A DNA stretch of 64,000 nucleotides from Halovenus carboxidivorans (GTDB lineage: Archaea; Halobacteriota; Halobacteria; Halobacteriales; Haloarculaceae): contig NZ_WUUT01000005.1 in assembly GCF_009831575.1 (NCBI RefSeq), forward strand, positions 186,001 through 250,000. Reading direction: 5' to 3'. Below are positions 1 to 64,000 of this stretch, piece by piece. The stretch's first letter is position 1. Each line of letters starts with the position of its first letter. A program made the position numbers and the translations under genes. The notes below the pieces were generated by a model. It saw only the letters and a program-made list of their open reading frames with translations. It did not search any database and was not told the DNA's origin.

Positions 1-2
1 AA

Positions 3-980
3 GATCTCGTAGAGCGGTTAGACCGGTTTCGGGAGTTTTACGCGGATGTCGAGGCCGGTAGTGCACCTGGATCGCTGCTCGGGCTCGGTGCGTGTCTACT
101 GATGTTTGTCCATCCGGGCCAGTATGTTCATTACAAGTGGACGCAGATGCGGGATTTCTTCGGTGAGTTCGCGGACTACAAGGTGAACCAGGGGTTCGAT
201 GCGCGTCAGTATCAGGAATTAAATATTGCTTGCCAGGAACTCTTAGAGCGGTTGCAGGGCCGTGTTGACAACCCTTCGATGCTTCACGTCCAGACGATGA
301 TTTGGAGTTGGGATGATCTCCTCAACACGGGTGAAGACCCGGATTCGTCAGTAAACGTCGCTGCAGATACTGAGTACTACTGGGTGAATCAAAGTAATCC
401 GAGCGAACGGGACGAAGAGTATCTTCGATCCTCGGACACGTACTTTACTCGGGATTTAACAAAACTCGAACCAGGTGATGTCCTCCTCCATTACTGGGAT
501 GGCGGTGTACGAGCACACTCTGTTGTTCAAACGGAGGCATACGAGGTATCAGGGGCGGATCTCGAAGGAGCGGAGAATGACGAAACGTACTGGCGTGTGG
601 ACGTGGATCTCACGTACTTCGACACAGTACGGGAAATCGAAACAATCGCGCCAGTATTGCGGCGGGACGATATCAGGCAAGAGAAGGAAAAGTACGCAGT
701 GAATGCGACTGGCGTTCAGTCGTGGTATTTGTGTAACCTGACCGCAGCTGGAGCGGATTACTTACTCAATACGTATCCCGATGAGCCGGAGGCCAGCGAG
801 ACGGGGGAGACACAGTACTTTTGGGTGAATGCTGAAGCGACTGACTGGCACCACGAAGGCGGTGAAGTGTTCTACCGAGTAACGAACTCAGACGGGGAAC
901 CGCGTCGAAATATAGACGCGTACCGAGAGGCTCGTCGAGGCGATGAAGCACTCGTCTATCAAGTGTCTCCGGTGAAATAA
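3..980 (+). CDS. EVE-domain N-terminal part of a McrB-like protein (5' end outside window, ends at in-frame TAA)
   Basis: The reading frame is open from base 3, so the true start lies to the left of the window. After an N-terminal helical region (around the motif FVHPGQYVHYKW, typical of the segment before EVE domains in McrB-like ATPases) there is one complete EVE/PUA-like domain starting at YYWVNQ. A second EVE domain starts at QYFWVNAEATDW but is cut by TAA at 978-980. The frame continues without shift into the next gene, whose first 70 residues look like the missing second half of that EVE domain. I read this as the 5' part of one gene split by a nonsense codon. EVE domains of known systems bind modified bases in DNA, so this part would be the target sensor. 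It could still be translated as a separate subunit. Confidence 0.7.
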   Translation, partial: DLVERLDRFREFYADVEAGSAPGSLLGLGACLLMFVHPGQYVHYKWTQMRDFFGEFADYKVNQGFDARQYQELNIACQELLERLQGRVDNPSMLHVQTMIWSWDDLLNTGEDPDSSVNVAADTEYYWVNQSNPSERDEEYLRSSDTYFTRDLTKLEPGDVLLHYWDGGVRAHSVVQTEAYEVSGADLEGAENDETYWRVDVDLTYFDTVREIETIAPVLRRDDIRQEKEKYAVNATGVQSWYLCNLTAAGADYLLNTYPDEPEASETGETQYFWVNAEATDWHHEGGEVFYRVTNSDGEPRRNIDAYREARRGDEALVYQVSPVK

Positions 981-998
981 GTCGTTGGCCGGGCGATA

Positions 999-2276
999 GT
1001 GACGCAAGAGATTCATGAGGAAGCGGAACCGGATAATGCTAAGGAGCAAGTGAAGGGTATTACACTTCGCTGGGAGGAGTCTTTAGATGGACCTCAGTGG
1101 AGTGATATACAGGCCGATGATGCTCTGGAGACAAGTCAGCTCGTTAAGTCTGACAACAGCTTCGTCATCACGGAACTCACACAAACAGAGTTCGACAGGA
1201 TTGTAGAGTTAAGCCAGATCGAGCGGTTCGACGATTTCGCTGAGAAGCTTGCGGTTCCTTCGGAAGAAATTACGGTTCCCAGAGGCAATCTATATTTCCC
1301 TGAAACAGAGTGGAAAAGAATTCGAAATAGAGTCGAACAGGCGTTGACGAGCGGGAATCACGTGTTGCTGTTCGGTCCGCCTGGGACAGGGAAAACAAAA
1401 TTGGCGCGGCAAGTGTGTGAAGCGACGGTGGGTGAGGATACGTCGGAGCTCGTGACAGCGTCGGCTGATTGGTCGACGTTCGACACGGTCGGCGGGTATC
1501 AAACGACCACGCAGAATACGCTGGAATTCGAGCCGGGAGTTGTGTTAGACCGGTTTCAGGCAGATGGCGACGGGACACCCGCGAATGAGTGGCTGGTCAT
1601 CGACGAACTCAACCGGGCAGATATCGACAAAGCGTTCGGGTCGTTATTCTCGGCATTGACGGGAGAAAGCGTCACATTACCGTTTGATGACGCCGACGGG
1701 GATCCGATCGAGATCCTCGACGCATGCCGCAGCCACGAGGAGATCGGTCAGAACCGGTTTTTCATCCCTGAGGACTGGCGGATGTTAGCGACGATGAACA
1801 CGCTCGACAAGACGTCGCTGTACGAGATGAGCTACGCGTTTATGCGACGCTGGGCGTTCGTCCCTGTCGGAGTTCCTGATCTTCCTGAGCGTGAGGATGG
1901 TGATGATTCTGCACTCGAATCACTCGTTGCAGACTATGTCGCAGTCTGGGCGGCAAACGGTGGAGTTCCGGAAGCAGACCAGCACTACGAGACGATCGGG
2001 CGTATCTGGCGAGCGGTTAATGAACAGCGAGCCATCGGACCAGCCATCGTTGAGGACATTTATGAACACGTTGCAGCTGCTCCCTCAACGGAGACAGCGG
2101 ATTACGTTTCGCCGATCATTATGTATGTGTTTCCGCAGTTGGAAGGGCTGCGGCGGAATGAGTTAGAGCAGCTGATTGGGGCGCTTGACGAGATTGTTGA
2201 GGACGAGACGGGAGAGTTGTGGACAGTCGCACGTGATTTCTTCCAGATTGAGCTGCAGCCAGGTGGGGGAGAGTAA
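999..2276 (+). CDS. McrB-like AAA+ ATPase of a type IV restriction module (downstream half of split gene)
   Basis: A 425-residue protein from a GTG start, in the same frame as the upstream EVE gene and separated from it only by TAA and 18 bases. Residues 1-75 match the C-terminal half of an EVE domain (ending SFVITELTQTEFDRI). The AAA+ core follows: Walker A GPPGTGKT at 126-133, Walker B with LVIDELNRAD near residue 200, and the McrB-type sensor MNTLDKT before an arginine-rich segment (MRRW). McrB proteins use nucleotide hydrolysis to translocate DNA and activate the McrC nuclease, which is encoded 6 bases downstream. GTG at 999 is the first plausible restart after the stop. If it is used, the ATPase carries only half of an EVE domain, so its DNA recognition would depend on the upstream fragment or be lost. 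Confidence 0.8.
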   Translation: MTQEIHEEAEPDNAKEQVKGITLRWEESLDGPQWSDIQADDALETSQLVKSDNSFVITELTQTEFDRIVELSQIERFDDFAEKLAVPSEEITVPRGNLYFPETEWKRIRNRVEQALTSGNHVLLFGPPGTGKTKLARQVCEATVGEDTSELVTASADWSTFDTVGGYQTTTQNTLEFEPGVVLDRFQADGDGTPANEWLVIDELNRADIDKAFGSLFSALTGESVTLPFDDADGDPIEILDACRSHEEIGQNRFFIPEDWRMLATMNTLDKTSLYEMSYAFMRRWAFVPVGVPDLPEREDGDDSALESLVADYVAVWAANGGVPEADQHYETIGRIWRAVNEQRAIGPAIVEDIYEHVAAAPSTETADYVSPIIMYVFPQLEGLRRNELEQLIGALDEIVEDETGELWTVARDFFQIELQPGGGE

Positions 2277-2282
2277 CTGAAG

Positions 2283-3676
2283 ATGGCGAAGACGACTGAA
2301 GAGGCGTTGTTGGGAGAGATTGCCGACGATTTCCAGACGTATCTCCGGAAAGGCGTTCGATTTGATCGAGTTATCGGGTCGGCGCACGCTGATCTGGATA
2401 TCGACGACATCGAAACGCTGCTCCGGATTCACTTCGTCTTGACCGATGCTGAAGACGACAGCTCGGAAGTCGGTGTCTTGGATTTCATGCGGCAGTTGGA
2501 AGACCGGATTCGGCAGATGAAGACGACAACCGCTCCGGAGTCGTTCCAGTACCGTGGTGAGATCCGCGGACAGATCGACTGGCAGGAAACGGTGAAGACA
2601 CGGGCACGCGCTGGTCGGCTGGATGAGCCGCTGTTTGTGTGTACGCAGCCTGAAGAGCACTATAACATCGACGAGAACCTCGTGCTGAAACGGTTACTGA
2701 CGATTATTCACGAGATCGTTACAGATGACCTTGCGTACGCGCTGGACAACCCGGAGGGGTATGACTGGCTGAACGAGTGGGTGATGCCGCACACAGGCGG
2801 GAGTGGCCGGGGCGTGGAGTCAGCAGCGGAGATGCTTGACCGGATTTACGAGCAGAACATCTACCTGCAGCGGATCAACGTCGGTGATACCGATATCACG
2901 GACAGAACCATCGAGTCAGTCAAGCGTTCGCGCTCGCAGTTCTATCAGGATGCAGCGGTCCTACTGGATCGGTACCGACAGTTGATGAACCACGAGTTGG
3001 ACAGTACCGAAGCGCGAGATATATTGAATCACACACTCATTGCGCCAGCGAACACGGACACGCTGTTCGAACTGTACTGGGTGTTCCGCGTACTTGATTC
3101 GTACGAGGGCGTGGAGTATCGGGTGTTGACTGACAGTCGAGATAGTCCGTCGACGATCGCTACGTGGGAGCAGGACGGGTCACAGTTCGTCTTGTCTCAC
3201 GATGCGACCGGTGAAGGGCTTTCATTCAGTGAATCAATTGGCTCTGAAGATATTGAGCCTGATGGGTACCTGTACCGTATGAACGAGGTGCTCTCCCGAT
3301 GGCAAACGATCTCTGAGGATCTGCTTGGGCGTGGTGGCAGTGATTCATTGTGGGGCGGCCGTCCTGATATCGTCTTGGAGCGATACCGGGAGACAGAGGC
3401 TGGTGGGACGGAACTTGAACAAGTGTTCCTTGGTGAAGTGAAGTACACGCAGAATACCGACTACGTCGTAACCGGGCTCAGGGAACTACTGGAGTACATG
3501 GCGTTTTCAAACAGTCGGAGACTAACGAGTACGTTGAATCCGCAGAAGACCTACTGGAGTCAGTCAATGTCAAGGGGTTGCTGTTCGTCGACGAGTTAGC
3601 CCGCGAAACAACCGCTAACCGCGACGAAGACGTGAAAATAATTCAATACCCAGAATCACCGGGAGCGGTATTGTAA
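2283..3676 (+). pseudogene. McrC-like PD-(D/E)XK nuclease, frameshifted near the C-terminus
   Basis: The frame opened by ATG 2283 encodes a McrC-like subunit: an N-terminal region that would contact the McrB ring, a helical middle, and a C-terminal nuclease with PDIVLERY and then FLGEVKYT (acidic residue, then ExK). After LLEYMAF (codon ending 3506) the frame becomes unlike the family and stops at 3599. In the -1 frame, from about 3506, a sensible McrC tail continues (EYVESAEDLL, then VKGLLFVDELARE, ending PGAVL) to TAA 3674-3676. One base therefore seems to be missing in the T/A-rich stretch at 3503-3513. The catalytic residues precede the lesion, but the last roughly 55 residues are replaced. 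A sequencing error or ribosomal frameshifting are the alternatives. Confidence 0.75.
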
Positions 3677-3706
3677 GCCGGATCGCCGTGGACTTCGAAC
3701 TCAGTT

Positions 3707-5110
3707 TTATTGGGTGCTCATTGTAATCTGGGTGTTGTAGACCTCCGCGACGGCGCCCGTGTAAGTATCGTCGAGGATGGCGATCAAATCGGGATTTTCG
3801 ACGACGAGATCCGAAAACCCTCGTTCGAGGGCAGCCACGTAGGCCGCAAAAAAATCGCTGTGCTCGTCAGGGACGATGTCGTACTCTGCCGAGATCATGT
3901 TCCGTTTATTCTCGGTGCGACTGGCAGCGTCCGGCAGCGCTGCGTCGATCGCATCTGCCCGCTCATCGAAGTGCTCCGATACAGCATCGATGAACGATTG
4001 ATCGTTTGCTCCCATGTTCCGGAAGTAGAGTGTGAGCGTATTGTCTCTGATTGCTGTTTCACGGTCGTTTTCGAGGCGGTGATGGAACCCGCTTCGGGCG
4101 TCGTTTCGATCATCTGGCCGGCCGTGGAGGACGTCTGTGAGGTCGTCTGTGTGTCGCCACCAGCCGTGTTTGAAGATCATCCCCCAATCGGAACTCGTTG
4201 AGCGAAACCACCAGTCCCCGATAGCGTCGTTCGCACACTCGAACAGTACGTGGTAATCGCTCTCCGAGCGGATCGATCCTTCATCGGCGGTGACGAGACG
4301 ATCTGAAAGCCGCGAGGGCCAGTTATGAGAGAACGTCTCCCACTGGTTCTCGAACGTGTCCGTCACGTCAGCGATGGCATCGTAGTGGTCGAGATACAGT
4401 TCGACTTTCTCGTCAACGTCGTCGGTGGGATCTGACATACCTGTGATGGATCGAATATCGTCAACGAATTCGTGGAGTTGTACGACGGTTCGTTGTGGAT
4501 ATCGTGGTGCGTTATTGACGATGAAATTTGTTAGGACCGTTTCGACGAAGGCTGTCCACGTCCAGTTACTGAATTCTGGGTCGTTCGCGTCGGGCCGGTC
4601 GTTTTGATGCAGATAGAGATAGTACGCGCCAGACTCGTAGTCGTCCTTTGGAACACCGTCGATGTGCGTGACGTCCTGTCGATAGAACTCTGTTTGAGTG
4701 TCTTCGGCAGAGAATTTGAGTTCGACTAGGAGGAACCATTCGTTTGGGACTTGAACTGCTAGGTCAACGAATCCTGACGACAATGTTTCTCCGCCGACCT
4801 GCTCAGTGAGCCGTACTTGATCGTCGACGACGACATCCGAGAGGTCGTGGATATCCTCCTCGAATCCACACGCGTCGGGGAGGCCATTGAGAAATGCGCG
4901 GAGAAATTCCGAGTTCATTCGATGTGGCTGTTCCGGGTCGAGGAAGTATGCGAAGAGACGGTTGATGTACACCTCGGCTTTCTGTTGCGTTCCTAACGAG
5001 TATTCGATCACGTCCATCAGCGATCGGGGCGTTTCGGGAACCGCGGTGAGTTGCTCCCACCGGCGTGTCAGTCTCGTTAATTCCTGTCGCAAGTCGTCTG
5101 GCTCGGTCAT
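3707..5110 (-). CDS. PD-(D/E)XK nuclease family protein (467 aa)
   Basis: A stand-alone protein convergent with the McrC-like gene. The nuclease core is visible as D116 in SGFVDLAVQ and E130/K132 in LLVELKF, followed by a helix with QTEFYRQDV that resembles the QxxxY-type motif. The N-terminal 110 residues are helical and the C-terminal half (residues 230-467) has no motif I know. The layout fits the PDDEXK_4-type proteins often annotated in bacterial and archaeal defence islands. A TATA-like element (reverse strand of 5142-5149) lies about 35 bases before the ATG and supports this start and its own promoter. Target and partner are unknown. It may be a solitary nuclease or an accessory of the neighbouring McrBC-like module. 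Confidence 0.75.
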   Translation of the reverse strand: MTEPDDLRQELTRLTRRWEQLTAVPETPRSLMDVIEYSLGTQQKAEVYINRLFAYFLDPEQPHRMNSEFLRAFLNGLPDACGFEEDIHDLSDVVVDDQVRLTEQVGGETLSSGFVDLAVQVPNEWFLLVELKFSAEDTQTEFYRQDVTHIDGVPKDDYESGAYYLYLHQNDRPDANDPEFSNWTWTAFVETVLTNFIVNNAPRYPQRTVVQLHEFVDDIRSITGMSDPTDDVDEKVELYLDHYDAIADVTDTFENQWETFSHNWPSRLSDRLVTADEGSIRSESDYHVLFECANDAIGDWWFRSTSSDWGMIFKHGWWRHTDDLTDVLHGRPDDRNDARSGFHHRLENDRETAIRDNTLTLYFRNMGANDQSFIDAVSEHFDERADAIDAALPDAASRTENKRNMISAEYDIVPDEHSDFFAAYVAALERGFSDLVVENPDLIAILDDTYTGAVAEVYNTQITMSTQ

Positions 5111-5456
5111 ACCATCCTCTATCAGGACAACTCAATGGAGAAGTATAGGAGCTTTGCCAACATATTGTGGAATAAAACTAATACACGGTTTGACAGATGT
5201 TTAGAGAGATGAATACGATATACAGACAAGCGGCTCTGTTGAAATTCTTTAACCCAGACAGGAATCAGGTGCGGAATACAAGACACAAGTCTTGCACAAT
5301 GCTTCAGTCAGATTCAACCTGATCGGATCGATCCGTACAAGATATGTATTCAGCAGTCTGCTTCTGGTGCTTTCACAACGAAACACGTCTGATCGATAAA
5401 TAATGAGTGAATTAATTGATTAAAATACAAGTTCTAAGAAATAGATTGTTAGCACT
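5111..5456. other. A/T-rich intergenic region between divergent genes
   Basis: I see no convincing gene here. The left end carries the TATA-like element of the nuclease gene (5142-5149, reverse strand). The right end carries a TATA element TTAAAATA (5420-5427) placed correctly for the small membrane protein at 5457. The middle is rich in A and T compared with the core part of the window, which fits acquired DNA. Confidence 0.6.
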
Positions 5457-5750
5457 ATGACGGCGGCGCTTGAACGGTTCAAACAAAAATATGCCGGGAC
5501 AGTCGTTGGGAAATGCTTCGTACTCACCGTGACTGGGGCGGGAGTTGTTGGAATGTTCGCGGTCGGAATTCTTGAGATCTGGTTTACCACCCAGATACTT
5601 GGGTGGAGATCAAGCGCCGCATTGCTAACTGGAGGAGTGGTGGGTATCGTTGTGGCGGTGGCATTGTTTCAAGGATGGATCATGTGGCTCGTCGACTGGC
5701 GTCAACAGCCAGCCGCTCCTATGCGGGTTTTATTCGAAGAGTACTGGTGA
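5457..5750 (+). CDS. Small two-helix membrane protein, function unknown
   Basis: A 97-residue protein with two hydrophobic segments (about residues 20-47, VLTVTGAGVVGMFAVG onward, and 52-78, AALLTGGVVGIVVAVALFQG), a basic N-terminus (RFKQKY) and a short charged C-terminus. I do not recognise the family. The ATG is preceded by a TATA element centred near 5424, giving a short leader of about 7 bases, and a run of six T follows the stop, so it looks like an independent transcription unit. Small membrane proteins in defence islands are sometimes effectors or toxins, but nothing in the sequence proves that here. Confidence 0.6.
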   Translation: MTAALERFKQKYAGTVVGKCFVLTVTGAGVVGMFAVGILEIWFTTQILGWRSSAALLTGGVVGIVVAVALFQGWIMWLVDWRQQPAAPMRVLFEEYW

Positions 5751-5753
5751 GTT

Positions 5754-5759
5754 TTTTCT
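5754..5759 (+). terminator. T-run terminator after the small membrane protein gene
   Basis: Six consecutive T directly follow the stop codon of the gene ending at 5750, with further T-rich tracts near 5790. Archaeal RNA polymerase terminates at such oligo-T stretches. Confidence 0.4.
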
Positions 5760-5983
5760 CAGTCACCCAGCAGAGCATATCTATAGTAGTTTTTAACCGG
5801 TATAGATAGGGTACATACACAGCACGCGGGGTCGCTATCTTGACCTGCTCGAATCAATCAGTACAGGCGAGCAATCTAGCGCAATTGGTTACGATATATC
5901 GGAATATTGGTACGAACGGTGTACTGAGTACAGAGGATATATGTAGCAATCTGGGTTTCTGTCGTGCGCCAAAAATTAAACAT

Positions 5984-6181
5984 CTATGAACTTGCTTTTT
6001 TTCTGCTGTCGTAGTACACGCCAAACAACAAAATGAGTCCGCTCACGACCATCCCTAAGCCTGCAAAAAGGATTATAATTAATTCATCGTCACTGTTGAT
6101 GACGTAGGGAGAACCGAACGTGATCGTGAATATGAGCCCGCTAATAATCACGTAGATTGCTGCACTCGTCTGATTATCCAT
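5984..6181 (-). CDS. Small two-helix membrane protein, function unknown
   Basis: A 65-residue protein starting MDNQTSAAIYVI with two hydrophobic segments separated by the acidic loop NSDDE, ending in a basic tail (DSRKKASS), which suggests a cytoplasmic C-terminus. A longer start at 6205 is possible, but the TATA element (reverse strand of 6216-6223) would place the transcript start near 6193, inside that extension, so I prefer the ATG at 6181. It resembles many haloarchaeal hypothetical two-helix proteins and has no motif I recognise. No partner gene is adjacent; the region around it is A/T-rich. Confidence 0.5.
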   Translation of the reverse strand: MDNQTSAAIYVIISGLIFTITFGSPYVINSDDELIIILFAGLGMVVSGLILLFGVYYDSRKKASS

Positions 6182-6205
6182 ATCAGTTGTATTGAATTTG
6201 TACAA

Positions 6206-6547
6206 ACTAAGATCGTATAAATCATACTGTTAATCCTACTGACAGTCTTAATTGGCCGTACCCCACGTGTAAGACTCACGCATTTCTCTTGTACGGCGCT
6301 CAGAAAACATACGGATATTGTCAGCACTTTCAGCAGTCAATTTACAGTGCTACTGAGCAGTGGTCTCAGGAGGGAGAATAGTGGTTAGTGAGTGCTGCAT
6401 TGATCCTCTATATACAGCACGACGATAGAAACATATCACAGCTTGAGGATTTTAACAGAGCTAAACTAGCAAAGTGCAATAGTCGGGAGTAGGAATACTC
6501 TTATGACGTAACCGTTCAACGGTTGCACGTATCCGAGGGACAATTGC
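6206..6547. other. A/T-rich intergenic region with promoter of the AddAB-like operon
   Basis: No gene is visible. The left end holds the promoter of the small membrane protein gene. The right end holds the presumed promoter of the operon starting at 6548: a weak TATA-like stretch at 6496-6504 and a perfect palindrome at 6510-6524. Confidence 0.5.
6510..6524. promoter_or_regulatory. Perfect inverted repeat upstream of the AddAB-like operon (possible operator)
   Basis: AACCGTT-C-AACGGTT is a perfect 7-bp inverted repeat with a 1-base centre, 23 bases before the GTG start and just downstream of a TATA-like stretch. The placement suits a repressor site, but no regulator gene is adjacent, so this is inference from symmetry and position. 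Confidence 0.4.
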
Positions 6548-8605
6548 GTGTCACGATCATCTAGTTACCAACAGTTCACCGGAACATTAGTTACGACACC
6601 GTTTGGAGGCGAAAACGTCGAACGGACAGCGCAGGAGGAATACCGAACGCTCCTTGACGAGCATGATTCTGAGGATGTGCTGGTTATCACGGGTGCGCCA
6701 GCGAGTGCGGACACGTTCCGTGAGACGTTAGGTGAGGAACTGGCGGGTGCGGCGACGCCGTACGTGACGTCGTCGGTGGTGCACGCGACCGATGTCCTCA
6801 ACCAGACCGATGATCGCGTCATTCTCTCCGACGCGTTGCGGCGTGAACTCCTCTACCGATTCCTCGACGATTACGAGTGGGAAACCGAGTACCTGCAACG
6901 GGCGTCTGCGCAGCCGTCGTTCATCGAGGATGTGGACGCCGTGATGGGCACGATTTCTTGGCAGGCAGTCACGCCTGATGAAACTCCGGAACTCCGTGAT
7001 ATCACGGCTGCACTCGACACGTTCCACGAGTGGCTCGCAGAACACGGACACATGGAACGCGGCCAACTCATTTCGGAGGCGCTCGATGTCCTCACTGGGG
7101 ATGCCCGCGAGGCTGTCGTCGATTTCGACGCGGTGCTTGCAGTCGAGTTTGAGGAGTTTTTCCCGCTTGACCGCGCGTATCTCGACGCGCTCGTGGGGGA
7201 CTGTGAGCTCGTCTGTCTTGCTGAAGAGAACGGTAGTGTGCGGCGCACGTGGGTCGAGACGGGACCAGTCACGGACTACGTCTCGTTTAGCGAGACGCGA
7301 CGCGGGGCATCGGGAACGCCGTCGACGCGGCCAGCTGCGACGGCAGCCTATTTCGCCGACGAAACGGTCTCAGAAGATCCAGGGGCCGGGTCGGTTTCTG
7401 TCCTCGCTGCGGATTCCAGTGACGAACAACTCGCTGAGATTGCGAACGAGATCGAAGACCTCGTGTCGCAGTCGGACTGGAGGTACGAGGACATCGCTGT
7501 CGCCACGAAGCAAAGCGGCAGTGCTGTTACGGACAGTATCGAAGCGCTCGAAAGCACTGGGATTCCGACTGAATCGACGACAGTCACTGGGTTCGGTGAC
7601 GATCCTGCGATTCGAGAACTCCTCGCGGCCGTTCGATACCTCGCCGACGACGAAGACGATGTGTCCGACCACGGCCCGGCACGCGATACAGAGCGCTTAG
7701 ACCGTGTCAACAAGTCTGATAGCCTCGAAGACGCGATTCGCTGGTGGGCGACAGACTCCGGGTTAAAACAGCGGATCGCGGAGCGTGCGTCGCCGTTGGA
7801 TGCACGCGCGCAGTTCGGGAACGTCCGCCGGGCATTCCGCATGGCGGAGTTCCTCGAAGAAACAGAGTTCGTGGATGCGACGTGGGAGTCCTTTACGGAG
7901 ATGCTTGAACGCGCTCACGAGTATGCACCGCAGCAGAATCAGACGAGCGCGACAGATCTCGACGGTGGTGTTCGCGTCGATCACTTGCAAGCGGTTAAGA
8001 ACGAATCGTTCCGCGCGGTGTTTCTCGTGAATCTCGTCAACAGTGAGTACCCGGGTGACCCGTTCCTGACGCGGTTGTTTCCGACCGAGCGAGTCGCATC
8101 GATGCCGGATTACCCCGGTGTCACGGAACTCGATGGCGCGGATGTGGACGCGACGTTCCCGACGACGTCGACAGCGTCGGGACGACCGTTCGCGCAGTAC
8201 CACACGGAGCACGCGCGGCGGCGATTGGCTGTCGGTGCGGGTGCGGCAGAAGAGCGGCTCTACTGTTGTCTCTACGAGTATGAGGACACGGCACTCGAAG
8301 AGCGGACGCAGGCGTCGCGGTTTCTCACAGCGGCGTATGAAGCTTTGCCGTGGGTGACCGAGGCCGGCGAGCCACACATTACGAGTGAGCAAGCGGCGGA
8401 AACGTTCCTGTTATCGCGGGTCGACGAGGCGCTCGCGGAGGTGCGTCGCGCGAACAGTCAGGACGTGACGGTGTCGCTCGACGAGGTCGAAGCGGAACTC
8501 GGTGAGATTCAGGATCTGCTCGAACAAAGCGGGTCCCGAGGGGACGAGCTCCGGGAAGCGTTGCGTGCACGTGTCGAGTTCGCTAACGGGGAGGTGCGGC
8601 GATGA
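6548..8605 (+). CDS. AddB-like inactivated UvrD-family helicase subunit
   Basis: A 685-residue protein with the fold order of a superfamily 1 helicase but degenerate motifs. The Walker A position reads TTPFGGENVER without a GKT. The motif II region is FEEFFPLDRAYL, where active relatives have DEFQDTDRLQF. The C-terminal half keeps recognisable counterparts of motifs V and VI (VDHLQAVKNESFRAVFLVNL and a segment RRRLAVGAGAAEERLYC). This is the pattern of AddB, whose helicase core is inactive and used for DNA scanning. Unlike bacterial AddB there is no nuclease domain in this chain; it is encoded by the next gene, which overlaps by 4 bases (ATGA). GTG 6548 is the first start after the promoter region. 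Expected role: structural DNA-binding subunit of a helicase-nuclease. Confidence 0.7.
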   Translation: MSRSSSYQQFTGTLVTTPFGGENVERTAQEEYRTLLDEHDSEDVLVITGAPASADTFRETLGEELAGAATPYVTSSVVHATDVLNQTDDRVILSDALRRELLYRFLDDYEWETEYLQRASAQPSFIEDVDAVMGTISWQAVTPDETPELRDITAALDTFHEWLAEHGHMERGQLISEALDVLTGDAREAVVDFDAVLAVEFEEFFPLDRAYLDALVGDCELVCLAEENGSVRRTWVETGPVTDYVSFSETRRGASGTPSTRPAATAAYFADETVSEDPGAGSVSVLAADSSDEQLAEIANEIEDLVSQSDWRYEDIAVATKQSGSAVTDSIEALESTGIPTESTTVTGFGDDPAIRELLAAVRYLADDEDDVSDHGPARDTERLDRVNKSDSLEDAIRWWATDSGLKQRIAERASPLDARAQFGNVRRAFRMAEFLEETEFVDATWESFTEMLERAHEYAPQQNQTSATDLDGGVRVDHLQAVKNESFRAVFLVNLVNSEYPGDPFLTRLFPTERVASMPDYPGVTELDGADVDATFPTTSTASGRPFAQYHTEHARRRLAVGAGAAEERLYCCLYEYEDTALEERTQASRFLTAAYEALPWVTEAGEPHITSEQAAETFLLSRVDEALAEVRRANSQDVTVSLDEVEAELGEIQDLLEQSGSRGDELREALRARVEFANGEVRR

Positions 8606-9504
8606 GTTCGTCGCTCTCCCCGTCGCGGTTAGCGAATTACGCGACGTGTCCGCGCCTGTACGACTACCGGTACGCGCAAGATGTGAACGCGCCGGATCGG
8701 ACAGAACTGTATCTCAACCAAGGAACGATTTACCACGAGACGATCGAAGACGTGTGTACTGCGACTGACCGCGATGACGACGCGGAGACGATACACGACC
8801 GTGCGATGCAGGTCTTCGAGGCGAAGTGGGACGAACACAGTACGCCGGACGACTACGAATCCGCTGCGCATCAGGAGTATCAGCGAGCGGAGAACCGCGC
8901 GGCCATTGCGTCGTTTTTCGATCCGGACGGCGGTGACGGGATCGAGCACGCTCGCTTCTCGGCCGCTACGGAATGCTGGGTGGAGTGCGAAGTGGAGGGT
9001 CGAGCACTCCACGGGAAAGCTGACAACGTCATCCGAACGGAAGACGGACTCCACATTTTCGACTACAAGCGGAACACGAACGGTGTGCTTTCGTCGAGGA
9101 CAGCTGAGTACCTTGGCGACCATCTCGACGGGGAGGCCCACGAACCGAAGCGGGTCCGGAATGCGTTCCAAACGGCGGTGTACGTCGAGGGCATGAAGAA
9201 CGAGCCGTTCTACGAGGACGGGATGGAGGTCCGGTTCAGTTTCTACGGTCTCCTCAACAGCACGTCGTTCGAGAGCACCCCGAGCGGATACGACGTGTCC
9301 GCGCGCGGTTGGCCTCGGGAAACGACGGAGATCTACGAGGAGCACTACGACACGATTTGGGCGCTCATCCGAGATGCCCACGATGGCATCACGAGTGAGA
9401 CGTACGAACCGGACCTGCTCGACCTGATCACTGAGGAAGCGTGCCCGGACTGCGACTATCGAGAGATGTGTCCTGACCGCCTGTCGACGGAGGTGCAGCA
9501 ATGA
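8602..9504 (+). CDS. RecB/Cas4-type PD-(D/E)XK nuclease with Fe-S cysteines (AddB nuclease domain as a separate protein)
   Basis: A 300-residue nuclease. LSPSRLANYATCPRLY at the N-terminus contributes Cys16. H45 lies in GTIYHETIED, D141 in HGKADNV, D154 and K156 in HIFDYKR, and a QxxxY motif in FQTAVYVEG. The C-terminal CPDCDYREMC gives Cys281, 284 and 290. Four cysteines around a PD-(D/E)XK core form the Fe-S staple known from AddB and Cas4. It is overlapped by 4 bases on both sides (start inside the upstream stop, end inside the downstream start), so the three proteins are probably made together and form one complex. A Cas4 role is unlikely because no cas genes or repeat array are present. 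Confidence 0.8.
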   Translation: MSSSLSPSRLANYATCPRLYDYRYAQDVNAPDRTELYLNQGTIYHETIEDVCTATDRDDDAETIHDRAMQVFEAKWDEHSTPDDYESAAHQEYQRAENRAAIASFFDPDGGDGIEHARFSAATECWVECEVEGRALHGKADNVIRTEDGLHIFDYKRNTNGVLSSRTAEYLGDHLDGEAHEPKRVRNAFQTAVYVEGMKNEPFYEDGMEVRFSFYGLLNSTSFESTPSGYDVSARGWPRETTEIYEEHYDTIWALIRDAHDGITSETYEPDLLDLITEEACPDCDYREMCPDRLSTEVQQ

Positions 9505-12500
9505 GCGACGACGCCGAGTACCCGTCGTGGTACCCGGTCCCGGAGGAAAACGTTTCCCCGGAGCCCCAACAGCAGACGATCATCGATTCCGACGCCTACC
9601 CGATGCGTGTCCTCGCAGGGGCAGGGACGGGGAAGACGTTCACGATGGTGCGGAAGATCGAGCACCTCATCGACGAGGAAGGCGTGTCGCCGGACCGGAT
9701 TCTCGCGTTGACGTTCACGAACAACGCGGCGGACTCGATGCGGGAGAAGCTCAACGCGAAACTCGGGACCGCGGGGTACGACATCGACGCGTACACGTAC
9801 CATTCGATCTGTAACGAGATTCTCACCGACTACGCCTACGAAGCCGGGATTGACCCGGATTTTGAGGTTGCCACGGACGCTGAAAAGTACGCCATCGTTC
9901 TGGACGTCCTTGATGAGATCGAGTACCGGTCAGTTAAACCGAACGTGTACGGCAGCGACGGGTACGCGTCCGGAGCTGCGTCGAAGCTCCTCAACTTCAT
10001 CGGGTCGATGAAACGAAGCGGCATCACGCCCGACGATATCGACGCGTTCCTCGGGCCCGCCGACCGCGTCTACGACCTCGGCGACCTTCCGGAACGCATC
10101 GAAACGATTGCCAGCGACCACTTGGGAGGCCGTTCCGTGTCAAGCGTACTGGACTCACTGCCCGACGTGCGCGATGAACTCACGGCGGAACGCGACGCAT
10201 TAGGAACGAACGGCATCAAAGCCAGCGCCCGGGACTTCCTCGACCGGCTCATCGACGTGTGTGACGCGCTTGAAACCGCGTTCGAGGCCCACGACAATGG
10301 CGAGCGTGACCTGCCAGACAACGCGTACAAACTCCCGAAGTACCTGTTCGGAGGGTATGCGAGCGGCGCCCCGAAAGGAATCCCGAACAATCTTGACCTC
10401 GAACTCACTGATCACCTCGACTCGTTCGTTTCCGACTGTCTTGCTGCCCGAGATCTCACCGCAGGGTACGCTGCGTACGAGCAAGAACTGGACGAGCGCA
10501 ATCTCATCGACTTCGACGGCCTGGTCGTCGAGACAGCCACGTTGATGGACTCGCCGATTGGCGAGGAAATCGCCGAGCGGTGGGACTACGTGTTCTGCGA
10601 CGAGTTCCAGGACACGGATCGCCTCCAGTTCGACCTCGTCACGTCACTCGTCACCGACGACAACCTGTTCGTCGTCGGGGACGACGATCAGGCGATCTAC
10701 GAGTGGCGCGGCGCGAACGTCGCCAACATCACCGACGAACTCGACCGGGCGTTCACGGCGCTCACGGACGAACCACTAGAGGAGAACTTCCGGTCCCGGC
10801 AACCGATTCTCGACCTGGCGAACGAGGCAATTCAAAAACTCGACCACCGCGAACGACACAAGACACTCACTCGCGTCGACGAACCCGCGTACGACGGGGA
10901 CACCGTCGCTACCGTCGAACTGCCGGGCGAAGACGACGACGCGGACGGTGCTTCTCAACTTCGCACCGTCGTCCAGAATGTACTGAGCGGTGCAGCGGAC
11001 AACCTCGATGAGGCGTACGATCCGGGTGACATCGCGGTACTCGTTCGGAAGAACGCCCACGCGACACCGGTCATCGAGGAATTCGAAGACGCCGGGATTC
11101 CATACCAGGTTGCGGGGGATTTAGCCACGGAATCAGTCGGCGTCGGCACCGTCACCGCCTACCTGAAGGCGCTTGCACGCCCCGAAGACGAGGTGAGCTG
11201 GAATCGCGTCCTCCTGATGCGGTACCGGCTCTGCGATGCAGACCTTCGCACGCTCAACGCCGGTGACGAGCCGCTCGTAGATACGCTCCGGGAGGCACCC
11301 CTCGACGAGTTCGAAGAGCCGGACCGCGTCGCAAAAGCCCGCAAGCACGCCACAGAATTACTCGAACTCCGCGACGCAGCGTCACTCAGTCACCTGTACC
11401 GGGAACTCAAAGACGTCACGAACATCGAGTGGTATCTCAGCGAGCAGGAGCGCCGGGATCTCACACAACTCGATGACGTCATCGACCAGTACGGGGAGAG
11501 TGCCGTGCAACCACCGCTCACCCCGGAGTTCATCGACTCGCTCGAACACTACGACTCGTTGTTCGACGAGAGCGGCACCACCCCGACGAGTCAGCCGGAC
11601 GTCGCGGACGACGCGGTCAACGTGATGACGATCCACAAGAGCAAAGGACTGGATTTCCCCGTCGTTCTCATCCCGCAAATCACAGCTGAGGAGTGGGCCC
11701 CGAGTTCACGAACGTACGACGCGCTCGAAACCGCGCTTTCAGACGGCGCGACGGCAGCGTTCGCACAGGATTTCGTCGAGCGCGATGCCCGTGAAACCCG
11801 TCGTGTGTTCCACGTCGGGATCACTCGTGCCGAGGACATCCTCGTTCTGCAGGGCGGCAGCGAGGAAGACGACGAGGCTGCGGATGAGGAGTCGGTCTCA
11901 GAGAGAGTTGACGAAATACTTCCAGCTCGAATTCCATGGCAGCCAGAGCGAGGACACCTCCCACTCTGGACCGACGTTCAAGAGTGCCTCCCGGGCGACG
12001 CAGTAGACTGGACGAACACGCTGGCTGGCCAGACAATCGGTGATGTTGGTGGTTCCATCAATCATGACGGAGAAGAGGTTGCGGTAGAGACTGCGCGCGA
12101 CCGCGTGCTAACTCTTGCAACGGCCACTCTCGACGGCGCGCTCTCATCGAGAACCGAACGGGAGGTGCTCCGAGTCGCGTCACTGACTGGCCCGACGATA
12201 CCATCACCATCCTTATCGCACAGCTACACGTCGCTGGCAGCCTACGAAGAATGCCCGCGGAGTCACTATCTGGAGTACGTTGTCAATGCGTTCCCTGATT
12301 ACCAAGAGACCACAAGCAACGACGGGGATGGTGTGTCGCAACGGACAATCGGGTTGTTGTTCCACGACACTGCAGAGCAAGCCGCGAATCAAGGTGTGGA
12401 ATGCCGTGAGGAGTGGTACGGAATCTGCGAGCGCCTCGCCAGTCAGCGCCGCGCTGAGGACGCGCTCCCGGCGGCGAAGCAGTGTATCGACCGGTATTTC

Positions 12501-12956
12501 GAGTTAGACCTCCCCGGTTACGAGATTATCGACGCGGAGCGAGAGTTCGAACTCGATATCGATGGGCACGAACTCGTCGGCTACATCGACGCCGTGTACC
12601 GGACACCGGACGATGACCTCCTCGTCATCGACTACAAGGCGACTGAACGTCACCGAGATCTGCAAGACGACAAGCAACTCCCGATTTACCTGTTAGCGTG
12701 CCGGGATCTATACGATGAGCCAGTGACGCGTGCTGGGTACGCATACGTTGGTGAAATTGGGCCGAAGGTCGAAACGCGAACGTTCAGCGACGGTGATCTG
12801 GAAGTAGTCCGAAACGACGTGACGGAGTCGATGCATCGCATTGCCGAGTTTTCCTTCAGTCGGTATACTGCTGGCGAACACTGTCAGTGGTGCCAACACA
12901 ACCAACTGCCTTGCGCACCAGACTCGTTTACTGTTGGCCCGGGATTCGAGGAGTGA
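9501..12956 (+). CDS. AddA-like UvrD helicase fused to a C-terminal Fe-S PD-(D/E)XK nuclease
   Basis: A 1151-residue protein with all SF1A helicase motifs intact: Q-motif EPQQQTIID, Walker A GAGTGKT (40-46), DEFQDT (about 367), VVGDDDQAIYEWRGA, TIHKSKGLDFPVV and VGITRAEDIL. The last 250 residues form a second nuclease: C918 in YEECPRSHY, D1030 in GYIDAVY, D1044 and K1046 in VIDYKAT, then QLPIYLLA and the cysteines of CQWCQHNQLPC (1128, 1131, 1138). It would unwind and degrade duplex DNA ends together with the two upstream proteins. Bacterial AddA also has a nuclease at this place but lacks the Fe-S cysteines; here both nucleases carry them. Likely job: end processing in repair or destruction of invading linear DNA. 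Confidence 0.85.
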   Translation: MSDDAEYPSWYPVPEENVSPEPQQQTIIDSDAYPMRVLAGAGTGKTFTMVRKIEHLIDEEGVSPDRILALTFTNNAADSMREKLNAKLGTAGYDIDAYTYHSICNEILTDYAYEAGIDPDFEVATDAEKYAIVLDVLDEIEYRSVKPNVYGSDGYASGAASKLLNFIGSMKRSGITPDDIDAFLGPADRVYDLGDLPERIETIASDHLGGRSVSSVLDSLPDVRDELTAERDALGTNGIKASARDFLDRLIDVCDALETAFEAHDNGERDLPDNAYKLPKYLFGGYASGAPKGIPNNLDLELTDHLDSFVSDCLAARDLTAGYAAYEQELDERNLIDFDGLVVETATLMDSPIGEEIAERWDYVFCDEFQDTDRLQFDLVTSLVTDDNLFVVGDDDQAIYEWRGANVANITDELDRAFTALTDEPLEENFRSRQPILDLANEAIQKLDHRERHKTLTRVDEPAYDGDTVATVELPGEDDDADGASQLRTVVQNVLSGAADNLDEAYDPGDIAVLVRKNAHATPVIEEFEDAGIPYQVAGDLATESVGVGTVTAYLKALARPEDEVSWNRVLLMRYRLCDADLRTLNAGDEPLVDTLREAPLDEFEEPDRVAKARKHATELLELRDAASLSHLYRELKDVTNIEWYLSEQERRDLTQLDDVIDQYGESAVQPPLTPEFIDSLEHYDSLFDESGTTPTSQPDVADDAVNVMTIHKSKGLDFPVVLIPQITAEEWAPSSRTYDALETALSDGATAAFAQDFVERDARETRRVFHVGITRAEDILVLQGGSEEDDEAADEESVSERVDEILPARIPWQPERGHLPLWTDVQECLPGDAVDWTNTLAGQTIGDVGGSINHDGEEVAVETARDRVLTLATATLDGALSSRTEREVLRVASLTGPTIPSPSLSHSYTSLAAYEECPRSHYLEYVVNAFPDYQETTSNDGDGVSQRTIGLLFHDTAEQAANQGVECREEWYGICERLASQRRAEDALPAAKQCIDRYFELDLPGYEIIDAEREFELDIDGHELVGYIDAVYRTPDDDLLVIDYKATERHRDLQDDKQLPIYLLACRDLYDEPVTRAGYAYVGEIGPKVETRTFSDGDLEVVRNDVTESMHRIAEFSFSRYTAGEHCQWCQHNQLPCAPDSFTVGPGFEE

Positions 12957-13120
12957 AATTACCCGACACAACCCCATAGGACAGTTCCCCGACTCGATAA
13001 TCCCAATTTCTACGGTACCTCTCAAGAGATATGATGCCCTGATCGAAGTGCGAGAAACACTCCGATAGGGATGGCTACCCGAATTCTTAAGCCATTATCG
13101 TAGTAATTATTATTTAGAGT

Positions 13121-14512
13121 ATGACCTTCTACGACCGGGAAGAAGAGCTCGGGACCCTTACGACTGCGGCCGAGTCCCCCGGTTCAGACTTTATTGTTGT
13201 CTACGGCCGCCGTCGAGTCGGAAAAACAGAACTCCTCAAAAAATTCTGTGCTGACCGTCCCCACATTTACTTCCTCGCTTCCCAAGAAGCCGAGCATCGG
13301 CAACGCGAGAAATTCCTCGACCAAGTCGCGGACTACTTCGACGAGCGCGTCCCGCGAATCGACGGGTGGGACGAGGCGTTCGAGTACCTCGGGGAGAAAC
13401 TCCAGCGAGAAGACCTGGTTATCGTCATCGACGAGTTCCCGTATCTCGTCGAAGAGAACGACTCGCTCCCGTCGTATGTCCAAGGATTCGTTGACCAGGC
13501 ACTAGATGAGACGGATTCGATGCTGGTGCTCTGCGGGTCGAGCGTAAGTACGATGGAATCCGAAGTTTTGGGTCATGAGAGTCCACTGTACGGCCGACGA
13601 ACGGCACAACTCGACGTGACACCGTTTTCCTTTCAACAAGCACGCGAAGTCATCTCGTACGAGATTACAGACGCCATTCGGTCGTATGCCGTCACGGGTG
13701 GGACCCCGATGTATCTCACTCTGTTCGATTACGATCAATCGCTCGCGGCAAACATTCGATCACACGTGCTGTCACCGTCTGCGGTGTTATATAACGAACC
13801 GGAGTTTCTCCTGCGAACCGAACTCCGAAACCCAGCGCGGTACATGAGTATTCTCGAAGCGGTTGCAATGGGGCACACGACACCGAACGAGATTTCCGGC
13901 GCAACGGGGATCGATTCAGGGCCGCTCTCGAAGTACTTACAGACACTGCGTCGACTCCGCCTGATCGAACGGGACGTGCCAGTGACAGCGTCCGGGAAGA
14001 AGTCGAAGCGGTCACGGTACCGCGTTGCAGACGAGTTTCTCCGGTTCTGGTTTCGCTACGTCGAGCCGCATCGCTCCAGTATTGAGGAAGCACCAGCAGT
14101 CGTGTACAACGGGACGATTGAACCAGACCTCCCGATGCACGTCGCAACGACGTTCGAGGACGTGTGTCAAGAAGCAGTCTGGGAAGGAATTCGACAAGGC
14201 AGATTCGATCCGTACTCCGAAGTCGGTCGCTGGTGGTACGGCGAAGACGAAATCGACATCGTCGGATTAGCCCCGAACGACGATCGAGTTCTCCTCGCCG
14301 AATGCAAGTGGACGACTGAGCCAGTTGGGGAAGACCTCGTTGAGAGTCTGCAGGCAAAGGCGGAAAGCGTTCGGTGGGGGCCAGCAGATCGAGACGAGCG
14401 GTTCGCCGTATTCTCAAAGAGCGGGTTCGTCGATGGGCTTGACACGCAACTTGACGACAGGTGGTCGTTGTTTACCTTAGCAGATATAGACGACATACTC
14501 ACACTAACCTGA
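13121..14512 (+). CDS. Archaeal ATPase (ATPase_2) with C-terminal DUF234-type nuclease-like domain
   Basis: A 463-residue protein. It has Walker A GRRRVGKT (29-36), Walker B LVIVIDEFPYL near residue 103, a STAND-like ATPase core, and a winged-helix region (TTPNEISGATGIDSGPLSKYL). The C-terminal DUF234 domain has DEIDIVGL and AECKWT, the acidic and ExK elements of a PD-(D/E)XK fold. This architecture is widespread in archaea and in bacterial mobile regions; its biochemical role is not firmly established. It has its own 164-bp upstream region, so it need not belong to the AddAB-like operon. Start ATG follows an A/T-rich stretch and precedes the ATPase domain by the usual short distance. Confidence 0.8.
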   Translation: MTFYDREEELGTLTTAAESPGSDFIVVYGRRRVGKTELLKKFCADRPHIYFLASQEAEHRQREKFLDQVADYFDERVPRIDGWDEAFEYLGEKLQREDLVIVIDEFPYLVEENDSLPSYVQGFVDQALDETDSMLVLCGSSVSTMESEVLGHESPLYGRRTAQLDVTPFSFQQAREVISYEITDAIRSYAVTGGTPMYLTLFDYDQSLAANIRSHVLSPSAVLYNEPEFLLRTELRNPARYMSILEAVAMGHTTPNEISGATGIDSGPLSKYLQTLRRLRLIERDVPVTASGKKSKRSRYRVADEFLRFWFRYVEPHRSSIEEAPAVVYNGTIEPDLPMHVATTFEDVCQEAVWEGIRQGRFDPYSEVGRWWYGEDEIDIVGLAPNDDRVLLAECKWTTEPVGEDLVESLQAKAESVRWGPADRDERFAVFSKSGFVDGLDTQLDDRWSLFTLADIDDILTLT

Positions 14513-14827
14513 GTACGACTGCCGGGACTCTCAATTAAGCAGATCTGAGGAAATAGTACAAAGGTAGTTTGGATGTTTATTCTGGGTTATCTGGTCGGTT
14601 TCAAGAGGTTACGAAGAATTCATTGAAGAGCGCGCGGTACCGTCTCTGATTCACGTCTTTTTGTAGTCAATTTGAGAGAAACTGGTGGCTTTTAGCGATA
14701 TAGTCGTGCTGTCAGTCTGCGACTCATGCTGACAGTCCGAAATCCGGCATCTGAATACCGCTAACGAGAGAAATCCGATTCATACGGCAAGGTATTAAAT
14801 TCAACCGGCGGTTTCCACCAGTTTGCG
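14513..14827. other. Intergenic region with a hairpin
   Basis: No gene seen. It contains a perfect 7-bp inverted repeat, CTGTCAG at 14709-14715 and CTGACAG at 14729-14735 (13-base loop), and a TATA-like TATTAAA near 14793 suitable for the gene starting at 14828. Confidence 0.45.
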
Positions 14828-15139
14828 ATGCAACGCGTCATCAACCGCAAACTGTACGATACGGACCGAGCCGAACAGATCGCTCAGTATGCACCAAACA
14901 CGGATCGAGGGGATTTCAACTACCTCATCGAAACGCTGTACAGAACCCCAGATGGAGAGTACTTCCTTCACGGGCAAGGTGGTGCCGCAACCGAATACGC
15001 GAAACCACACAACGGCGGTCGGATTGGTAGTGAAGAAATTGAAGCGCTCACAGAGGAAGCGGCGTTAGATTGGTGCGAAAACCGCGAAATTGACGGCGAA
15101 GTCGTCGTCGAGGAATTCGGTCACCTAGTCGAAACGTAG
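14828..15139 (+). CDS. Small protein of unknown function (103 aa), upstream of the DNA methylase
   Basis: A soluble acidic protein beginning MQRVINRKLYDTDRAEQIA with a central aromatic stretch (NYLIETLYRTPDGEYFLHG, then GGAATEYA). The N-terminal pattern, INRKxYDTxxAxxI followed by ETLYRTxxGxYFLxGxGG, resembles small uncharacterised proteins that occur in bacterial and archaeal mobile regions, but I cannot name a family function. A TATA-like element about 34 bases upstream supports this start. The next gene on the same strand is the methylase 76 bases away, with a 6-bp hairpin between them (15161-15178). Co-transcription is possible. Confidence 0.6.
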   Translation: MQRVINRKLYDTDRAEQIAQYAPNTDRGDFNYLIETLYRTPDGEYFLHGQGGAATEYAKPHNGGRIGSEEIEALTEEAALDWCENREIDGEVVVEEFGHLVET

Positions 15140-15160
15140 CGATAGGAGTCGCCTCGGAAA

Positions 15161-15178
15161 ACCTACGATTCGGTAGGT
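15161..15178. repeat. Short inverted repeat between the small gene and the methylase
   Basis: ACCTAC and GTAGGT separated by 6 bases, 38 bases before the methylase ATG. It could be a hairpin in the mRNA or a binding site; no further evidence. Confidence 0.3.
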
Positions 15179-15215
15179 GGGCGGTACACTTCGGATCATT
15201 CCCGGAGCGAGGCGT

Positions 15216-17675
15216 ATGTCAGAATCTAGGCGTGACACTCGTCTTGATCGACGAGAGACGAGGTGCGATACTCGCACGTACCACCCGACACCTGAACCCT
15301 CCGTGGGATCGAGCGGCGGGAGAGACGAATCACCGGTCACACCAATCGGGTTAGAAGCCCGTCGACGGGAGCAAATCGAGAAGGTGATCGACCATCTCGC
15401 CGGCGACGAACACGACCTCCCACCTCCGTTCTCTGAATCAGAACTCTATCGAGCGTCGGTAAACGCCGGGATTCCGGTCTGGGAACCGGCGGTGAAGGAG
15501 CGATTCACGCGCCGGGTACTTGATCACCTCAACTACGAGTGGGACCCGGTCGCCCGAGCGTTCGCACCGGTCGCTGGCGAGGCCGTGATCGAGACCATTA
15601 CAACTGCCGCTGATACCGTCGTGCCGACTCTGAATTCGGAACTGTCACGGCCGGTTCGGAGACGGCTCGAAGACTGGTGTGAGTTACACGGATTCGGTTC
15701 ACTGGAGCACGCAACTGTTCAGCGGATTATCGCACGCCAGGCCGTCTTGAGTGTCCTCCTGCAGGCGGTTCTCTACGAACGACAACGGAAGCGACACGCG
15801 TGGCCAGCACTCGATACCACTCCGCAGAACGCACTTCGGCAAATCAAGGACCGAATACCACACCTCGGGATCGACGCGTGTGTCCTTGATGACGTCGTGC
15901 GACGATTCGAGCCGGCGGACCTGGAAGCGGTCCTCGACGAACGAGACAGAGTGTTACATTCAACCCGACCCGCAGAGACCATCGGGAAGCTCTACGAAGC
16001 GCTACTCCCGAGCGAGTACCGCAGGACGATCGGTCAACACAGAACCCCACCAGAGATCGGGACCCTCATGCAGACGTGGGCGACCACCGGTGGGGAAACC
16101 GTTCTCGATCCGGGGATGGGGGCCGGCGGCTTGTCGACGCCGTTCCATCCACGGTGGGACGCGAGTACCGACCCGGGGGACGTCACGGGGATTGATCGGA
16201 GTCCAATCGCCGCCCGCATGGGCATTACAGCGCAGACACTGGCCCGGCAAGCCACGACAACTCAACTGACGGACTTCCTCGATCTCAGCCCGGGAGAGCT
16301 GGATCACGACGTGGACGCGGTGGTGTGTAACCCGCCGTATACTCGGTATCAGGAACTCCCCGCGGAGTACAGAGCCGAACGCAACGCCCAAGCCGAAGAT
16401 CAGACCGGCTTAGAGATTCCCGGCACCTCGCCGCTGTACGCGTACTTCCTGTACCACTTGCGGCAGTTCCTCGACCCCGGGGACCGGGCGGCAGTCATCG
16501 TCCCGCACGCCTTCCTGGCCCGGGATTACGGAACGCCACTCAAGCAATTTCTGTTGCGGGAGTTCCACGTGAAAGCGCTCCTGATGTCTGATCCGAATAC
16601 CGAGTCGGTATTCGAGAACGCGCAGACGACGGAACTGATCCTGTTTCTCGAAGCACGGAGTGACAGTGCGGAGACTGGCGTGACGCGATTCATCCGCATC
16701 GACGAGAAGCCGGATGTCCCGACCCTCGTCGACGCGGTCCGAACCGGCGGGGGAGAGGAACCGGACTGGGGAGCCATTCAGTGCTTCGAACAGGTGGGCT
16801 TGGATCCCGAGCGGAAATGGGACCGCTTGTTCGACCCGAGCGACGTCGAAACGTCCCCGCGTCTCACGCCGCTCTCGGAGCTCGCGGACGTTCGACGCGG
16901 ATTACAAACTGGCGAGAACGACTTCTTCTGTCTCACACAGGAGATCGTCGACGCGTGGGGAATCGAACCGCGATTCCGCGAACGGATCGTGCCGAAACCG
17001 AAGGCCGTCGAGGGGTACGATATTCGGTCAGACGACTGGGAACACTACCGCGATAACGACCGGCCCAGCTGGCTTTTATACCTTACCGATCCCGTCGAGG
17101 GAGTGCCGACAACGACTTACGATGACGAGGCTGGCCGCGCAGAGTGGAGTGAAGCGGCAATAACGGACGAACCAGTGCTCTCGGTAACGGAATATTTACG
17201 ACACGGCTTAACCCGGCACGAAACGCTCTCGACACGGGCAACCGTCCACCGCCGGGAGCCGTGGTACCGCGTTGAGCGCGGTGACGTCGCGCCGATACTG
17301 ATCGCACCGATGACTCGGTCGGGCTTCCGCTTCCTGCTCAACGATACCAACGCGCGACACTTGAACAGTTATTATGGGATTTACCCCGACGCAGGAATTG
17401 GACGGACCGGCCAGAAAGCGCTCTTGGCGTATCTGAACTCCGACTTCGTCAACAAGATCGTCTCCCGAGCGCAACACACGCTGTCAGGCGGACTCCAGAA
17501 ACTCGAACCGGGAGACGTGAAAGAGATGCCCGTCATCGATCCGCGAGCGTTACCCGATACTGTCGTTTCTACCCTCGCCGACTACTTCGACGACCTTCGA
17601 GAAGCCGAACGGAATAACGAAGACAAGGAGGCCATCATTAACCGAATCGACGCAGTATTTGAACGGGAATTGTGA
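15216..17675 (+). CDS. Adenine-N6 DNA methylase with TaqI/Eco57I-like specificity domain
   Basis: An 819-residue protein (a GTG at 15177 would add 13 residues; I prefer ATG 15216 because GGAG lies 8 bases ahead of it). Residues to about 280 are helical without a recognisable nuclease motif. The methylase core has the SAM motif VLDPGMGAGG and the adenine catalytic motif NPPYTRYQELP. The C-terminal third (RRGLQTGENDFFCLT, then LNSDFVNKI and GDVKEMPVID) is a target-recognition domain of the TaqI/Eco57I type. It would methylate adenines at a specific site, for self-marking in restriction or as an orphan epigenetic methylase. No restriction nuclease adjoins it; the next feature is the tRNA that bounds the island. 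Confidence 0.8.
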   Translation: MSESRRDTRLDRRETRCDTRTYHPTPEPSVGSSGGRDESPVTPIGLEARRREQIEKVIDHLAGDEHDLPPPFSESELYRASVNAGIPVWEPAVKERFTRRVLDHLNYEWDPVARAFAPVAGEAVIETITTAADTVVPTLNSELSRPVRRRLEDWCELHGFGSLEHATVQRIIARQAVLSVLLQAVLYERQRKRHAWPALDTTPQNALRQIKDRIPHLGIDACVLDDVVRRFEPADLEAVLDERDRVLHSTRPAETIGKLYEALLPSEYRRTIGQHRTPPEIGTLMQTWATTGGETVLDPGMGAGGLSTPFHPRWDASTDPGDVTGIDRSPIAARMGITAQTLARQATTTQLTDFLDLSPGELDHDVDAVVCNPPYTRYQELPAEYRAERNAQAEDQTGLEIPGTSPLYAYFLYHLRQFLDPGDRAAVIVPHAFLARDYGTPLKQFLLREFHVKALLMSDPNTESVFENAQTTELILFLEARSDSAETGVTRFIRIDEKPDVPTLVDAVRTGGGEEPDWGAIQCFEQVGLDPERKWDRLFDPSDVETSPRLTPLSELADVRRGLQTGENDFFCLTQEIVDAWGIEPRFRERIVPKPKAVEGYDIRSDDWEHYRDNDRPSWLLYLTDPVEGVPTTTYDDEAGRAEWSEAAITDEPVLSVTEYLRHGLTRHETLSTRATVHRREPWYRVERGDVAPILIAPMTRSGFRFLLNDTNARHLNSYYGIYPDAGIGRTGQKALLAYLNSDFVNKIVSRAQHTLSGGLQKLEPGDVKEMPVIDPRALPDTVVSTLADYFDDLREAERNNEDKEAIINRIDAVFEREL

Positions 17676-18091
17676 TAGGCACTATCCCACCCAGTGACTC
17701 GCTCAAAACGGGTAGCAACAATCTCCCGGATCGATGTTTGAATCACTGAGCTGAGTGGCGGGAAGTGGCCTGACGTTGGACGCTAAATTCTCTCGCGCAC
17801 CACCAATTACATTCTCTGCTCTAGAACATAGACAGACTGCCAATCAAGTCTTTCTTAGTGCTTAGTAGTTCGACAGCCTCCCCAAAGCAAATCCAATTAC
17901 TGAGCATCACTTTTTTATATGGAAACTCCGATGATATACGCGGACCGCCAGACGGAGGGACCCCACGTGCAGCAAGCGTATGAGTTAACGAATTTCGTCG
18001 CTGGCAAATATCGGCCCGCTATTCCCGAAACCAGAAGTAGACGGTCTAAAATAGCGAAAAACGCACGATTACGAATCGTACGTAGTACGTA
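17676..18091. other. Intergenic region at the island / tRNA-Val junction
   Basis: No secure gene. A good TATA-like TTTTATAT at 17910-17917 is followed at once by an open frame (from 17919) that runs antisense through the tRNA, which I take as a relic or chance. The right end contains the presumed terminator of the tRNA gene. This is the expected position of an attachment site for an element integrated at the tRNA 3' end. Confidence 0.5.
18057..18080 (-). terminator. Hairpin plus T-run downstream of tRNA-Val
   Basis: On the minus strand, ACGATT-CGT-AATCGT (18065-18079) is followed by GCG and five T (18057-18061), a short distance after the tRNA 3' end. Confidence 0.45.
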
Positions 18092-18166
18092 TGGGTTGGG
18101 GCGGATTCGAACCGCCGACATCCTCCGTGTGAAGGAGGTATCATAACCGGGCTAGATCACCAACCC
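18092..18166 (-). tRNA. tRNA-Val (anticodon CAC)
   Basis: The minus strand folds as a full cloverleaf. The acceptor GGGUUGG pairs with CCAACCC, with discriminator A at 18092. The anticodon stem CCUCC/GGAGG holds the loop UUCACAC, giving anticodon CAC. The T arm GGCGG-UUCGAAU-CCGCC is perfect. The D arm has three pairs plus one mismatch. There is no intron and no encoded CCA. Its 3' end faces the defence island. Confidence 0.96.
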
Positions 18167-18224
18167 GAACAACTCCACCTTACCGGGTCGTGGACTTAAG
18201 AATTGCTTTCCTGCTCCCGGACGG

Positions 18225-18953
18225 TCATTCGAGGTTGTCGAGCGTGAACTCGATGCGCTCGACGTTCTCGCCTTTCGAGGTACAGTCGAGGATCTCTATC
18301 CCGCCGAGTTCACCGAGGCTGTCGGCGTGGGTGCCTCCGCAGGGACACATATCGAACTCTTCGATTGCGACGACACGGAGCGGATCGACGTGATCCGGGA
18401 TCATATCGAGCAGCGCCCGGCCCTCGTCGACGTTCTCCTCGACCTGCTCTCGGGGCCGCTCCTCTTTGGTTACGCCGTAATCGGCCTCGATAGCTGTGTT
18501 GCTTAACTCCTCGATACGGTCGAGGTCGGCATCGTCGAACGACGCCGGCTCGAAGTCGATCCGCGAGCGCTCGGCGTACACCTGATTCCCCGCGGTGCTG
18601 GCGTCGAACTCGTCGAGTACGACCCGGGAGACGACGTGCTGGGCGGTGTGCATCCGCGAGAGATTGCGGCGGCGCTGTTCGTCGATACGACAGGTAACGG
18701 CTGTCCCCTCCGTCGGCGGGTCGCCGTCCAGCGACTGGACTCCGTGGCGGACGTCGCCGTGGTCCTTCCAGACGTCGTCGATCGTCGCGCTGCCGCCGTC
18801 CCACTCGATTGTGCCGTGGTCCGGGGGCTGTCCACCACCCTCCGGGTAGAAGTAGGTGCCGTCGAGGATGATGTACTCCTCCGTGGCTGTCGTGACCGTT
18901 GCCTCGAACTCCGTGACATCGTCTGCGTCCGGAAGATACCGCAGTTCTGTCAT
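18225..18953 (-). CDS. alaX: AlaX-type alanyl-tRNA editing protein
   Basis: A 242-residue free-standing editing domain that hydrolyses Ser or Gly wrongly attached to tRNA-Ala. The zinc site is visible as H102-TAQ-H106 and, near the C-terminus, C-P-C-GGTH. The N-terminal part has the AlaRS editing-domain signature YFYPEGGGQPPD. The ATG at 18953 is chosen over the GTG one codon earlier because the TATA-like element (reverse strand of about 18975-18983) is centred 26 bases before it, giving a leaderless message. First core gene after tRNA-Val. Confidence 0.92.
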   Translation of the reverse strand: MTELRYLPDADDVTEFEATVTTATEEYIILDGTYFYPEGGGQPPDHGTIEWDGGSATIDDVWKDHGDVRHGVQSLDGDPPTEGTAVTCRIDEQRRRNLSRMHTAQHVVSRVVLDEFDASTAGNQVYAERSRIDFEPASFDDADLDRIEELSNTAIEADYGVTKEERPREQVEENVDEGRALLDMIPDHVDPLRVVAIEEFDMCPCGGTHADSLGELGGIEILDCTSKGENVERIEFTLDNLE

Positions 18954-18992
18954 CACTCGAACTCCGTCCGGTCGATAAAAGAGCGTTCGGGA

Positions 18993-19256
18993 TTACTCGG
19001 CAGGCTTCTCGCGGACCTTGTCCAGTCGTTCGCGCGCCTCACCGAGGGCCTCCTTCGCCTCGCCCTCCGCTCGCTGCTGGAACTCCTTCAGATCCTCGCG
19101 GAGTTTCTCGACGCGACTCGGCTCCGGCTGTTCCTCCTCGTCTCGGAGATCCTGAATCCGCTCCTGGAGCGGCTCAAGCTCCTCGCTGAGGCCTTTCTTT
19201 GCCGTTTCGCCCGCGCGTTTGACGTAGTATTTCGTATCTTCGAAGTGCTTGTTCAT
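18993..19256 (-). CDS. Small charged coiled-coil protein, haloarchaeal hypothetical
   Basis: An 87-residue protein made almost entirely of charged helix (KRAGETAKKGLSEELEPLQ, then VEKLREDLKEFQQRAEGEAK), predicted coiled coil, with no enzyme motif. It resembles small haloarchaeal proteins of unknown function. A TATA element (reverse strand of 19279-19286) sits 26-28 bases before the ATG, supporting a leaderless start. Its own promoter suggests it is not part of the AlaX unit. Confidence 0.75.
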   Translation of the reverse strand: MNKHFEDTKYYVKRAGETAKKGLSEELEPLQERIQDLRDEEEQPEPSRVEKLREDLKEFQQRAEGEAKEALGEARERLDKVREKPAE

Positions 19257-19303
19257 ATTATACTATAAGTGTAGAGCAGATATAGCTCTTGTGGGCCATC
19301 CGG

Positions 19304-19840
19304 TCAGTACGTCGGGTTCTCCTCGGGGACGCCCTCACGCTGGTTGACCACGCGAGCGAGGGTGAACAGCGTATCGGAGAGGCGGTTCAGGTAGACGACG
19401 GCGGTGTCGTTGACGCCGGACTCCTCGGCGGCGAAAGTGACCGCGCGCCGCTCTGCGCGCCGGCAGACGGCACGTGCGTGGTGGAGCCGAGCGCCAGGGT
19501 CGGAGCCGCCGGGGAGAATGAACGATTCGATCGGGTCGAGTTCGTCGTCGTACTCGTCGATCATCGCTTCGACCGCGTCGACGTGTTCTTCGCGCACCCG
19601 TGGGTCGTCCTCGTCGGGGTCGGGGTTGGCGAAATCTGCCTGGATGATGTGGAGGTGATTCTGGATCTCCCGGAGGTGGTCGTCGATATCCTCGTGACCT
19701 GTCGGGCGGACTTTCCCGACGAGTGCGTTCACCTCGTCGACACTGCCGTATGCTTCGATGCGAGCGCTCGACTTCGAGACCCGCTCCATGTTCCGCAGGT
19801 CGGTCAGCCCGTCGTCACCGCGGCCGGTATAGATTTTCAT
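19304..19840 (-). CDS. PduO-type cob(I)alamin adenosyltransferase
   Basis: A 178-residue enzyme that transfers the adenosyl group from ATP to cob(I)alamin or cob(I)yrinic acid diamide to make the coenzyme B12 form. The family signatures are present: N-terminal KIYTGRGDDGLTDL (ATP site), AYGSVDEVNALVG, and the C-terminal RAVCRRAERRAV with YLNRLSDTLFTLAR. A GTG three codons upstream is possible, but ATG 19840 fits a TATA-like element about 26-30 bases upstream and the normal family N-terminus. Confidence 0.93.
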   Translation of the reverse strand: MKIYTGRGDDGLTDLRNMERVSKSSARIEAYGSVDEVNALVGKVRPTGHEDIDDHLREIQNHLHIIQADFANPDPDEDDPRVREEHVDAVEAMIDEYDDELDPIESFILPGGSDPGARLHHARAVCRRAERRAVTFAAEESGVNDTAVVYLNRLSDTLFTLARVVNQREGVPEENPTY

Positions 19841-19882
19841 GTCCTTCACTCGGGCCGAGAGAGACTTAAAGGAACGGCACCG

Positions 19883-20263
19883 TCACTCGGCGGTCTCACA
19901 CTCGACGCGGTACTCACAGTCGCTGCGCTCGACGAGACGATCGTACAGCCGCCGGAGTCCGGCCGACCCGGTTTCGGGCAGGACGTGGAGCCGGATACGG
20001 CCGTCTCGGACGGACGCGCGGAACACGTCTCCGGTCCCCTCGTCTCGGACCAAAAACAGCGCCATCGGGAGATTGTAGAAATCGCCGTAGCGGTACGGCC
20101 CCGCATCGAGGGTCTGTTCGAGGGCGGCCGAGAGCTGTTCGTTCGACCGGCTCCGGCTCGGGATCAGCCGAAAGATGGTCTGACCCTCGTACTCGACACC
20201 GCCGCTGTAGGGATACCGCCGCTGAGGCCGGGAGGGAATCGTAAACGACGGCTCGGTCCCCAT
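19883..20263 (-). CDS. Conserved haloarchaeal hypothetical protein (126 aa)
   Basis: A soluble protein starting MGTEPSFTIPSRPQRRYPYSGG, with a central NLPMALFLVRDEGTGDVFR segment and an acidic C-terminus. No catalytic motif recognised. A longer start at 20284 is excluded by the promoter: the TATA-like TTAAAAAT (about 20288-20297, reverse strand) would start transcription close to 20267. It lies directly downstream of the Bat-type regulator gene on the same strand, but with its own promoter. Confidence 0.75.
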   Translation of the reverse strand: MGTEPSFTIPSRPQRRYPYSGGVEYEGQTIFRLIPSRSRSNEQLSAALEQTLDAGPYRYGDFYNLPMALFLVRDEGTGDVFRASVRDGRIRLHVLPETGSAGLRRLYDRLVERSDCEYRVECETAE

Positions 20264-20310
20264 CACACACGTATAGGGCGTCATCGCATTTAAAAATCGT
20301 CACGGGGCCG

Positions 20311-20979
20311 TCAGTCGTCGACCACGAGGCCCTCTTCGGCGGTGTTCGTCACGGCCGCGCGCGCGAGCGATTCCATCGCTCGGCGGAGTCGCTCGGACGC
20401 CGCCTGCTCGCTGATCGAGAGCCGATCAGCGATCTGTCCGAGCGTCGATCCTCGGGGAACCTCGAAGTACCCACCCTCGATCGCTTCGAGCAGGACCGCC
20501 TCCTGTTTCTCGGTGAGATTGAACGCACCGCCGGAGAGGAGATATCGGCCGACCCGCACGACGGTCGGTTCGATCTCCATCCCTGCATCGTCGATCCGTT
20601 GCCGGTAGTCCCGAAAACACTCCTGGTCGGGATAGTTCATCGTCGTGTACCAGCCCTCTCCGTCCCACCGGGACTGGAGGTAGACGCCGCCGGAGTCGAT
20701 AGCGGCCTCGTAGGCCCGCTGGTCGGTCGTCCCCGGGACGGCCTCGATCCAGTACAACCGGCGGAGGTCGCCGTCCTCGAGCAGTTTGAGTTCGCCGACA
20801 GAGGGGTCCTCCGCCACCAGGGCGTGAAACCGGCCACAGCCGTCACCGGTGACCGCCGCAGTGAGTCGAAGCGGCGTCTCCGGTCCGGTCGCGAGATCCC
20901 TGACCACGACCTCGATGCCCTCGACCTCGCGGAGTGTCCGGTGAAGGATCTCGCTCCGGTGGTGAAATTCGACGTACAT
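20311..20979 (-). CDS. Bacterio-opsin activator (Bat)-type HTH transcription regulator
   Basis: A 222-residue protein. The N-terminal two thirds form a sensor-like domain (TAAVTGDGCGRFHALVAEDP, EAVPGTTDQ). The C-terminus is an HTH_10 domain: FNLTEKQEAVLLEAIEGGYF, then STLGQIADRLSISEQAASE and LRRAMESLAR. This architecture is characteristic of the large haloarchaeal Bat-like family, which regulates varied genes; the ligand and targets of this member cannot be read from sequence. The upstream neighbour is sdhA on the same strand, ending 76 bases earlier. Confidence 0.88.
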   Translation of the reverse strand: MYVEFHHRSEILHRTLREVEGIEVVVRDLATGPETPLRLTAAVTGDGCGRFHALVAEDPSVGELKLLEDGDLRRLYWIEAVPGTTDQRAYEAAIDSGGVYLQSRWDGEGWYTTMNYPDQECFRDYRQRIDDAGMEIEPTVVRVGRYLLSGGAFNLTEKQEAVLLEAIEGGYFEVPRGSTLGQIADRLSISEQAASERLRRAMESLARAAVTNTAEEGLVVDD

Positions 20980-21054
20980 ACCGTCTACCTGATACTCTCA
21001 CGGCAGACACTATTAGCTATCGATGAGACGGCGAAAGAAAGAGAACGAACCGGC

Positions 21055-22884
21055 TCAGTACGAGCGCTCTTTGGGTTCGTAGGTCTGCTCGTGTCCTTCG
21101 AGGATCACGGGCTTGTAGTAGAGGTTCGGCGTGCCGCCGTTCCAGGAGAGCATCGTGTGTTTGAGCCACTCGTCGTCACGTCGCTCCTGGTACTCCTTGC
21201 GCCAGTGAGCGCCGCGGAACTCCTCCCGGGCGAGCGCGCCGAGCGCGATTGCCTCGGCGTTGTCGATGACGTTGCGGGTCTCGATCGTGTGGATCAGGTC
21301 GGTGTTGTACGTGCGAGACTTGTCCGCGACGCCGACGTGCTGGTACTGCTCGCGGGCCTCGCGGATGTCCTTCAGCGCCTGTTTGATGTTGGACTCCTCG
21401 CGGAACACGTTGACATTCTCCGTCATCGTCTTCTGGACCTTCTCGCGGACCTCCGCGTGGTTGACGCCGTCGCGTTCGAGCATCGTGTCGACGCGCTCGC
21501 GCTCCTTGCGGATCGCCTCTTCGAGCAGTTCCTCCGGCGTCGCGACCGCACCGCCGTCCGCGACGACCGGATCAGAGCGGTCACCCACACTGCCCGGTTC
21601 GACTGGGGTGTCGACCTCGCCGTCCTCGCTCTCGGCGGAGGGACCCGTCGGGATCTCCGGATCGGTGAGGTCGCCGCCGGCCGCGTGCTGTCCGGCGCGC
21701 GAACCGAACACGAGCAGTTCGGGCAGCGCGTTACCGCCGAGTCGGTTCGAGCCGTGCATGCTGACACAGGCACACTCGCCGGCGGCGTACAGCCCGTCGA
21801 TGCAGGTCTGGCCGTTCTCGTTGACCTCGATGCCGCCCATCTGGTAGTGCTGGCCGGGTTTGACCGGCATCGGCTCGTCGAGGCCGTCCGTGCCCTCGAA
21901 GTCCTCTGCCAGATGCAGGATGTTCTCCAGTCGGTCGAGGATCCGCTCCTCACCGAGGTGGCGCATGTCGAGGTGGACGTACTCGTCTTCGATCCCACGA
22001 CCCTCGTTGACCTCGGTGAGTTCGGCCCGCGAGACCACGTCACGAGAGGCGAGTTCGCCCTCGTTGTTCGCGTAGCCGTACTCGAACATGAACCGCTCTT
22101 CCTCGTCGTTGTAGAGGATACCACCTTCGCCGCGGACACCCTCGGAGATCAGGACGCCAGTCGACGGCAGCGTCGTCGGGTGGAACTGGACGAACTCCAT
22201 ATCCTCAAGCGGCGCGCCGGCGCGGTAGGCGAGTGCCTGACCGTCGCCGGTGTTGGCGATGGCGTTGGTCGTGTGATCGAACGCCTGGCCGTTTCCACCG
22301 GTGGCCAGAATGACGCCGTCGCGGGCGTAGAAGCCGTCGATCTCGCCCGTCTTGATGTCGTAGCCGACGGCGCCGTAACACTCCCGATCCTCGGGGCGGT
22401 CGTGATCGGTGACGGCCAGCCGGGAGACGTACCACTCGTCGTAGACCTCGATACCTCGTTTGACCACCTGCTCGTACATCGTGTGCAGCAGGTGGTGGCC
22501 GGTCTCAGCGCCGGCGTAGGTCGTCCGCGGGTGTGAGAGGCCGCCGAACGGTCGCTGGGAGACGGTGCCGTCTTCCTCGCGGGAGAACGGCATGCCCCAG
22601 TGTTCGAGCTGGATGACCTCGTCGGGGGCCTGCTTGGCGAAGGTGTCGATAGCGGGAGCGTCGCCCAGGTAGTCCGACCCTTTCATCGTGTCGTAGGCGT
22701 GTAGCTCCCAGGAGTCTTCAGGGTGGAGCGCGGCGTTGATACCGCCCTCTGCTGCACCCGTGTGGCTACGCACCGGGTGGAGTTTGCTCACGAGAGCAAC
22801 GTCTGCTCCCTCTTCGTGCGCCGCGATTGCTGCCCTGAGGCCGGCGCCGCCCGCGCCGACCACAATGACGTCGTGTTTGTACAT
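21055..22884 (-). CDS. sdhA: Succinate dehydrogenase flavoprotein subunit
   Basis: A 609-residue FAD subunit oxidising succinate to fumarate. It has the dinucleotide fold VVGAGGAGLRAAIAA at the N-terminus, the HTGAAEGGINAAL segment around the FAD-linking histidine region, the substrate and active-site segment RGEGGILYNDEEERFM, and SMHGSNRLGGNALPELLVFG. Between about residues 415 and 450 there is an acidic, proline-containing insertion (SAESEDGEVDTPVEPGS), common as a halophilic surface feature. Last gene of sdhCDBA; 28 bases separate it from sdhB. Confidence 0.97.
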   Translation of the reverse strand: MYKHDVIVVGAGGAGLRAAIAAHEEGADVALVSKLHPVRSHTGAAEGGINAALHPEDSWELHAYDTMKGSDYLGDAPAIDTFAKQAPDEVIQLEHWGMPFSREEDGTVSQRPFGGLSHPRTTYAGAETGHHLLHTMYEQVVKRGIEVYDEWYVSRLAVTDHDRPEDRECYGAVGYDIKTGEIDGFYARDGVILATGGNGQAFDHTTNAIANTGDGQALAYRAGAPLEDMEFVQFHPTTLPSTGVLISEGVRGEGGILYNDEEERFMFEYGYANNEGELASRDVVSRAELTEVNEGRGIEDEYVHLDMRHLGEERILDRLENILHLAEDFEGTDGLDEPMPVKPGQHYQMGGIEVNENGQTCIDGLYAAGECACVSMHGSNRLGGNALPELLVFGSRAGQHAAGGDLTDPEIPTGPSAESEDGEVDTPVEPGSVGDRSDPVVADGGAVATPEELLEEAIRKERERVDTMLERDGVNHAEVREKVQKTMTENVNVFREESNIKQALKDIREAREQYQHVGVADKSRTYNTDLIHTIETRNVIDNAEAIALGALAREEFRGAHWRKEYQERRDDEWLKHTMLSWNGGTPNLYYKPVILEGHEQTYEPKERSY

Positions 22885-22912
22885 GGATAGGTGGAGTCTG
22901 TGGTATATTGGT

Positions 22913-23770
22913 CTACCAGAACTTCAAGTTGTTCTTGATCGATTCGCGTTTCAGTGCCTGGATATGTTCTGTCAATGGGATGTCTTTCGGACAGACCTCC
23001 GTGCAGGAGAACTGTGTCTGGCAGCGCCAGACGCCGTGTTCCTGTTCGATGATGCGGAGTCGCTCCTGCTTGCGGTCCGACCCCTCCCGCTCGTCCATCG
23101 CGAAGCGGTAGGCCTTGTTGATCGCTGCCGGGCCGAGATACTCGTTGTCGCCGGCCGCGATGTTACACGAGGACATACAGGCGCCACACCAGATACACCG
23201 CGTCGAGAGTTTGACCTTCTCGCGGTTCTCCGGCGTCTGGTGCTGTTCTTCGAGTTCGCCGTCCGGCAGTTCGTCGGGGTCGAAGTACGGCTCGACGGCG
23301 TGCATCTGGTCGTAGAAGTGCTGCATGTCGACGACCAGATCCTTCACGACATCCTGGTGCGGCAGGGGTTCGATCCGGACCGGGTGTTCGAGATCGCCCA
23401 TCTGGGTCTTACAGCCCAGTCGCTGCTGGCCGTTGATGAACAGCGCGTCCGACCCACAGACCGCCTGCCGACAGGAGTGTCGGAAGGTCAGCGAGGAGTC
23501 GTATCGGTCCCGCGCGTAGATGAGCGCGTCGAGGACCGTCATCCCGCGGTGGAACGGAACTGTGAAGGAGTCGAACCGCGGCTCCTCTTTACCCTCGATC
23601 TCCGGATCGTACCGGAAGACCTTGAGCTGGACCGTCTTCTCTGCGCTTTCGAGATCCTCCTGAATCTGCTCGCGGCGCTTCTCCGAGAGATCCTCCGCGA
23701 CCTCCTCGCGGATCTGCTCGGGTGACTGTTCCTCGGTCGTCTCGGTCTCCTGTTGAATTTCCGTACTCAT
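22913..23770 (-). CDS. sdhB: Succinate dehydrogenase iron-sulfur subunit
   Basis: A 285-residue protein with a [2Fe-2S] motif (SCRQAVCGSDALFINGQQ, then LGCKTQ) and two further cysteine clusters, CIWCGACMSSC and CTEVCPKDI, for the [3Fe-4S] and [4Fe-4S] centres. The N-terminal 35 residues (MSTEIQQETETTEEQ) are an acidic extension. The same frame stays open far upstream through sdhD and sdhC, but that is out-of-frame overlap; ATG 23770 directly follows sdhD with a 2-base gap. Confidence 0.96.
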   Translation of the reverse strand: MSTEIQQETETTEEQSPEQIREEVAEDLSEKRREQIQEDLESAEKTVQLKVFRYDPEIEGKEEPRFDSFTVPFHRGMTVLDALIYARDRYDSSLTFRHSCRQAVCGSDALFINGQQRLGCKTQMGDLEHPVRIEPLPHQDVVKDLVVDMQHFYDQMHAVEPYFDPDELPDGELEEQHQTPENREKVKLSTRCIWCGACMSSCNIAAGDNEYLGPAAINKAYRFAMDEREGSDRKQERLRIIEQEHGVWRCQTQFSCTEVCPKDIPLTEHIQALKRESIKNNLKFW

Positions 23771-23772
23771 TG

Positions 23773-24138
23773 TTAGAACATACCGCTCATTGCCACGGCA
23801 ACGCGCAGTCCCTGGGCGATCAGTAGTAGCGTCGCAATCGTAAGGATTGCGGCGACGATCTTCTTCTGGGTCCCCTTCAGCCCCATGTTGACGAGTCCGT
23901 TGTAGACGCCGTTGACGCCGTGGAACGCGCCGGTGATGAGGAAGGTGACCATCAGCGAGAAGTAGCCGATCTGGCCCATCCGTGCCTCGGTGCCGGCGAA
24001 ACTGATCTCCGCCGCGTGGTTCACGAAGTGCAGCGTGATGAAGTGAAAGGCCAGCACTCCGACGAGGAAGACAGCGGTGATACGCTGGACGAACCACCGC
24101 CAGCCCTTGTGCTCGAACGAGGAGTAGTGCTCGGCCAT
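23773..24138 (-). CDS. sdhD: Succinate dehydrogenase membrane anchor subunit
   Basis: A 121-residue protein with three transmembrane helices (about 16-37, 53-78, 92-115), starting [19 protein letters not shown]. The conserved histidine and arginine residues in WRWFVQRITAVFL and HFITLHFVNH are of the kind that bind quinone and haem in archaeal anchors. Its ATG overlaps the sdhC stop by 4 bases. Confidence 0.92.
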   Translation of the reverse strand: MAEHYSSFEHKGWRWFVQRITAVFLVGVLAFHFITLHFVNHAAEISFAGTEARMGQIGYFSLMVTFLITGAFHGVNGVYNGLVNMGLKGTQKKIVAAILTIATLLLIAQGLRVAVAMSGMF

Positions 24139-24554
24139 CAGAGGACACCTCCCAGGAACGTCGGCAGGCTAGCGAGTGTGATCAGTGCGGTCATGATCAG
24201 CGACACGTAGAAACTGACATCCTGTCGGTCGAGTCCGAGTCCGAGGTCGACGAACAGGAGCCGGATCCCGTTGAGGATGTGGAACACCGCGACGGTGAGC
24301 AGTCCAATTTCGAGGAATCGGACGATGAGCAGCTCTTCGAGACTCTGTAGCGTCGTTGTGTAGATGTCGTTCCCGGCGGCCGCGGCGGCCGGGTCGACAC
24401 CGGTCGCCGTGCTCAGCACTGCGATGTGAGTGAACAGGTAGCCGACGAGTATCCACCCGGTGAGCTTGTGGAGAATCCACGCCCACATTCCGGGTTTGAA
24501 CTCCAGCCACCGTCCGAAACTCTCGACGGTGCCTCGATCGTACGATTGTGACAT
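24138..24554 (-). CDS. sdhC: Succinate dehydrogenase cytochrome b-type subunit
   Basis: A 138-residue membrane protein starting [19 protein letters not shown], with three hydrophobic helices and histidines in [16 protein letters not shown] and [11 protein letters not shown], the usual haem-ligand pattern. An upstream extension to 24608 is unlikely because the TATA element (reverse strand of 24574-24582) lies within it, about 24 bases before the ATG at 24554. First gene of the sdhCDBA operon and probably transcribed as a leaderless mRNA. Confidence 0.93.
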
Positions 24555-24573
24555 ATGGACACCTTGGCGTGGG

Positions 24574-24582
24574 GATAAATAG
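24574..24582 (-). promoter_or_regulatory. TATA element of the sdhCDBA operon
   Basis: The minus strand reads ATTTATCCC, about 24 bases before the sdhC ATG. It is divergent from the MBF1 promoter 140 bases away. Confidence 0.6.
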
Positions 24583-24721
24583 TAGTTACTACACAGTGCT
24601 ACGGTCACTCAAATACGCCCCGATATGTTCGATTCGGCCCGGCGCGGAGCCGACCGATCCGGGTGAACACCGTTGGAGGTGGCGAGTGCCGGAACGGACG
24701 GTGACGGCGAGGAACTAAGAG

Positions 24722-24729
24722 TTATATAT
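24722..24729 (+). promoter_or_regulatory. TATA element of the MBF1 gene
   Basis: TTATATAT is centred 26 bases before the ATG at 24751, so the transcript should start at or next to the start codon. Confidence 0.7.
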
Positions 24730-24750
24730 CGGCAATCTGCTAGCGGCCCC

Positions 24751-25242
24751 ATGGCGAAATACTCGACCGGTAGCGGTGGTGGCGGTTCCGGCGAGAGCTG
24801 TGAACTCTGTGGAGCCGCAGGCGTCGAGACCCAGACGGTCAACGTCGCCGGGGCGCAACTCGAAGTCTGTAGCGACTGCGCCCAGCACGACGACAACGCC
24901 ACCCAGTCGGACGATTCCGCTCGGGACGACCGGAAGAAGCGAGCCGCACAGAACACGGCGAAGATCCACGACGCGGCGGAGGCCGACCCCTCCCACTGGG
25001 AGGACGGTGCTGATTACGAGGACGACCAGTTGCCGTATCTCCGCGACGGCTACGACGACCTCGTCACCGACGCCCGGCAGGACGCCGGCTACCAACTCGG
25101 GGAACTCGCCGAGGAACTGGAGATCAGCGAGGGCGACCTGCTGGCGCTCGAACAGGGGCGAGCGATCCAGGCCAACGTCGGGGGGAGCGTCGTCGCCGCC
25201 GTCGAGGAGTTCCTCGATATCGAGATCACCGAGTCGGACTGA
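24751..25242 (+). CDS. Archaeal MBF1-like transcription factor (zinc ribbon + HTH)
   Basis: A 163-residue protein: N-terminal glycine-rich stretch, a zinc ribbon (CELCGAAG ... CSDC), a charged linker, and a Cro-type HTH (DARQDAGYQLGELAEELEI, SEGDLLALEQGRA). This is the arrangement of archaeal multiprotein bridging factor 1. The frame is open further upstream, but the TATA element fixes the ATG at 24751. The histidine kinase gene begins 40 bases downstream on the same strand. Confidence 0.9.
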   Translation: MAKYSTGSGGGGSGESCELCGAAGVETQTVNVAGAQLEVCSDCAQHDDNATQSDDSARDDRKKRAAQNTAKIHDAAEADPSHWEDGADYEDDQLPYLRDGYDDLVTDARQDAGYQLGELAEELEISEGDLLALEQGRAIQANVGGSVVAAVEEFLDIEITESD

Positions 25243-25282
25243 CTGGGGTACGCTTAACACAGCCGACCCGTTACCCTCGGTG

Positions 25283-26395
25283 ATGGCTGAGCGACTCCGC
25301 GCACTGCTCGTCGGGGACTACTGGCGGTACACGATCAGCCTGCTCGGGACGTTGATGCTCGCTGTCGGCCTCGCGGCGGTGTTGCTCGACGGGCGACTGA
25401 GTGGGGAGGAGCTCCGCCGGGTCGTGGGGCTGGTCGTCTTCTGTCTGGCGTTGATCGCCGCGGGAGCCCGGATCGCGCTCACCGTCCGGGAGTTCAACCA
25501 GATGGGGCTGGTGCTGGGCTGGATGAGCCTCGGCGTGATCGTCGTCTCCGGGATGGGGCTGTGGGCCGGAGTCGTGCTCCCCGCGATCGATTCGACGTTC
25601 GATACCGCTCTGGTCTTTCTCTCCGTGTTAGCCGCGGGCGCGCTGTTCGGTGCTGTCGTCGGCTACTACGACGTTCGGGTTCGGGGACTGATTACGCGGG
25701 CGAGCAGAGAGCAGGCCCGCCGGGAGTTTCTCGACGAACAGCAGGAGACGCTGTCCTCGCTGAACGGCATTCTCCGCCATCAGATCCTGAACGACCTCTC
25801 GGCCATCGCGGGGCGGGCGGAGTTACTCGCCGCCGAGAAAATCGACACCGAGGACGGGACGGAGTCGATTCTCGCTCACTGCGAGCACATGGAATCGACC
25901 GTCGAACGGGTCGAGACGCTCGTCGATATCCTCACCCACGCCGCGGACCCTGCGGAATACGATCTCGGGACGGCACTCCAGAACGGTCGTCGCGTGGCCA
26001 CAGCGTCGGCCCCGGGACTGACTGTCTCGGGAATCGAAGCCGTCGAAGCGACCGTTCGAGCGGACGAACTGCTCCATCTGGCGTTTGCCGAACTGTTCGA
26101 GAACAGCGCCGTCCACGGCGACGGCGACGTGTCGGTGACAGTGACTGAAACCGCCGAGACGGTCACCGTCGAGGTCCACGACGGCGGCGCGGGTATCGAC
26201 CTCGGCCGTCCGTTCGAGCCGAACACGCGGGGCCAGGAGAGCGACGGCGACGGGTTGGGACTGTACTTCGCCGCGCTGATCGTCGATCGGTACGGCGGCC
26301 GGATCGAACTCCAACGGGCGGCCGATCCGACGACGGTGCTGGTCGAACTTCCGGTGGCGACAGTCGAGACCAGACGCGGCGTCGACAGCGAGTAA
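25283..26395 (+). CDS. Membrane sensor histidine kinase
   Basis: A 370-residue protein. Four hydrophobic segments lie between residues about 15 and 130 with very short loops, so the sensor is intramembrane rather than extracellular. The phosphoacceptor H166 is in ILRHQILNDLSAI. The ATP-binding domain shows an N-box (LAFAELFENSAVHG) and G-boxes (VHDGGAGID, GDGLGLYFAALI). No response regulator gene is nearby. I start it at ATG 25283 because the upstream open frame overlaps the MBF1 gene. The signal is unknown. Confidence 0.87.
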   Translation: MAERLRALLVGDYWRYTISLLGTLMLAVGLAAVLLDGRLSGEELRRVVGLVVFCLALIAAGARIALTVREFNQMGLVLGWMSLGVIVVSGMGLWAGVVLPAIDSTFDTALVFLSVLAAGALFGAVVGYYDVRVRGLITRASREQARREFLDEQQETLSSLNGILRHQILNDLSAIAGRAELLAAEKIDTEDGTESILAHCEHMESTVERVETLVDILTHAADPAEYDLGTALQNGRRVATASAPGLTVSGIEAVEATVRADELLHLAFAELFENSAVHGDGDVSVTVTETAETVTVEVHDGGAGIDLGRPFEPNTRGQESDGDGLGLYFAALIVDRYGGRIELQRAADPTTVLVELPVATVETRRGVDSE

Positions 26396-26413
26396 AATCA
26401 GAACAGCGGCCGG

Positions 26414-27853
26414 TCAGTCGTCCGCGCTCGACGCGTTGTCGATGATCGGGCGGGACACGTCGCGGTCGGTCTGTTCGCCCTCGACATCGTAGGGATACTC
26501 GCCGGTCACACAGCCGAGACAGAGATCGTCGTGGTCCTTGCCGAGCGCGTTCGTGACGCCCTCGATGGAGAGATACGAGAGGCTGTCAGCGCCGATCTCG
26601 TCGCGGATCTCCTCTGTCGTCTTGTCCGCGGCGATCAGTTCGTCGCGACTTGCCATGTCGATACCGAGATAACACGGCGCGATGATCTCCGGTGAGCCGA
26701 TGCGGACGTGAATCTCCTCCGCGCCGGCGTCCCGGAGCAGTTCGATCAGTTGCGTCGAGGTCGTTCCCCGGACGATGGAGTCGTCGATCAGCGTCACGGT
26801 CCGGCCCTCGATTGTCGATTTGATCGGATTGAGTTTCAGCCTGACCGCGCGTTCGCGCTCGTCCTGGGTCGGCATGATGAACGTCCGGCCGACGTACCGG
26901 TTTTTCATCAGGCCCTCGGCGAACTCCGTGTCCGCACCGTCTTCCGCGGCCGCCTCGGCGTATCCCGAGGCGAAGGAGCGCCCCGAGTCGGGAACCGGCA
27001 TCACGACATCGGTCTCGACGCCGGATTCCTCCCAGAGCGTACGGCCGAGATCACGACGGACCTCGTAGACGAGTTCCTCGTCGATGACCGAGTCCGGGCG
27101 AGCGAAGTAGACGTGCTCGAAAAAGCAGTGTGCCGTCCGAGACTCGTCGACGAGCTGATAGGTATCGTAGCCGCTGCCGTTGGGGTGAAGCACGACCAGT
27201 TCGCCGGGCTTCACGTCTCGGATCAACTCACCGTCGAGCGTGTCGATAGCCGCCGATTCGGACGCGATCACGTAGCCGTCCTCCAGTTCACCGATACAGA
27301 GCGGCCGGTTGCCCTGCGGATCACGGACGCCGAGCACCGTCTCGTCGTGCATGATCGTCAGCGAGTACGAGCCGTGGATGCGGCTCATCGTCGATTTGAC
27401 CGCGCGGACGAGATCCTCCTCCAAGAGGTTCCGGGCGAGGTCGTGGGCGATGACCTCCGTGTCGCCGTTCGAGGTGAAGGCGTGACCCAACTCCGCGAGT
27501 TCCTCGCGGACTTCCTCGGCGTTGACGAGATTGCCGTTGTGTGCGAGGCCCAACGAGCCGCTTTTGAACGACACCGAAAAGGGCTGTGCACAGCAGGTGT
27601 TCACTCCGCCGGCGGTCGGGTATCGGACGTGGCCGATGCCGTTCGCGCCGTTGAGCGTGTCGAGGTCGTCCGGGTCGAACGCGTCACCGACCAGACCCAT
27701 CTCGACGTGCTCGTGCTGCTGGAAGCCGTCGTGCGTGACGATTCCAGCCGACTCTTGGCCGCGATGCTGCAACGCGTACAGAGAATAGTAGAGCGGACGC
27801 GCGGCCTCTCTATCCGTCAACGAGACACCAACAACGCCGCACTTTTCGTGCAT
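26414..27853 (-). CDS. purF: Amidophosphoribosyltransferase
   Basis: A 479-residue enzyme catalysing the first step of purine synthesis (PRPP plus glutamine to phosphoribosylamine). The class II glutamine amidotransferase domain starts MHEKCGVVGV, with the nucleophile Cys5 near the N-terminus as in PurF with a short propeptide, then ALQHRGQESAGIV and the NGNLVN segment. The phosphoribosyltransferase domain has the PRPP-binding motif VTLIDDSIVRGTT. The start at 27853 gives the normal N-terminus; it lies 1 base after the rpl37e stop, in one operon with LSm and rpl37e. Confidence 0.96.
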   Translation of the reverse strand: MHEKCGVVGVSLTDREAARPLYYSLYALQHRGQESAGIVTHDGFQQHEHVEMGLVGDAFDPDDLDTLNGANGIGHVRYPTAGGVNTCCAQPFSVSFKSGSLGLAHNGNLVNAEEVREELAELGHAFTSNGDTEVIAHDLARNLLEEDLVRAVKSTMSRIHGSYSLTIMHDETVLGVRDPQGNRPLCIGELEDGYVIASESAAIDTLDGELIRDVKPGELVVLHPNGSGYDTYQLVDESRTAHCFFEHVYFARPDSVIDEELVYEVRRDLGRTLWEESGVETDVVMPVPDSGRSFASGYAEAAAEDGADTEFAEGLMKNRYVGRTFIMPTQDERERAVRLKLNPIKSTIEGRTVTLIDDSIVRGTTSTQLIELLRDAGAEEIHVRIGSPEIIAPCYLGIDMASRDELIAADKTTEEIRDEIGADSLSYLSIEGVTNALGKDHDDLCLGCVTGEYPYDVEGEQTDRDVSRPIIDNASSADD

Positions 27854-27854
27854 T

Positions 27855-28025
27855 TTATTCGCCAGATTTCGTCTCCCAGGAGTAGTCACGGCGCTTTGCC
27901 GATTTACCGAAGCCACAGGACGCACACACCTTCTTCTTCACGTGATAGGACTTCTCACCGCACCGCCGGCATTTTACGTGTGTGGTCGTGTTCTTCTTTC
28001 CCTGGCTGGATGTTCCACCGGTCAT
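27855..28025 (-). CDS. rpl37e: Ribosomal protein L37e
   Basis: A 56-residue zinc ribbon ribosomal protein. The minus strand encodes [20 protein letters not shown], then [20 protein letters not shown] and [16 protein letters not shown]. The four cysteines (KCRRC and CASC) bind zinc. It overlaps the LSm stop by 4 bases (ATGA) and ends 1 base before purF. Confidence 0.96.
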
Positions 28026-28216
28026 GGACGTATCGATACGACGTTATCCCCGCGTATAATCGTTGTGTCTTCGCTCTCCTCGACGACGAGGTTCATGTGC
28101 TGGTCGTAGCCAGCGAGGACGCCCTCGTAGATTTCGCCGTCTTTGAGTTGTACCGTGACGGTGTCGCCGACAGATGTCTCCAGCACATCCAGCGGCCGGT
28201 TCCCGTTCTCGCTCAT
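28022..28216 (-). CDS. LSm (Sm-like) RNA-binding protein
   Basis: A 64-residue archaeal Sm protein. The Sm1 motif is [20 protein letters not shown] with HMNLVVEES, and the Sm2 motif is [12 protein letters not shown]. It forms a heptameric RNA-binding ring, in haloarchaea binding small RNAs and tRNAs. A TATA-like CTTAAAC (28240-28246) is centred 26 bases upstream, so it heads a leaderless operon LSm - rpl37e - purF. Confidence 0.95.
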
Positions 28217-28323
28217 ACACGTATCCGGTGGCGATGTGCGCTTAAACGTACCGGCTCGGAACCTTCAGGACTCGTGATATCTACTCACGTGCGAAACAGC
28301 CCCGTCCGGCCGCCGCCTTTCGG

Positions 28324-28584
28324 TTATTCCGACAGCGAGCCCTCTTCGGACAGTTGCTCGACGCCGCGGGCGATCTCACGGGCGTCGGCGGGATCCAGGG
28401 CCAGCTCGATCTCGTTGCCGCTGTCGTCCGAGCAGGTGATTTTCAGCTGATCGCCGAACTCACGGACCTCCGTCTCCCCGATGTCGTACAGTTTGACCGC
28501 GGCGCTGTTGGTCGACGCGCCGACGTGTTTGACCGTCCCCTCCTTGAGTTCGAACATGAAATCGTCCAGGTCGATCGTGAGCAT
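28324..28584 (-). CDS. Conserved haloarchaeal hypothetical protein (86 aa)
   Basis: A small acidic protein with a beta-rich middle ([20 protein letters not shown]) and a C-terminal helix ([13 protein letters not shown]). No motif of known function. A TATA-like stretch near 28611 is 26 bases before the ATG at 28584, supporting that start. It lies between LSm and rps6e, divergent from the latter. Confidence 0.75.
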
Positions 28585-28690
28585 ATCCGGTGTACGGCTG
28601 CCCGCGGGATAAGGACGGCCACAGCGTCGTCGGTGCCAGCGGGTCGGCGCGCGGCGGAACCTCCGCGCGTGGGGAAATACTTCGACGGGC

Positions 28691-28698
28691 TTTTTATC
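28691..28698 (+). promoter_or_regulatory. TATA element of rps6e
   Basis: TTTTTATC is centred 26 bases before the rps6e ATG at 28720, indicating a leaderless transcript. Confidence 0.65.
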
Positions 28699-28719
28699 GG
28701 GGGTTTACTGCGTACGAGT

Positions 28720-29103
28720 ATGGCTGAGTTTACCGTCGCCGTTTCCAACCCGGAGACGGGGCGTACACACCAGGTCGACGTATCGGATCAGGACGCAAAC
28801 CGGTTCATCGGACGAGAGATCGGCGACGAAATCGACGGGAGCGCGGTCGGACTCGACGGATATACGCTCGAAGTGACCGGCGGCTCCGACGACGCCGGCC
28901 GACCGATGCGCGAGGACGTGAAGGGGGCGAACCTCAAGGCCGTCCTCCTGACGGGCGGGACCGGGTTCAACCCCGAGAAGGACGGTGAGCGCAAGCGCGT
29001 GACCGTCCGCGGCCGCGAGATCAGCGACGCCACCCGCCAGATCAACGCCAAGATCGTCGAACAGGGCGACGGTGACGTTGAGGAACTGCTGACCGAGGAG
29101 TGA
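28720..29103 (+). CDS. rps6e: Ribosomal protein S6e
   Basis: A 127-residue small-subunit protein with the family core [31 protein letters not shown], and the [17 protein letters not shown] segment before the C-terminal helix. The frame is open further upstream over the divergent gene, but the TATA element and normal length fix ATG 28720. The following gene begins 1 base after the stop. Confidence 0.96.
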
Positions 29104-29104
29104 C

Positions 29105-29527
29105 GTGACAGACGCGATTCCGTCGGATCACCCCGCGGTGGACTCCTACCGCGTCGAGCTTTCGACAGTCGGGTCGACCAGCCGACCCCAGATCGTGCTT
29201 CCCGGCGATCTGGAGTGTGACGTAGACGATTTCGTCCGGGTCGTCGTCGGCGGGGCACGTGCTCACGCCCAGGTCGACTCCACGCTCGCTGGCCGGCCCG
29301 TACTCCGGGGGGCGTACGCCAACAAGCGGCTCGCTCGCACGACCGACGGCGAGAACGTACTCGCCGAGTGGCTCGACGACGAGGGATTTCAGCCCGGGAC
29401 GACGCTCGTCGTCGACGTACTCACAGACGGGTACGCCTACGGCATCCGCGAACCGGGAACACGGGTCGTTTACGAGCCAATCGAGAAACCCGACAGCTCG
29501 CTGTCGGAGATCGCAGACTCGCTGTGA
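29105..29527 (+). CDS. Conserved haloarchaeal hypothetical protein (140 aa), co-transcribed with rps6e
   Basis: GTG start one base after the rps6e stop. A beta-rich soluble protein (VELSTVGSTSRPQIVLPGDL, FVRVVVGGARAHAQVD, LVVDVLTDGYAYGIREPG). It resembles a haloarchaea-specific DUF; function unknown. Placement suggests translation coupled to S6e. Confidence 0.8.
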   Translation: MTDAIPSDHPAVDSYRVELSTVGSTSRPQIVLPGDLECDVDDFVRVVVGGARAHAQVDSTLAGRPVLRGAYANKRLARTTDGENVLAEWLDDEGFQPGTTLVVDVLTDGYAYGIREPGTRVVYEPIEKPDSSLSEIADSL

Positions 29528-29607
29528 CGCCGCGTTCTCCGTCAGCCTTTTGATCGCCCGCAGCGTTCACACAGACAATTCCGTGACCTGCGCGGACAGT
29601 CAGAGCC

Positions 29608-30486
29608 ATGTCGGAATCGATCATCGCGGATTTCGTCGCGCAGTTTGATTCGAGCGTTGCAACCCGCGCAGAGCCAGCGAAAGGTCGCGTCCTCCTCAGC
29701 GAGAAGCGACTCGTGCTCGCGGTCGACAGCAACGACAGGCTGACGATTCCGCTGAACTCCGTCATCGACGTGGCCGTCGGTCACGTCCCCGACGAAATCC
29801 AGGGCTTTTTCGAGTCGACTGTCACGCTCGCCTTCGAGCTCAAGGGCCAGCGTCACAAGGCCGTCGTCGAGGCCGAGGACTCGACGATCCAGAAGTTCGC
29901 GACGGTGCTGTTCAAAGCGATTCTCAACGGGACGCGGATGTCGATCAAACACCCGGCACGGGTCGGCGGGCGCGTGACTGACGAGTCGTTCACCCCCTGC
30001 CGGCTGTTTCTCCGCCCGCAGTCAGTGCGGTTCAAGACTCGCGAGGAGACCGTCGAGATCGAACTCGCGACGGTGACAAAGTTCAGCCGGTCGAACCGGG
30101 ACATCAACGGGAGCAGCCAGCCGGTGCTGGAGCTTCAGCACATGCCCTCCGGCGAGGCGATGGTGACGATGGCGGCGATGAACACCGCCCGGAAGATGAC
30201 GATTCTGGGGCGGTATCTCAGACTGGAGTACACCGAGTTGATGAACGAACTGAAAGACGTCGAGATTACCGCCGACGAGAAGGAGATTCTCACGGCGATC
30301 TACTCCGGCGGGGGTCAGGAGGGCGTCTCACTCGCGGGCATCGTCGACATCGACCCCTCGAACGTGACGATGGTGCTCAACCGACTCGAGGAGAAGGATC
30401 TCGTCGTCGATACGGAGACCGGCACCCGGCTCACGCCGAAGGGACAGATCGTCGTCAACCGCCACCTCGAAGAAGTGAACGTCTGA
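29608..30486 (+). CDS. cheF1: Archaeal chemotaxis protein CheF (first copy)
   Basis: A 292-residue DUF439 protein. In haloarchaea CheF proteins connect CheY, CheD and CheC to the archaellum motor. It has the family N-terminal pleckstrin-like region (KGRVLLSEKRLVLAVDSND, NSVIDVAVGHVPDEI) and a C-terminal winged helix (EILTAIYSGGGQEGVSLAG, DPSNVTMVLNRLEEK). The paralogue lies immediately downstream on the other strand, stops abutting. Confidence 0.9.
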   Translation: MSESIIADFVAQFDSSVATRAEPAKGRVLLSEKRLVLAVDSNDRLTIPLNSVIDVAVGHVPDEIQGFFESTVTLAFELKGQRHKAVVEAEDSTIQKFATVLFKAILNGTRMSIKHPARVGGRVTDESFTPCRLFLRPQSVRFKTREETVEIELATVTKFSRSNRDINGSSQPVLELQHMPSGEAMVTMAAMNTARKMTILGRYLRLEYTELMNELKDVEITADEKEILTAIYSGGGQEGVSLAGIVDIDPSNVTMVLNRLEEKDLVVDTETGTRLTPKGQIVVNRHLEEVNV

Positions 30487-31350
30487 TTACTCCCGTCCCA
30501 TCGCCTCGCCCGCAACGTGGCGACCGCGGGCCTTCAGTTCGACCTCGCGGCGCTCGCGTTCGACTTCGAGAATCCCCTGCTCGATGAGTTGATCGTAGAT
30601 CTGTTCGACGGTCTCGACATCCATCCCGACGAACTGCGGGATCTGGAACGGCGAAACGCCCGAGTAAAGCGCCATCAGCACCTCCTGTTCGCGGTCGGAG
30701 AGTTCGACATTCTCGGGGTCCTGGGCCTGATTGCTCCCGAGCAGACCGGCCAGGATGTTCACCTTCCGCTGTTTGCCCGAGATGTGTGTCTCGACGGCCG
30801 TGTTGCCGACGGTGTGTTCGACCTCGATGAACAGCCGTTCCTTGTCGAGAACCTCTCCGCGGTTGCGCGAGAGGTCTCCGACATCGTCGACTTCAACCTC
30901 GACGAACTTTCCGTCCGCGAGCGCGAGTCCGATCTGGTCCTCGTCGACGGCCATGCGCCCTTTCTGCCACTCCGTGTCCTGAATCACGCCCCCTTTGACA
31001 GCCGGGTGTTTCGTGATGACGACCTCGCCGTCCAGCACCGCGCTGTACAGTTCGTGCTCGAACTCCTCGTGGTCGTTCGGTGCGACGAGGGTCACGTCGT
31101 TGCCGACCTGCAAGGAGAGATAGCTGGAGACGTTCGCGAACGGCTGGCTGGCGTCGTCTCTGGTCTTGATGGTCGAGATCTTCGAGAGCGGAATCGTCCG
31201 CTTGCCCTGGTTGCTCGCCAGCACGAGCCGTTTGTCGGAGAGCAGAATCCGACCCGGTATCCACTCTACGTCGGGGACCTTGTCCCCGTCTTTGACAACC
31301 TGCGTGAACTTCCCTTGCTGGTCAGCAAGCGTGCTCTCGCCGTCGCTCAT
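30487..31350 (-). CDS. cheF2: Archaeal chemotaxis protein CheF (second copy)
   Basis: A 287-residue paralogue of the neighbouring CheF: GRILLSDKRLVLASNQGKR, PLSKISTIKTRDD, then a C-terminal winged helix (EQEVLMALYSGVSPFQIPQF). It shares the domain order but is clearly diverged. A TATA-like TAATTAATTG near 31392 would give a short leader. Convergent with cheF1. Confidence 0.9.
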   Translation of the reverse strand: MSDGESTLADQQGKFTQVVKDGDKVPDVEWIPGRILLSDKRLVLASNQGKRTIPLSKISTIKTRDDASQPFANVSSYLSLQVGNDVTLVAPNDHEEFEHELYSAVLDGEVVITKHPAVKGGVIQDTEWQKGRMAVDEDQIGLALADGKFVEVEVDDVGDLSRNRGEVLDKERLFIEVEHTVGNTAVETHISGKQRKVNILAGLLGSNQAQDPENVELSDREQEVLMALYSGVSPFQIPQFVGMDVETVEQIYDQLIEQGILEVERERREVELKARGRHVAGEAMGRE

Positions 31351-31423
31351 CGCTGTCGGTCCTCTCTGTGGGTTTGTGTGCAGCGTCTAATTAATTGTTC
31401 GGGCTGACCCGGACGGAGCAAAA

Positions 31424-32668
31424 TCATCCTTGTCCCGGCTGTGCGTGGCCACCGAGTTTCGACAGTGCCGAGAACGCACGCTGTCTGACCTGCTCGTCCT
31501 CGGTCGAGTCGAGCAGTCGTTCGATGTCCTCGGCGGTATCCTCGTCACCGATCTTCCCGAGCGTGAACACGGCCTGAGCGCGCGCGTCGCTGTCCTGGTT
31601 CTCGTCTCTGGCGACTCCGAGTAGTTCCTCCTCGGTATACGTGCCGCCGATCTCCGCCAGACTCGTCGCCGCGAACTGTTTTGTCATCTTTCCACCGTCT
31701 TCGAGCGTGTCGATCAGGGCGTCGATGGCCTCGCGGTTCTCGTCGCTCTCCATCACCCGGCCCAGCAGCCACGCGGTGTTGCGTCGCTGTGCTGATTTCG
31801 TCCCCGCGTTGAGAATCTCGACGAGCGGGTCGATCACGGAGTTGTCCTCGCTCTCCGAGAGCTGTTCGACGACCGTCTCGCGGATCTGGTGGCTCTGTTC
31901 GGTCGGCACGTTCGAGAGCAGTTCGATCAACGAGAAGACGGCGGTTCGACGCACCGGCGCGGACTCGTCGGTCAGCGCCTCGGCGAGGTACTCCACCGGG
32001 CGGTCGTTGCGGAACTGCCCGAATCCGCGGACCGCGATCCGGCGCACACGCTCGTCCTCGTCGTCGTACAACTGCAGCAGGGCCTGGAGCGCCTGACGGT
32101 TCCCGATCCGTCCCAGCCCCTCCGCGGCCTCGACCCGGACGGCGGCTTTCGGATCGGTCAACAGGCCGGTCAGCGGTTCGGTCGCTCGCGCGTCACCGAT
32201 CTGTCGGCAGGCCCGGGCGGCACGCGCTCGGACGCGGGGATCCGGGTCCTCGAATCGCTCGACCAGTTTCGGCACCGTATCGGGCACTTCGAGTTCGCCA
32301 ATAGCGTTGGCCGCCGCCATCCGAAGCTCGGGCAGTTCAGCGCCGAGCGCGCGGACGAAGGCCTTCGCTTTCATCCAGTCGGCGGCGTCTTCGCCGATAT
32401 CCAGATCGGCCATGCTCGTGATGAGTTCCTCGAGGGCCTCCTGGCCGAGTTCGTCCAGCGCGTCGATTGCCGCCGCGATGACGGCGTCGGATTCGTCCTC
32501 CTGGACCGCCCGGACCAGTGCGGTGATAATGTCTCCGCGATCCTCGTGGTCGTCCATCCGCCCCAGCACTTCGGCGGCCCGCTTGCGGACCTCCTCGCTC
32601 TGGGAGTCGTGAAGCGTCTGGATGATCTCCTGTGCGTTCCCGGCCCGTTCGTGCTCGAAAAGCGACAT
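31424..32668 (-). CDS. HEAT-repeat protein of the chemotaxis cluster
   Basis: A 414-residue protein composed of tandem PBS/HEAT-like helical repeats (for example VRARAARACRQIGDARA, VRVEAAEGLGRIGNRQA, VRRIAVRGFGQFRNDRP, VRQRAFSALSKLG). Such proteins act as scaffolds. A HEAT protein also accompanies cheF genes in other haloarchaea, which suggests an archaeal role in taxis signalling. Its ATG overlaps the cheR stop (TAATG), so it is the last gene of the cheB-cheA-cheR operon. Confidence 0.88.
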   Translation of the reverse strand: MSLFEHERAGNAQEIIQTLHDSQSEEVRKRAAEVLGRMDDHEDRGDIITALVRAVQEDESDAVIAAAIDALDELGQEALEELITSMADLDIGEDAADWMKAKAFVRALGAELPELRMAAANAIGELEVPDTVPKLVERFEDPDPRVRARAARACRQIGDARATEPLTGLLTDPKAAVRVEAAEGLGRIGNRQALQALLQLYDDEDERVRRIAVRGFGQFRNDRPVEYLAEALTDESAPVRRTAVFSLIELLSNVPTEQSHQIRETVVEQLSESEDNSVIDPLVEILNAGTKSAQRRNTAWLLGRVMESDENREAIDALIDTLEDGGKMTKQFAATSLAEIGGTYTEEELLGVARDENQDSDARAQAVFTLGKIGDEDTAEDIERLLDSTEDEQVRQRAFSALSKLGGHAQPGQG

Positions 32669-33474
32669 TAGCTGCGTCGGTAGATCCGCTGTTGTTTGTA
32701 CACCGGTTCGAAGTCGTCACGACACTCCGTCGGGAGCGTCTCGGTCATGCCGATCATCAGATAGCCGTTCTCCCGCAGGGAACCACGGATCGTCTCGAAG
32801 ATCGGCACCTTGAACGAGGAGTCGATGTAGATGAGGAGGTTCCGGCAGAGCACCAGATCGAAATCGCTCTTCTCGTCGCCCCGAATCAGGTCGTGTTGCT
32901 CGAAGGTGACGAGATCCTTGACTCGATCCTTGACCGAGAACTGGTCGTCATCGCGGTCGATGTACGGCTCGTAATCCGCGAGCGGTTCGAGTTCCTCGGC
33001 GATGTCGCTCGTCTGGGAGGTCTCGTAGACGCCCTCGCGGGCCTCTTCGAGGATGTCGGCGTTGATATCCGTCGCCGTGATCTCGACCCGGCGGTCGTTG
33101 ATATCCGGATCGTCGAGCGCGAGCATCGCCAGCGAGTACGGCTCCCGACCGTCCGCACAGGGGGCCGACCAGATCCGCACACGGCGGTTGTCTGTCGTCA
33201 ACTCTCGCAGAACCGGCCGGAGTTTCTCCCAGGCGTCGGGGTTCCGGAAGAAGCCGGTCACGTTGATCGACAGCGAGTCCAGCAGCGCCTCTTTCTCCTC
33301 GTCGTCGCGGGCGAGCAGGCGCTGGTAGTCGTCGTACTCGTCGATATCCGTCCGGCGCATCCGCGCGGTGATCCGGCGGTCCAGGTAGGAGTCGTTGTAG
33401 AAGCCGGACTCGAAGTCGAGTTCGCGCCCGATGTACTCGAGCAGATCCTCGAAACTGTCGTCCTGCGTGCTCAT
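32668..33474 (-). CDS. cheR: Chemotaxis protein methyltransferase CheR
   Basis: A 268-residue enzyme methylating glutamates on taxis transducers with SAM. The N-terminal four-helix domain (DRRITARMRRTDIDEYDDY) precedes the catalytic domain with INVTGFFRNPDAWEKL, WSAPCADGREPYSLAML and ITATDINADILEEA, and later LVLCRNLLIYID. It overlaps cheA by 4 bases and the HEAT gene by 1 base. Confidence 0.95.
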   Translation of the reverse strand: MSTQDDSFEDLLEYIGRELDFESGFYNDSYLDRRITARMRRTDIDEYDDYQRLLARDDEEKEALLDSLSINVTGFFRNPDAWEKLRPVLRELTTDNRRVRIWSAPCADGREPYSLAMLALDDPDINDRRVEITATDINADILEEAREGVYETSQTSDIAEELEPLADYEPYIDRDDDQFSVKDRVKDLVTFEQHDLIRGDEKSDFDLVLCRNLLIYIDSSFKVPIFETIRGSLRENGYLMIGMTETLPTECRDDFEPVYKQQRIYRRS

Positions 33475-35462
33475 AGCGTCACCACGTCGAGGATGTGCAC
33501 GATGTTGCCGTCACCGAGCACGGCGGTTCCCGAGAGGCCGGGAGTACCGCTGAGGATTCCCTCGAGCGGTTTGACGACGACTTCCTCCTGGGCGTTGACA
33601 GCGTCACACCGCAGCGCGATCTGGCGTTCGGACTCGCGGATGCGGACGAGCATATCCCCACCTTCGGTACCGCCGTCGGTCGCCGCCCGCTGGGGGACGT
33701 TGAACGTCTCGCCGAGGTTTACGATCGGATAGATCTCGTCGTTGTGCTTGATGACCTCCCGGCCGTTGACCTGCTGCATCTCGTCGGCGCGGGTGATCTC
33801 GTCGACGTTTTTGATCGGAATGCCGTACTCCTCGTCTCCGACCTGCACGAACAGCACCTTGACGATGGCCATCGTCACCGGCAGCCGCAGGGAGACGGTC
33901 GTCCCTTCGCCGGGAGTGCTGTCCACGTCTACGGAGCCGTCGAGCCGAGTGACCGTGTCGTGGACGACGTCCATTCCGACGCCGCGGCCGCTGGTGTCGG
34001 TCACCTCGTCGGTCGTCGAGAAGCCAGGGTGGAAGACCAGATCGTAGATCTCGGAGTCGTCCATCATCTCCAGTTCCTCGGCGGACCGGACGTTGTTCTC
34101 GATTGCCGTCTTCTTGATCCCCTCGACGTCGAGGCCCGCACCGTCGTCCTCGACCTGGATCACGACGTGATCCCGCTCGCGAGAGGCCCGCAGAGTGACC
34201 TGGCCCTGCCGAGGTTTGCCGTTCTCGACGCGCTCCTCGGGCGGTTCGATCCCGTGATCCAGCGAGTTCCGGATGATGTGCATCAGCGGGTCCGAAATCT
34301 CGGTGAGGATCGTCCGGTCGAGTTCGATCTCCTCGCCTTCGATCTCGAAATCGACCTCCTTGCCGAGTTCCCGGGAGAGATCCCGCACCATCCGGGGGAA
34401 CTTCCCGACGACCTTCTTCAGCGGGATCAGCCGCATGTCCATCACCGTGTTCTGGAGGCTGCCGGTGATCTTGTCGAGTTCGTTCAGCGTCTCCTCGGCG
34501 GAGTCCATGTTCTCGTCTTCGACCGCGCGTCGGAGCTTGATCCGGGAGGTGACCAGCTGCTCGACGAGGCCGTGGAGGTCGTCGAGTTGATCGACATCGA
34601 CCCGGACCGACTTGATCTCGTCGACGGAGTGCTCGTCCTCGGGGCCGCCACCGCCACCGGTTCCGGTCGGAGCACCGCCGCCGAGTACCTCGTCGGTTAC
34701 GTCCTCGACGGCGACATCGGAGATTTCACCGACGCTGTCGAGTTCGGCGTCGACGCGGCCGAGATCGTCCGTATCGAGAAAGACGCCGAAGGTTTCGTCG
34801 TACTCGCCGTCCTCGATTGCCGCTCGGTCCGGCTCGGTCCCGAGGATATCGAACACCTCCTCGACGGACTCCATCGCGAACATCGCGTCGACACCGGGCA
34901 TGTCGGTGTCGCCGAGATCGATCTCGGCGTAGGCGACCTGATCATCGACATCGTCGTCGTCGATATCGACGCTGTCGAGGTCGGCATCGGCGGTGAGGTC
35001 CCCACCCTCGGGGTTACTGCTGGTCTGGCCCTCGGTCTCGGCTCCGTCCGAACTCGCTTCCGGCGGCTGGCCCGCCGCATCCGCCCCGCTTTCGAGCACG
35101 TTTCGCAGTTGAGAGACCGTATCGCTGGTGTCCATCTGCGATTGGCCCTGTTCCTCGATCTGGCCGACGATGGCTTCGATCTCGTCGACGCCCTGGAAGA
35201 TGAGATCCATCACCTCGGGAGTGACGGACATGTTGCCGTCGCGCATCTCGTCCAGCAGATCCTCCATCGCGTGTGCGAGATTTGACGCGTCCTCGAAGCC
35301 CATCGCGCCGAAGTTACCCTTCAGGGTGTGTGCTGTCCGGAAGATCTGGTCCATCGCGTCCCGGTTCTCCGGGTCCGACTCCAGCTCCAGCAGCGAGTTG
35401 TTCAGTTTCGTAATTTCTTCCTCACTTTCGCGGATGAATGCGTCCAGATACTGATCGTCCAT
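33471..35462 (-). CDS. cheA: Chemotaxis histidine kinase CheA
   Basis: A 663-residue kinase. The P1 domain has phosphorylated H45 in FRTAHTLKGNFG. A long acidic linker (about 115-230) may include a P2-like CheY-binding part. The P3 dimerisation helices follow, then the P4 ATPase (RNSLDHGIEPPEER, VEDDGAGLD, GRGVGMDVV) and the P5 CheW-like domain (VGDEEYGIPIKNVDEI). It receives transducer signals and phosphorylates CheY and CheB. Two bases separate it from cheB, and it is followed by cheR with an ATGA overlap. Confidence 0.96.
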   Translation of the reverse strand: MDDQYLDAFIRESEEEITKLNNSLLELESDPENRDAMDQIFRTAHTLKGNFGAMGFEDASNLAHAMEDLLDEMRDGNMSVTPEVMDLIFQGVDEIEAIVGQIEEQGQSQMDTSDTVSQLRNVLESGADAAGQPPEASSDGAETEGQTSSNPEGGDLTADADLDSVDIDDDDVDDQVAYAEIDLGDTDMPGVDAMFAMESVEEVFDILGTEPDRAAIEDGEYDETFGVFLDTDDLGRVDAELDSVGEISDVAVEDVTDEVLGGGAPTGTGGGGGPEDEHSVDEIKSVRVDVDQLDDLHGLVEQLVTSRIKLRRAVEDENMDSAEETLNELDKITGSLQNTVMDMRLIPLKKVVGKFPRMVRDLSRELGKEVDFEIEGEEIELDRTILTEISDPLMHIIRNSLDHGIEPPEERVENGKPRQGQVTLRASRERDHVVIQVEDDGAGLDVEGIKKTAIENNVRSAEELEMMDDSEIYDLVFHPGFSTTDEVTDTSGRGVGMDVVHDTVTRLDGSVDVDSTPGEGTTVSLRLPVTMAIVKVLFVQVGDEEYGIPIKNVDEITRADEMQQVNGREVIKHNDEIYPIVNLGETFNVPQRAATDGGTEGGDMLVRIRESERQIALRCDAVNAQEEVVVKPLEGILSGTPGLSGTAVLGDGNIVHILDVVTL

Positions 35463-35464
35463 AG

Positions 35465-36535
35465 TTAGTTCACCTCTTGTCGGTCAGGTGCGATCGCGCC
35501 GAGAATCCCGTCGGGAATCTCCCCGATCGAGAGTACGTCGTCGACGTATCCCGTTTCGATCGCGCGTTTCGGCATCCCGAATACTGCTGACGTCTCCTCG
35601 TCCTGTGCGAGAGTCACACCGTCGACGGCTTTGATCGACTTGATCCCGGCAGCGCCGTCCTCCCCCATACCGGTGAGGATGACCCCCACCATCGGGTCGT
35701 CGATCACTTCCGCAGCGCTGGACATGGTCATATCCACCGCGGGTCGGACGCTGTTGACCGGCGGGTCGTCGGTGAGTTTGACCCGAAGCCGGCCAGCGTG
35801 GTAGTTCGAGACGACCATGTGGCTGTCTCCGGGTGCGACGAGCGCTTCACCGCCGCCGATGCGATCCCCGTCGTTCGCCTCCCGAACGTCGTAATCACTG
35901 CGTGAGTCGATCCGGTCGGCGAACCGACCGGTGAACCCGTCCGGCATGTGCTGGATGATCAGCACGCGGAAATCCGCTTCCAGCGGCAGTTGTGACAGCA
36001 CCCGCTCGACCATCTTCGGTCCGCCCGTCGAGGAACCGATCAGAAGCGTCGGACGGTCTACGTACTGCGCTCCATCCCTCGACTCCGTGGTCGCTGACTC
36101 GGACGTTGGCGTCGTGTCGGTGTCCCGGCCTCCGCTGTCGACGCCCGCATCCGCGACGGAAGAGACCATCTCGACGAGTTGGTCCTCCAGTCGGGACATC
36201 TCCATCGAGACCTCTCCACCGGGTTTCGTGAAGAAATCAACCGCGCCCTTGTCCAGCGCCTGGAACGTGACATCGGCGTTTTCGTCGGTGTGTGCCGACA
36301 GCATCAACACCGGGGTCGGCTGCTCGTCCATGATCCGCTCGACGGCTTCGATCCCGTCCATCTCGGGCATCTCCACGTCCATCGTCACGACATCCGGACT
36401 GTGCTCGCGGACGGCCTCGACAGCCTCTTTCCCGTTGCGAGCCTGTGCGACGACATCGATCCCGCCGTCGTCGAGGATGTCGGAGATCACGCTCCGCATG
36501 AAGTGTGAGTCGTCGGCGACGACCGCCCGAGTCAT
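35465..36535 (-). CDS. cheB: Chemotaxis methylesterase/deamidase CheB
   Basis: A 356-residue protein: receiver domain (ADDSHFMRSVISDI, phosphorylated D53 in TMDVEMPEMDG) joined to the methylesterase domain with the catalytic triad elements IGSSTGGPKMV, IQHMPDGFTG and GMGEDGAAGI. A GTG at 36607 would lengthen it by 24 residues, but a TATA element (reverse strand of about 36610-36619) would put the transcript start near 36590, so ATG 36535 is preferred. First gene of the cheB-cheA-cheR-HEAT operon. Confidence 0.94.
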   Translation of the reverse strand: MTRAVVADDSHFMRSVISDILDDGGIDVVAQARNGKEAVEAVREHSPDVVTMDVEMPEMDGIEAVERIMDEQPTPVLMLSAHTDENADVTFQALDKGAVDFFTKPGGEVSMEMSRLEDQLVEMVSSVADAGVDSGGRDTDTTPTSESATTESRDGAQYVDRPTLLIGSSTGGPKMVERVLSQLPLEADFRVLIIQHMPDGFTGRFADRIDSRSDYDVREANDGDRIGGGEALVAPGDSHMVVSNYHAGRLRVKLTDDPPVNSVRPAVDMTMSSAAEVIDDPMVGVILTGMGEDGAAGIKSIKAVDGVTLAQDEETSAVFGMPKRAIETGYVDDVLSIGEIPDGILGAIAPDRQEVN

Positions 36536-36607
36536 CGCCTGCTCACCCAACACCAGGTCGGCTGCTGTACGAGGATCGTCAGCATTCTCGTCTGTTACTG
36601 TGCGCAC

Positions 36608-36768
36608 TCTCCAAATAAATACTCCGCCCGCGTAATCAAATCTGATAGGCCAGTGGGCAGATTTAAGTTACATCGAGAAGTCCCTACGGATAGACAGCCG
36701 ACCGACGGTACCGGATTCAGCGGCGAATCTGACCGTCTACACACCTGCATCTGCAGGGAGGTTCCGCG
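36608..36768. promoter_or_regulatory. Divergent promoter region of cheB and cheW
   Basis: It carries a TATA element for cheB on the minus strand (AAATAAATAC at about 36611-36620) and a possible one for cheW (GATTTAAG at 36659-36666). A clear Shine-Dalgarno GGGAGGT (36756-36762) precedes the cheW ATG, in contrast to the leaderless genes elsewhere in the window. Confidence 0.5.
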
Positions 36769-37194
36769 ATGACAGAGACAAATGGACAAGTCCTCGAATT
36801 CGAGTTAGGCGAGGAAACGTACTGCGTGAGCATCGACTACGTGACCGAAATCGTCGACGTCGGCGAACTGACGAAGGTTCCGAACTCACCGGACCACGTC
36901 GAAGGCGTAATGGATCTGCGGGGCCGAACGACGTCCATCGTCAACCCGAAGACCGTCTTCGATATCGACGACAGGGACAGAGAGGCCGAACGGATCATCG
37001 TCTACGATCCGGAGATCACCGACAACGCCGGGGCCGCGGGGTGGCTGGTCGACGAGGTCAAACAGGTCGTACAGGTCGATTACAGCGACGTCGACCAGTC
37101 TCCGGCCGAAGACAAGGAATCGATCAAAGGAGTTATCAAACAGGGAGAAGGTGATTTCGTTATCTGGGTCGATCCCCAGAGGGTGCACTCGTAG
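36769..37194 (+). CDS. cheW: Chemotaxis coupling protein CheW
   Basis: A 141-residue SH3-like adaptor linking transducers to CheA: LEFELGEETYCVSIDYV, VEGVMDLRGRTTSIVNPK, and GWLVDEVKQVVQVD. Start supported by a strong Shine-Dalgarno sequence. The KaiC-like ATPase follows after 2 bases, so both are probably co-transcribed. Confidence 0.95.
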   Translation: MTETNGQVLEFELGEETYCVSIDYVTEIVDVGELTKVPNSPDHVEGVMDLRGRTTSIVNPKTVFDIDDRDREAERIIVYDPEITDNAGAAGWLVDEVKQVVQVDYSDVDQSPAEDKESIKGVIKQGEGDFVIWVDPQRVHS

Positions 37195-37196
37195 GC

Positions 37197-37922
37197 ATGA
37201 TCGAACTCACTGAGACAGGGATTGACGGACTGGATGAGATCCTCAACGGCGGTATCGTCAACAACTCGACCACGCTGGTCAGCGGGAACCCGGGCGCGGG
37301 GAAGAGTATTCTCGGCCTGCAGTACATCTACAACGGCGTCGAACAGTTCGGCGAGAAGGGGATTTTCCTCTCCTTCGAGGAAAACGCCGAGGATCTGCGT
37401 CAGGCCGCCGAGTCGATCGGACTCGACAACTGGGCCGAGTACGTCGAGAACGGAGATATCACCATCTACGACAAGCAGGTCCTGCTCCGGGAGAACGACT
37501 TCAGTTCCTCGCTGGAACTGCTGCTCGGGGAACTCGACGACGACAACTACGAACGGCTCGTGTTGGACTCGCTGACGATGTTCAAACTGTTCTTCGAGAC
37601 CGAACGCGAGCAGCGGACCTACCTGCTGAAGTTCACTGACATCCTCGCGGAGAACAATCTGACGACGCTGATGACGAACGAGCAGGGAACGGTCTTCCCG
37701 GAGACCGACATCAGCCTGGAAAACTTCCTCACCGACGGGAACATCTATCTGCTTCAGACCCCGACCGATTCGGGGGTCAACCGGTACGTCTGGGTGGCGA
37801 AGATGCGGAAGAAGAACATCGATACTGACATCTTCCCCATGGAGATCTCGGACGGTGGAATCACTGTCCACCAGAACGCCAGTGCGTTCTCGATGATGAG
37901 CGAAGACGAGTCACCAATCTGA
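37197..37922 (+). CDS. KaiC/RadA-like single-domain ATPase linked to cheW
   Basis: A 241-residue RecA-fold ATPase with an N-terminal KaiC signature (GIDGLDEILNGGIVNNST), Walker A GNPGAGKS (30-37), a catalytic glutamate pair in FLSFEENAEDL, and Walker B RLVLDSLTMFK. It resembles the ArlH/FlaH and KaiC families but has a single domain and lacks the archaellum gene neighbours of ArlH. Co-transcription with cheW suggests a role in taxis or motility signalling; no direct proof. Confidence 0.83.
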   Translation: MIELTETGIDGLDEILNGGIVNNSTTLVSGNPGAGKSILGLQYIYNGVEQFGEKGIFLSFEENAEDLRQAAESIGLDNWAEYVENGDITIYDKQVLLRENDFSSSLELLLGELDDDNYERLVLDSLTMFKLFFETEREQRTYLLKFTDILAENNLTTLMTNEQGTVFPETDISLENFLTDGNIYLLQTPTDSGVNRYVWVAKMRKKNIDTDIFPMEISDGGITVHQNASAFSMMSEDESPI

Positions 37923-38073
37923 CTGTTTACGTCGTTATCACCCGATGAAATACCGGCCAGGACCGCTCACGTGTCGCATTTCGGCTGATACGCCCCGGGT
38001 GTTTTCACAGCTAGAAAACGCCGTTCTCGGCCGGTACATTTATTGATTATCGTAATTTAAATTCTGATAACCG

Positions 38074-38409
38074 ATGTCTTCAGTGGACCTCCTGCAAACG
38101 TTGGGCAACAAATACAGCGCAGAGATCCTGGACGCGACTGACGAACCACGGTCGGCACAGGAACTAAGCGACGAACTCGAAATTCCGATCGCCACGTGTT
38201 ACCGGCGCATCGACGAACTGACAGAGCACAACCTGCTCGAACTCCACGACAACATCCTCTCGGACGACCGCCGGCGCATCAAGGTGTACCGGAGAAACGT
38301 CGACGAGGTGTCCATCGACTTCGACGAGGAACTCACCGTCGACATCGAGGAACGGACAGAGGTCACGAACACCCTCGACGAAGCCTGGCGCACCCTCTCG
38401 GAAGGGTAA
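38074..38409 (+). CDS. Winged-helix (ArsR-like) transcription regulator
   Basis: A 111-residue protein: LLQTLGNKYSAEILDATDE, then the recognition part PRSAQELSDELEIPIATCYR and RIDELTEHNLLELHD, and a wing with basic residues (DDRRRIKVYRR). It lies between the taxis genes and a small membrane protein gene, upstream of the archaellin cluster. Such regulator plus DUF7521-type membrane protein pairs are common in haloarchaea. A role in archaellin regulation is only a guess from position. A/T-rich promoter stretches lie at 38041-38060. Confidence 0.82.
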   Translation: MSSVDLLQTLGNKYSAEILDATDEPRSAQELSDELEIPIATCYRRIDELTEHNLLELHDNILSDDRRRIKVYRRNVDEVSIDFDEELTVDIEERTEVTNTLDEAWRTLSEG

Positions 38410-38626
38410 GCCCCACGCCCCCTGAGGTCCCCGCCTGCGTCTCGTTCTTTTCGATGATTCCAGAGATATCACTGCGTTCCGAGACGGAAGCTCCGGGCAT
38501 AGTTGCTCTTACGGAGAGATTCTCGGAGCAGAACAGGCGGGTGTGTGCGGCGGCGCATCCTCTGTTATCAACAGCTAAACTGGGGTAGGAGAATTTAACT
38601 TCGTCCCTAAGGTACTGTATACTATC

Positions 38627-38914
38627 GTGTCTCTCATAATCGAATCGGTGTACGCCATGAGTTCGCTGGTGTTCATCGCAGCTGGACTGACAGTGGCCGG
38701 GATGGGGTTGCGCGCGTACGTGGAGACTTCCCGAAGCGCGATGTTGCACCTCGCGCTCGGGTTTTCCCTGGCGGTAGCGGGCGCGGCGGCGACGCTCATC
38801 TCTGCGTTCCTGTACAGTTTCAACAATCCCCGGTGGTTACTGATGGTCAACAGCGGTCTGTTGACTCTGGGACTTCTGTTCGTTATCTTCAGTATCATTA
38901 CCTACGAGTCGTAA
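38627..38914 (+). CDS. Small three-helix membrane protein (DUF7521-like)
   Basis: A 95-residue protein from GTG (alternative ATG at 38657) with three hydrophobic helices: MSSLVFIAAGLTVAGMGL, LHLALGFSLAVAGAAATLIS, and LLTLGLLFVIFSIITY. It is paired with the winged-helix gene 217 bases upstream. A TATA-like AATTTAAC at 38592-38599 supports separate transcription. Function unknown. Confidence 0.7.
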   Translation: MSLIIESVYAMSSLVFIAAGLTVAGMGLRAYVETSRSAMLHLALGFSLAVAGAAATLISAFLYSFNNPRWLLMVNSGLLTLGLLFVIFSIITYES

Positions 38915-38990
38915 CAGCAGGGTTTCGCCTCGGTCCTACGGTATCACTTCTGAGAAGGAACAGTACAGGCGGGCAACCTCATTTTCTACG

Positions 38991-39017
38991 TTGATAATTT
39001 GGCAGAGTAATTTATAT
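38991..39017 (+). promoter_or_regulatory. Archaellin promoter copy 1 (upstream element plus TATA)
   Basis: TTGATAATTTGG lies 20 bases ahead of the TATA element TTTATAT (39011-39017), which is 61 bases before the ATG. The same element and spacing recur before the other two archaellin genes. Confidence 0.65.
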
Positions 39018-39042
39018 GAGAGTGCACGGAACTGATGAGCAA

Positions 39043-39062
39043 GTCTGCCACCGCGTGCAGAC
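39043..39062 (+). promoter_or_regulatory. Archaellin 5' leader hairpin copy 1
   Basis: GTCTGC and GCAGAC flank an 8-base loop, starting about where transcription should begin (26 bases after the TATA centre). Conserved in all three leaders while the loop varies. Confidence 0.55.
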
Positions 39063-39071
39063 GAGACAATC

Positions 39072-39271
39072 ATGAAAGGATACATTACGGACGACCGCGG
39101 TCAGGTCGGGATCGGTACGCTGATCGTGTTCATCGCACTCGTGCTGGTCGCCGCCATCGCCGCGGGTGTGCTGATCAACACCGCTGGGTTCCTGCAGACC
39201 CAGGCCGAACAGACCGGGACCGAAAGCACGGATCAGGTCTCCAACAACATCGAAATCGTCGGCGCTACTGG
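39072..39271 (+). repeat. 200-bp near-identical archaellin 5' repeat, copy 1
   Basis: Only 3-4 differences, all synonymous, separate this copy from those at 39931 and 40738. Sequence similarity drops sharply after this point. Confidence 0.9.
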
Positions 39272-39701
39272 GAACGTGAGTACTGACGGGTCGGTTATCA
39301 ACAACGCGAACCTGACAATTCAACGAGCTTCAGGCTCTGGCGACGTGAATATTAGTGAAGTCACCGTCGAATACATTGGTGAGGGCGATACAGCGATCCT
39401 TGGCGCCGCGAGCAATGCCAATGCCGACGACTTGAACGAAAAGTTTGCGATTCGTCCCCTCGTCGCCGAAGACTCCGACGATAACGTGCTGACGGACTCA
39501 TCGGACCGATATCGTCTTATTTTTGACTTCACTGGGGAAACCAACCTCGCTTCCAGCGACAACGCAGATGGAATTACGGCTCCCGGCCCCGGTGAATCCG
39601 CACTGCTCCGGTTCACCACTCAGGACGGCGCGACCCGTGAGGCACGAATCAACATTCCAGACAACCTCTCTGGCGGCGAGACCGTTGATATTCTCCGGTA
39701 G
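39072..39701 (+). CDS. arlB: Archaellin (archaellum filament protein) 1
   Basis: A 209-residue filament protein. The class III signal peptide is [10 protein letters not shown], cut before [15 protein letters not shown] by the prepilin-type peptidase; the hydrophobic helix that follows forms the filament core. The outer domain contains several N-x-S/T sequons (NVS, NLT, NIS), probable N-glycosylation sites. The first 66 residues are identical to the two neighbouring archaellins. It is not followed by archaellum assembly genes, so those must lie elsewhere. Confidence 0.95.
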
Positions 39702-39850
39702 ATAGTGAGAAATTTTCCGGGCGTTACACCGTAGCAACGATGGCTGCTATGCAGTTCCCCAAACTGTGTAGTAAGTTTATGGTACTGAGCTAAAGTGTCC
39801 ATCGCCGGTGCCAAGACGCTAGCAACACTACACAGACGCAATTTTCACTG

Positions 39851-39877
39851 TCGATAATTTGGGCGAGACAATTATAT
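39851..39877 (+). promoter_or_regulatory. Archaellin promoter copy 2
   Basis: TCGATAATTTGG is followed, at the same 20-base spacing as in copy 1, by the TATA element ATTATAT (39871-39877), 60 bases before the ATG. Confidence 0.65.
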
Positions 39878-39901
39878 GTAACAGGAAAGAAACCACAACA
39901 A

Positions 39902-39921
39902 GTCTGCCACTGTGCGCAGAC
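39902..39921 (+). promoter_or_regulatory. Archaellin 5' leader hairpin copy 2
   Basis: GTCTGC and GCAGAC around an 8-base loop that differs from copy 1 (CACTGTGC), so the stem is conserved and the loop is not. Confidence 0.55.
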
Positions 39922-39930
39922 GAGATAACC

Positions 39931-40130
39931 ATGAAAGGATACATTACGGACGACCGCGGTCAGGTCGGGATCGGTACGCTGATCGTGTTCATCGCGCTCG
40001 TGCTGGTCGCCGCCATCGCCGCGGGTGTGCTGATCAACACTGCTGGGTTCCTGCAAACCCAGGCCGAACAGACCGGGACCGAAAGCACGGATCAGGTCTC
40101 CAACAACATCGAAATCGTCGGCGCTACTGG
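39931..40130 (+). repeat. 200-bp near-identical archaellin 5' repeat, copy 2
   Basis: Three synonymous differences from copy 1 and three from copy 3. Confidence 0.9.
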
Positions 40131-40557
40131 TGAAGTCAGTTCCTCCACGTCTAACGTAACAGTTGCAAATCTCACCGTCCAGCGTGCATCTGGCTCTGGT
40201 GATGTGAATCTTAGCGAAGTGTCAGTTGAGTTCATTGGCGAAGATGACACGATCATTCTCGCTGCGGAGAGTAACGGTAACGCAGGCGGTGTTGATGACC
40301 GATTTGGAATCAGACCGCTCGTGGCAGAAGATAGCAACGATAACGTTCTGACGGACTCATCAGACCGCTACAGGCTCATATTTGATTTCAATGCGACCTC
40401 CAACACAGAGGTACAGGATATTGAGGGGGTTAAAGCACTCGATGCTGGGGAAAGCGCTTTACTACGATTCACCACGCAGGATGGTGCGACTCGTGAGGCT
40501 AGACTGAGCGTTCCGGATAATCTTAGTGGCGGCGAGTCTGTCGATCTACTTCGGTAA
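39931..40557 (+). CDS. arlB: Archaellin 2
   Basis: A 208-residue archaellin with the same signal peptide and N-terminal helix as the first copy and a diverged outer domain (sequons NVT, NLT, NLS, NAT). An upstream in-frame extension to 39859 is open but lies over the promoter and hairpin, so ATG 39931 is used. It has its own promoter, so the three genes can be expressed separately. Confidence 0.95.
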
Positions 40558-40656
40558 ATAGCCGCCCACTTTCGTTATTCTATACATTGTAACCTTAAAT
40601 ACATTTCTTTTGTTAGATAGTGTAAGAAGAGAAAGAGAGATACTGTATTTTCACCA

Positions 40657-40683
40657 TCGATAATTTGGCCGAGTCGGTTATAC
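40657..40683 (+). promoter_or_regulatory. Archaellin promoter copy 3
   Basis: TCGATAATTTGG, then GGTTATAC as a weaker TATA element at the same 20-base spacing, 61 bases before the ATG. The TATA change may make this the weakest of the three promoters. Confidence 0.6.
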
Positions 40684-40708
40684 AGTAGAACACTGAATTG
40701 CTGAGTAA

Positions 40709-40728
40709 GTCTGCCACTGCGTGCAGAC
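40709..40728 (+). promoter_or_regulatory. Archaellin 5' leader hairpin copy 3
   Basis: GTCTGC (40709-40714) and GCAGAC (40723-40728) with an 8-base loop, as in the other two leaders. Confidence 0.55.
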
Positions 40729-40737
40729 GAGACAATC

Positions 40738-40937
40738 ATGAAAGGATACATTACGGACGACCGCGGTCAGGTCGGGATCGGTACGCTGATCGTGTTCATC
40801 GCACTCGTGCTGGTCGCCGCCATCGCCGCGGGCGTGCTGATCAACACTGCTGGGTTCCTGCAAACCCAGGCCGAACAGACCGGGACCGAAAGCACGGATC
40901 AGGTCTCCAACAACATCGAAATCGTCGGCGCCACTGG
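40738..40937 (+). repeat. 200-bp near-identical archaellin 5' repeat, copy 3
   Basis: Four synonymous differences from copy 1 and three from copy 2. Confidence 0.9.
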
Positions 40938-41370
40938 AAACGTGTCGAGCACCAGCGAGGAAGTCGTCAACGCGAATCTGACGGTTCAGCGGGCCTCCGG
41001 CTCCGGCGACCTGAACCTCAGTGAAGTCACCGTCGAGTTCGTCGGCGAGGAGACCACGGCGATCCTCGCGGCGAACAGTAACGGCAACTCACAGCTTGGG
41101 AGCACGTTCGGTATCAAAGCGCTCGTCGCCGAGGATAGCAGTGACGAAGTCCTTACCGACTCCTCGGATCGGTACCGACTCGTCTTCGACTTCAGCGGCG
41201 GTCTGTCTGGCACCGACCGGTCCGGTAACGCCTCCGGAGACCTCAACCCGCTGCAGCCCGGTGAATCCGCACTGCTGCGATTCACCACCCAGGACGGCGC
41301 GACCCGCGAGGCCCGGATCAACGTCCCGGACAACCTGACGACCGGCGAAACCGTCGACCTGCTCCGGTAA
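40738..41370 (+). CDS. arlB: Archaellin 3
   Basis: A 210-residue archaellin with the shared N-terminal 66 residues and a third variant of the outer domain ([26 protein letters not shown]). The C-terminus [12 protein letters not shown] matches the conserved end of the other copies ([18 protein letters not shown]). G/C-richer in its 3' part than copy 2. A double T-run terminator follows. Confidence 0.95.
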
Positions 41371-41383
41371 CCAGCCGAACCAG

Positions 41384-41397
41384 TTTTTCCCATTTTT
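41384..41397 (+). terminator. Oligo-T terminator after archaellin 3
   Basis: Two runs of five T separated by CCCA directly after the third archaellin stop codon. Confidence 0.5.
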
Positions 41398-41504
41398 CGC
41401 GTCCGGGCAGAGACATCTCTGGACAGGGGTACTCTACTCCTCTCTCAGGATTGATAGCCAGGCCGCAAGCGTTTACATCGGGCGACGTGTATGGATTCCA
41501 ATAC

Positions 41505-42827
41505 ATGACTACGCGACGCGGATTTCTGGTCGGCGCTGCCGGAGTCGGCAGCGGGATTGCTCTGAGCGGCTGTGCCGGATTTTTCGGGAGCGACACGGAG
41601 GACCAGTCACCGGGGACCGGACTGCTCGGCGGAATCGCCGATCCGACGGAGCAAGTCCGTCCGGAGTTCTTCTCGGGCTATCACTACCGCATCCCGGGAC
41701 TGACCGGAGCAGTCAATCTCGCTGCCGTGACTCCCGGAATCGGCGGCGGCCTGATCGGCGTGCTCAACGAGGAGATTCCGGATCTCACGCTCGAAGACAT
41801 GGATACGTTCACCGGAAGCCGCGTCAGGTCACAGGGAATCGCGGGTGGCGGACTCGCGTTGAGCGTCCCGAGCGGACAATCGCTGGTCGTCGAGGGGGAG
41901 TTCGGGACGGAACCGTTCACGCAGTGGCTCTCACAGCAAGGTGTCGAATCCCTCGGGACCCAGGACGGATACGAACGCTATGCGGTAACCAAAGAGGAGA
42001 CGAGCGGGTTCGAGGCGTTCGCCGTCACGGACGGGACGTTCATCGCGGTGGCGCGCTCGAACGTCGATTCCGGACCCGAAACGGCTCTCACGACGGAGAT
42101 CGATCACCAGAGTAGCGGAGGCACCTCGCTGGCGGATAACGCGCCGTCGTACGCATCGGTCGTCGAAGAACTGGACGAGGCGCCGATGCGGCGTGCTGCG
42201 GGGTACGCACTCGTCCCACTGGGCGCCGATACCGGAACTGAAGCGTTCGATACCGCCGTCTCCGGAATCGTCGGTAGCGGGCTGAGTGTCTCTCCCGGAA
42301 TGGAGACGGCGGTCCAGCGGGCCGTGAGCTATCTCGACCCGAGCATGGCCGACGGGTCGGCGCTACTCGATGCCTACGCCGCGTCGGAGCAGGACGAACT
42401 CGGTGACTCGGAGTGGTCGACGAGTACGAACGGGGCTGTCGTGAGTGCACGGACCTCCGTCACGGGCGCTGTGGGTCCGGCGATGCTTCAGACCGCACTT
42501 CCGATTGCTGGCTACGAGAACCTGTGGAACCCGATCGATCCGACCGCTCTCGGTCGAGCTACCCCGCCAATCGTGTATTTCCAGCCGTCGGTCACCGACA
42601 GCGGCACGCTGATGCTCGAACAGATCGCCGGCTCAGATGTCGAGGATTTGCTCGTCCGGTACGTCCACGACGGGACCGAGCAGCGAGAGCCCTGGGAGGG
42701 ACCGGTCGGAAAAGGAGACACCTTCGAGAGCCAGCGGTCGATCGACTCGGGAACGCAGGCGTGGGTCGTCTGGCGCCCCGATACCACAGACGCGGCCGTC
42801 GTGGCTCGGTTCTGGACGCCGTCGTAG
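41505..42827 (+). CDS. Tat-exported lipoprotein, function unknown
   Basis: A 440-residue protein with the Tat signal TTRRGFLVGAAG and lipobox ALSGC near residue 25, so it should be exported folded and anchored by a lipidated cysteine. The mature part is acidic and beta-rich without a motif I recognise. An upstream in-frame start at 41451 is open, but the ATG at 41505 places the twin arginine correctly, and a TATA-like GTTTACATC near 41474 lies about 30 bases upstream. It follows the archaellins but has its own promoter. Confidence 0.82.
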   Translation: MTTRRGFLVGAAGVGSGIALSGCAGFFGSDTEDQSPGTGLLGGIADPTEQVRPEFFSGYHYRIPGLTGAVNLAAVTPGIGGGLIGVLNEEIPDLTLEDMDTFTGSRVRSQGIAGGGLALSVPSGQSLVVEGEFGTEPFTQWLSQQGVESLGTQDGYERYAVTKEETSGFEAFAVTDGTFIAVARSNVDSGPETALTTEIDHQSSGGTSLADNAPSYASVVEELDEAPMRRAAGYALVPLGADTGTEAFDTAVSGIVGSGLSVSPGMETAVQRAVSYLDPSMADGSALLDAYAASEQDELGDSEWSTSTNGAVVSARTSVTGAVGPAMLQTALPIAGYENLWNPIDPTALGRATPPIVYFQPSVTDSGTLMLEQIAGSDVEDLLVRYVHDGTEQREPWEGPVGKGDTFESQRSIDSGTQAWVVWRPDTTDAAVVARFWTPS

Positions 42828-42879
42828 CTGTCGGCCCAGGGGGAGCCGAGTTTATCAGCGTCGGTGGCGAACGGGAAGT

Positions 42880-44130
42880 ATGGGAATCAGTTACGAGGAC
42901 TTTCTGGACAGGGAGTACGAACCCCTCGCATCGGATCTCCGCTGTCGGTTCTCGATAGAACCGGCCGCGGACATGAGTTGGGCGGACGCGGCGGGCCGGG
43001 TCGCAAGCGAGAGCTCGAACGGAACGTGGGCGGAACTCGATGTCGAGGGATCGGTGACGGATCTCTCCGCGACGGCCTACGAAATCGACGAATCCGCGGG
43101 GATTGTCGAGGTCGCGTACCCCGAAGCGCTGTTCGAGCCGGGAAGCATGCCGCAGATTCTCTCGTGTATCGCCGGCAACATCATGGGGATGAAAGCCGTC
43201 GACCGAATCCGGTTGCTCGACTGCGAGTGGCCAGCCGCCGTCGTCGATGCGTTCCCCGGACCCCAGTACGGGAGCGCGGTCAAGTCGGAGATTCTCGACG
43301 CCGGAGATCGACCGGCGCTAGCGACCGTCCCGAAGCCGAAGGTCGGGCTCTCCAGCGAGCAACACGCCGAGGTCGGATACGAGGCGTGGGTCGGTGGGGT
43401 GGATCTGCTGAAAGACGACGAAAATCTCACGGATCAGTCGTTCAACCCATTCGAGGACCGCCTGACGGAGAGCCTGGCTCAGCGCGACCGAGCGGAGAGC
43501 GAGACCGGCGAACGGAAGAGCTACCTGTTGAACGTCACGGCCCCCGGCGGAGAGATGCTCGAACGGGTCGACCTGGCGGCCGAACACGGCTGTGAGTTCG
43601 TCATGGTCGACGTGGTCACGACAGGGTGGGCCGCCGTCCAACAGGTCCGACAGCGCTGTGAACGACACGGGCTGGCGATTCACGCCCACCGAGCGATGCA
43701 CGCGGCCTTCGACCGGGTGCCCTCACACGGCGTCTCGATGCGTGTCATCGCACAGATCGCACGGCTCTGCGGAGTGGATCACATCCACACCGGCACCGCC
43801 GACCTCGGGAAACTCGAAAACGAGGATACGGTCGGGATCAACGAGTGGCTGCGGAGTGACCGACACGGTCTCTCGGATGTCCTTCCGGTCGCCTCGGGCG
43901 GATTACACCCCGGGCTGGTGCCCGAACTGCTGGACCGTCTGGGCGAGGAGATCATGATCCAGGCCGGCGGTGGAATCCACGGCCACCCGGACGGAACTCG
44001 TGCGGGCGCACGTGCACTCCGGGGAGCAGTCGAAGCGACACAGGACGGCCGACCCCTCGAAGCGGCCAGCGCCGAGTACCCCGAACTGGCGACGGCGGTC
44101 GACAAGTGGGGAACCGCGACGCCGCGGTGA
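42880..44130 (+). CDS. rbcL: Ribulose-1,5-bisphosphate carboxylase/oxygenase, archaeal form III
   Basis: A 416-residue RuBisCO. Active-site elements: PKPKVGL (lysines at about 152/154), the carbamylated K178 with metal ligands in GVDLLKDDENLT, HAHRAMHAAF, and the phosphate-binding SGGLHPG and QAGGGIHGHP. In haloarchaea form III RuBisCO converts ribulose bisphosphate from nucleoside ribose into two 3-phosphoglycerate. TATA-like GTTTATCA (42850-42857) is 26 bases before the ATG, so the longer upstream frame is not used. The ribose-1,5-bisphosphate isomerase gene lies 2 kb downstream. Confidence 0.96.
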   Translation: MGISYEDFLDREYEPLASDLRCRFSIEPAADMSWADAAGRVASESSNGTWAELDVEGSVTDLSATAYEIDESAGIVEVAYPEALFEPGSMPQILSCIAGNIMGMKAVDRIRLLDCEWPAAVVDAFPGPQYGSAVKSEILDAGDRPALATVPKPKVGLSSEQHAEVGYEAWVGGVDLLKDDENLTDQSFNPFEDRLTESLAQRDRAESETGERKSYLLNVTAPGGEMLERVDLAAEHGCEFVMVDVVTTGWAAVQQVRQRCERHGLAIHAHRAMHAAFDRVPSHGVSMRVIAQIARLCGVDHIHTGTADLGKLENEDTVGINEWLRSDRHGLSDVLPVASGGLHPGLVPELLDRLGEEIMIQAGGGIHGHPDGTRAGARALRGAVEATQDGRPLEAASAEYPELATAVDKWGTATPR

Positions 44131-44227
44131 GTCGGACGGTGAGTCTGCTATCGCGTACAGGATTCCGGCTGTGTGGGCGGTTGCCCCGGTCAGTAGGTTT
44201 TTTGTGGGTTGTCTCGAAGCACGTGCT

Positions 44228-45241
44228 GTGTCGAGCCCCGAGCGCGATATCGAGGCAGTTTTAGACGAATCCGGTCCGGATTACGACTCCTTCTCGTACG
44301 AACGGCCGACTGCGGGCCACCAGGGGGAGGTGTTCATGGTCTCGCTGAAGGTCGGCGGTGAGACCTACGAGGTGGTCGTCAAGTTCCAGGCCGGGGACCC
44401 CGATTTCGCGCTCGAACCGTTTCTCCACGAGTACGTTGCGGACCGGACGGACGTACCGGTCCCGCGCATTCTGGTGTTCAAGCGTGACCCCGAACTCGAT
44501 GTCGAGCCGTACTTCGTCACGGAGCGGATCCGGGGAGAGAATCTCGCGGCGTCGATGGGGGAGTTGGACCGGCCGACCCGCGAACGCGTGATCGCACACA
44601 CCGGGCGGACGCTCGGTGACATGCACGCGAACATCGGTTTCGAGGGGTTCGGTCGACTCGCGCTGGACGAGGACGACCAGCGGTTGATCGTCGACGAGTT
44701 CTCCTGGGACTGGCAGGCGTTTTTTACCGACCTGGTCGAGTCGTACATCGACCGGCTGGCCGACACCCCGTTTGCGGATCTGCAGGATCAGGCGCGTGAG
44801 TACATCGACAGCGCAATCGATTGTATCGAGAGCACCGGCCCCCCACGGCTCGTCCACGACGATTTCCGCCCGGCGAATCTGCTGTTCGATCCGACAGAGA
44901 CCGCACCGATCACTGCCGTCCTCGACTGGCAACTCGCACTCGCGGCGGATCCAGAGTATCACATCGCACGGACGGAGTTTCTGTTCATCGACCCCGCCTT
45001 TCAGGATGCCGCCGCGAGAAATCGGCTTCGGAAACAGCTATACGATGGCTACCGCGAGCATCTCGACTTCGACCCCGCGAAAGGGTTCGAGCAGCGACGT
45101 GCCGTCTACTACTTCGCGACACTGCTGTGGCGGATGCTCGGCTTCGAGGCCGCCTTCGACGACGCCCGAGAACTGGCACAGGGCCGGGCAGAGGTCCGCT
45201 TCAGACAGCAGTTCGATCAGTTAGCGACACGGCTGCCCTAG
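44228..45241 (+). CDS. Aminoglycoside phosphotransferase (APH)-family small-molecule kinase
   Basis: A 337-residue protein with a kinase-like fold: VVVKFQAGDPDF (ATP lysine region), the catalytic loop LVHDDFRPANLLFD and metal-binding LDWQLAL. Such proteins phosphorylate small molecules or act in resistance; the substrate is unknown. GTG 44228 is chosen from the T-rich element centred 26 bases upstream. It is convergent with the PfkB kinase and their stop codons overlap by 4 bases. Lying between RuBisCO and the isomerase, it may act in the same sugar pathway, but that is only position-based. Confidence 0.85.
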   Translation: MSSPERDIEAVLDESGPDYDSFSYERPTAGHQGEVFMVSLKVGGETYEVVVKFQAGDPDFALEPFLHEYVADRTDVPVPRILVFKRDPELDVEPYFVTERIRGENLAASMGELDRPTRERVIAHTGRTLGDMHANIGFEGFGRLALDEDDQRLIVDEFSWDWQAFFTDLVESYIDRLADTPFADLQDQAREYIDSAIDCIESTGPPRLVHDDFRPANLLFDPTETAPITAVLDWQLALAADPEYHIARTEFLFIDPAFQDAAARNRLRKQLYDGYREHLDFDPAKGFEQRRAVYYFATLLWRMLGFEAAFDDARELAQGRAEVRFRQQFDQLATRLP

Positions 45242-46101
45242 TGATCGCGGCGATACCGTTCGACGGCAGACAGCGAGAGATCGACACGCGCGCCGGGAGA
45301 CTGTACCGCGAGAGCGCCGCAGGCGTTCGCATCTGCGAGGGCGTCGCGGACGGACCGTCCGCGGAGGACGCTGGCGAGGTAGCCGGCCGCGAAGGCGTCG
45401 CCCGCACCGGCCGTGTCGCTGGCGTCGACATCGAACCCCTCGTGGGTGATTCGACCGTCCGGGCTCCGAACGGTTGCTCCGCCGTTTCCGCGTTTGATCA
45501 CCGTCGGGAACTCTCGCGTCTCCAGCAGCGACTCGACAGCGTCGGCCTCTCGCTCGTTGAGAAAGAGGAGGTCGACCTCGCGGATGAGATCGTCGTACGC
45601 CCGGGTATCCAGCCGCCGTCCCGGGTCGAAACTCACCGGAATAGAGCGTTTCCGGGCGCGTTTGGCGAGGTCGGCCGCCGTCGACGGATCTTGGCTGGTG
45701 AGATGAAGCCGGTCAGCCGCCGCGAGCGTCTCCTCGGCGAGGTCGTCGGCATCGTACGCCTCGTTGACCCCTTCGTTGGCGAAGACGAACACCTCGCCGT
45801 CCTCGTCGACGACGATGTACTTGACCGTCGTCTCCCCCGAGACGGATTTAAGCGCCGAACAATCCACGCCGACGGAGTCGAGTTCGTCTCTGGCGAGGGT
45901 GGCGTACTGGTCGTCGCCGACACTGCCCAGCAGCGAGACGTCGATCCCGAGTCCGGCCAGCGCGGTCGCGGTGTTCGAGGCGCTGCCGCCGCCGGCCTGT
46001 GACTGGTGGGTGATCGCCGCCTCGCCGTCCGGATCGGGGAGGTCGTCGACGTGAAGCGTCACGTCCCAGTTGACGTGGCCGGCGCAGACGACCCGACTCA
46101 T
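45238..46101 (-). CDS. PfkB-family sugar kinase (probable ribose-1-phosphate kinase of the pentose bisphosphate pathway)
   Basis: A 287-residue ribokinase-fold enzyme: N-terminal GHVNWDVTLHVDDLPDPDG, GGGSASNTATALAGLG, and the catalytic DTAGAGDAFAAGYLAS. It is the second gene of a pair with ribose-1,5-bisphosphate isomerase (ATGA overlap). In halophilic archaea a PfkB kinase makes ribose 1,5-bisphosphate from ribose 1-phosphate, which fits this pairing, though nucleoside or ribokinase activity is possible. ATG 46101 gives the usual N-terminus. Confidence 0.87.
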   Translation of the reverse strand: MSRVVCAGHVNWDVTLHVDDLPDPDGEAAITHQSQAGGGSASNTATALAGLGIDVSLLGSVGDDQYATLARDELDSVGVDCSALKSVSGETTVKYIVVDEDGEVFVFANEGVNEAYDADDLAEETLAAADRLHLTSQDPSTAADLAKRARKRSIPVSFDPGRRLDTRAYDDLIREVDLLFLNEREADAVESLLETREFPTVIKRGNGGATVRSPDGRITHEGFDVDASDTAGAGDAFAAGYLASVLRGRSVRDALADANACGALAVQSPGARVDLSLSAVERYRRDH

Positions 46102-47054
46102 CGCTGTTCCCACGGCCGCACGGGACCCTCACCGAACAGTTCTCTGGTGAGCATGACGATACTCTCCGGCGGAAACTGGCCTCGCTCCGTGACAATCGCG
46201 TCGACGTACCGCGGGGGCGTCACGTCGAACGCCGGGTTCGCGACGTCGATCTCTCCGATTGCCTCCCGGTCGTCGTCGCTGATGACTTCCGCCTCCGCGC
46301 GGTGCTCGATGTCGACGGTGTGTCCCGACAGCGTCGCCGGATCGAGCTTCAGCGTCTGTGCCGCGACCACGATCGGCGTGTCCCGCTCTCGGGCGTTGAC
46401 CGCGAGCGACCGAGTGCCGATCTTGTTGACGACGGAACCGTCGGCGGTGATCGAATCCGCGCCGACGAGGACGTGATCGGCGTCGTCGAGATACCGGCCA
46501 GCGGCCCCGTCGACGATCAGCGTCACGGGAACGCCGGCCTCGCGGAGCTGTCGGGCGGTAATGTGCCCCTGCTTGCGCGGTCGGGTCTCCTTGACGATTG
46601 CCGAGAGGGATTTGCCCTGCTCGCGGGCGGCTTCGATGCACGCGAGCGCGTCCGTCGAGTGACAGTGTGTGAGAACCGTATCGCCGTCCCTGAGCCGGTT
46701 GGCACCGATTGCGCCGAGGTCGTCCTGTGCGGTGTCGAGTTGAGCGCGAAGCGCGGCCGCACCGTCCCGGGTGCTCCGGCGGAGTTCAGCGACGCTGTCG
46801 CCGTCGGTGCGCTCGAAGACGAACCGAACGGCGTTGGGGAGGCTCACGGCCGTCGGTCTGGTGTCGACGAGGCGACGCGCGGCGGCCCGGAGTTCGCGGC
46901 GGAACGCCTCCGGCGAGTCCGCGCTGCTGTGTTCGGCCTGTGTGGCCAGCCCCGCGGCGGCCGCCTCGGCGATAGCCGCCGCTCCCCTGACCTCCATCGA
47001 GGCGATCCGTTCGGCGGTCGCCTCGACGTCTGGATGGATCTCGGCTGCGGACAT
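46098..47054 (-). CDS. Ribose-1,5-bisphosphate isomerase (eIF-2B-like)
   Basis: A 318-residue enzyme converting ribose 1,5-bisphosphate to ribulose 1,5-bisphosphate, the substrate of RuBisCO. The eIF2B-alpha/MtnA fold shows THCHSTDALACIEAA, VKETRPRKQGHITARQL, VGADSITADGSVVNKIG and the DVTPPRYVDAIVTE segment. Start MSAAEIHPDVEA at 47054; the frame is open far upstream but over the divergent reductase gene. It heads a two-gene operon with the PfkB kinase. Confidence 0.92.
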   Translation of the reverse strand: MSAAEIHPDVEATAERIASMEVRGAAAIAEAAAAGLATQAEHSSADSPEAFRRELRAAARRLVDTRPTAVSLPNAVRFVFERTDGDSVAELRRSTRDGAAALRAQLDTAQDDLGAIGANRLRDGDTVLTHCHSTDALACIEAAREQGKSLSAIVKETRPRKQGHITARQLREAGVPVTLIVDGAAGRYLDDADHVLVGADSITADGSVVNKIGTRSLAVNARERDTPIVVAAQTLKLDPATLSGHTVDIEHRAEAEVISDDDREAIGEIDVANPAFDVTPPRYVDAIVTERGQFPPESIVMLTRELFGEGPVRPWEQR

Positions 47055-47169
47055 AGCCCGACGTACTCGGGCTGAACTGAAAAGTACCCCGCCGGCAGGC
47101 CGGGCGGGATCCGCGGGGAGAAACCCCAAAGAGTTACATTCGCAATTTCCAAATAGAGGGTAACAGGCC

Positions 47170-48657
47170 ATGGCGAAGGAAACATACGAGGTGATCGTCG
47201 TTGGTGGTGGTGTCGCGGGCTGCTTTGCGGCGGCGACTGCGGCGGCAGAGGGAGCATCTGTCGTCCAACTCGAACGCAAGCCCCGCGAACAGGGCGGGTA
47301 TATCGCCTGTGGCGACGCGATGAAAGCGCCCCGGGACTCGAAGAAGTATCCCGGTCCGATCGATATGGGCGCGATTGCGGACGACGACGACGTGCTGATC
47401 AACGGAAACATCGATCAGATCGAGTGGCGCGACGAGGAACTCGGCGTCAGGAAAGTGCTTCCGTACGAGGACAACAGCAACGTCATCGACCGCTACGAGT
47501 TCGGCCAGCGTCTGCTCGATCAGACGGCCGCGCTGGGCGTCGACCAGCACTTCGATACGGTCGTCAACGACGTGACACAGGACGGTCGGGTCACCGGCGT
47601 CGAGGCCGTCCGTGACGGTGAGCCGGTCACCTACGAGGGCGACGTGTTGATCGACGCGGCGGGCGCGCAGTCGATCATCCAGGAGATGGTCGATTTCGAG
47701 GCGCTCGACACGCCGGGCGCGGCGACGTTCGAGGAGCCACACTACACGCATTTCGGCTCGGCGTACCGGGAGATTATCGAGACGCCGGAACCCGTCGAGT
47801 ACGAGAACGCCATCGTCGGCAAACCGCTCGAAGAGATGGGATACATCTGGTACTTCCCGCGGACGCCGACGGAGATCAACGTCGGACTCGGTTTCCAGAT
47901 GAACAAGGAACCGATTCCGCTCGCGGACCGCCTCAAGCAGGACATCCAGAACCGTCCGGAGTACCGAGGCGCACGCGTCGCCGAGAAGTTCGATAAGAAG
48001 GACAAACTCGGGGCCGCGATTGCGCTCCGGCGGCCGCTCGACTCGATGGTCGCGCCGGGCTATCTGGCCGCCGGCGGGGCCGCGGGAACGACCCACTCGA
48101 TCACCGGCAAGGGGATCCGCGGGGCCGCGTTCTCCGGCTACTCCGCGGGCCGAACCGCCGCGATGGCCGTCGAAGACGGTGATCTCTCCGAGTACGGCCT
48201 CTGGGAGCACAACCGCTGGCTCTACCGCGAGCACGGCGAGGCGGCGATGCTCGCCTCCCGGGACGCCTACAACGTCGCCGGCAGCACCATCGACGTGAAC
48301 ATCCTCCGGGCCGTCGCCGCGCTGTTGCCCGAGGAGGAAATCAGAGATATCGTCGGTACAGAGACGAACGTGGCCGACCTGAAATCGAAGGCGCTGGTCG
48401 GCGCGGGAGTCATCAAGAACCTCATCTCGGAGTACCGCTCGGACACCTTCGAGCAACTCGGCGTGAGCAAAGAGGAACTGTACGAGTCGGTCACCGGCGT
48501 CATCGAGACCCGAAAGTACGTCCGCTCGTACGAGGATATCTACTCGCGGTACCCCGAGGATCGAGGCACCTTCGAGAACTGGCTCTCCGAGCGCAACCGC
48601 CTCGACAGCGACTTCTACGACGCGTTAGATCTCGCGCCCGAGGAACAGAAGTACTGA
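47170..48657 (+). CDS. Geranylgeranyl reductase family protein (archaeal lipid saturation)
   Basis: A 495-residue FAD enzyme: dinucleotide fold VIVVGGGVAGCFAAATAAAE, a cysteine-containing GGYIACGDAMKAP, and the substrate-site segment GYIWYFPRTPTEINVGLGF. It reduces double bonds of the isoprenoid chains in membrane lipids (or of geranylgeranyl groups in related cofactors). C-terminal extension with helices (VRSYEDIYSRYPEDRG). Divergent from the isomerase gene, 115 bases apart. Confidence 0.9.
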   Translation: MAKETYEVIVVGGGVAGCFAAATAAAEGASVVQLERKPREQGGYIACGDAMKAPRDSKKYPGPIDMGAIADDDDVLINGNIDQIEWRDEELGVRKVLPYEDNSNVIDRYEFGQRLLDQTAALGVDQHFDTVVNDVTQDGRVTGVEAVRDGEPVTYEGDVLIDAAGAQSIIQEMVDFEALDTPGAATFEEPHYTHFGSAYREIIETPEPVEYENAIVGKPLEEMGYIWYFPRTPTEINVGLGFQMNKEPIPLADRLKQDIQNRPEYRGARVAEKFDKKDKLGAAIALRRPLDSMVAPGYLAAGGAAGTTHSITGKGIRGAAFSGYSAGRTAAMAVEDGDLSEYGLWEHNRWLYREHGEAAMLASRDAYNVAGSTIDVNILRAVAALLPEEEIRDIVGTETNVADLKSKALVGAGVIKNLISEYRSDTFEQLGVSKEELYESVTGVIETRKYVRSYEDIYSRYPEDRGTFENWLSERNRLDSDFYDALDLAPEEQKY

Positions 48658-48715
48658 CCGCGACGCCGCGGTTTCTGCCCTGCGGTCGTAGCGAAACGCC
48701 GCCCGTAGAGACCAA

Positions 48716-49390
48716 TCAGTCCATCGCTCGCCGCTGGTCCGACTCGACCGAGGCGCCGGTGAGGAGAGCGTCGAGCGATTCGATTCGGCGGTCGCCGCGC
48801 ACGCACTGGCCGACTCGGTTCGGGTCTCGACGCTGGATGTGGACACCGGTCAGGCCGGCGTTCCAGGCCGCGCCGACATCGCTCGGGTCGTCACCGACCA
48901 ACACGCCGTCGGCGTCAGAATCGACACCGAGATCCGCCATCGCCAACTCGACGGGCTCCGGGTCGGGTTTCCAGCCGGTTTCGTCGGTACAGCAGACGAT
49001 TGTGTCGAACCAGTCCTCGATATCGAGGTACTTGAGCACCGGCCAGGTGATGAACTCCTGGCAGTGGGTGACGAGTCCGACCGGACCGTCGATGGCGCGG
49101 ATGAACTGCTCCGTGTCGGAGTACAGGTGTGACGCGGCCGCCCGTTTCTCGGGCTGTTCGACCTCGTGGAAGGCCTGCCAGAACTGCTCCGGGTCGATCT
49201 CGTGGCGGTCCATAATCGTCGCTCGGGACTGGCTCGGACCGTACCACAGCATCTCCGCTTCCCACTCGCTGAAACTGCGTCCGAACCGTCTCCCGACGGT
49301 GTTCATCACGTCGTAGATATACTGCTGTTCGACATCGATCAACGTGCCGTCGAGGTCGAGCAGCCAGAAGTCGTACGGGCCACTGCTCAT
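48716..49390 (-). CDS. HAD-family hydrolase
   Basis: A 224-residue phosphatase-like protein: motif I DLDGTLIDVEQ, motif II VGLVTHCQEF, the lysine motif TGWKPDPEPVEL, and motif IV VLVGDDPSDVGAA. It is of the phosphoglycolate-phosphatase-like class, substrate not identifiable. The ATG at 49390 (MSSGPYDFWLLDLDG) is supported by a TATA-like element (reverse strand of about 49418-49425). Confidence 0.88.
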   Translation of the reverse strand: MSSGPYDFWLLDLDGTLIDVEQQYIYDVMNTVGRRFGRSFSEWEAEMLWYGPSQSRATIMDRHEIDPEQFWQAFHEVEQPEKRAAASHLYSDTEQFIRAIDGPVGLVTHCQEFITWPVLKYLDIEDWFDTIVCCTDETGWKPDPEPVELAMADLGVDSDADGVLVGDDPSDVGAAWNAGLTGVHIQRRDPNRVGQCVRGDRRIESLDALLTGASVESDQRRAMD

Positions 49391-49509
49391 CGGGATTCTG
49401 TTCGTAGGCCCCCCGATCATATATTCGTTCTGGGCGAGCGTCTGCCGGGCACGGGAGCGGTCAGAACGGTTCGGGGGATTCAAGAGGATCCGGGTCCCCA
49501 ATGCGACCG

Positions 49510-50424
49510 ATGCGTCACGATCACATTACGAGCGCTAAACAGCTCTCGCGGGAGGATATCGAGGCCGTACTGGACCGCGCCAGCGAGATCGCGGCCGACC
49601 CCGCGGCCTACGCCGACCGCCACGAGGGCGCGCTGCTCGGCTTGATGTTTTTCGAGCCGAGCACGCGGACCAAGATGAGTTTCTCCGCGGCGATCAAGCG
49701 ACTCGGCGGTGATATCGTCGATATGGGCCCGGTCGACTCCTCGAGCGTCCAGAAAGGCGAGAGCCTGGCCGATACGGTGCGGGTCGTCGAAGGCTACGCC
49801 GACGCGCTCGTGCTGCGCCACCCCAGCGAGGGATCGGCACAGATGGCAAGCGAGTTCGTCGACGTGCCGCTGATCAACGGCGGCGACGGGGCCGGCCAGC
49901 ACCCGACCCAGACCCTGCTGGATCTGTACACGATCCGAGAAAACGCCGGGCTTGACGACCTGACAATCGGGATCATGGGCGATCTGAAGTACGGCCGGAC
50001 GGTCCACTCGCTCGCGTACGCGCTGACGAACTTCGAGACCCGACAGCACTTCATCAGTCCGGAGAGCCTGAAACTGCCGCGTAACGTCCGGTACGATCTC
50101 CACGAGCAGGGGTCGTCCATCAAAGAGCACACCGAACTGGCGGAGATTCTGCCCTCGCTCGACGTGCTGTACGTGACGCGCATCCAGAAAGAGCGGTTCC
50201 CCGACGAGAGTGAGTACCGCGAGGTCGCCGGCGAGTACCAGATCGACGCCGAGACACTGGAGGCCGCACAGGACTCACTGACGGTGATGCATCCGCTGCC
50301 CCGCGTCGACGAGATTGCACACGACATCGACGAGACCGAGTACGCGACCTACTTCGAGCAGGCACACAACGGCGTCCCGGTTCGGATGGCGCTGCTCGAT
50401 CTACTCCTGGGAGGTGAACAATGA
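49510..50424 (+). CDS. pyrB: Aspartate carbamoyltransferase catalytic subunit
   Basis: A 304-residue enzyme making N-carbamoyl-aspartate in pyrimidine synthesis. Carbamoyl-phosphate site [12 protein letters not shown], then [24 protein letters not shown] and HPLPRVDEI. The start [12 protein letters not shown] at 49510 matches the family; an ATG three codons earlier is possible. The regulatory subunit gene overlaps by 4 bases. Confidence 0.95.
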
Positions 50425-50879
50425 CAGACCAACAGCTCCGTGTCAGCAAAATCGAGAACGGGACGGTGATCGACCACATCACGGGCGGACAGGCGCTGAA
50501 CGTCCTCGCAATCTTAGACATCGACGGGAGCCGCGGCGAGACCGTCTCCATCGGGATGAACGTCCCCTCGGATCGGCTCGGCCGGAAAGATGTCGTCAAG
50601 GTCGAGGACCGGGAACTGAGCCAGTCCGAACTGGACGTGCTCTCGCTGATCGCGCCGGCCGCGACCATCAACATCATCCGGGGGTACGACGTGGTCGAGA
50701 AACACCGCGTCGAACGTCCCGACTCTGTCACCGGCGTGCTGGACTGCCCGAACGCCCACTGTATCACCAACGAGAACGAACCGATCCACTCGCAGTTCGA
50801 CGTGCTCGAGGACGGCATCCGCTGTGTCTACTGTGATTCGATCATCCGCGAGCAGATTGCCGATCACATCAAGGTCTGA
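50421..50879 (+). CDS. pyrI: Aspartate carbamoyltransferase regulatory subunit
   Basis: A 152-residue subunit binding nucleotide effectors. The N-terminal allosteric domain ([19 protein letters not shown]) is followed by the zinc domain with CPNAHC and CVYC. Co-translated with pyrB. Confidence 0.95.
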
Positions 50880-50916
50880 TCCCCGGATTCAAATACGACG
50901 ACGAACCACCCGGCGT

Positions 50917-52059
50917 ATGCAGTTTATCATCGGCCGCGGCCGGGAGCAACTCGGTGAGAAACCAGTCGGAACACTCGGCCGTTTTCGGGCGCTGGACGGC
51001 AGTTCCGGCGCGACGCTGTATCTGGATCTCGACGGCCCGCACGCGGCGGTCGTCGTCGGCAAGCGAGGGTACGGCAAATCCTACACGCTCGGCGTCATCG
51101 CCGAAGAACTCGCTACCGCGGAGCCGCTGGCCCCGGTGGTCGTCGATCCGATGGGTGCATTCGAGGGGTTCGGGGCGACAGAGCCGGAGATTCCCGCAGA
51201 TGTCCGAGCACAGCCGACAGTGACCCCGAATTCGCTCACACCGCAATCCTGGTGTGCGCTCGTCGGGCTCCCGCCACAGAGCGGAGCCGGGTCACTGGTC
51301 TGGCAGTCCGCACAGGAGGGCTCTACTCTCGATGGAATGTGTGATCTGATCCGTAACACCGACGCCGAGCGGGGCGACAAACGGGCCGCGATCAACCACC
51401 TCAGGATGGCGGACAACTGGGACGTGTTCGACGCCGCCGGTGGACTGGACGCCGAGGCGCTCGCCGGACCGGAAGTGAGCGTACTGAACCTCTCGGGGCT
51501 CGCGGACGAACCGATGAACGCCGTCGTTCGAGGTGTCGCCGAGTCGCTGTATCAGGCCCGTGTTCGCGGGGAGATTCGGCGGCTTCCGTGGCTTCTGGTC
51601 GACGAGGCGCACGCGTTCTTCGACGGCGTCGCACAGCCAGCGCTTGAAACGATCCTCACGCGCGGGCGCGCACCCGGAGTGAGCCTCGTGTTGGCGACAC
51701 AGCGGCCGAGCGTCGTCCCGCCGGTCGCGCTCTCGCAGTCGGATATCCTGCTCTCGCACAGACTGACCGCCGAGGCCGACGTCGAGGCGTTGCAGACCGC
51801 ACAGCCGACCTACATGACCGACGCAATCGAGGGGCGGTTGCCGAGTGACACCGGCGAAGTGCTCATCGTCGACGACTCGACAGAGAGCGTCCACACCGCC
51901 AAGATCCGACAGCGACGAACCGCCCACGAGGGCGATAGCGCCACTGCGACCGATGCTAGCGTTTCTTCCGAGGCGCAGGTCGACGCGACCGGTAGCGACG
52001 GACCAGGTCGGCTCGAAGCGGCTACTACAGAGACGGGAACGTGTCCGGGAGAAGACTGA
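50917..52059 (+). CDS. HerA/DUF87-like ATPase
   Basis: A 380-residue ATPase with MQFIIGRGREQLGEKPVG at the N-terminus, Walker A VVVGKRGYGKSYTLG, Walker B LLVDEAHAFFDG, and a sensor segment VLATQRPSVVPP. It belongs to the HerA-like group of DNA-translocating or pumping ATPases; the acidic C-terminal tail (about 40 residues) is low complexity. It stands alone, without a NurA nuclease gene, downstream of pyrBI in the same direction. Confidence 0.82.
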   Translation: MQFIIGRGREQLGEKPVGTLGRFRALDGSSGATLYLDLDGPHAAVVVGKRGYGKSYTLGVIAEELATAEPLAPVVVDPMGAFEGFGATEPEIPADVRAQPTVTPNSLTPQSWCALVGLPPQSGAGSLVWQSAQEGSTLDGMCDLIRNTDAERGDKRAAINHLRMADNWDVFDAAGGLDAEALAGPEVSVLNLSGLADEPMNAVVRGVAESLYQARVRGEIRRLPWLLVDEAHAFFDGVAQPALETILTRGRAPGVSLVLATQRPSVVPPVALSQSDILLSHRLTAEADVEALQTAQPTYMTDAIEGRLPSDTGEVLIVDDSTESVHTAKIRQRRTAHEGDSATATDASVSSEAQVDATGSDGPGRLEAATTETGTCPGED

Positions 52060-52086
52060 ACAGCGGCGCGGTCGTCGGTCCCGGTC

Positions 52087-53265
52087 GTGACGACCGCCGA
52101 ACGGATCTCCCGCTGGGCGCGGCGGTTCGTCTTCGCCGGCGCCCTCTGGCTCGCGGTCTGGCAGATACTCGTCCTCGCGGGCGGAACACACCGGACGGGA
52201 GTCGTGGTCGGCCTGCTCGGGTTCGTCTTCCAGACGGTGTTCGGGAAGGCGTACTCGCTGGTTCCGAGCTACTTCGACCGCTCGCTCGTGACGACCCGAC
52301 TGCTGCCGGTTCACTTCCTCCTCGGGAATCTGGGACCGATGCTACTCGCCGTCGGGATCGAAACCGCGAATCCGTCGCTGCGTCTGGCGGGTGCGGTGGC
52401 GTGGACGCTCGCCGTCGGGGTGTTCGTCGGCACCCTCGGCGCGAGTATCCGCGACAACATCGCTGGTTCCGAGACCGGGACCGGCGACGCGTCGAGTCAC
52501 CGGGTGCCGCTGGACCGAACCGCGAACCCGTTCGTCCCGGTCGCGTTCGCCTATCTGCTGGTCGGGACCTACGGACTGCTGGCGGTCGAGAGCGAACTCC
52601 CGGTCCTCGTCGACGGCTACGTACCGCGGACTGTACACCTCCTCGGGGCGGGCGGGGCCGTCCTGCTCCTGTTTGCGGTCGGCTTTCGCCTACTCCCGCG
52701 GTTTCTCGTGACGACCATCGATCACCGGTTCGCGCTGGTCGTCCTCACGGCGGGCGCGCTCGGACCGGCCGTGATCGCAGTCTCCCTTCCGGCCGGCGGT
52801 CTGTTCGCAGTCGGAGCGGCCCTGCAAGCAGTAGCTGTCGTCGGCTACGCCCTCGCGGTAGTGGCCCTCTACAGGCGCTCGAAGCGGGATCGAATCGGCT
52901 TCTACGGTGTCCTCGGCGGTGCCGGTGCGGGCCTGCTGGCCGTCGGACTCGGGATAACGTTCGCACTCGACGGTGTGACGGGCGCGCGGATTGCGGCACA
53001 CGCTCGGCTCAATGTGCTCGGGTTGCTCGGGCTGACGATCGTCGGAGTCAGTTACCAGTTCTACCCGCCGGGGGTCAGTACCACGGCGCTGATCAACGAC
53101 CGGACCGCCCTGGTCGCGCTCTGTCTGTTAGCCGGCGGTCTGGTCGTTGAGGTAACTGGGCTGTTGGCCGGGTTACCTCTGATTCGGACGCTCGGGCGTG
53201 CGCTGGCGGCCATAGGCGGAGTCGCCCATCTGCTGGTCGTTGCCGCGGTGCTCGCCGAGCGATAG
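52087..53265 (+). CDS. Multi-spanning membrane protein, function unknown
   Basis: A 392-residue protein from GTG with about ten to twelve predicted transmembrane helices (for example VFAGALWLAVWQILVLAGG, FLLGNLGPMLLAVGI, LLFAVGFRLLPRF). Histidines occur in THRTGVV, PVHFLLG and VHLLGAG within or near helices, so metal or haem binding is possible, but I cannot assign a family with confidence. It follows the HerA-like gene by 27 bases. Confidence 0.7.
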   Translation: MTTAERISRWARRFVFAGALWLAVWQILVLAGGTHRTGVVVGLLGFVFQTVFGKAYSLVPSYFDRSLVTTRLLPVHFLLGNLGPMLLAVGIETANPSLRLAGAVAWTLAVGVFVGTLGASIRDNIAGSETGTGDASSHRVPLDRTANPFVPVAFAYLLVGTYGLLAVESELPVLVDGYVPRTVHLLGAGGAVLLLFAVGFRLLPRFLVTTIDHRFALVVLTAGALGPAVIAVSLPAGGLFAVGAALQAVAVVGYALAVVALYRRSKRDRIGFYGVLGGAGAGLLAVGLGITFALDGVTGARIAAHARLNVLGLLGLTIVGVSYQFYPPGVSTTALINDRTALVALCLLAGGLVVEVTGLLAGLPLIRTLGRALAAIGGVAHLLVVAAVLAER

Positions 53266-53304
53266 TGGGATGTCCACGAGTATCGTGGTATCGTGACACA
53301 ACAC

Positions 53305-53312
53305 CTATATAC
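53305..53312 (+). promoter_or_regulatory. TATA element of the acyl-CoA dehydrogenase gene
   Basis: CTATATAC is centred 25 bases before the ATG at 53333; leaderless transcript expected. Confidence 0.7.
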
Positions 53313-53332
53313 CTCAGCCCTTACACGAGGGT

Positions 53333-54493
53333 ATGGAGTTCGGACTCACCGAGGAGCAAAAACAGATCCAGGAGGAAGTGCGCAAGTTCGCGGAGAACGA
53401 GATCAAGCCGGTGGCGTCGGAGTACGACCGCGAGGAGAAGTATCCCCACGACGTGATCGACGAGGCGGCGAAGATGGGACTGACTGGCTCGCAGATCCCC
53501 GTCGAGTACGGCGGTGCCGGCTACTCGACCGTCGAGAACATGCTCATCGCCGAGGAACTGTTCGCCGCCGACCCCGGACTCGCACTCTGTGTGATGTCGA
53601 CATCGTTCGGCACGGAGAATATCATGGAGTTCGGCACGGAAGAGCAGAAAGAGAAGTACCTCGAACCGGTCGCCCGCGGCGAGAAAATCTCCGGCGCGGC
53701 GATCAGCGAACCACACGCCGGCTCTGACGTGTCCTCGATTTCGACCAGCGCCGAGAAAGACGGCGACGAGTGGGTTATCAACGGCAACAAGATGTGGATC
53801 ACCAACGGCACGGTGGCTGATTTCGTGGTCGCGCTGTGCGAGACCGATCCCGACGCCCAGGGTCGGTACAACGGCTTCAGTCAGATCGTCATCGAGACCG
53901 ACCGCGACGGTTTCGAGGCGGAGAAGATCACCGGGAAGATGGGGATCCGCGCCTCCGATACGGCCGAGTTGATCTTCGACGACGTGCGCGTGCCCGAGGA
54001 GAATCTGGTCGGCACGCGGGGCGCTGGCTTCCTCCAGCAGATGCAGTTCTTCGACGAGACGCGGACTGGCGTCGCCGCTCAAGGCGTGGGGATTGCGCGC
54101 GGGGCCGCCGAGCGCGCCCTGCAGTATGCGGACGAGCGAGAGCAGTTCGGCCAACCGATCGGGGAGTTCCAGGCGATCCAGCACAAACTCTCGGACATGT
54201 TCACGAAAATCGAGGCCGCACACCTGCTGACGCTGAAATCCGCCTGGGCCGTCGAGAACGACTCCGACGTGAACCTGACGCAGTTGGCGTCGATGGCCAA
54301 AGAATACGGCTCCCGCGTCGCCGTCGACGTGGCCAACGAGGCGCTGCAGATCCACGGCGGGGCCGGCTACGTCGACGACTTCGACGTCGAGCGGTTCTAC
54401 CGCGACGCCAAGATCACCCAGATCTACGAGGGCACCACCGAGATCCAGAAGAACATCATCGCCCGCGAACTGCAGGACAAGGGGATGACCTGA
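53333..54493 (+). CDS. Acyl-CoA dehydrogenase
   Basis: A 386-residue FAD enzyme introducing the alpha-beta double bond into acyl-CoA. It has FGLTEEQKQIQEEVRKFAE at the N-terminus, the FAD and substrate motif ISEPHAGSDVSSI, MWITNGTVADF, and the catalytic glutamate in QIYEGTTEIQKN near the C-terminus. Substrate chain length cannot be read from sequence. Own leaderless promoter. Confidence 0.94.
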   Translation: MEFGLTEEQKQIQEEVRKFAENEIKPVASEYDREEKYPHDVIDEAAKMGLTGSQIPVEYGGAGYSTVENMLIAEELFAADPGLALCVMSTSFGTENIMEFGTEEQKEKYLEPVARGEKISGAAISEPHAGSDVSSISTSAEKDGDEWVINGNKMWITNGTVADFVVALCETDPDAQGRYNGFSQIVIETDRDGFEAEKITGKMGIRASDTAELIFDDVRVPEENLVGTRGAGFLQQMQFFDETRTGVAAQGVGIARGAAERALQYADEREQFGQPIGEFQAIQHKLSDMFTKIEAAHLLTLKSAWAVENDSDVNLTQLASMAKEYGSRVAVDVANEALQIHGGAGYVDDFDVERFYRDAKITQIYEGTTEIQKNIIARELQDKGMT

Positions 54494-54589
54494 TCGGGAT
54501 CACGGACGGCAACGCGGCGTTCGGTGACCGAGCCAGAGAGGATACCGCCGAGGTGTGAGCCGGGGCGGTTCCGATCAGCAACGCAGATC

Positions 54590-54597
54590 TTTTTATT
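54590..54597 (+). promoter_or_regulatory. TATA element of the NAC gene
   Basis: TTTTTATT-type element centred 26 bases before the ATG at 54619. Confidence 0.6.
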
Positions 54598-54618
54598 GCG
54601 TGGCGAAAAGAGAGAGGT

Positions 54619-54993
54619 ATGTTTGGAGGAGGCGGTGGCGGACTCGACTCGCGTAAGATGCAGCAAATGATGAAGCAGATGGGCATCGACATCGACGAAC
54701 TCGATGCCGAGGAAGTAATTATCAAGACGAGTGAGGAGACGCTCGTCTTCGATAACCCGGATGTCCAGCGAATGGACGCCCAGGGCCAGGAGACGTACAA
54801 CGTCGTCGGCAGTCCGCGAACTGAGGAGGGGGACGTGTCGACGACCGAAGACGACGAGTCCGACGACGGGATTCCACAGGAAGACATCGAGACGGTCGCC
54901 GACCGTGCCGGTGTCAGCGAGGCCGAGGCGGAGGAGGCGCTGGAAGCGACCGGCGGGATGCCGCTGGACGCGATCGAACGACTCTCGGAGTGA
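54619..54993 (+). CDS. nac: Nascent polypeptide-associated complex protein
   Basis: A 124-residue archaeal NAC: N-terminal FGGGGGGLDSRKMQQMMKQM, the beta-barrel NAC domain (VIIKTSEETLVFDNPDVQ), an acidic linker and a C-terminal UBA domain (DIETVADRAGVSEAEAEEAL). It binds nascent chains at the ribosome exit. trmI starts 3 bases after its stop. Confidence 0.95.
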   Translation: MFGGGGGGLDSRKMQQMMKQMGIDIDELDAEEVIIKTSEETLVFDNPDVQRMDAQGQETYNVVGSPRTEEGDVSTTEDDESDDGIPQEDIETVADRAGVSEAEAEEALEATGGMPLDAIERLSE

Positions 54994-54996
54994 GTC

Positions 54997-55728
54997 GTGG
55001 CGTATCTCTTCGTCGGTGAGGGCAGGGAGTACCTGCTCGAACCGGGTGCGACCTTGGAGACGGATCTGGGGATTCTCGAAGTACCCGAGAACGTCGAGGC
55101 GGGCGATACCGTCGAGACGCATCTGGGGACGGCCTTCGTCGCGCGAGAGTTGCGCGGCCCGGATCTCTTCCATCACTTCGAGCGGACCGGCGCGCCGATG
55201 ATGCCCCGGGACATCGGCCTCGTGATGGGCCATACCGGTGTCAAACAGGGCGACCGCGTCCTCGACGCCGGAACCGGAACGGGTGTGCTCGCGGCCTCGC
55301 TCGGCCGCGCCGGTGCCGACGTGGTCACCTACGAGCAGGATCCGGAGTTCGCCGAAGTGGCCCGGGAGAACATGGCGCTCGGTTCCGTCGCCAACGCTGT
55401 CGAGGTGCGAACCGGCGACGTGACCGAGCACCTCGACGAACTAGGTGGGGAGTTCGACCTGCTGACCCTGGATACCGAGGACGCCCCGGCCGTCGTCGCA
55501 CACGCGTCCGAACTGCTCAGTCCGGGGGGCTTTCTCGCGGTCTACTCGCCGTTCGTCGAAGCGACCAGCGAGGTCGTCAAAACCGCACGCGAGGCCGGCC
55601 TCGACGGTGTCGAGAGCTTAGAGACGATCCAGCGGGAGATGGACGTTGGCGACCGGGGGACCCGACCCTCGACGGCCGGTGTCGGTCACACGGGCTATCT
55701 GACGTTCGCCCGGAATCCTACGCTGTGA
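54997..55728 (+). CDS. trmI: tRNA (adenine-N1)-methyltransferase TrmI
   Basis: A 243-residue SAM enzyme modifying adenines 57/58 of tRNA. The N-terminal small domain (MAYLFVGEGREYLLEPGAT) is followed by the Rossmann fold with VLDAGTGTGVLAASLGRAG and the LDTEDAPAVV segment. GTG start three bases after NAC, so co-transcribed. Its last 11 bases overlap the convergent gene. Confidence 0.88.
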   Translation: MAYLFVGEGREYLLEPGATLETDLGILEVPENVEAGDTVETHLGTAFVARELRGPDLFHHFERTGAPMMPRDIGLVMGHTGVKQGDRVLDAGTGTGVLAASLGRAGADVVTYEQDPEFAEVARENMALGSVANAVEVRTGDVTEHLDELGGEFDLLTLDTEDAPAVVAHASELLSPGGFLAVYSPFVEATSEVVKTAREAGLDGVESLETIQREMDVGDRGTRPSTAGVGHTGYLTFARNPTL

Positions 55729-56356
55729 GCCGCTGGTAGATCGCGTCCAGTAACTGGCGGAACTCGGATTCGTACTCCTCGGCGGTCCGCGTGAGCGGGT
55801 CCGCTGCGTCGGCAATCCCGAACTGATCGGCCAGCGGTGCCGACGGAAACCCCGCGGTGACAATCACTCCCCGTCGGCGGTGGGTCAACACCGTCAACCG
55901 AAAACTCAGCGCGAGCGAGCGCCCGTCGACCTCGGGAAGCGGGTCTGTCGCTCTGAACGTCCGAACGCGTGCGCGACCGCGCCTGCCGACCCGGAGTCGG
56001 TCCCGTCGCCCCTCTCTGATCTCGGTCAGCCCTCGCCGTTCGAGGCGGTCGGCAAACGACGACCGGGCCTCTCGTCGGACCGTCGAGGCGAACGCCGACA
56101 GCGAGACGCCGGGCGGTAGCGACGGCTGGAACCGGAGCCGGGTGATCGCAACGAACCGAACTGGGTGGTCTACCGTCTCGTCGGTCGCCGCGGCCAGTGC
56201 CGTCCGCGAGCGGTCGTCCTCGTAGCGAAACGTCTCTCCGTCGATACGGGCAGCAGCCAACTCGAACAGCCGCTCTGTCCGCTGCTCCGCCAGAGAGAAC
56301 CCCGCGTCGTCGAACGCGGCCTGCGGGACGACCGGATCGGGACGATTCGAGCTCAT
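55718..56356 (-). CDS. Conserved haloarchaeal hypothetical protein (212 aa)
   Basis: A soluble protein starting MSSNRPDPVVPQAAFDDAGF, with a basic middle (DRLERRGLTEIREGRRDRLR, then VGRRGRARVRTF) and a beta-rich C-terminus (VTAGFPSAPLADQFG). It looks like a sensor or lipoprotein-type domain but has no signal peptide. Function unknown. Overlaps trmI tail to tail. Confidence 0.75.
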   Translation of the reverse strand: MSSNRPDPVVPQAAFDDAGFSLAEQRTERLFELAAARIDGETFRYEDDRSRTALAAATDETVDHPVRFVAITRLRFQPSLPPGVSLSAFASTVRREARSSFADRLERRGLTEIREGRRDRLRVGRRGRARVRTFRATDPLPEVDGRSLALSFRLTVLTHRRRGVIVTAGFPSAPLADQFGIADAADPLTRTAEEYESEFRQLLDAIYQRLTA

Positions 56357-56402
56357 TGATACCAGCGCGAGAATCCACCTCACCGGCTCAGTGGCCGCCT
56401 AA

Positions 56403-56723
56403 TCAGTGGTCATCTTCTCGCCATTTGTGTTCACATTCCGTACAGACAAAAAACCGTGTCTCGCTCTCGTCGGCCGCACGGATCTGCTGCATGTACCAGT
56501 ACGCCTCGTCGTTGTCACACTCGGGACACTGCGCGGTCGTTTTCGGTCGGCCCTGGTCTTCGGCCTCGCTCAGATCGACCACTTCCGTCTCCTCCTGGCC
56601 CGACGTCGTCACCATCTGCTCCTCGTCGTTCTCGTCACGCTCCTTCTCGTAGCCACAACTGTTGCAGATCCACGAACCGTTCTCTGTTTTCATCATAGAG
56701 CCGCACTCGTCACAGAATTCCAT
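56403..56723 (-). CDS. Transcription factor S (TFS, TFIIS-like)
   Basis: A 106-residue protein with two zinc ribbons: MEFCDECGSMMKTENGSWIC with CNSCGYEK at the N-terminus, and CPECDNDEAYWYMQQIRAAD ending CTECEHKW at the C-terminus. It stimulates RNA cleavage by RNA polymerase. In the C-terminal ribbon the usual catalytic acidic pair appears as AADESET. A TATA-like element (reverse strand of 56749-56756) is 26-29 bases before ATG 56723. Confidence 0.94.
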   Translation of the reverse strand: MEFCDECGSMMKTENGSWICNSCGYEKERDENDEEQMVTTSGQEETEVVDLSEAEDQGRPKTTAQCPECDNDEAYWYMQQIRAADESETRFFVCTECEHKWREDDH

Positions 56724-56764
56724 GTCACCGGATATGCCGTCCGGATCACATAAAAGACTGGTTT

Positions 56765-57586
56765 TCAGTTGTTCTCCTCCCACTGCTCGCAGGCGTCCAT
56801 ATCGTTCAGCCGCTCCGCGTGAAACCCGCAGTACGGGACGAGTTCGCCGTCGACGCGGACGTACTTGAAGTGGTCGCAGTTCCCGCAGTACTCGTCGGGC
56901 ATGCCGCGGGACTGTGCGGCCTCGAAAATCTCGTCGTCGACGAGCGCGTCGTCGCTGACGGCTCCGCTACCGTCGCTCGCTGGTTCGGGAGTCGTGGTGG
57001 CGTTGGTCTGTGTCGGGACGGAGCCGTCGGGTTCCCCCCCGAACAGCCCGACGCTTCCCGTGCCACCATCCCGGCCGGCGGAGATGACCCGGACGTTCCC
57101 CTCCTCGGTGAGTTCGATTCTGGCGGTTCCGCCCGGATCGATGCGTCGGTTGAACGTGGCGACACTGATGAAAAGCGCCCACAGCGTCAGCAGCGTCCCG
57201 AAGGTGTAGACCGCGGTCGTCACCAGCGCAACCTGCGGGTCGTTCGCGAGCCAGCGATACGGGTACGCCTGCCCGAACAGGAGGACGCCGAGGACCGCCA
57301 GACTCGCGCCGAGCGCGGCCACGGCCCGGGTCCGGTCGCTCGCGGGGACGACGACGAACAGGCCGACGAACACTGCGGGGATTCCGAGGCCGGCGAGTAT
57401 TCCCGCGACCTCGCGGGCGGCGAAGAGATCCAGGCCCAACACCGCCGACAGCTCCGTCGTCGCGACGGGAATCGCACCGACCACCATCGCCGCACCGACG
57501 GCGAACAGAGCCATGCCGAGCCGGCGCTGGCGCGGGTCCGCGACGGTGTTGATCCCGCCCTCGTACACGTCCGAGAGGCTGGTCAT
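56765..57586 (-). CDS. Membrane protein with cytoplasmic zinc-binding tail
   Basis: A 273-residue haloarchaeal protein (DUF7139-like). It has four to six hydrophobic helices between residues 23 and 145, then a flexible acidic region and a C-terminal cysteine cluster (YCGNCDHFKYVRVDGELV, PYCGFHAERL, DACEQW), which could bind zinc. Role unknown. It ends 42 bases upstream of TFS on the same strand. Confidence 0.82.
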   Translation of the reverse strand: MTSLSDVYEGGINTVADPRQRRLGMALFAVGAAMVVGAIPVATTELSAVLGLDLFAAREVAGILAGLGIPAVFVGLFVVVPASDRTRAVAALGASLAVLGVLLFGQAYPYRWLANDPQVALVTTAVYTFGTLLTLWALFISVATFNRRIDPGGTARIELTEEGNVRVISAGRDGGTGSVGLFGGEPDGSVPTQTNATTTPEPASDGSGAVSDDALVDDEIFEAAQSRGMPDEYCGNCDHFKYVRVDGELVPYCGFHAERLNDMDACEQWEENN

Positions 57587-57686
57587 ACCGCCGTGTTGTT
57601 CGACCAGCTACAAAGGTACCCGTCAGACGGCCGTCAGACGACACCGAGCCGAAAGTCATAATCGCTGTCCACCTGAAGGGCCGAAC

Positions 57687-58208
57687 ATGGCAGACGACGA
57701 GGACAGCGAGGAGCCGGCGGTGACACTGGGCACAGGGCAGGTCGTCGAGGGTGCCCCGCTCGCCCGCGTCTCGGCGCGGCTCATGTGGGGCATCGAAAAG
57801 AGCGCGGTCCGCGAGCGCGAGGGCGAGACAGTGATCCGGACCCCCGACGGACCGCAGACCCTCGGTGACGTACTCGAATCGGTCGACAAACAGTACTTCG
57901 CCACCCGACAGGAGTTCGAGACTGCCGTCCGCGAGGTGATCGGCACCGGCCCCGTGCCCACAGAGGGGGCCGACGAGCCCGCAGAGGAGGAAAGAGACAC
58001 TTCCGAGGACGACGAGCACGAGGGCGCGGAAGACGGGACTGACGAGGGCGAAGCCGGGGAACCGGATCAGAGTGACGACGAAGCCGAGAGCGAGACAGAG
58101 GACGGTGAAACTGACGAGAGGAACGACGACCAGAGCGAGGTCGACGGGGGCGACGACAACGAGACTGAGGACGAGAGCGAAAGCGAAGCAGACGACGCCG
58201 AAGAGTGA
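57687..58208 (+). CDS. DUF5789-like small protein with a very acidic tail
   Basis: A 173-residue protein. Residues 1-95 form the conserved part (VSARLMWGIEKSAVREREGE, TLGDVLESVDKQYFATRQEF). The remaining 78 residues are almost only Asp, Glu, Ser, Thr and Gly. A TATA-like element near 57659 supports ATG 57687. Function unknown. Confidence 0.8.
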   Translation: MADDEDSEEPAVTLGTGQVVEGAPLARVSARLMWGIEKSAVREREGETVIRTPDGPQTLGDVLESVDKQYFATRQEFETAVREVIGTGPVPTEGADEPAEEERDTSEDDEHEGAEDGTDEGEAGEPDQSDDEAESETEDGETDERNDDQSEVDGGDDNETEDESESEADDAEE

Positions 58209-58276
58209 CTGAGTGTCGACGGCTACGACGGGGCACCGTGGCGACGGTTCCAAACGAGTGATAATTCGATCCTGGT

Positions 58277-58286
58277 TTTTTATACG
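58277..58286 (+). promoter_or_regulatory. TATA element of the molybdate/tungstate transporter operon
   Basis: TTTTTATACG is centred 26 bases before the ATG at 58308. Confidence 0.65.
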
Positions 58287-58307
58287 ACGGAACGGTATTG
58301 GATTACA

Positions 58308-59240
58308 ATGCGGGGCCACACGGAACCGGACGTGCCACTGACGAGTCGCCGAGCGGTGCTGGCGGCGGCCGGAACGCTTCTGGGGGCTGGCTGTCTCGGC
58401 CTCGGCGGTGACTCCGTGCACGTCCTCTCGGCGGGGAGTCTGGCGACGACCTTCGAGGATCACGTCGGCCCGGCCTTCGAGTCAGAGACGGGGACGGAAC
58501 TCCGGGGGGAGTACTTCGGAACGAACGCGCTCATTCGGATGGTCGAAGACCGGACGACCGTGCCAGACGTGGTCGTGAGCGCCGACGCGACGCTGTTACG
58601 CGACCGACTCGCCCCCGACTGGGACGTCACCTTCGCGAGTAACTCCCTGGGCATCGGATACAGCCCCGATACCGCGTTCGGGGAGGCGCTCACGTCCGGC
58701 GACGGTCCGTGGTACGACCTCGTAACCGACCTCGACAGCGGCGAGTTCGCGATTGCGGATCCCGACCTCGACCCGCTCGGCTACCGTGCCGTGCAGGCCT
58801 TCAAATTAGCCGAACGGGAACACGGCCTCGACGGTTTCCGCGACGAGGTGCTCGAAACCGCCTACAGAGAACCCGAGGAACCCCAACTCATGGCCGGCGT
58901 CGAGACGGGATCGACCGCGGCGGCCGTCGTCTACCGGAACATGGCGATCGATCACGACCTGCCCTTCTACGAGTTTCCACCGGCGTACAACTTCGCCGAC
59001 CCGTCGCTGTCCGACCACTACGCGACGGCGACGTACACCACCGACGAGGGATACACCGCGACGGGCCGACCGATCGTGTACAGCGCGACGGTGTACGAAG
59101 ACGCCGCCTCACCCGCCGCTGGCCGTGATCTCGTCCAGTTCCTCGCGGACAGCGGGCAACTGCTCGTCGACGCGGGGCTGACCGTCGGGGACACGCTACC
59201 GACCGCACACGGAACCACACCGGAGGGGATCACGGTATGA
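58308..59240 (+). CDS. Molybdate/tungstate-type ABC transporter substrate-binding lipoprotein
   Basis: A 310-residue protein with a Tat signal (TSRRAVLAAAGTLLGAGC; the last cysteine is lipidated) and the WtpA/ModA-type binding fold: VLSAGSLATTFED, VVVSADATLL, ADPDLDPLGYRAVQAFKLAE, GVETGSTAAAVVYRN. The oxyanion is probably tungstate or molybdate; sequence alone does not separate them. Overlaps the permease gene by 4 bases. Confidence 0.9.
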   Translation: MRGHTEPDVPLTSRRAVLAAAGTLLGAGCLGLGGDSVHVLSAGSLATTFEDHVGPAFESETGTELRGEYFGTNALIRMVEDRTTVPDVVVSADATLLRDRLAPDWDVTFASNSLGIGYSPDTAFGEALTSGDGPWYDLVTDLDSGEFAIADPDLDPLGYRAVQAFKLAEREHGLDGFRDEVLETAYREPEEPQLMAGVETGSTAAAVVYRNMAIDHDLPFYEFPPAYNFADPSLSDHYATATYTTDEGYTATGRPIVYSATVYEDAASPAAGRDLVQFLADSGQLLVDAGLTVGDTLPTAHGTTPEGITV

Positions 59241-60049
59241 GCTACGCGAGTCGACTCACCGCCGACAGATCCGCCCGAGAGGCGCTCGTGCCGGCGGTGC
59301 TCGGCGGACTGTTGGTCGTCTACTTCCTGATCCCGTTCGTCGCGTTTCTCTCGCGAACCGGGACCGCGAACGTCATCGAGGGACTGTCCTCGCCCGGAGC
59401 CCGAGACGCGATCCGAAACTCGTTGCTCACCGCACCCGTCTCGACGGCGGTTGCGACGGTGTTCGGCGTCCCGCTGGCGTACGTCCTCGCGCGGCGCTCG
59501 TTTCCCGGCAAGCGACTCGTCGAGGCCGTCGTCATCCTCCCGCTGGTGTTGCCGCCGGTCGTCGGCGGAGCGATGCTGTTGACCGCCGTCGGGCAGTTCA
59601 CGCCGCTCGGATCGACGGCAGCAGCACTCGGAGTGCCGCTGACGAACAGTCTGCTCGGGGTCGTCCTCGCGCAGGTGTTCGTCGCTGCGCCGTTCGTGAT
59701 CGTCACCGCACGCGCGGGGTTCGGCGCCGTCGACGAACGGCTCGAACAAGCCTCTCGCTCGCTCGGTTACGGACCGCTCGCGACGTTCTGGCACGTCTCC
59801 CTGCCGATGGCGCGGGGAGCGATCGTCGCCGGCGTGGTGTTGACGTTCGCGCGAGCAATCGGGGAGTTCGGCGCGACGATGATGGTCGCGTACAACCCGC
59901 GGACGATGCCGACGCGGATCTGGGTCGAGTTCATCACCGGCGGGATCGACGAGATCATCCCGCTCGCTGTCGGCCTGCTCGGGATCACGCTCGCCGTCGT
60001 GATATCGATCCAGCGGATCGGACGAGTGCCCACGGTGATCGGCAGATGA
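59237..60049 (+). CDS. Molybdate/tungstate ABC transporter permease
   Basis: A 270-residue inner membrane permease with five to six helices and the ABC-contacting EAA loop (EQASRSLGYGPLATFWHVSL). ARAIGEFGATMMVAYNP is typical of ModB/WtpB. It overlaps both neighbours by 4 bases. Confidence 0.93.
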   Translation: MSYASRLTADRSAREALVPAVLGGLLVVYFLIPFVAFLSRTGTANVIEGLSSPGARDAIRNSLLTAPVSTAVATVFGVPLAYVLARRSFPGKRLVEAVVILPLVLPPVVGGAMLLTAVGQFTPLGSTAAALGVPLTNSLLGVVLAQVFVAAPFVIVTARAGFGAVDERLEQASRSLGYGPLATFWHVSLPMARGAIVAGVVLTFARAIGEFGATMMVAYNPRTMPTRIWVEFITGGIDEIIPLAVGLLGITLAVVISIQRIGRVPTVIGR

Positions 60050-61152
60050 TGCTCGAACTCGACTCGGTCACGCACCGATACGACGACCAGCCCGCGGTCG
60101 AGGACATCTCCTTCGGTGTCGAGGCCGGGGAACTGGTCGCGGTGCTCGGCCCCAGCGGCTGCGGGAAGACCACACTGGTCCAGGCGATTGCCGGCCACGT
60201 GCGACCGAGCGAGGGACGGGTCCGGCTTCGCGGCGACGACGTGACCACCGACCCGCCGGAAGCGCGTGATGTCGGGCTGGTCTTTCAGGAGCCGACGCTG
60301 TTCCCCCACATGACTGTCGGGGAAAACGTCGCGTACGGGCTCGGGCCGGCGGGGGTCACCGACCCGGAGCGGCAGGTCTCGGAGTACTTAGATCTCGTTG
60401 CCCTCGACGAGCGGCGGAGCCTCCGTCCCGACGAACTGAGCGGCGGCCAGAAACGCCGTGTCGAACTCGCGCGCGCCCTCGCACCGGAGCCGGATCTGCT
60501 CCTGCTCGACGAACCGCTCTCGGCGCTGGATCGACAGCTCCGCGAGCAGTTACGGGACGAGATCAGCCGAATCCACTCGGAGACGGGCGTGACGACGCTG
60601 TTCGTCACGCACGATCAGGAGGAGGCGATGGCGCTCGCGGACCGACTCGTGGTGATGAACGAGGGATCGGTCGCCGCGGTCGGAGCCCCGCGGGCGCTGT
60701 ACGAGCGACCGCCGAACCTGTTCGTCGCGGAGTTTCTGGGCCGGTCGAACACGATCACCGTCGATGTGACGGGGGACCGGGCGGCGGTCGAACTCGGCGG
60801 AACGACCCGTCAACTCGCAGACGAATCACAGGCGAGTCCGGATCGAGCGGTCTGTCACCTGCGGCCGCGGGATCTCACGCTGGAGTCGGAGAGCACTGCC
60901 GCCGCGGTGTCGCTGTCCGGACACGTGCGGTCGGTATCCGACCTGGGGAGACGCTACGAGGTAACCGTCGAACTGGCCTGTGGCGACGAGGTTGTCGTCG
61001 AACAGCGGACCGAACCGCCCGCTGTCGGTGACGCCGTCCGCGTGGAGGCGTCTGCCGACGCGCTGTCCGTGTTCACGAAAAACGGTGTGCGGCTCACCCA
61101 CGAGACGGCCGAGCCCTCGTTACAGTCGACAGCCGAACTCCGGGTCGGTTGA
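60046..61152 (+). CDS. Molybdate/tungstate ABC transporter ATP-binding protein
   Basis: A 368-residue ATPase: Walker A GPSGCGKTTL, Q-loop VFQEPTLFPHM, signature LSGGQKRRVELARAL, Walker B LLLLDEPLSALD, and the H-loop VTHDQEEAM. The C-terminal 120 residues form a TOBE/MOP-like regulatory domain (SLSGHVRSVSDLGRRYEVTV). Last gene of the three-gene operon; convergent with the hydratase gene 6 bases away. Confidence 0.94.
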   Translation: MMLELDSVTHRYDDQPAVEDISFGVEAGELVAVLGPSGCGKTTLVQAIAGHVRPSEGRVRLRGDDVTTDPPEARDVGLVFQEPTLFPHMTVGENVAYGLGPAGVTDPERQVSEYLDLVALDERRSLRPDELSGGQKRRVELARALAPEPDLLLLDEPLSALDRQLREQLRDEISRIHSETGVTTLFVTHDQEEAMALADRLVVMNEGSVAAVGAPRALYERPPNLFVAEFLGRSNTITVDVTGDRAAVELGGTTRQLADESQASPDRAVCHLRPRDLTLESESTAAAVSLSGHVRSVSDLGRRYEVTVELACGDEVVVEQRTEPPAVGDAVRVEASADALSVFTKNGVRLTHETAEPSLQSTAELRVG

Positions 61153-61158
61153 CCGGAT

Positions 61159-61953
61159 CTACTTACCCTCGAACTCCGGATCGCGGCCCTCCATGAACGC
61201 TTCGACGCCCTCGTGGTGGTCGTCAGTCTGGAAGACGATTCCCTGCGCGACTGCCTCGTCGGTCATCGCCTGTTCGATTGATTTCTCGAAGCCTTCGTTG
61301 AGTAGACGCTTCGTGTGGCGGAACGCCACGTCGGGGCCGGAGGCGATCTTCGCCGCGAGTTCGTCGACTTTCTCGTCGAACTCGTCGGCGTCGTAGACGT
61401 GGTTGACGAGACCGATCTCCTCGGCGCGCTCGGCGCCGAAGATGTCCCCGGTGAAGACCAGTTCCTTGGCGACGTTCAGCCCGACGAGACGCGGAAGCAG
61501 ATAGGAGGTCCCGGCGTCGACACTCAGGCCGACCTGCCGGAAGACGAAGCCGAAACTGGCCTCCTCGCTGGCGACCTGGATGTCACAGGCGATGGCGAGA
61601 TTCGCACCCGCGCCGACGGCTGGACCGTCGATCTTTGCGATTGTCGGCAGGTGGTACTCGAAGACCCGCGTCAGCGTCTCGGGCGTCCCGTCTTCGAGAT
61701 CCTTCGCACGGTCGTCCAGCGGAACGTCCTCTGTGAGCCCTTCCATCATTCGGTCGATGTCACCGCCGGCGCAGAACGACCCCCCGCTGCCCTCGATGAC
61801 GACGACGCTGGCGTCGCTGTCGTCGATCTCGTCGAGGGCGTCGAGCATCCCCTCCTCGATGCTCTGTGAGAGCGCGTTCCGGCGGTCGGGTTCGTTGAGC
61901 GTGATGGTTGCGATGCCGTCCTCGATGTCGAGTAAGACCGATTCGTCACTCAT
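61159..61953 (-). CDS. Enoyl-CoA hydratase/isomerase family protein
   Basis: A 264-residue crotonase-fold enzyme: NEPDRRNALS, the oxyanion hole segments GSGGSFCAGGDIDRM and GPAVGAGANLAIACD, and VASEEASFGFVFRQVGLSVD, where the glutamate expected of a hydratase at the second catalytic position is not obvious. It probably acts on acyl-CoA in beta-oxidation, hydratase or isomerase. Start at ATG 61953. Confidence 0.9.
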   Translation of the reverse strand: MSDESVLLDIEDGIATITLNEPDRRNALSQSIEEGMLDALDEIDDSDASVVVIEGSGGSFCAGGDIDRMMEGLTEDVPLDDRAKDLEDGTPETLTRVFEYHLPTIAKIDGPAVGAGANLAIACDIQVASEEASFGFVFRQVGLSVDAGTSYLLPRLVGLNVAKELVFTGDIFGAERAEEIGLVNHVYDADEFDEKVDELAAKIASGPDVAFRHTKRLLNEGFEKSIEQAMTDEAVAQGIVFQTDDHHEGVEAFMEGRDPEFEGK

Positions 61954-62082
61954 ACGGTTGTCACCGTCACGGGCCAGATAGGTAACGGTTTCCCCTCCTC
62001 TCGGAGAAATAATTTCCATCGTTCAGAACACTCGTGGTGACACCGGGCTGGCTTTTTGTCGCTCCCACCCGAAGCCCCAGAT

Positions 62083-62538
62083 ATGACGCTGCCAATCGAC
62101 CCGACGGCGCTCACCGAGGAGGATATCGGTCAGAAGCGGGCGACGCTCGCGATGGACCACGAGCAAGCTATCGAGTTCGTCCGCGAGTGCTGTGAGGAGG
62201 CCGGGTTCGGGATTCCGGTGGAGTTCTCCCCCTCCGAGTTACTGAACGAGAAAGTCGACGCGGACCGGGATCCCTACTACGTGTTGGGCGCCTGTAACCC
62301 GCGGATGGCGAATCGGGCGCTCGACCTCTCGGAGAAGCGCATCGGTGGACTCTTCCCGTGTAACGTCATCGTCTGGGAGCGCGAACCCGGCACACAGGAG
62401 GTGTACCACGTTTCGATCATGAAAATCGCGCGGCTCGTCGGGATGGCGCCCGACGACGAGGAGTGGGCAGAGTTGGTCGAAGACACCGGAGAACTCGTCG
62501 ACGACCTCTTCGGGTTGATCGAATCGGAGGCGGTCTAA
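62083..62538 (+). CDS. DUF302 family protein
   Basis: A 151-residue protein: FVRECCEEAGFGIPVEFSPS, YYVLGACNPRMANRALDL, GGLFPCNVIVWER. The DUF302 fold is small and alpha/beta, role not established, sometimes linked to redox or metal stress. A T-rich element centred near 62056 is 26 bases before ATG 62083. Confidence 0.88.
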   Translation: MTLPIDPTALTEEDIGQKRATLAMDHEQAIEFVRECCEEAGFGIPVEFSPSELLNEKVDADRDPYYVLGACNPRMANRALDLSEKRIGGLFPCNVIVWEREPGTQEVYHVSIMKIARLVGMAPDDEEWAELVEDTGELVDDLFGLIESEAV

Positions 62539-62610
62539 CCACCGGTTCGTTTCTCAGGAGTGAGAACACCACGCACAGACTGAAGTATCGCGAGCACATC
62601 TGTTAGTACG

Positions 62611-63168
62611 ATGGGAAAAACAGACCGCCTCCTCCAGGACGCCCATCGACTTGGCCCCGCAGCGCCCGACGAAGAGTACGTCTACGGATCGTGTGCCCCC
62701 GGCTGGCACGCGGCAGCGGACCACGAGACCTGTATCCGCGAGTGGATCGAGGATATGCGGGCCGCAGGGATGGAACGGGTCTGCTGTCTCATCGCGGCGG
62801 CGGACGAGGAAGCCGAACAGGCCAACGTCGGGGTCTATCGCGAGGAGTTCGGAGCAGACCGCACGCTACACGCGTCGATTCCGACGGGGCGACTCGCCAC
62901 GCCGGAGCGACTGGGATCGGAGATTCTCCCCTTCCTCGAAGCCGGGAAGGCGAACGACGAACCGGTCGTCGTACACGGGTTGTCCGGCCTCGGCCGGACC
63001 GGGCAGGTACTGGCCGCGTGGCTGGCCTACGACCGCGGCTACCGACCCGAACGGGCCGTCCGGATCGTCCAAGAGTACGGCCGCGACCCCGTCGAAACCG
63101 TGAGGGACGGCCCGGCCAGCGAGGCCGATCTGTTCGAGGTGCTGGAGACGGTCCGCGAGCGGGCGTAA
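62611..63168 (+). CDS. Protein-tyrosine/dual-specificity phosphatase-like protein lacking the catalytic cysteine
   Basis: A 185-residue protein of the dual-specificity phosphatase fold. The P-loop reads VVVHGLSGLGRTGQVLAAW: arginine R129 and the GRTG segment are kept, but the nucleophilic cysteine expected after H122 is G123. The general-acid loop (HASIPTGRLATP) has T where relatives usually have D. It is probably a pseudophosphatase that binds phosphorylated ligands. A TATA-like element near 62585 supports ATG 62611. It lies just upstream of an HD phosphohydrolase. Confidence 0.85.
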   Translation: MGKTDRLLQDAHRLGPAAPDEEYVYGSCAPGWHAAADHETCIREWIEDMRAAGMERVCCLIAAADEEAEQANVGVYREEFGADRTLHASIPTGRLATPERLGSEILPFLEAGKANDEPVVVHGLSGLGRTGQVLAAWLAYDRGYRPERAVRIVQEYGRDPVETVRDGPASEADLFEVLETVRERA

Positions 63169-63206
63169 GTACCGAGCCTTTTCAATCAGTGGACAGTAGC
63201 AGTAGT

Positions 63207-64000
63207 ATGGCGACGATCAAGGACAGTGTCCACGATCACATCGAGATACACGGCGTGGCCGAACAGTTGCTCGATACCCCACCGGTACAGCGACTCCGCC
63301 GGATCGGTCAACTCGGGACGGTCGATCTGGTGTACCCCTCCGCGAACCACACGCGGTTCGAGCACAGCCTCGGCGTCTACCACCTCGCCGACCGCGCGCT
63401 CGATCACCTCGGAATCGAGGGCAAGCAGGCCGAGCGTGTTCGCAGCGCCGCGCTGCTGCACGACATCGGGCACTGTCCGTACAGCCACAACATCGAGGAG
63501 GTGCTCTACCGGTACACCGGCAAGTACCACGACGAGGTCCACGATCTGATCGACTCCGGGCCAGTCGCGCAGACGCTCACCGACGCGGGGCTGAACCCCG
63601 ACCGGATCGCCGACCTGATCTCCGGCGAGGGGGAACTCGGCCAGTTGGTCTCCGGCGAACTCGACGTCGACCGGATGGACTATCTCGTCCGCGACGCCCA
63701 CCACACCGGCGTCCCCTACGGCACCATCGACCACGAGCGACTGATCCGGGAACTCCGGTTCGTCGACGGCGAACTCGTCCTCGACGAGAACAACGTCCAG
63801 ACCGCCGAGAGCCTCCTGCTCGCACGCGCGCTGATGAACCCGACCGTCTACCAGCACCACGTCGCCCGAATCGCCAAGGCGATGCTCCGCCGCGGCGTCG
63901 AGCGCGTGCTAGCCGCCGACGCGGCCGACGCCGAATCCCTCCGACGGATGGACGATTACGATCTGCTGTCGACGCTTCGGGACTGCCCGGACAGCGGGGA
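63207..64000 (+). CDS. HD-domain phosphohydrolase (3' end outside window)
   Basis: At least 264 residues are present; the frame runs off the window. The metal site is visible as H-x14..HD-x..D: TRFEHSLGVYHLADRAL, LLHDIGHCPYSHNIEE and ELDVDRMDYLVRDA. This is the dNTPase/SAMHD1-like group of HD proteins; the natural substrate is uncertain. A T-rich element (63178-63187) is centred 25 bases before the ATG. Confidence 0.92.
   Translation, partial: MATIKDSVHDHIEIHGVAEQLLDTPPVQRLRRIGQLGTVDLVYPSANHTRFEHSLGVYHLADRALDHLGIEGKQAERVRSAALLHDIGHCPYSHNIEEVLYRYTGKYHDEVHDLIDSGPVAQTLTDAGLNPDRIADLISGEGELGQLVSGELDVDRMDYLVRDAHHTGVPYGTIDHERLIRELRFVDGELVLDENNVQTAESLLLARALMNPTVYQHHVARIAKAMLRRGVERVLAADAADAESLRRMDDYDLLSTLRDCPDSG

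Follow-up and report, generated by a model that had tools for sequence, protein, structure and literature searches.

A predicted AddAB-like helicase-nuclease with a split AddB-like subunit in haloarchaea, linked to Argonaute genes in relatives

In Halovenus carboxidivorans, three overlapping genes, here called P1, P2 and P3, are predicted to encode a helicase-nuclease of AddAB-like architecture in which the AddB-like subunit is split in two. They lie within a stretch of 64,000 nucleotides (NZ_WUUT01000005.1, positions 186,001 to 250,000 of the forward strand), the whole of which is referred to as the window. The explanation that we favour, with somewhat better than even confidence, is that the three proteins form an obligate, end-entering DNA-degrading complex, which would be part of a mobile defence module together with Argonaute and PLD genes in relatives and would stand alone in the window. 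A paper describing this three-gene complex was not found in the open-licence literature.

A pseudo-helicase, a separate nuclease and a helicase-nuclease

The coordinates given for the three genes in the initial annotation are exact, and the ATGA overlaps that it described are present at both junctions:

6548-8605, + strand: P1, GTG start, 685 aa, pseudo-helicase subunit with a predicted AddB-N/UvrD-like fold
8602-8605, + strand: ATGA overlap P1/P2, with a Shine-Dalgarno-like GGAGGTG a few bases 5'
8602-9504, + strand: P2, 300 aa, stand-alone PD-(D/E)XK nuclease with cysteines C16, C281, C284 and C290
9501-9504, + strand: ATGA overlap P2/P3, with a Shine-Dalgarno-like GGAGGTG a few bases 5'
9501-12956, + strand: P3, 1151 aa, UvrD helicase of active type with a fused four-cysteine PD-(D/E)XK nuclease

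This set of three overlapping genes is present in each of the 81 loci compared (80 fetched loci plus the window), and the arrangement is therefore not due to chance. They are separate genes throughout, with overlaps of 1 to 11 bases, and a P1-P2 fusion occurs in none of the 81. Moreover, the three proteins diverge in step across these haloarchaeal loci, their pairwise distances being correlated at r 0.976-0.986; one operon (L062) has a truncated P3. P3 is single-copy in the window's genome, where the only other match is weak and UvrD-like. The positions of the main motifs are as follows:

6599-6619, + strand: P1 residues 18-24 (PFGGENV), loop where the P-loop would lie according to the AF2 secondary structure; no Walker A
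7151-7156, + strand: P1 invariant E202-E203 within VEFEEF, in the place of SF1 motif II
8734-8736, + strand: P2 H45, catalytic residue, intact in the window
9022-9024, + strand: P2 D141, intact in the window
9061-9069, + strand: P2 catalytic D154-Y-K156, intact in the window
9169-9171, + strand: P2 Q190, catalytic residue, intact in the window
9615-9638, + strand: P3 Walker A AGAGTGKT (residues 39-46), invariant
10599-10619, + strand: P3 motif II DEFQDTD (residues 367-373), near-invariant
12630-12638, + strand: P3 nuclease D1044-Y-K1046, with D1030, Q1059 and cysteines 918, 1128, 1131 and 1138

P1 is predicted to be a pseudo-helicase of the UvrD/AddB fold. It had been described as an SF1 helicase-like protein without Walker A, and the pattern is indeed absent from every one of the 81 P1 sequences. 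Matches to domain models of known families are weak (UvrD_C 1.9e-4, addB_Gpos 1.4e-4), and profile matches are to UvrD1 (2e-9) and to AddB (3u44_B, 8e-9), the latter being collinear over AddB residues 60-353. When the AF2 model (pLDDT 83) is searched with Foldseek, UvrD and AddB are retrieved with equal E-values (6e-23), AddB has the highest query-normalised TM-score (TMq 0.62-0.63), and AdnB and AdnA are also matched. In this model the loop of residues 18-24 lies between a strand (8-17) and a helix (23-38). Since Walker A is missing in every copy, the PGAP name of P1, 'DNA helicase UvrD', is misleading. In AddB and RecC, the N-terminal domain is known to be a helicase fold that has lost its activity and serves to scan DNA (PMC4824097).

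P2, which was located in the loci by frame-aware tblastn, long antisense ORFs overlying it in many of them, fits the separate Fe-S type PD-(D/E)XK nuclease proposed for it, with a full-length PDDEXK_1 match (5e-22) and four cysteines conserved across loci. A sequence-only search of the PDB gave no match for P2, and Foldseek, starting from an AF2 model with a pLDDT of 86, ranks the AdnA nuclease first (6e-6) and the AddB nuclease next (2e-5), with modest scores. By these models, P1 and P2 together fold like AddB or AdnA. P3 combines all UvrD helicase motifs with a C-terminal nuclease domain of its own, in agreement with the initial description (UvrD-helicase 7e-61, UvrD_C 3e-29, PDDEXK_1 1e-23). 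The nuclease residues are conserved in 80 of the 81 aligned rows, the remaining row being truncated. The P3 nuclease also carries four conserved cysteines (C918, C1128, C1131 and C1138) that had not been noted before, and with four such residues in each protein both nucleases look like Fe-S enzymes.

AddAB consists of the helicase-nuclease AddA and of AddB, a pseudo-helicase fused to an Fe-S nuclease. The operon resembles it in that a dead helicase plus nuclease subunit is encoded before an active helicase-nuclease subunit, in the AddB fold of P1 with its helicase-like N-terminal part devoid of motor motifs, and in the Fe-S-type nuclease of the AddB-like part. It differs from AddAB by the distribution of this part over two genes in 81/81 loci, by the four cysteines of the P3 nuclease, by its mobile distribution and by profile scores that are nearer to UvrD-Cas4. 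Mycobacterial AdnAB is similarly made of two UvrD-like motor-nuclease subunits, and the best fold match of P2 is to the AdnA nuclease; however, P1 lacks both a nuclease domain and Walker A, and P2 is a separate gene. Proteins of the UvrD-Cas4 family (pfam12705 branch), the closest family by hhalign (701), share with P3 the UvrD-type SF1 helicase and the four-cysteine nuclease, but the published family is single-gene, either stand-alone or with restriction genes, whereas P3 is always accompanied by P1 and P2; UvrD-Cas4 fusions have been reported from archaea that are mesophilic, in a defence context (PMC5704561). As for Gabija, the matches of GajB models to P3 are confined to the UvrD motor that both have in common, and an OLD-type (GajA) gene is absent among the neighbouring genes scanned.

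Two subfamilies and an accessory island

When the GTDB genome set was scanned, the family was found in haloarchaea only. Candidate split forms in other classes of the phylum were discarded, the P1 relatives there being UvrD-Cas4 fusions or true AddAB. Within the family, the P2 catalytic residues (H45, D154, K156, Q190) are intact in 43-45 of the 81 loci and replaced in 37, the four cysteines being kept even in the latter. In a tree of P1 and P3 (FastTree, with long branches), the active-P2 and dead-P2 sets are split by a single, fully supported branch. On this basis two subfamilies can be recognised, a dead-P2 one that is near-core in the Natrialbaceae and an active-P2 one, including the window, that is patchy and moves horizontally.

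The dead-P2 type is the usual single copy in Natrialbaceae and lies at conserved chromosomal positions with recurring neighbours (NUDIX, CBS, oxidoreductase); P3 is present in 105 of 121 genomes of this family, mostly at 58-89 % identity to one another's type. Within the dead-P2 set, divergence is faster in P2 than in P1 and P3 (mean distance 0.59 vs 0.47). Several Natrialbaceae hold both subfamilies together, which suggests that they have different jobs. The initial annotation had considered that the genes might turn out to belong to the repair core of all haloarchaea. This comes close to being true of the dead-P2 sister in Natrialbaceae, whereas the family as a whole, judged by P1, is present in only 108 of the 292 haloarchaeal genomes searched. 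The near-core sister subfamily fits a role in repair and counts against our favoured explanation.

The active-P2 set is scattered over many families and also occurs on plasmids; for the family as a whole, 16 haloarchaeal plasmid records were found. P1 of the window shares 90 % identity with its counterpart in a genome from another family, for which RpoB identity is 88 %, but no more than 78 % with the P1 of a genome from the window's own family, for which RpoB identity is 91 % (two genomes with frame errors, G024 and G108, were left out of the RpoB comparison). The same mismatch is repeated at fourfold sites, and the window's operon has evidently moved by horizontal transfer. Viral carriage was dropped as a candidate, relatives of the family being absent from the viral contigs and phage records searched. 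The operon is surrounded in the window by the following features:

999-3599: McrB-like ATPase pair
3707-5110: PD-(D/E)XK protein
13121-14512, + strand: ATPase_2 + DUF234 protein (PADLOC PDC-S27, 6.5e-58)
14828-15139: 103-aa ORF before the methyltransferase gene
15177-17675, + strand: Eco57I/N6-type DNA methyltransferase (PADLOC MTase_II), probably independent of the operon
18092-18166, - strand: tRNA-Val(cac), at the edge of a low-GC region

The tRNA, the restriction-type neighbours and the patchy, mobile distribution bear out the accessory island of defence type that had been proposed. Other loci of the active set lie near differing tRNAs (Arg, Cys, Val, Glu and others). An integrase-type island marked by a duplicate of the tRNA-Val end was not retained, since the genome contains this 21-base end a single time and no matching repeat is found in positions 1-20000.

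Argonaute and PLD genes next to relatives of the operon

Among 27 close relatives, nine have intact genes for an Argonaute and a PLD protein (AgaP-type) immediately 5' of the operon. Reading towards P1, these nine loci have an ATPase gene on the opposite strand, a gene for a long Argonaute (matches to PADLOC pAgo at E=0 and to Piwi at 1e-20) and the gene for the PLD protein, which ends 5 bases 5' of P1. On a Salinigranum marinum plasmid, the five genes are annotated as Piwi, phospholipase D, UvrD, PD-(D/E)XK and ATP-dependent helicase. Seen from the Argonaute side, all ten full-length members of this clade (84 % identity or more) in the 292 genomes are linked to the operon, the tenth across a contig break. 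One other close locus keeps an intact PLD gene together with a broken Argonaute, and in four more a C-terminal PLD remnant abuts P1. With nine intact operons and five remnant loci, the PLD gene is thus present now or was formerly present in 14 of the 27. In a diverged lineage (56-62 %), plasmid loci carry the PLD gene 3' of P3, and in two Halosimplex loci an Argonaute is also present with AgaP on the 3' side.

Across the tree, the presence of the Argonaute switches eight times, and the window groups with two of the five-gene Argonaute loci. The window's genome contains no Argonaute of this clade, so that the link cannot operate there. A remnant of AgaP was looked for in the leader 5' of the window's P1 and not found; this candidate was dropped, the leader matching those of other Argonaute-free loci.

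The pair of haloarchaeal Argonaute and AgaP (APAP) is known to restrict plasmids and a single-stranded DNA virus, and the authors of that work remarked on a helicase gene near some ago-agaP operons, the split helicase-nuclease not being identified there (PMC11442185). Relatives of the operon directly follow just such a pair of long-A Argonaute and AgaP PLD protein. In the diverged lineage, the PLD protein has HxK at position 105 and GSxN 51 residues further, which comes close to the published spacing of AgaP from N. pellirubrum, whereas this spacing is much shorter (19 residues) in the close relatives, and the window has neither an ago nor an agaP gene. UvrD-type helicase-nucleases in pAgo operons had been noticed earlier, as the UvrD/PD-(D/E)XK orthogroup og_6 of a pAgo survey, but the passages of that survey concerned with og_6 do not mention a three-gene complex, a split AddB-like part or a haloarchaeal operon (PMC6299218). 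In bacteria, RecBCD shapes the small DNAs bound by Argonautes in E. coli, although these can be made without it, and AddAB is recovered by co-precipitation with TtAgo (PMC10269773).

Proposed mode of action and competing explanations

From the known mechanics of AddAB and the anatomy of the proteins, we infer that the three proteins assemble into a single obligate complex with a mode of action like that of AddAB and AdnAB. It would load on double-stranded DNA ends, P3 being the only motor and driving the complex into the duplex. P1, the dead helicase, would guide, hold or scan one of the separated strands, while P2 and the C-terminal nuclease of P3 may cut one strand each, which would result in processive degradation. 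In relatives, the operon would form the back half of a five-gene unit (Argonaute, AgaP-type PLD, P1, P2, P3), the complex destroying DNA opened by Argonaute and AgaP and perhaps supplying fragments as Argonaute guides. The stand-alone derivative in the window would act on linear invader DNA or on ends produced by the neighbouring restriction-type genes.

The case for defence is one of genomic association, with Argonaute/PLD operons, plasmids, horizontal transfer and restriction- or defence-type neighbours. Since the close relatives are mobile and often part of an Argonaute operon, they are probably used against invading DNA, and the anti-invader role first suggested as plausible gains strength from the Argonaute-PLD operons. 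A more specific scheme, which we put forward tentatively and rate somewhat below an even chance, is a five-gene immune operon in which Argonaute and PLD open invader DNA and P1-P2-P3 degrades the ends and returns guides, the Argonaute-PLD half having been lost repeatedly to leave a stand-alone form as in the window.

A double-strand-break resection and repair enzyme, i.e., a haloarchaeal counterpart of AddAB that merely hitch-hikes in defence islands, seems rather unlikely. AddAB and RecBCD are repair enzymes, and the near-core dead-P2 copies of Natrialbaceae, with their conserved positions and recurring neighbours, fit such a role. However, the window's own subfamily is patchy, spread over many families, plasmid-borne, horizontally moved and tied to Argonaute/PLD genes; the dead-P2 and active-P2 clades are cleanly separated, and several Natrialbaceae have kept both. 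It is very improbable that the operon provides restriction within a larger methylation-based system that also includes the ATPase (13121-14512) and the methyltransferase (15177-17675). The methyltransferase does lie 3' of the operon in the window and in seven of the nine Argonaute loci, the DUF234 ATPase adjoins the operon in six relatives (seven operons counted overall), a type III-like methyltransferase and a helicase flank plasmid-borne copies, and UvrD-Cas4 fusions are known beside Mod/Res genes (PMC5704561). Nevertheless, most operons have no methyltransferase, and its homologues occur in 42 of the 292 genomes, many without P1, which removes it as a fixed component. It is also swapped freely between loci, since a version 80 % identical is shared by the window and two Argonaute loci while versions of 42-47 % identity are found at others. 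The methyltransferase being common without the operon, the restriction- and defence-type neighbours in the window may only share the island.

That the operon is true AddAB by descent, with an AddB gene broken in two in haloarchaea, is quite improbable. The initial annotation had equated gene order and domains with a split AddB plus AddA; this holds for the predicted architecture and folds, that is, for the identical order of B part, nuclease and A part, the AddB fold of P1 and its collinear AddB match, and the AddB nuclease among the top fold matches of P2. It is less well supported for descent. In hhalign comparisons all three proteins score higher against archaeal UvrD-Cas4 fusions than against AddAB from the same phylum (P1 141 vs 126, P2 105 vs 62, P3 701 vs 556), the best family models for P3 are PcrA/UvrD and not AddA, and scores with the NCBIfam models are far below the cut-offs (addA 129.6 vs 707.65 bits; addB 19.7 vs 903.7). 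A nuclease tree weakly groups P2 with P3 and UvrD-Cas4, AU tests rejecting neither grouping (p 0.29 for P2 with AddB). Descent leans away from AddAB, and with profile scores nearer to UvrD-Cas4 and an undecided nuclease tree we call the operon AddAB-like and not AddAB. The initial view of AddAB as known mainly from bacteria needs amending, since AddAB in its unsplit form is also present in archaea of the phylum other than haloarchaea and the system is not purely bacterial.

To our knowledge, bacterial RecBCD and AddAB are linked to Argonaute guide DNAs only in trans, via a host repair enzyme. An operon joining an AddAB-like machine to an Argonaute and a PLD nuclease would make this guide link directly testable, gene by gene. 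End resection in haloarchaea, as reviewed, is carried out by Mre11-Rad50, and the finding gives these organisms a predicted machine of the AddAB type. The family also amounts to a natural experiment: one of the nuclease sites died once, in the near-core lineage, and stayed active in the mobile one.

Upstream of the operon, in the window and in related loci

In the window, two features precede the split AddAB-like operon:

999-3599: AAA_5 (McrB-like) ATPase gene, then a gene without family matches
3707-5110, opposite strand: gene for a PDDEXK_4 protein, a hit to the PADLOC candidate system PDC-S26

The first two genes look like a McrBC-type restriction pair, and the pair is found again at loci L058 and L070 from other genomes. 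Since the PDDEXK_4 gene shares 81-90 % identity at the DNA level with L049, L050, L115 and L117, it travels with the operon in some genomes. In L038, L051, L052 and L057, the pseudo-helicase gene P1 is preceded by a conserved leader that contains the palindrome-like cctatcagataggtct, which is perhaps an operator.

Plasmid-borne loci

L063:5478-6605, antisense, after the helicase-nuclease gene P3: 375-aa protein (also in L059, L061, L064 and L065)
L059:17943-19709 and L235:20957-22067: ThiF/JAB-type E1-E2-like protein, 3' of the PLD (AgaP-type) gene

The 375-aa protein weakly matches a DNA polymerase B exonuclease, and its first ~100 residues are about 30–35 % similar to the Argonaute N-terminus; beside the PLD gene, it may substitute for Argonaute.

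Unsplit and catalytically altered relatives

Seven loci (L227-L231, L233, L234), whose hosts belong to other classes of the same phylum, encode a true, unsplit AddB of 1018-1052 aa with AddA as neighbour. In the sister subfamily L075-L112, the P2 nuclease has lost its PD-(D/E)XK catalytic residues and retained the four cysteines. Because these operons are near-core in Natrialbaceae, they possibly encode a repair enzyme in its own right.
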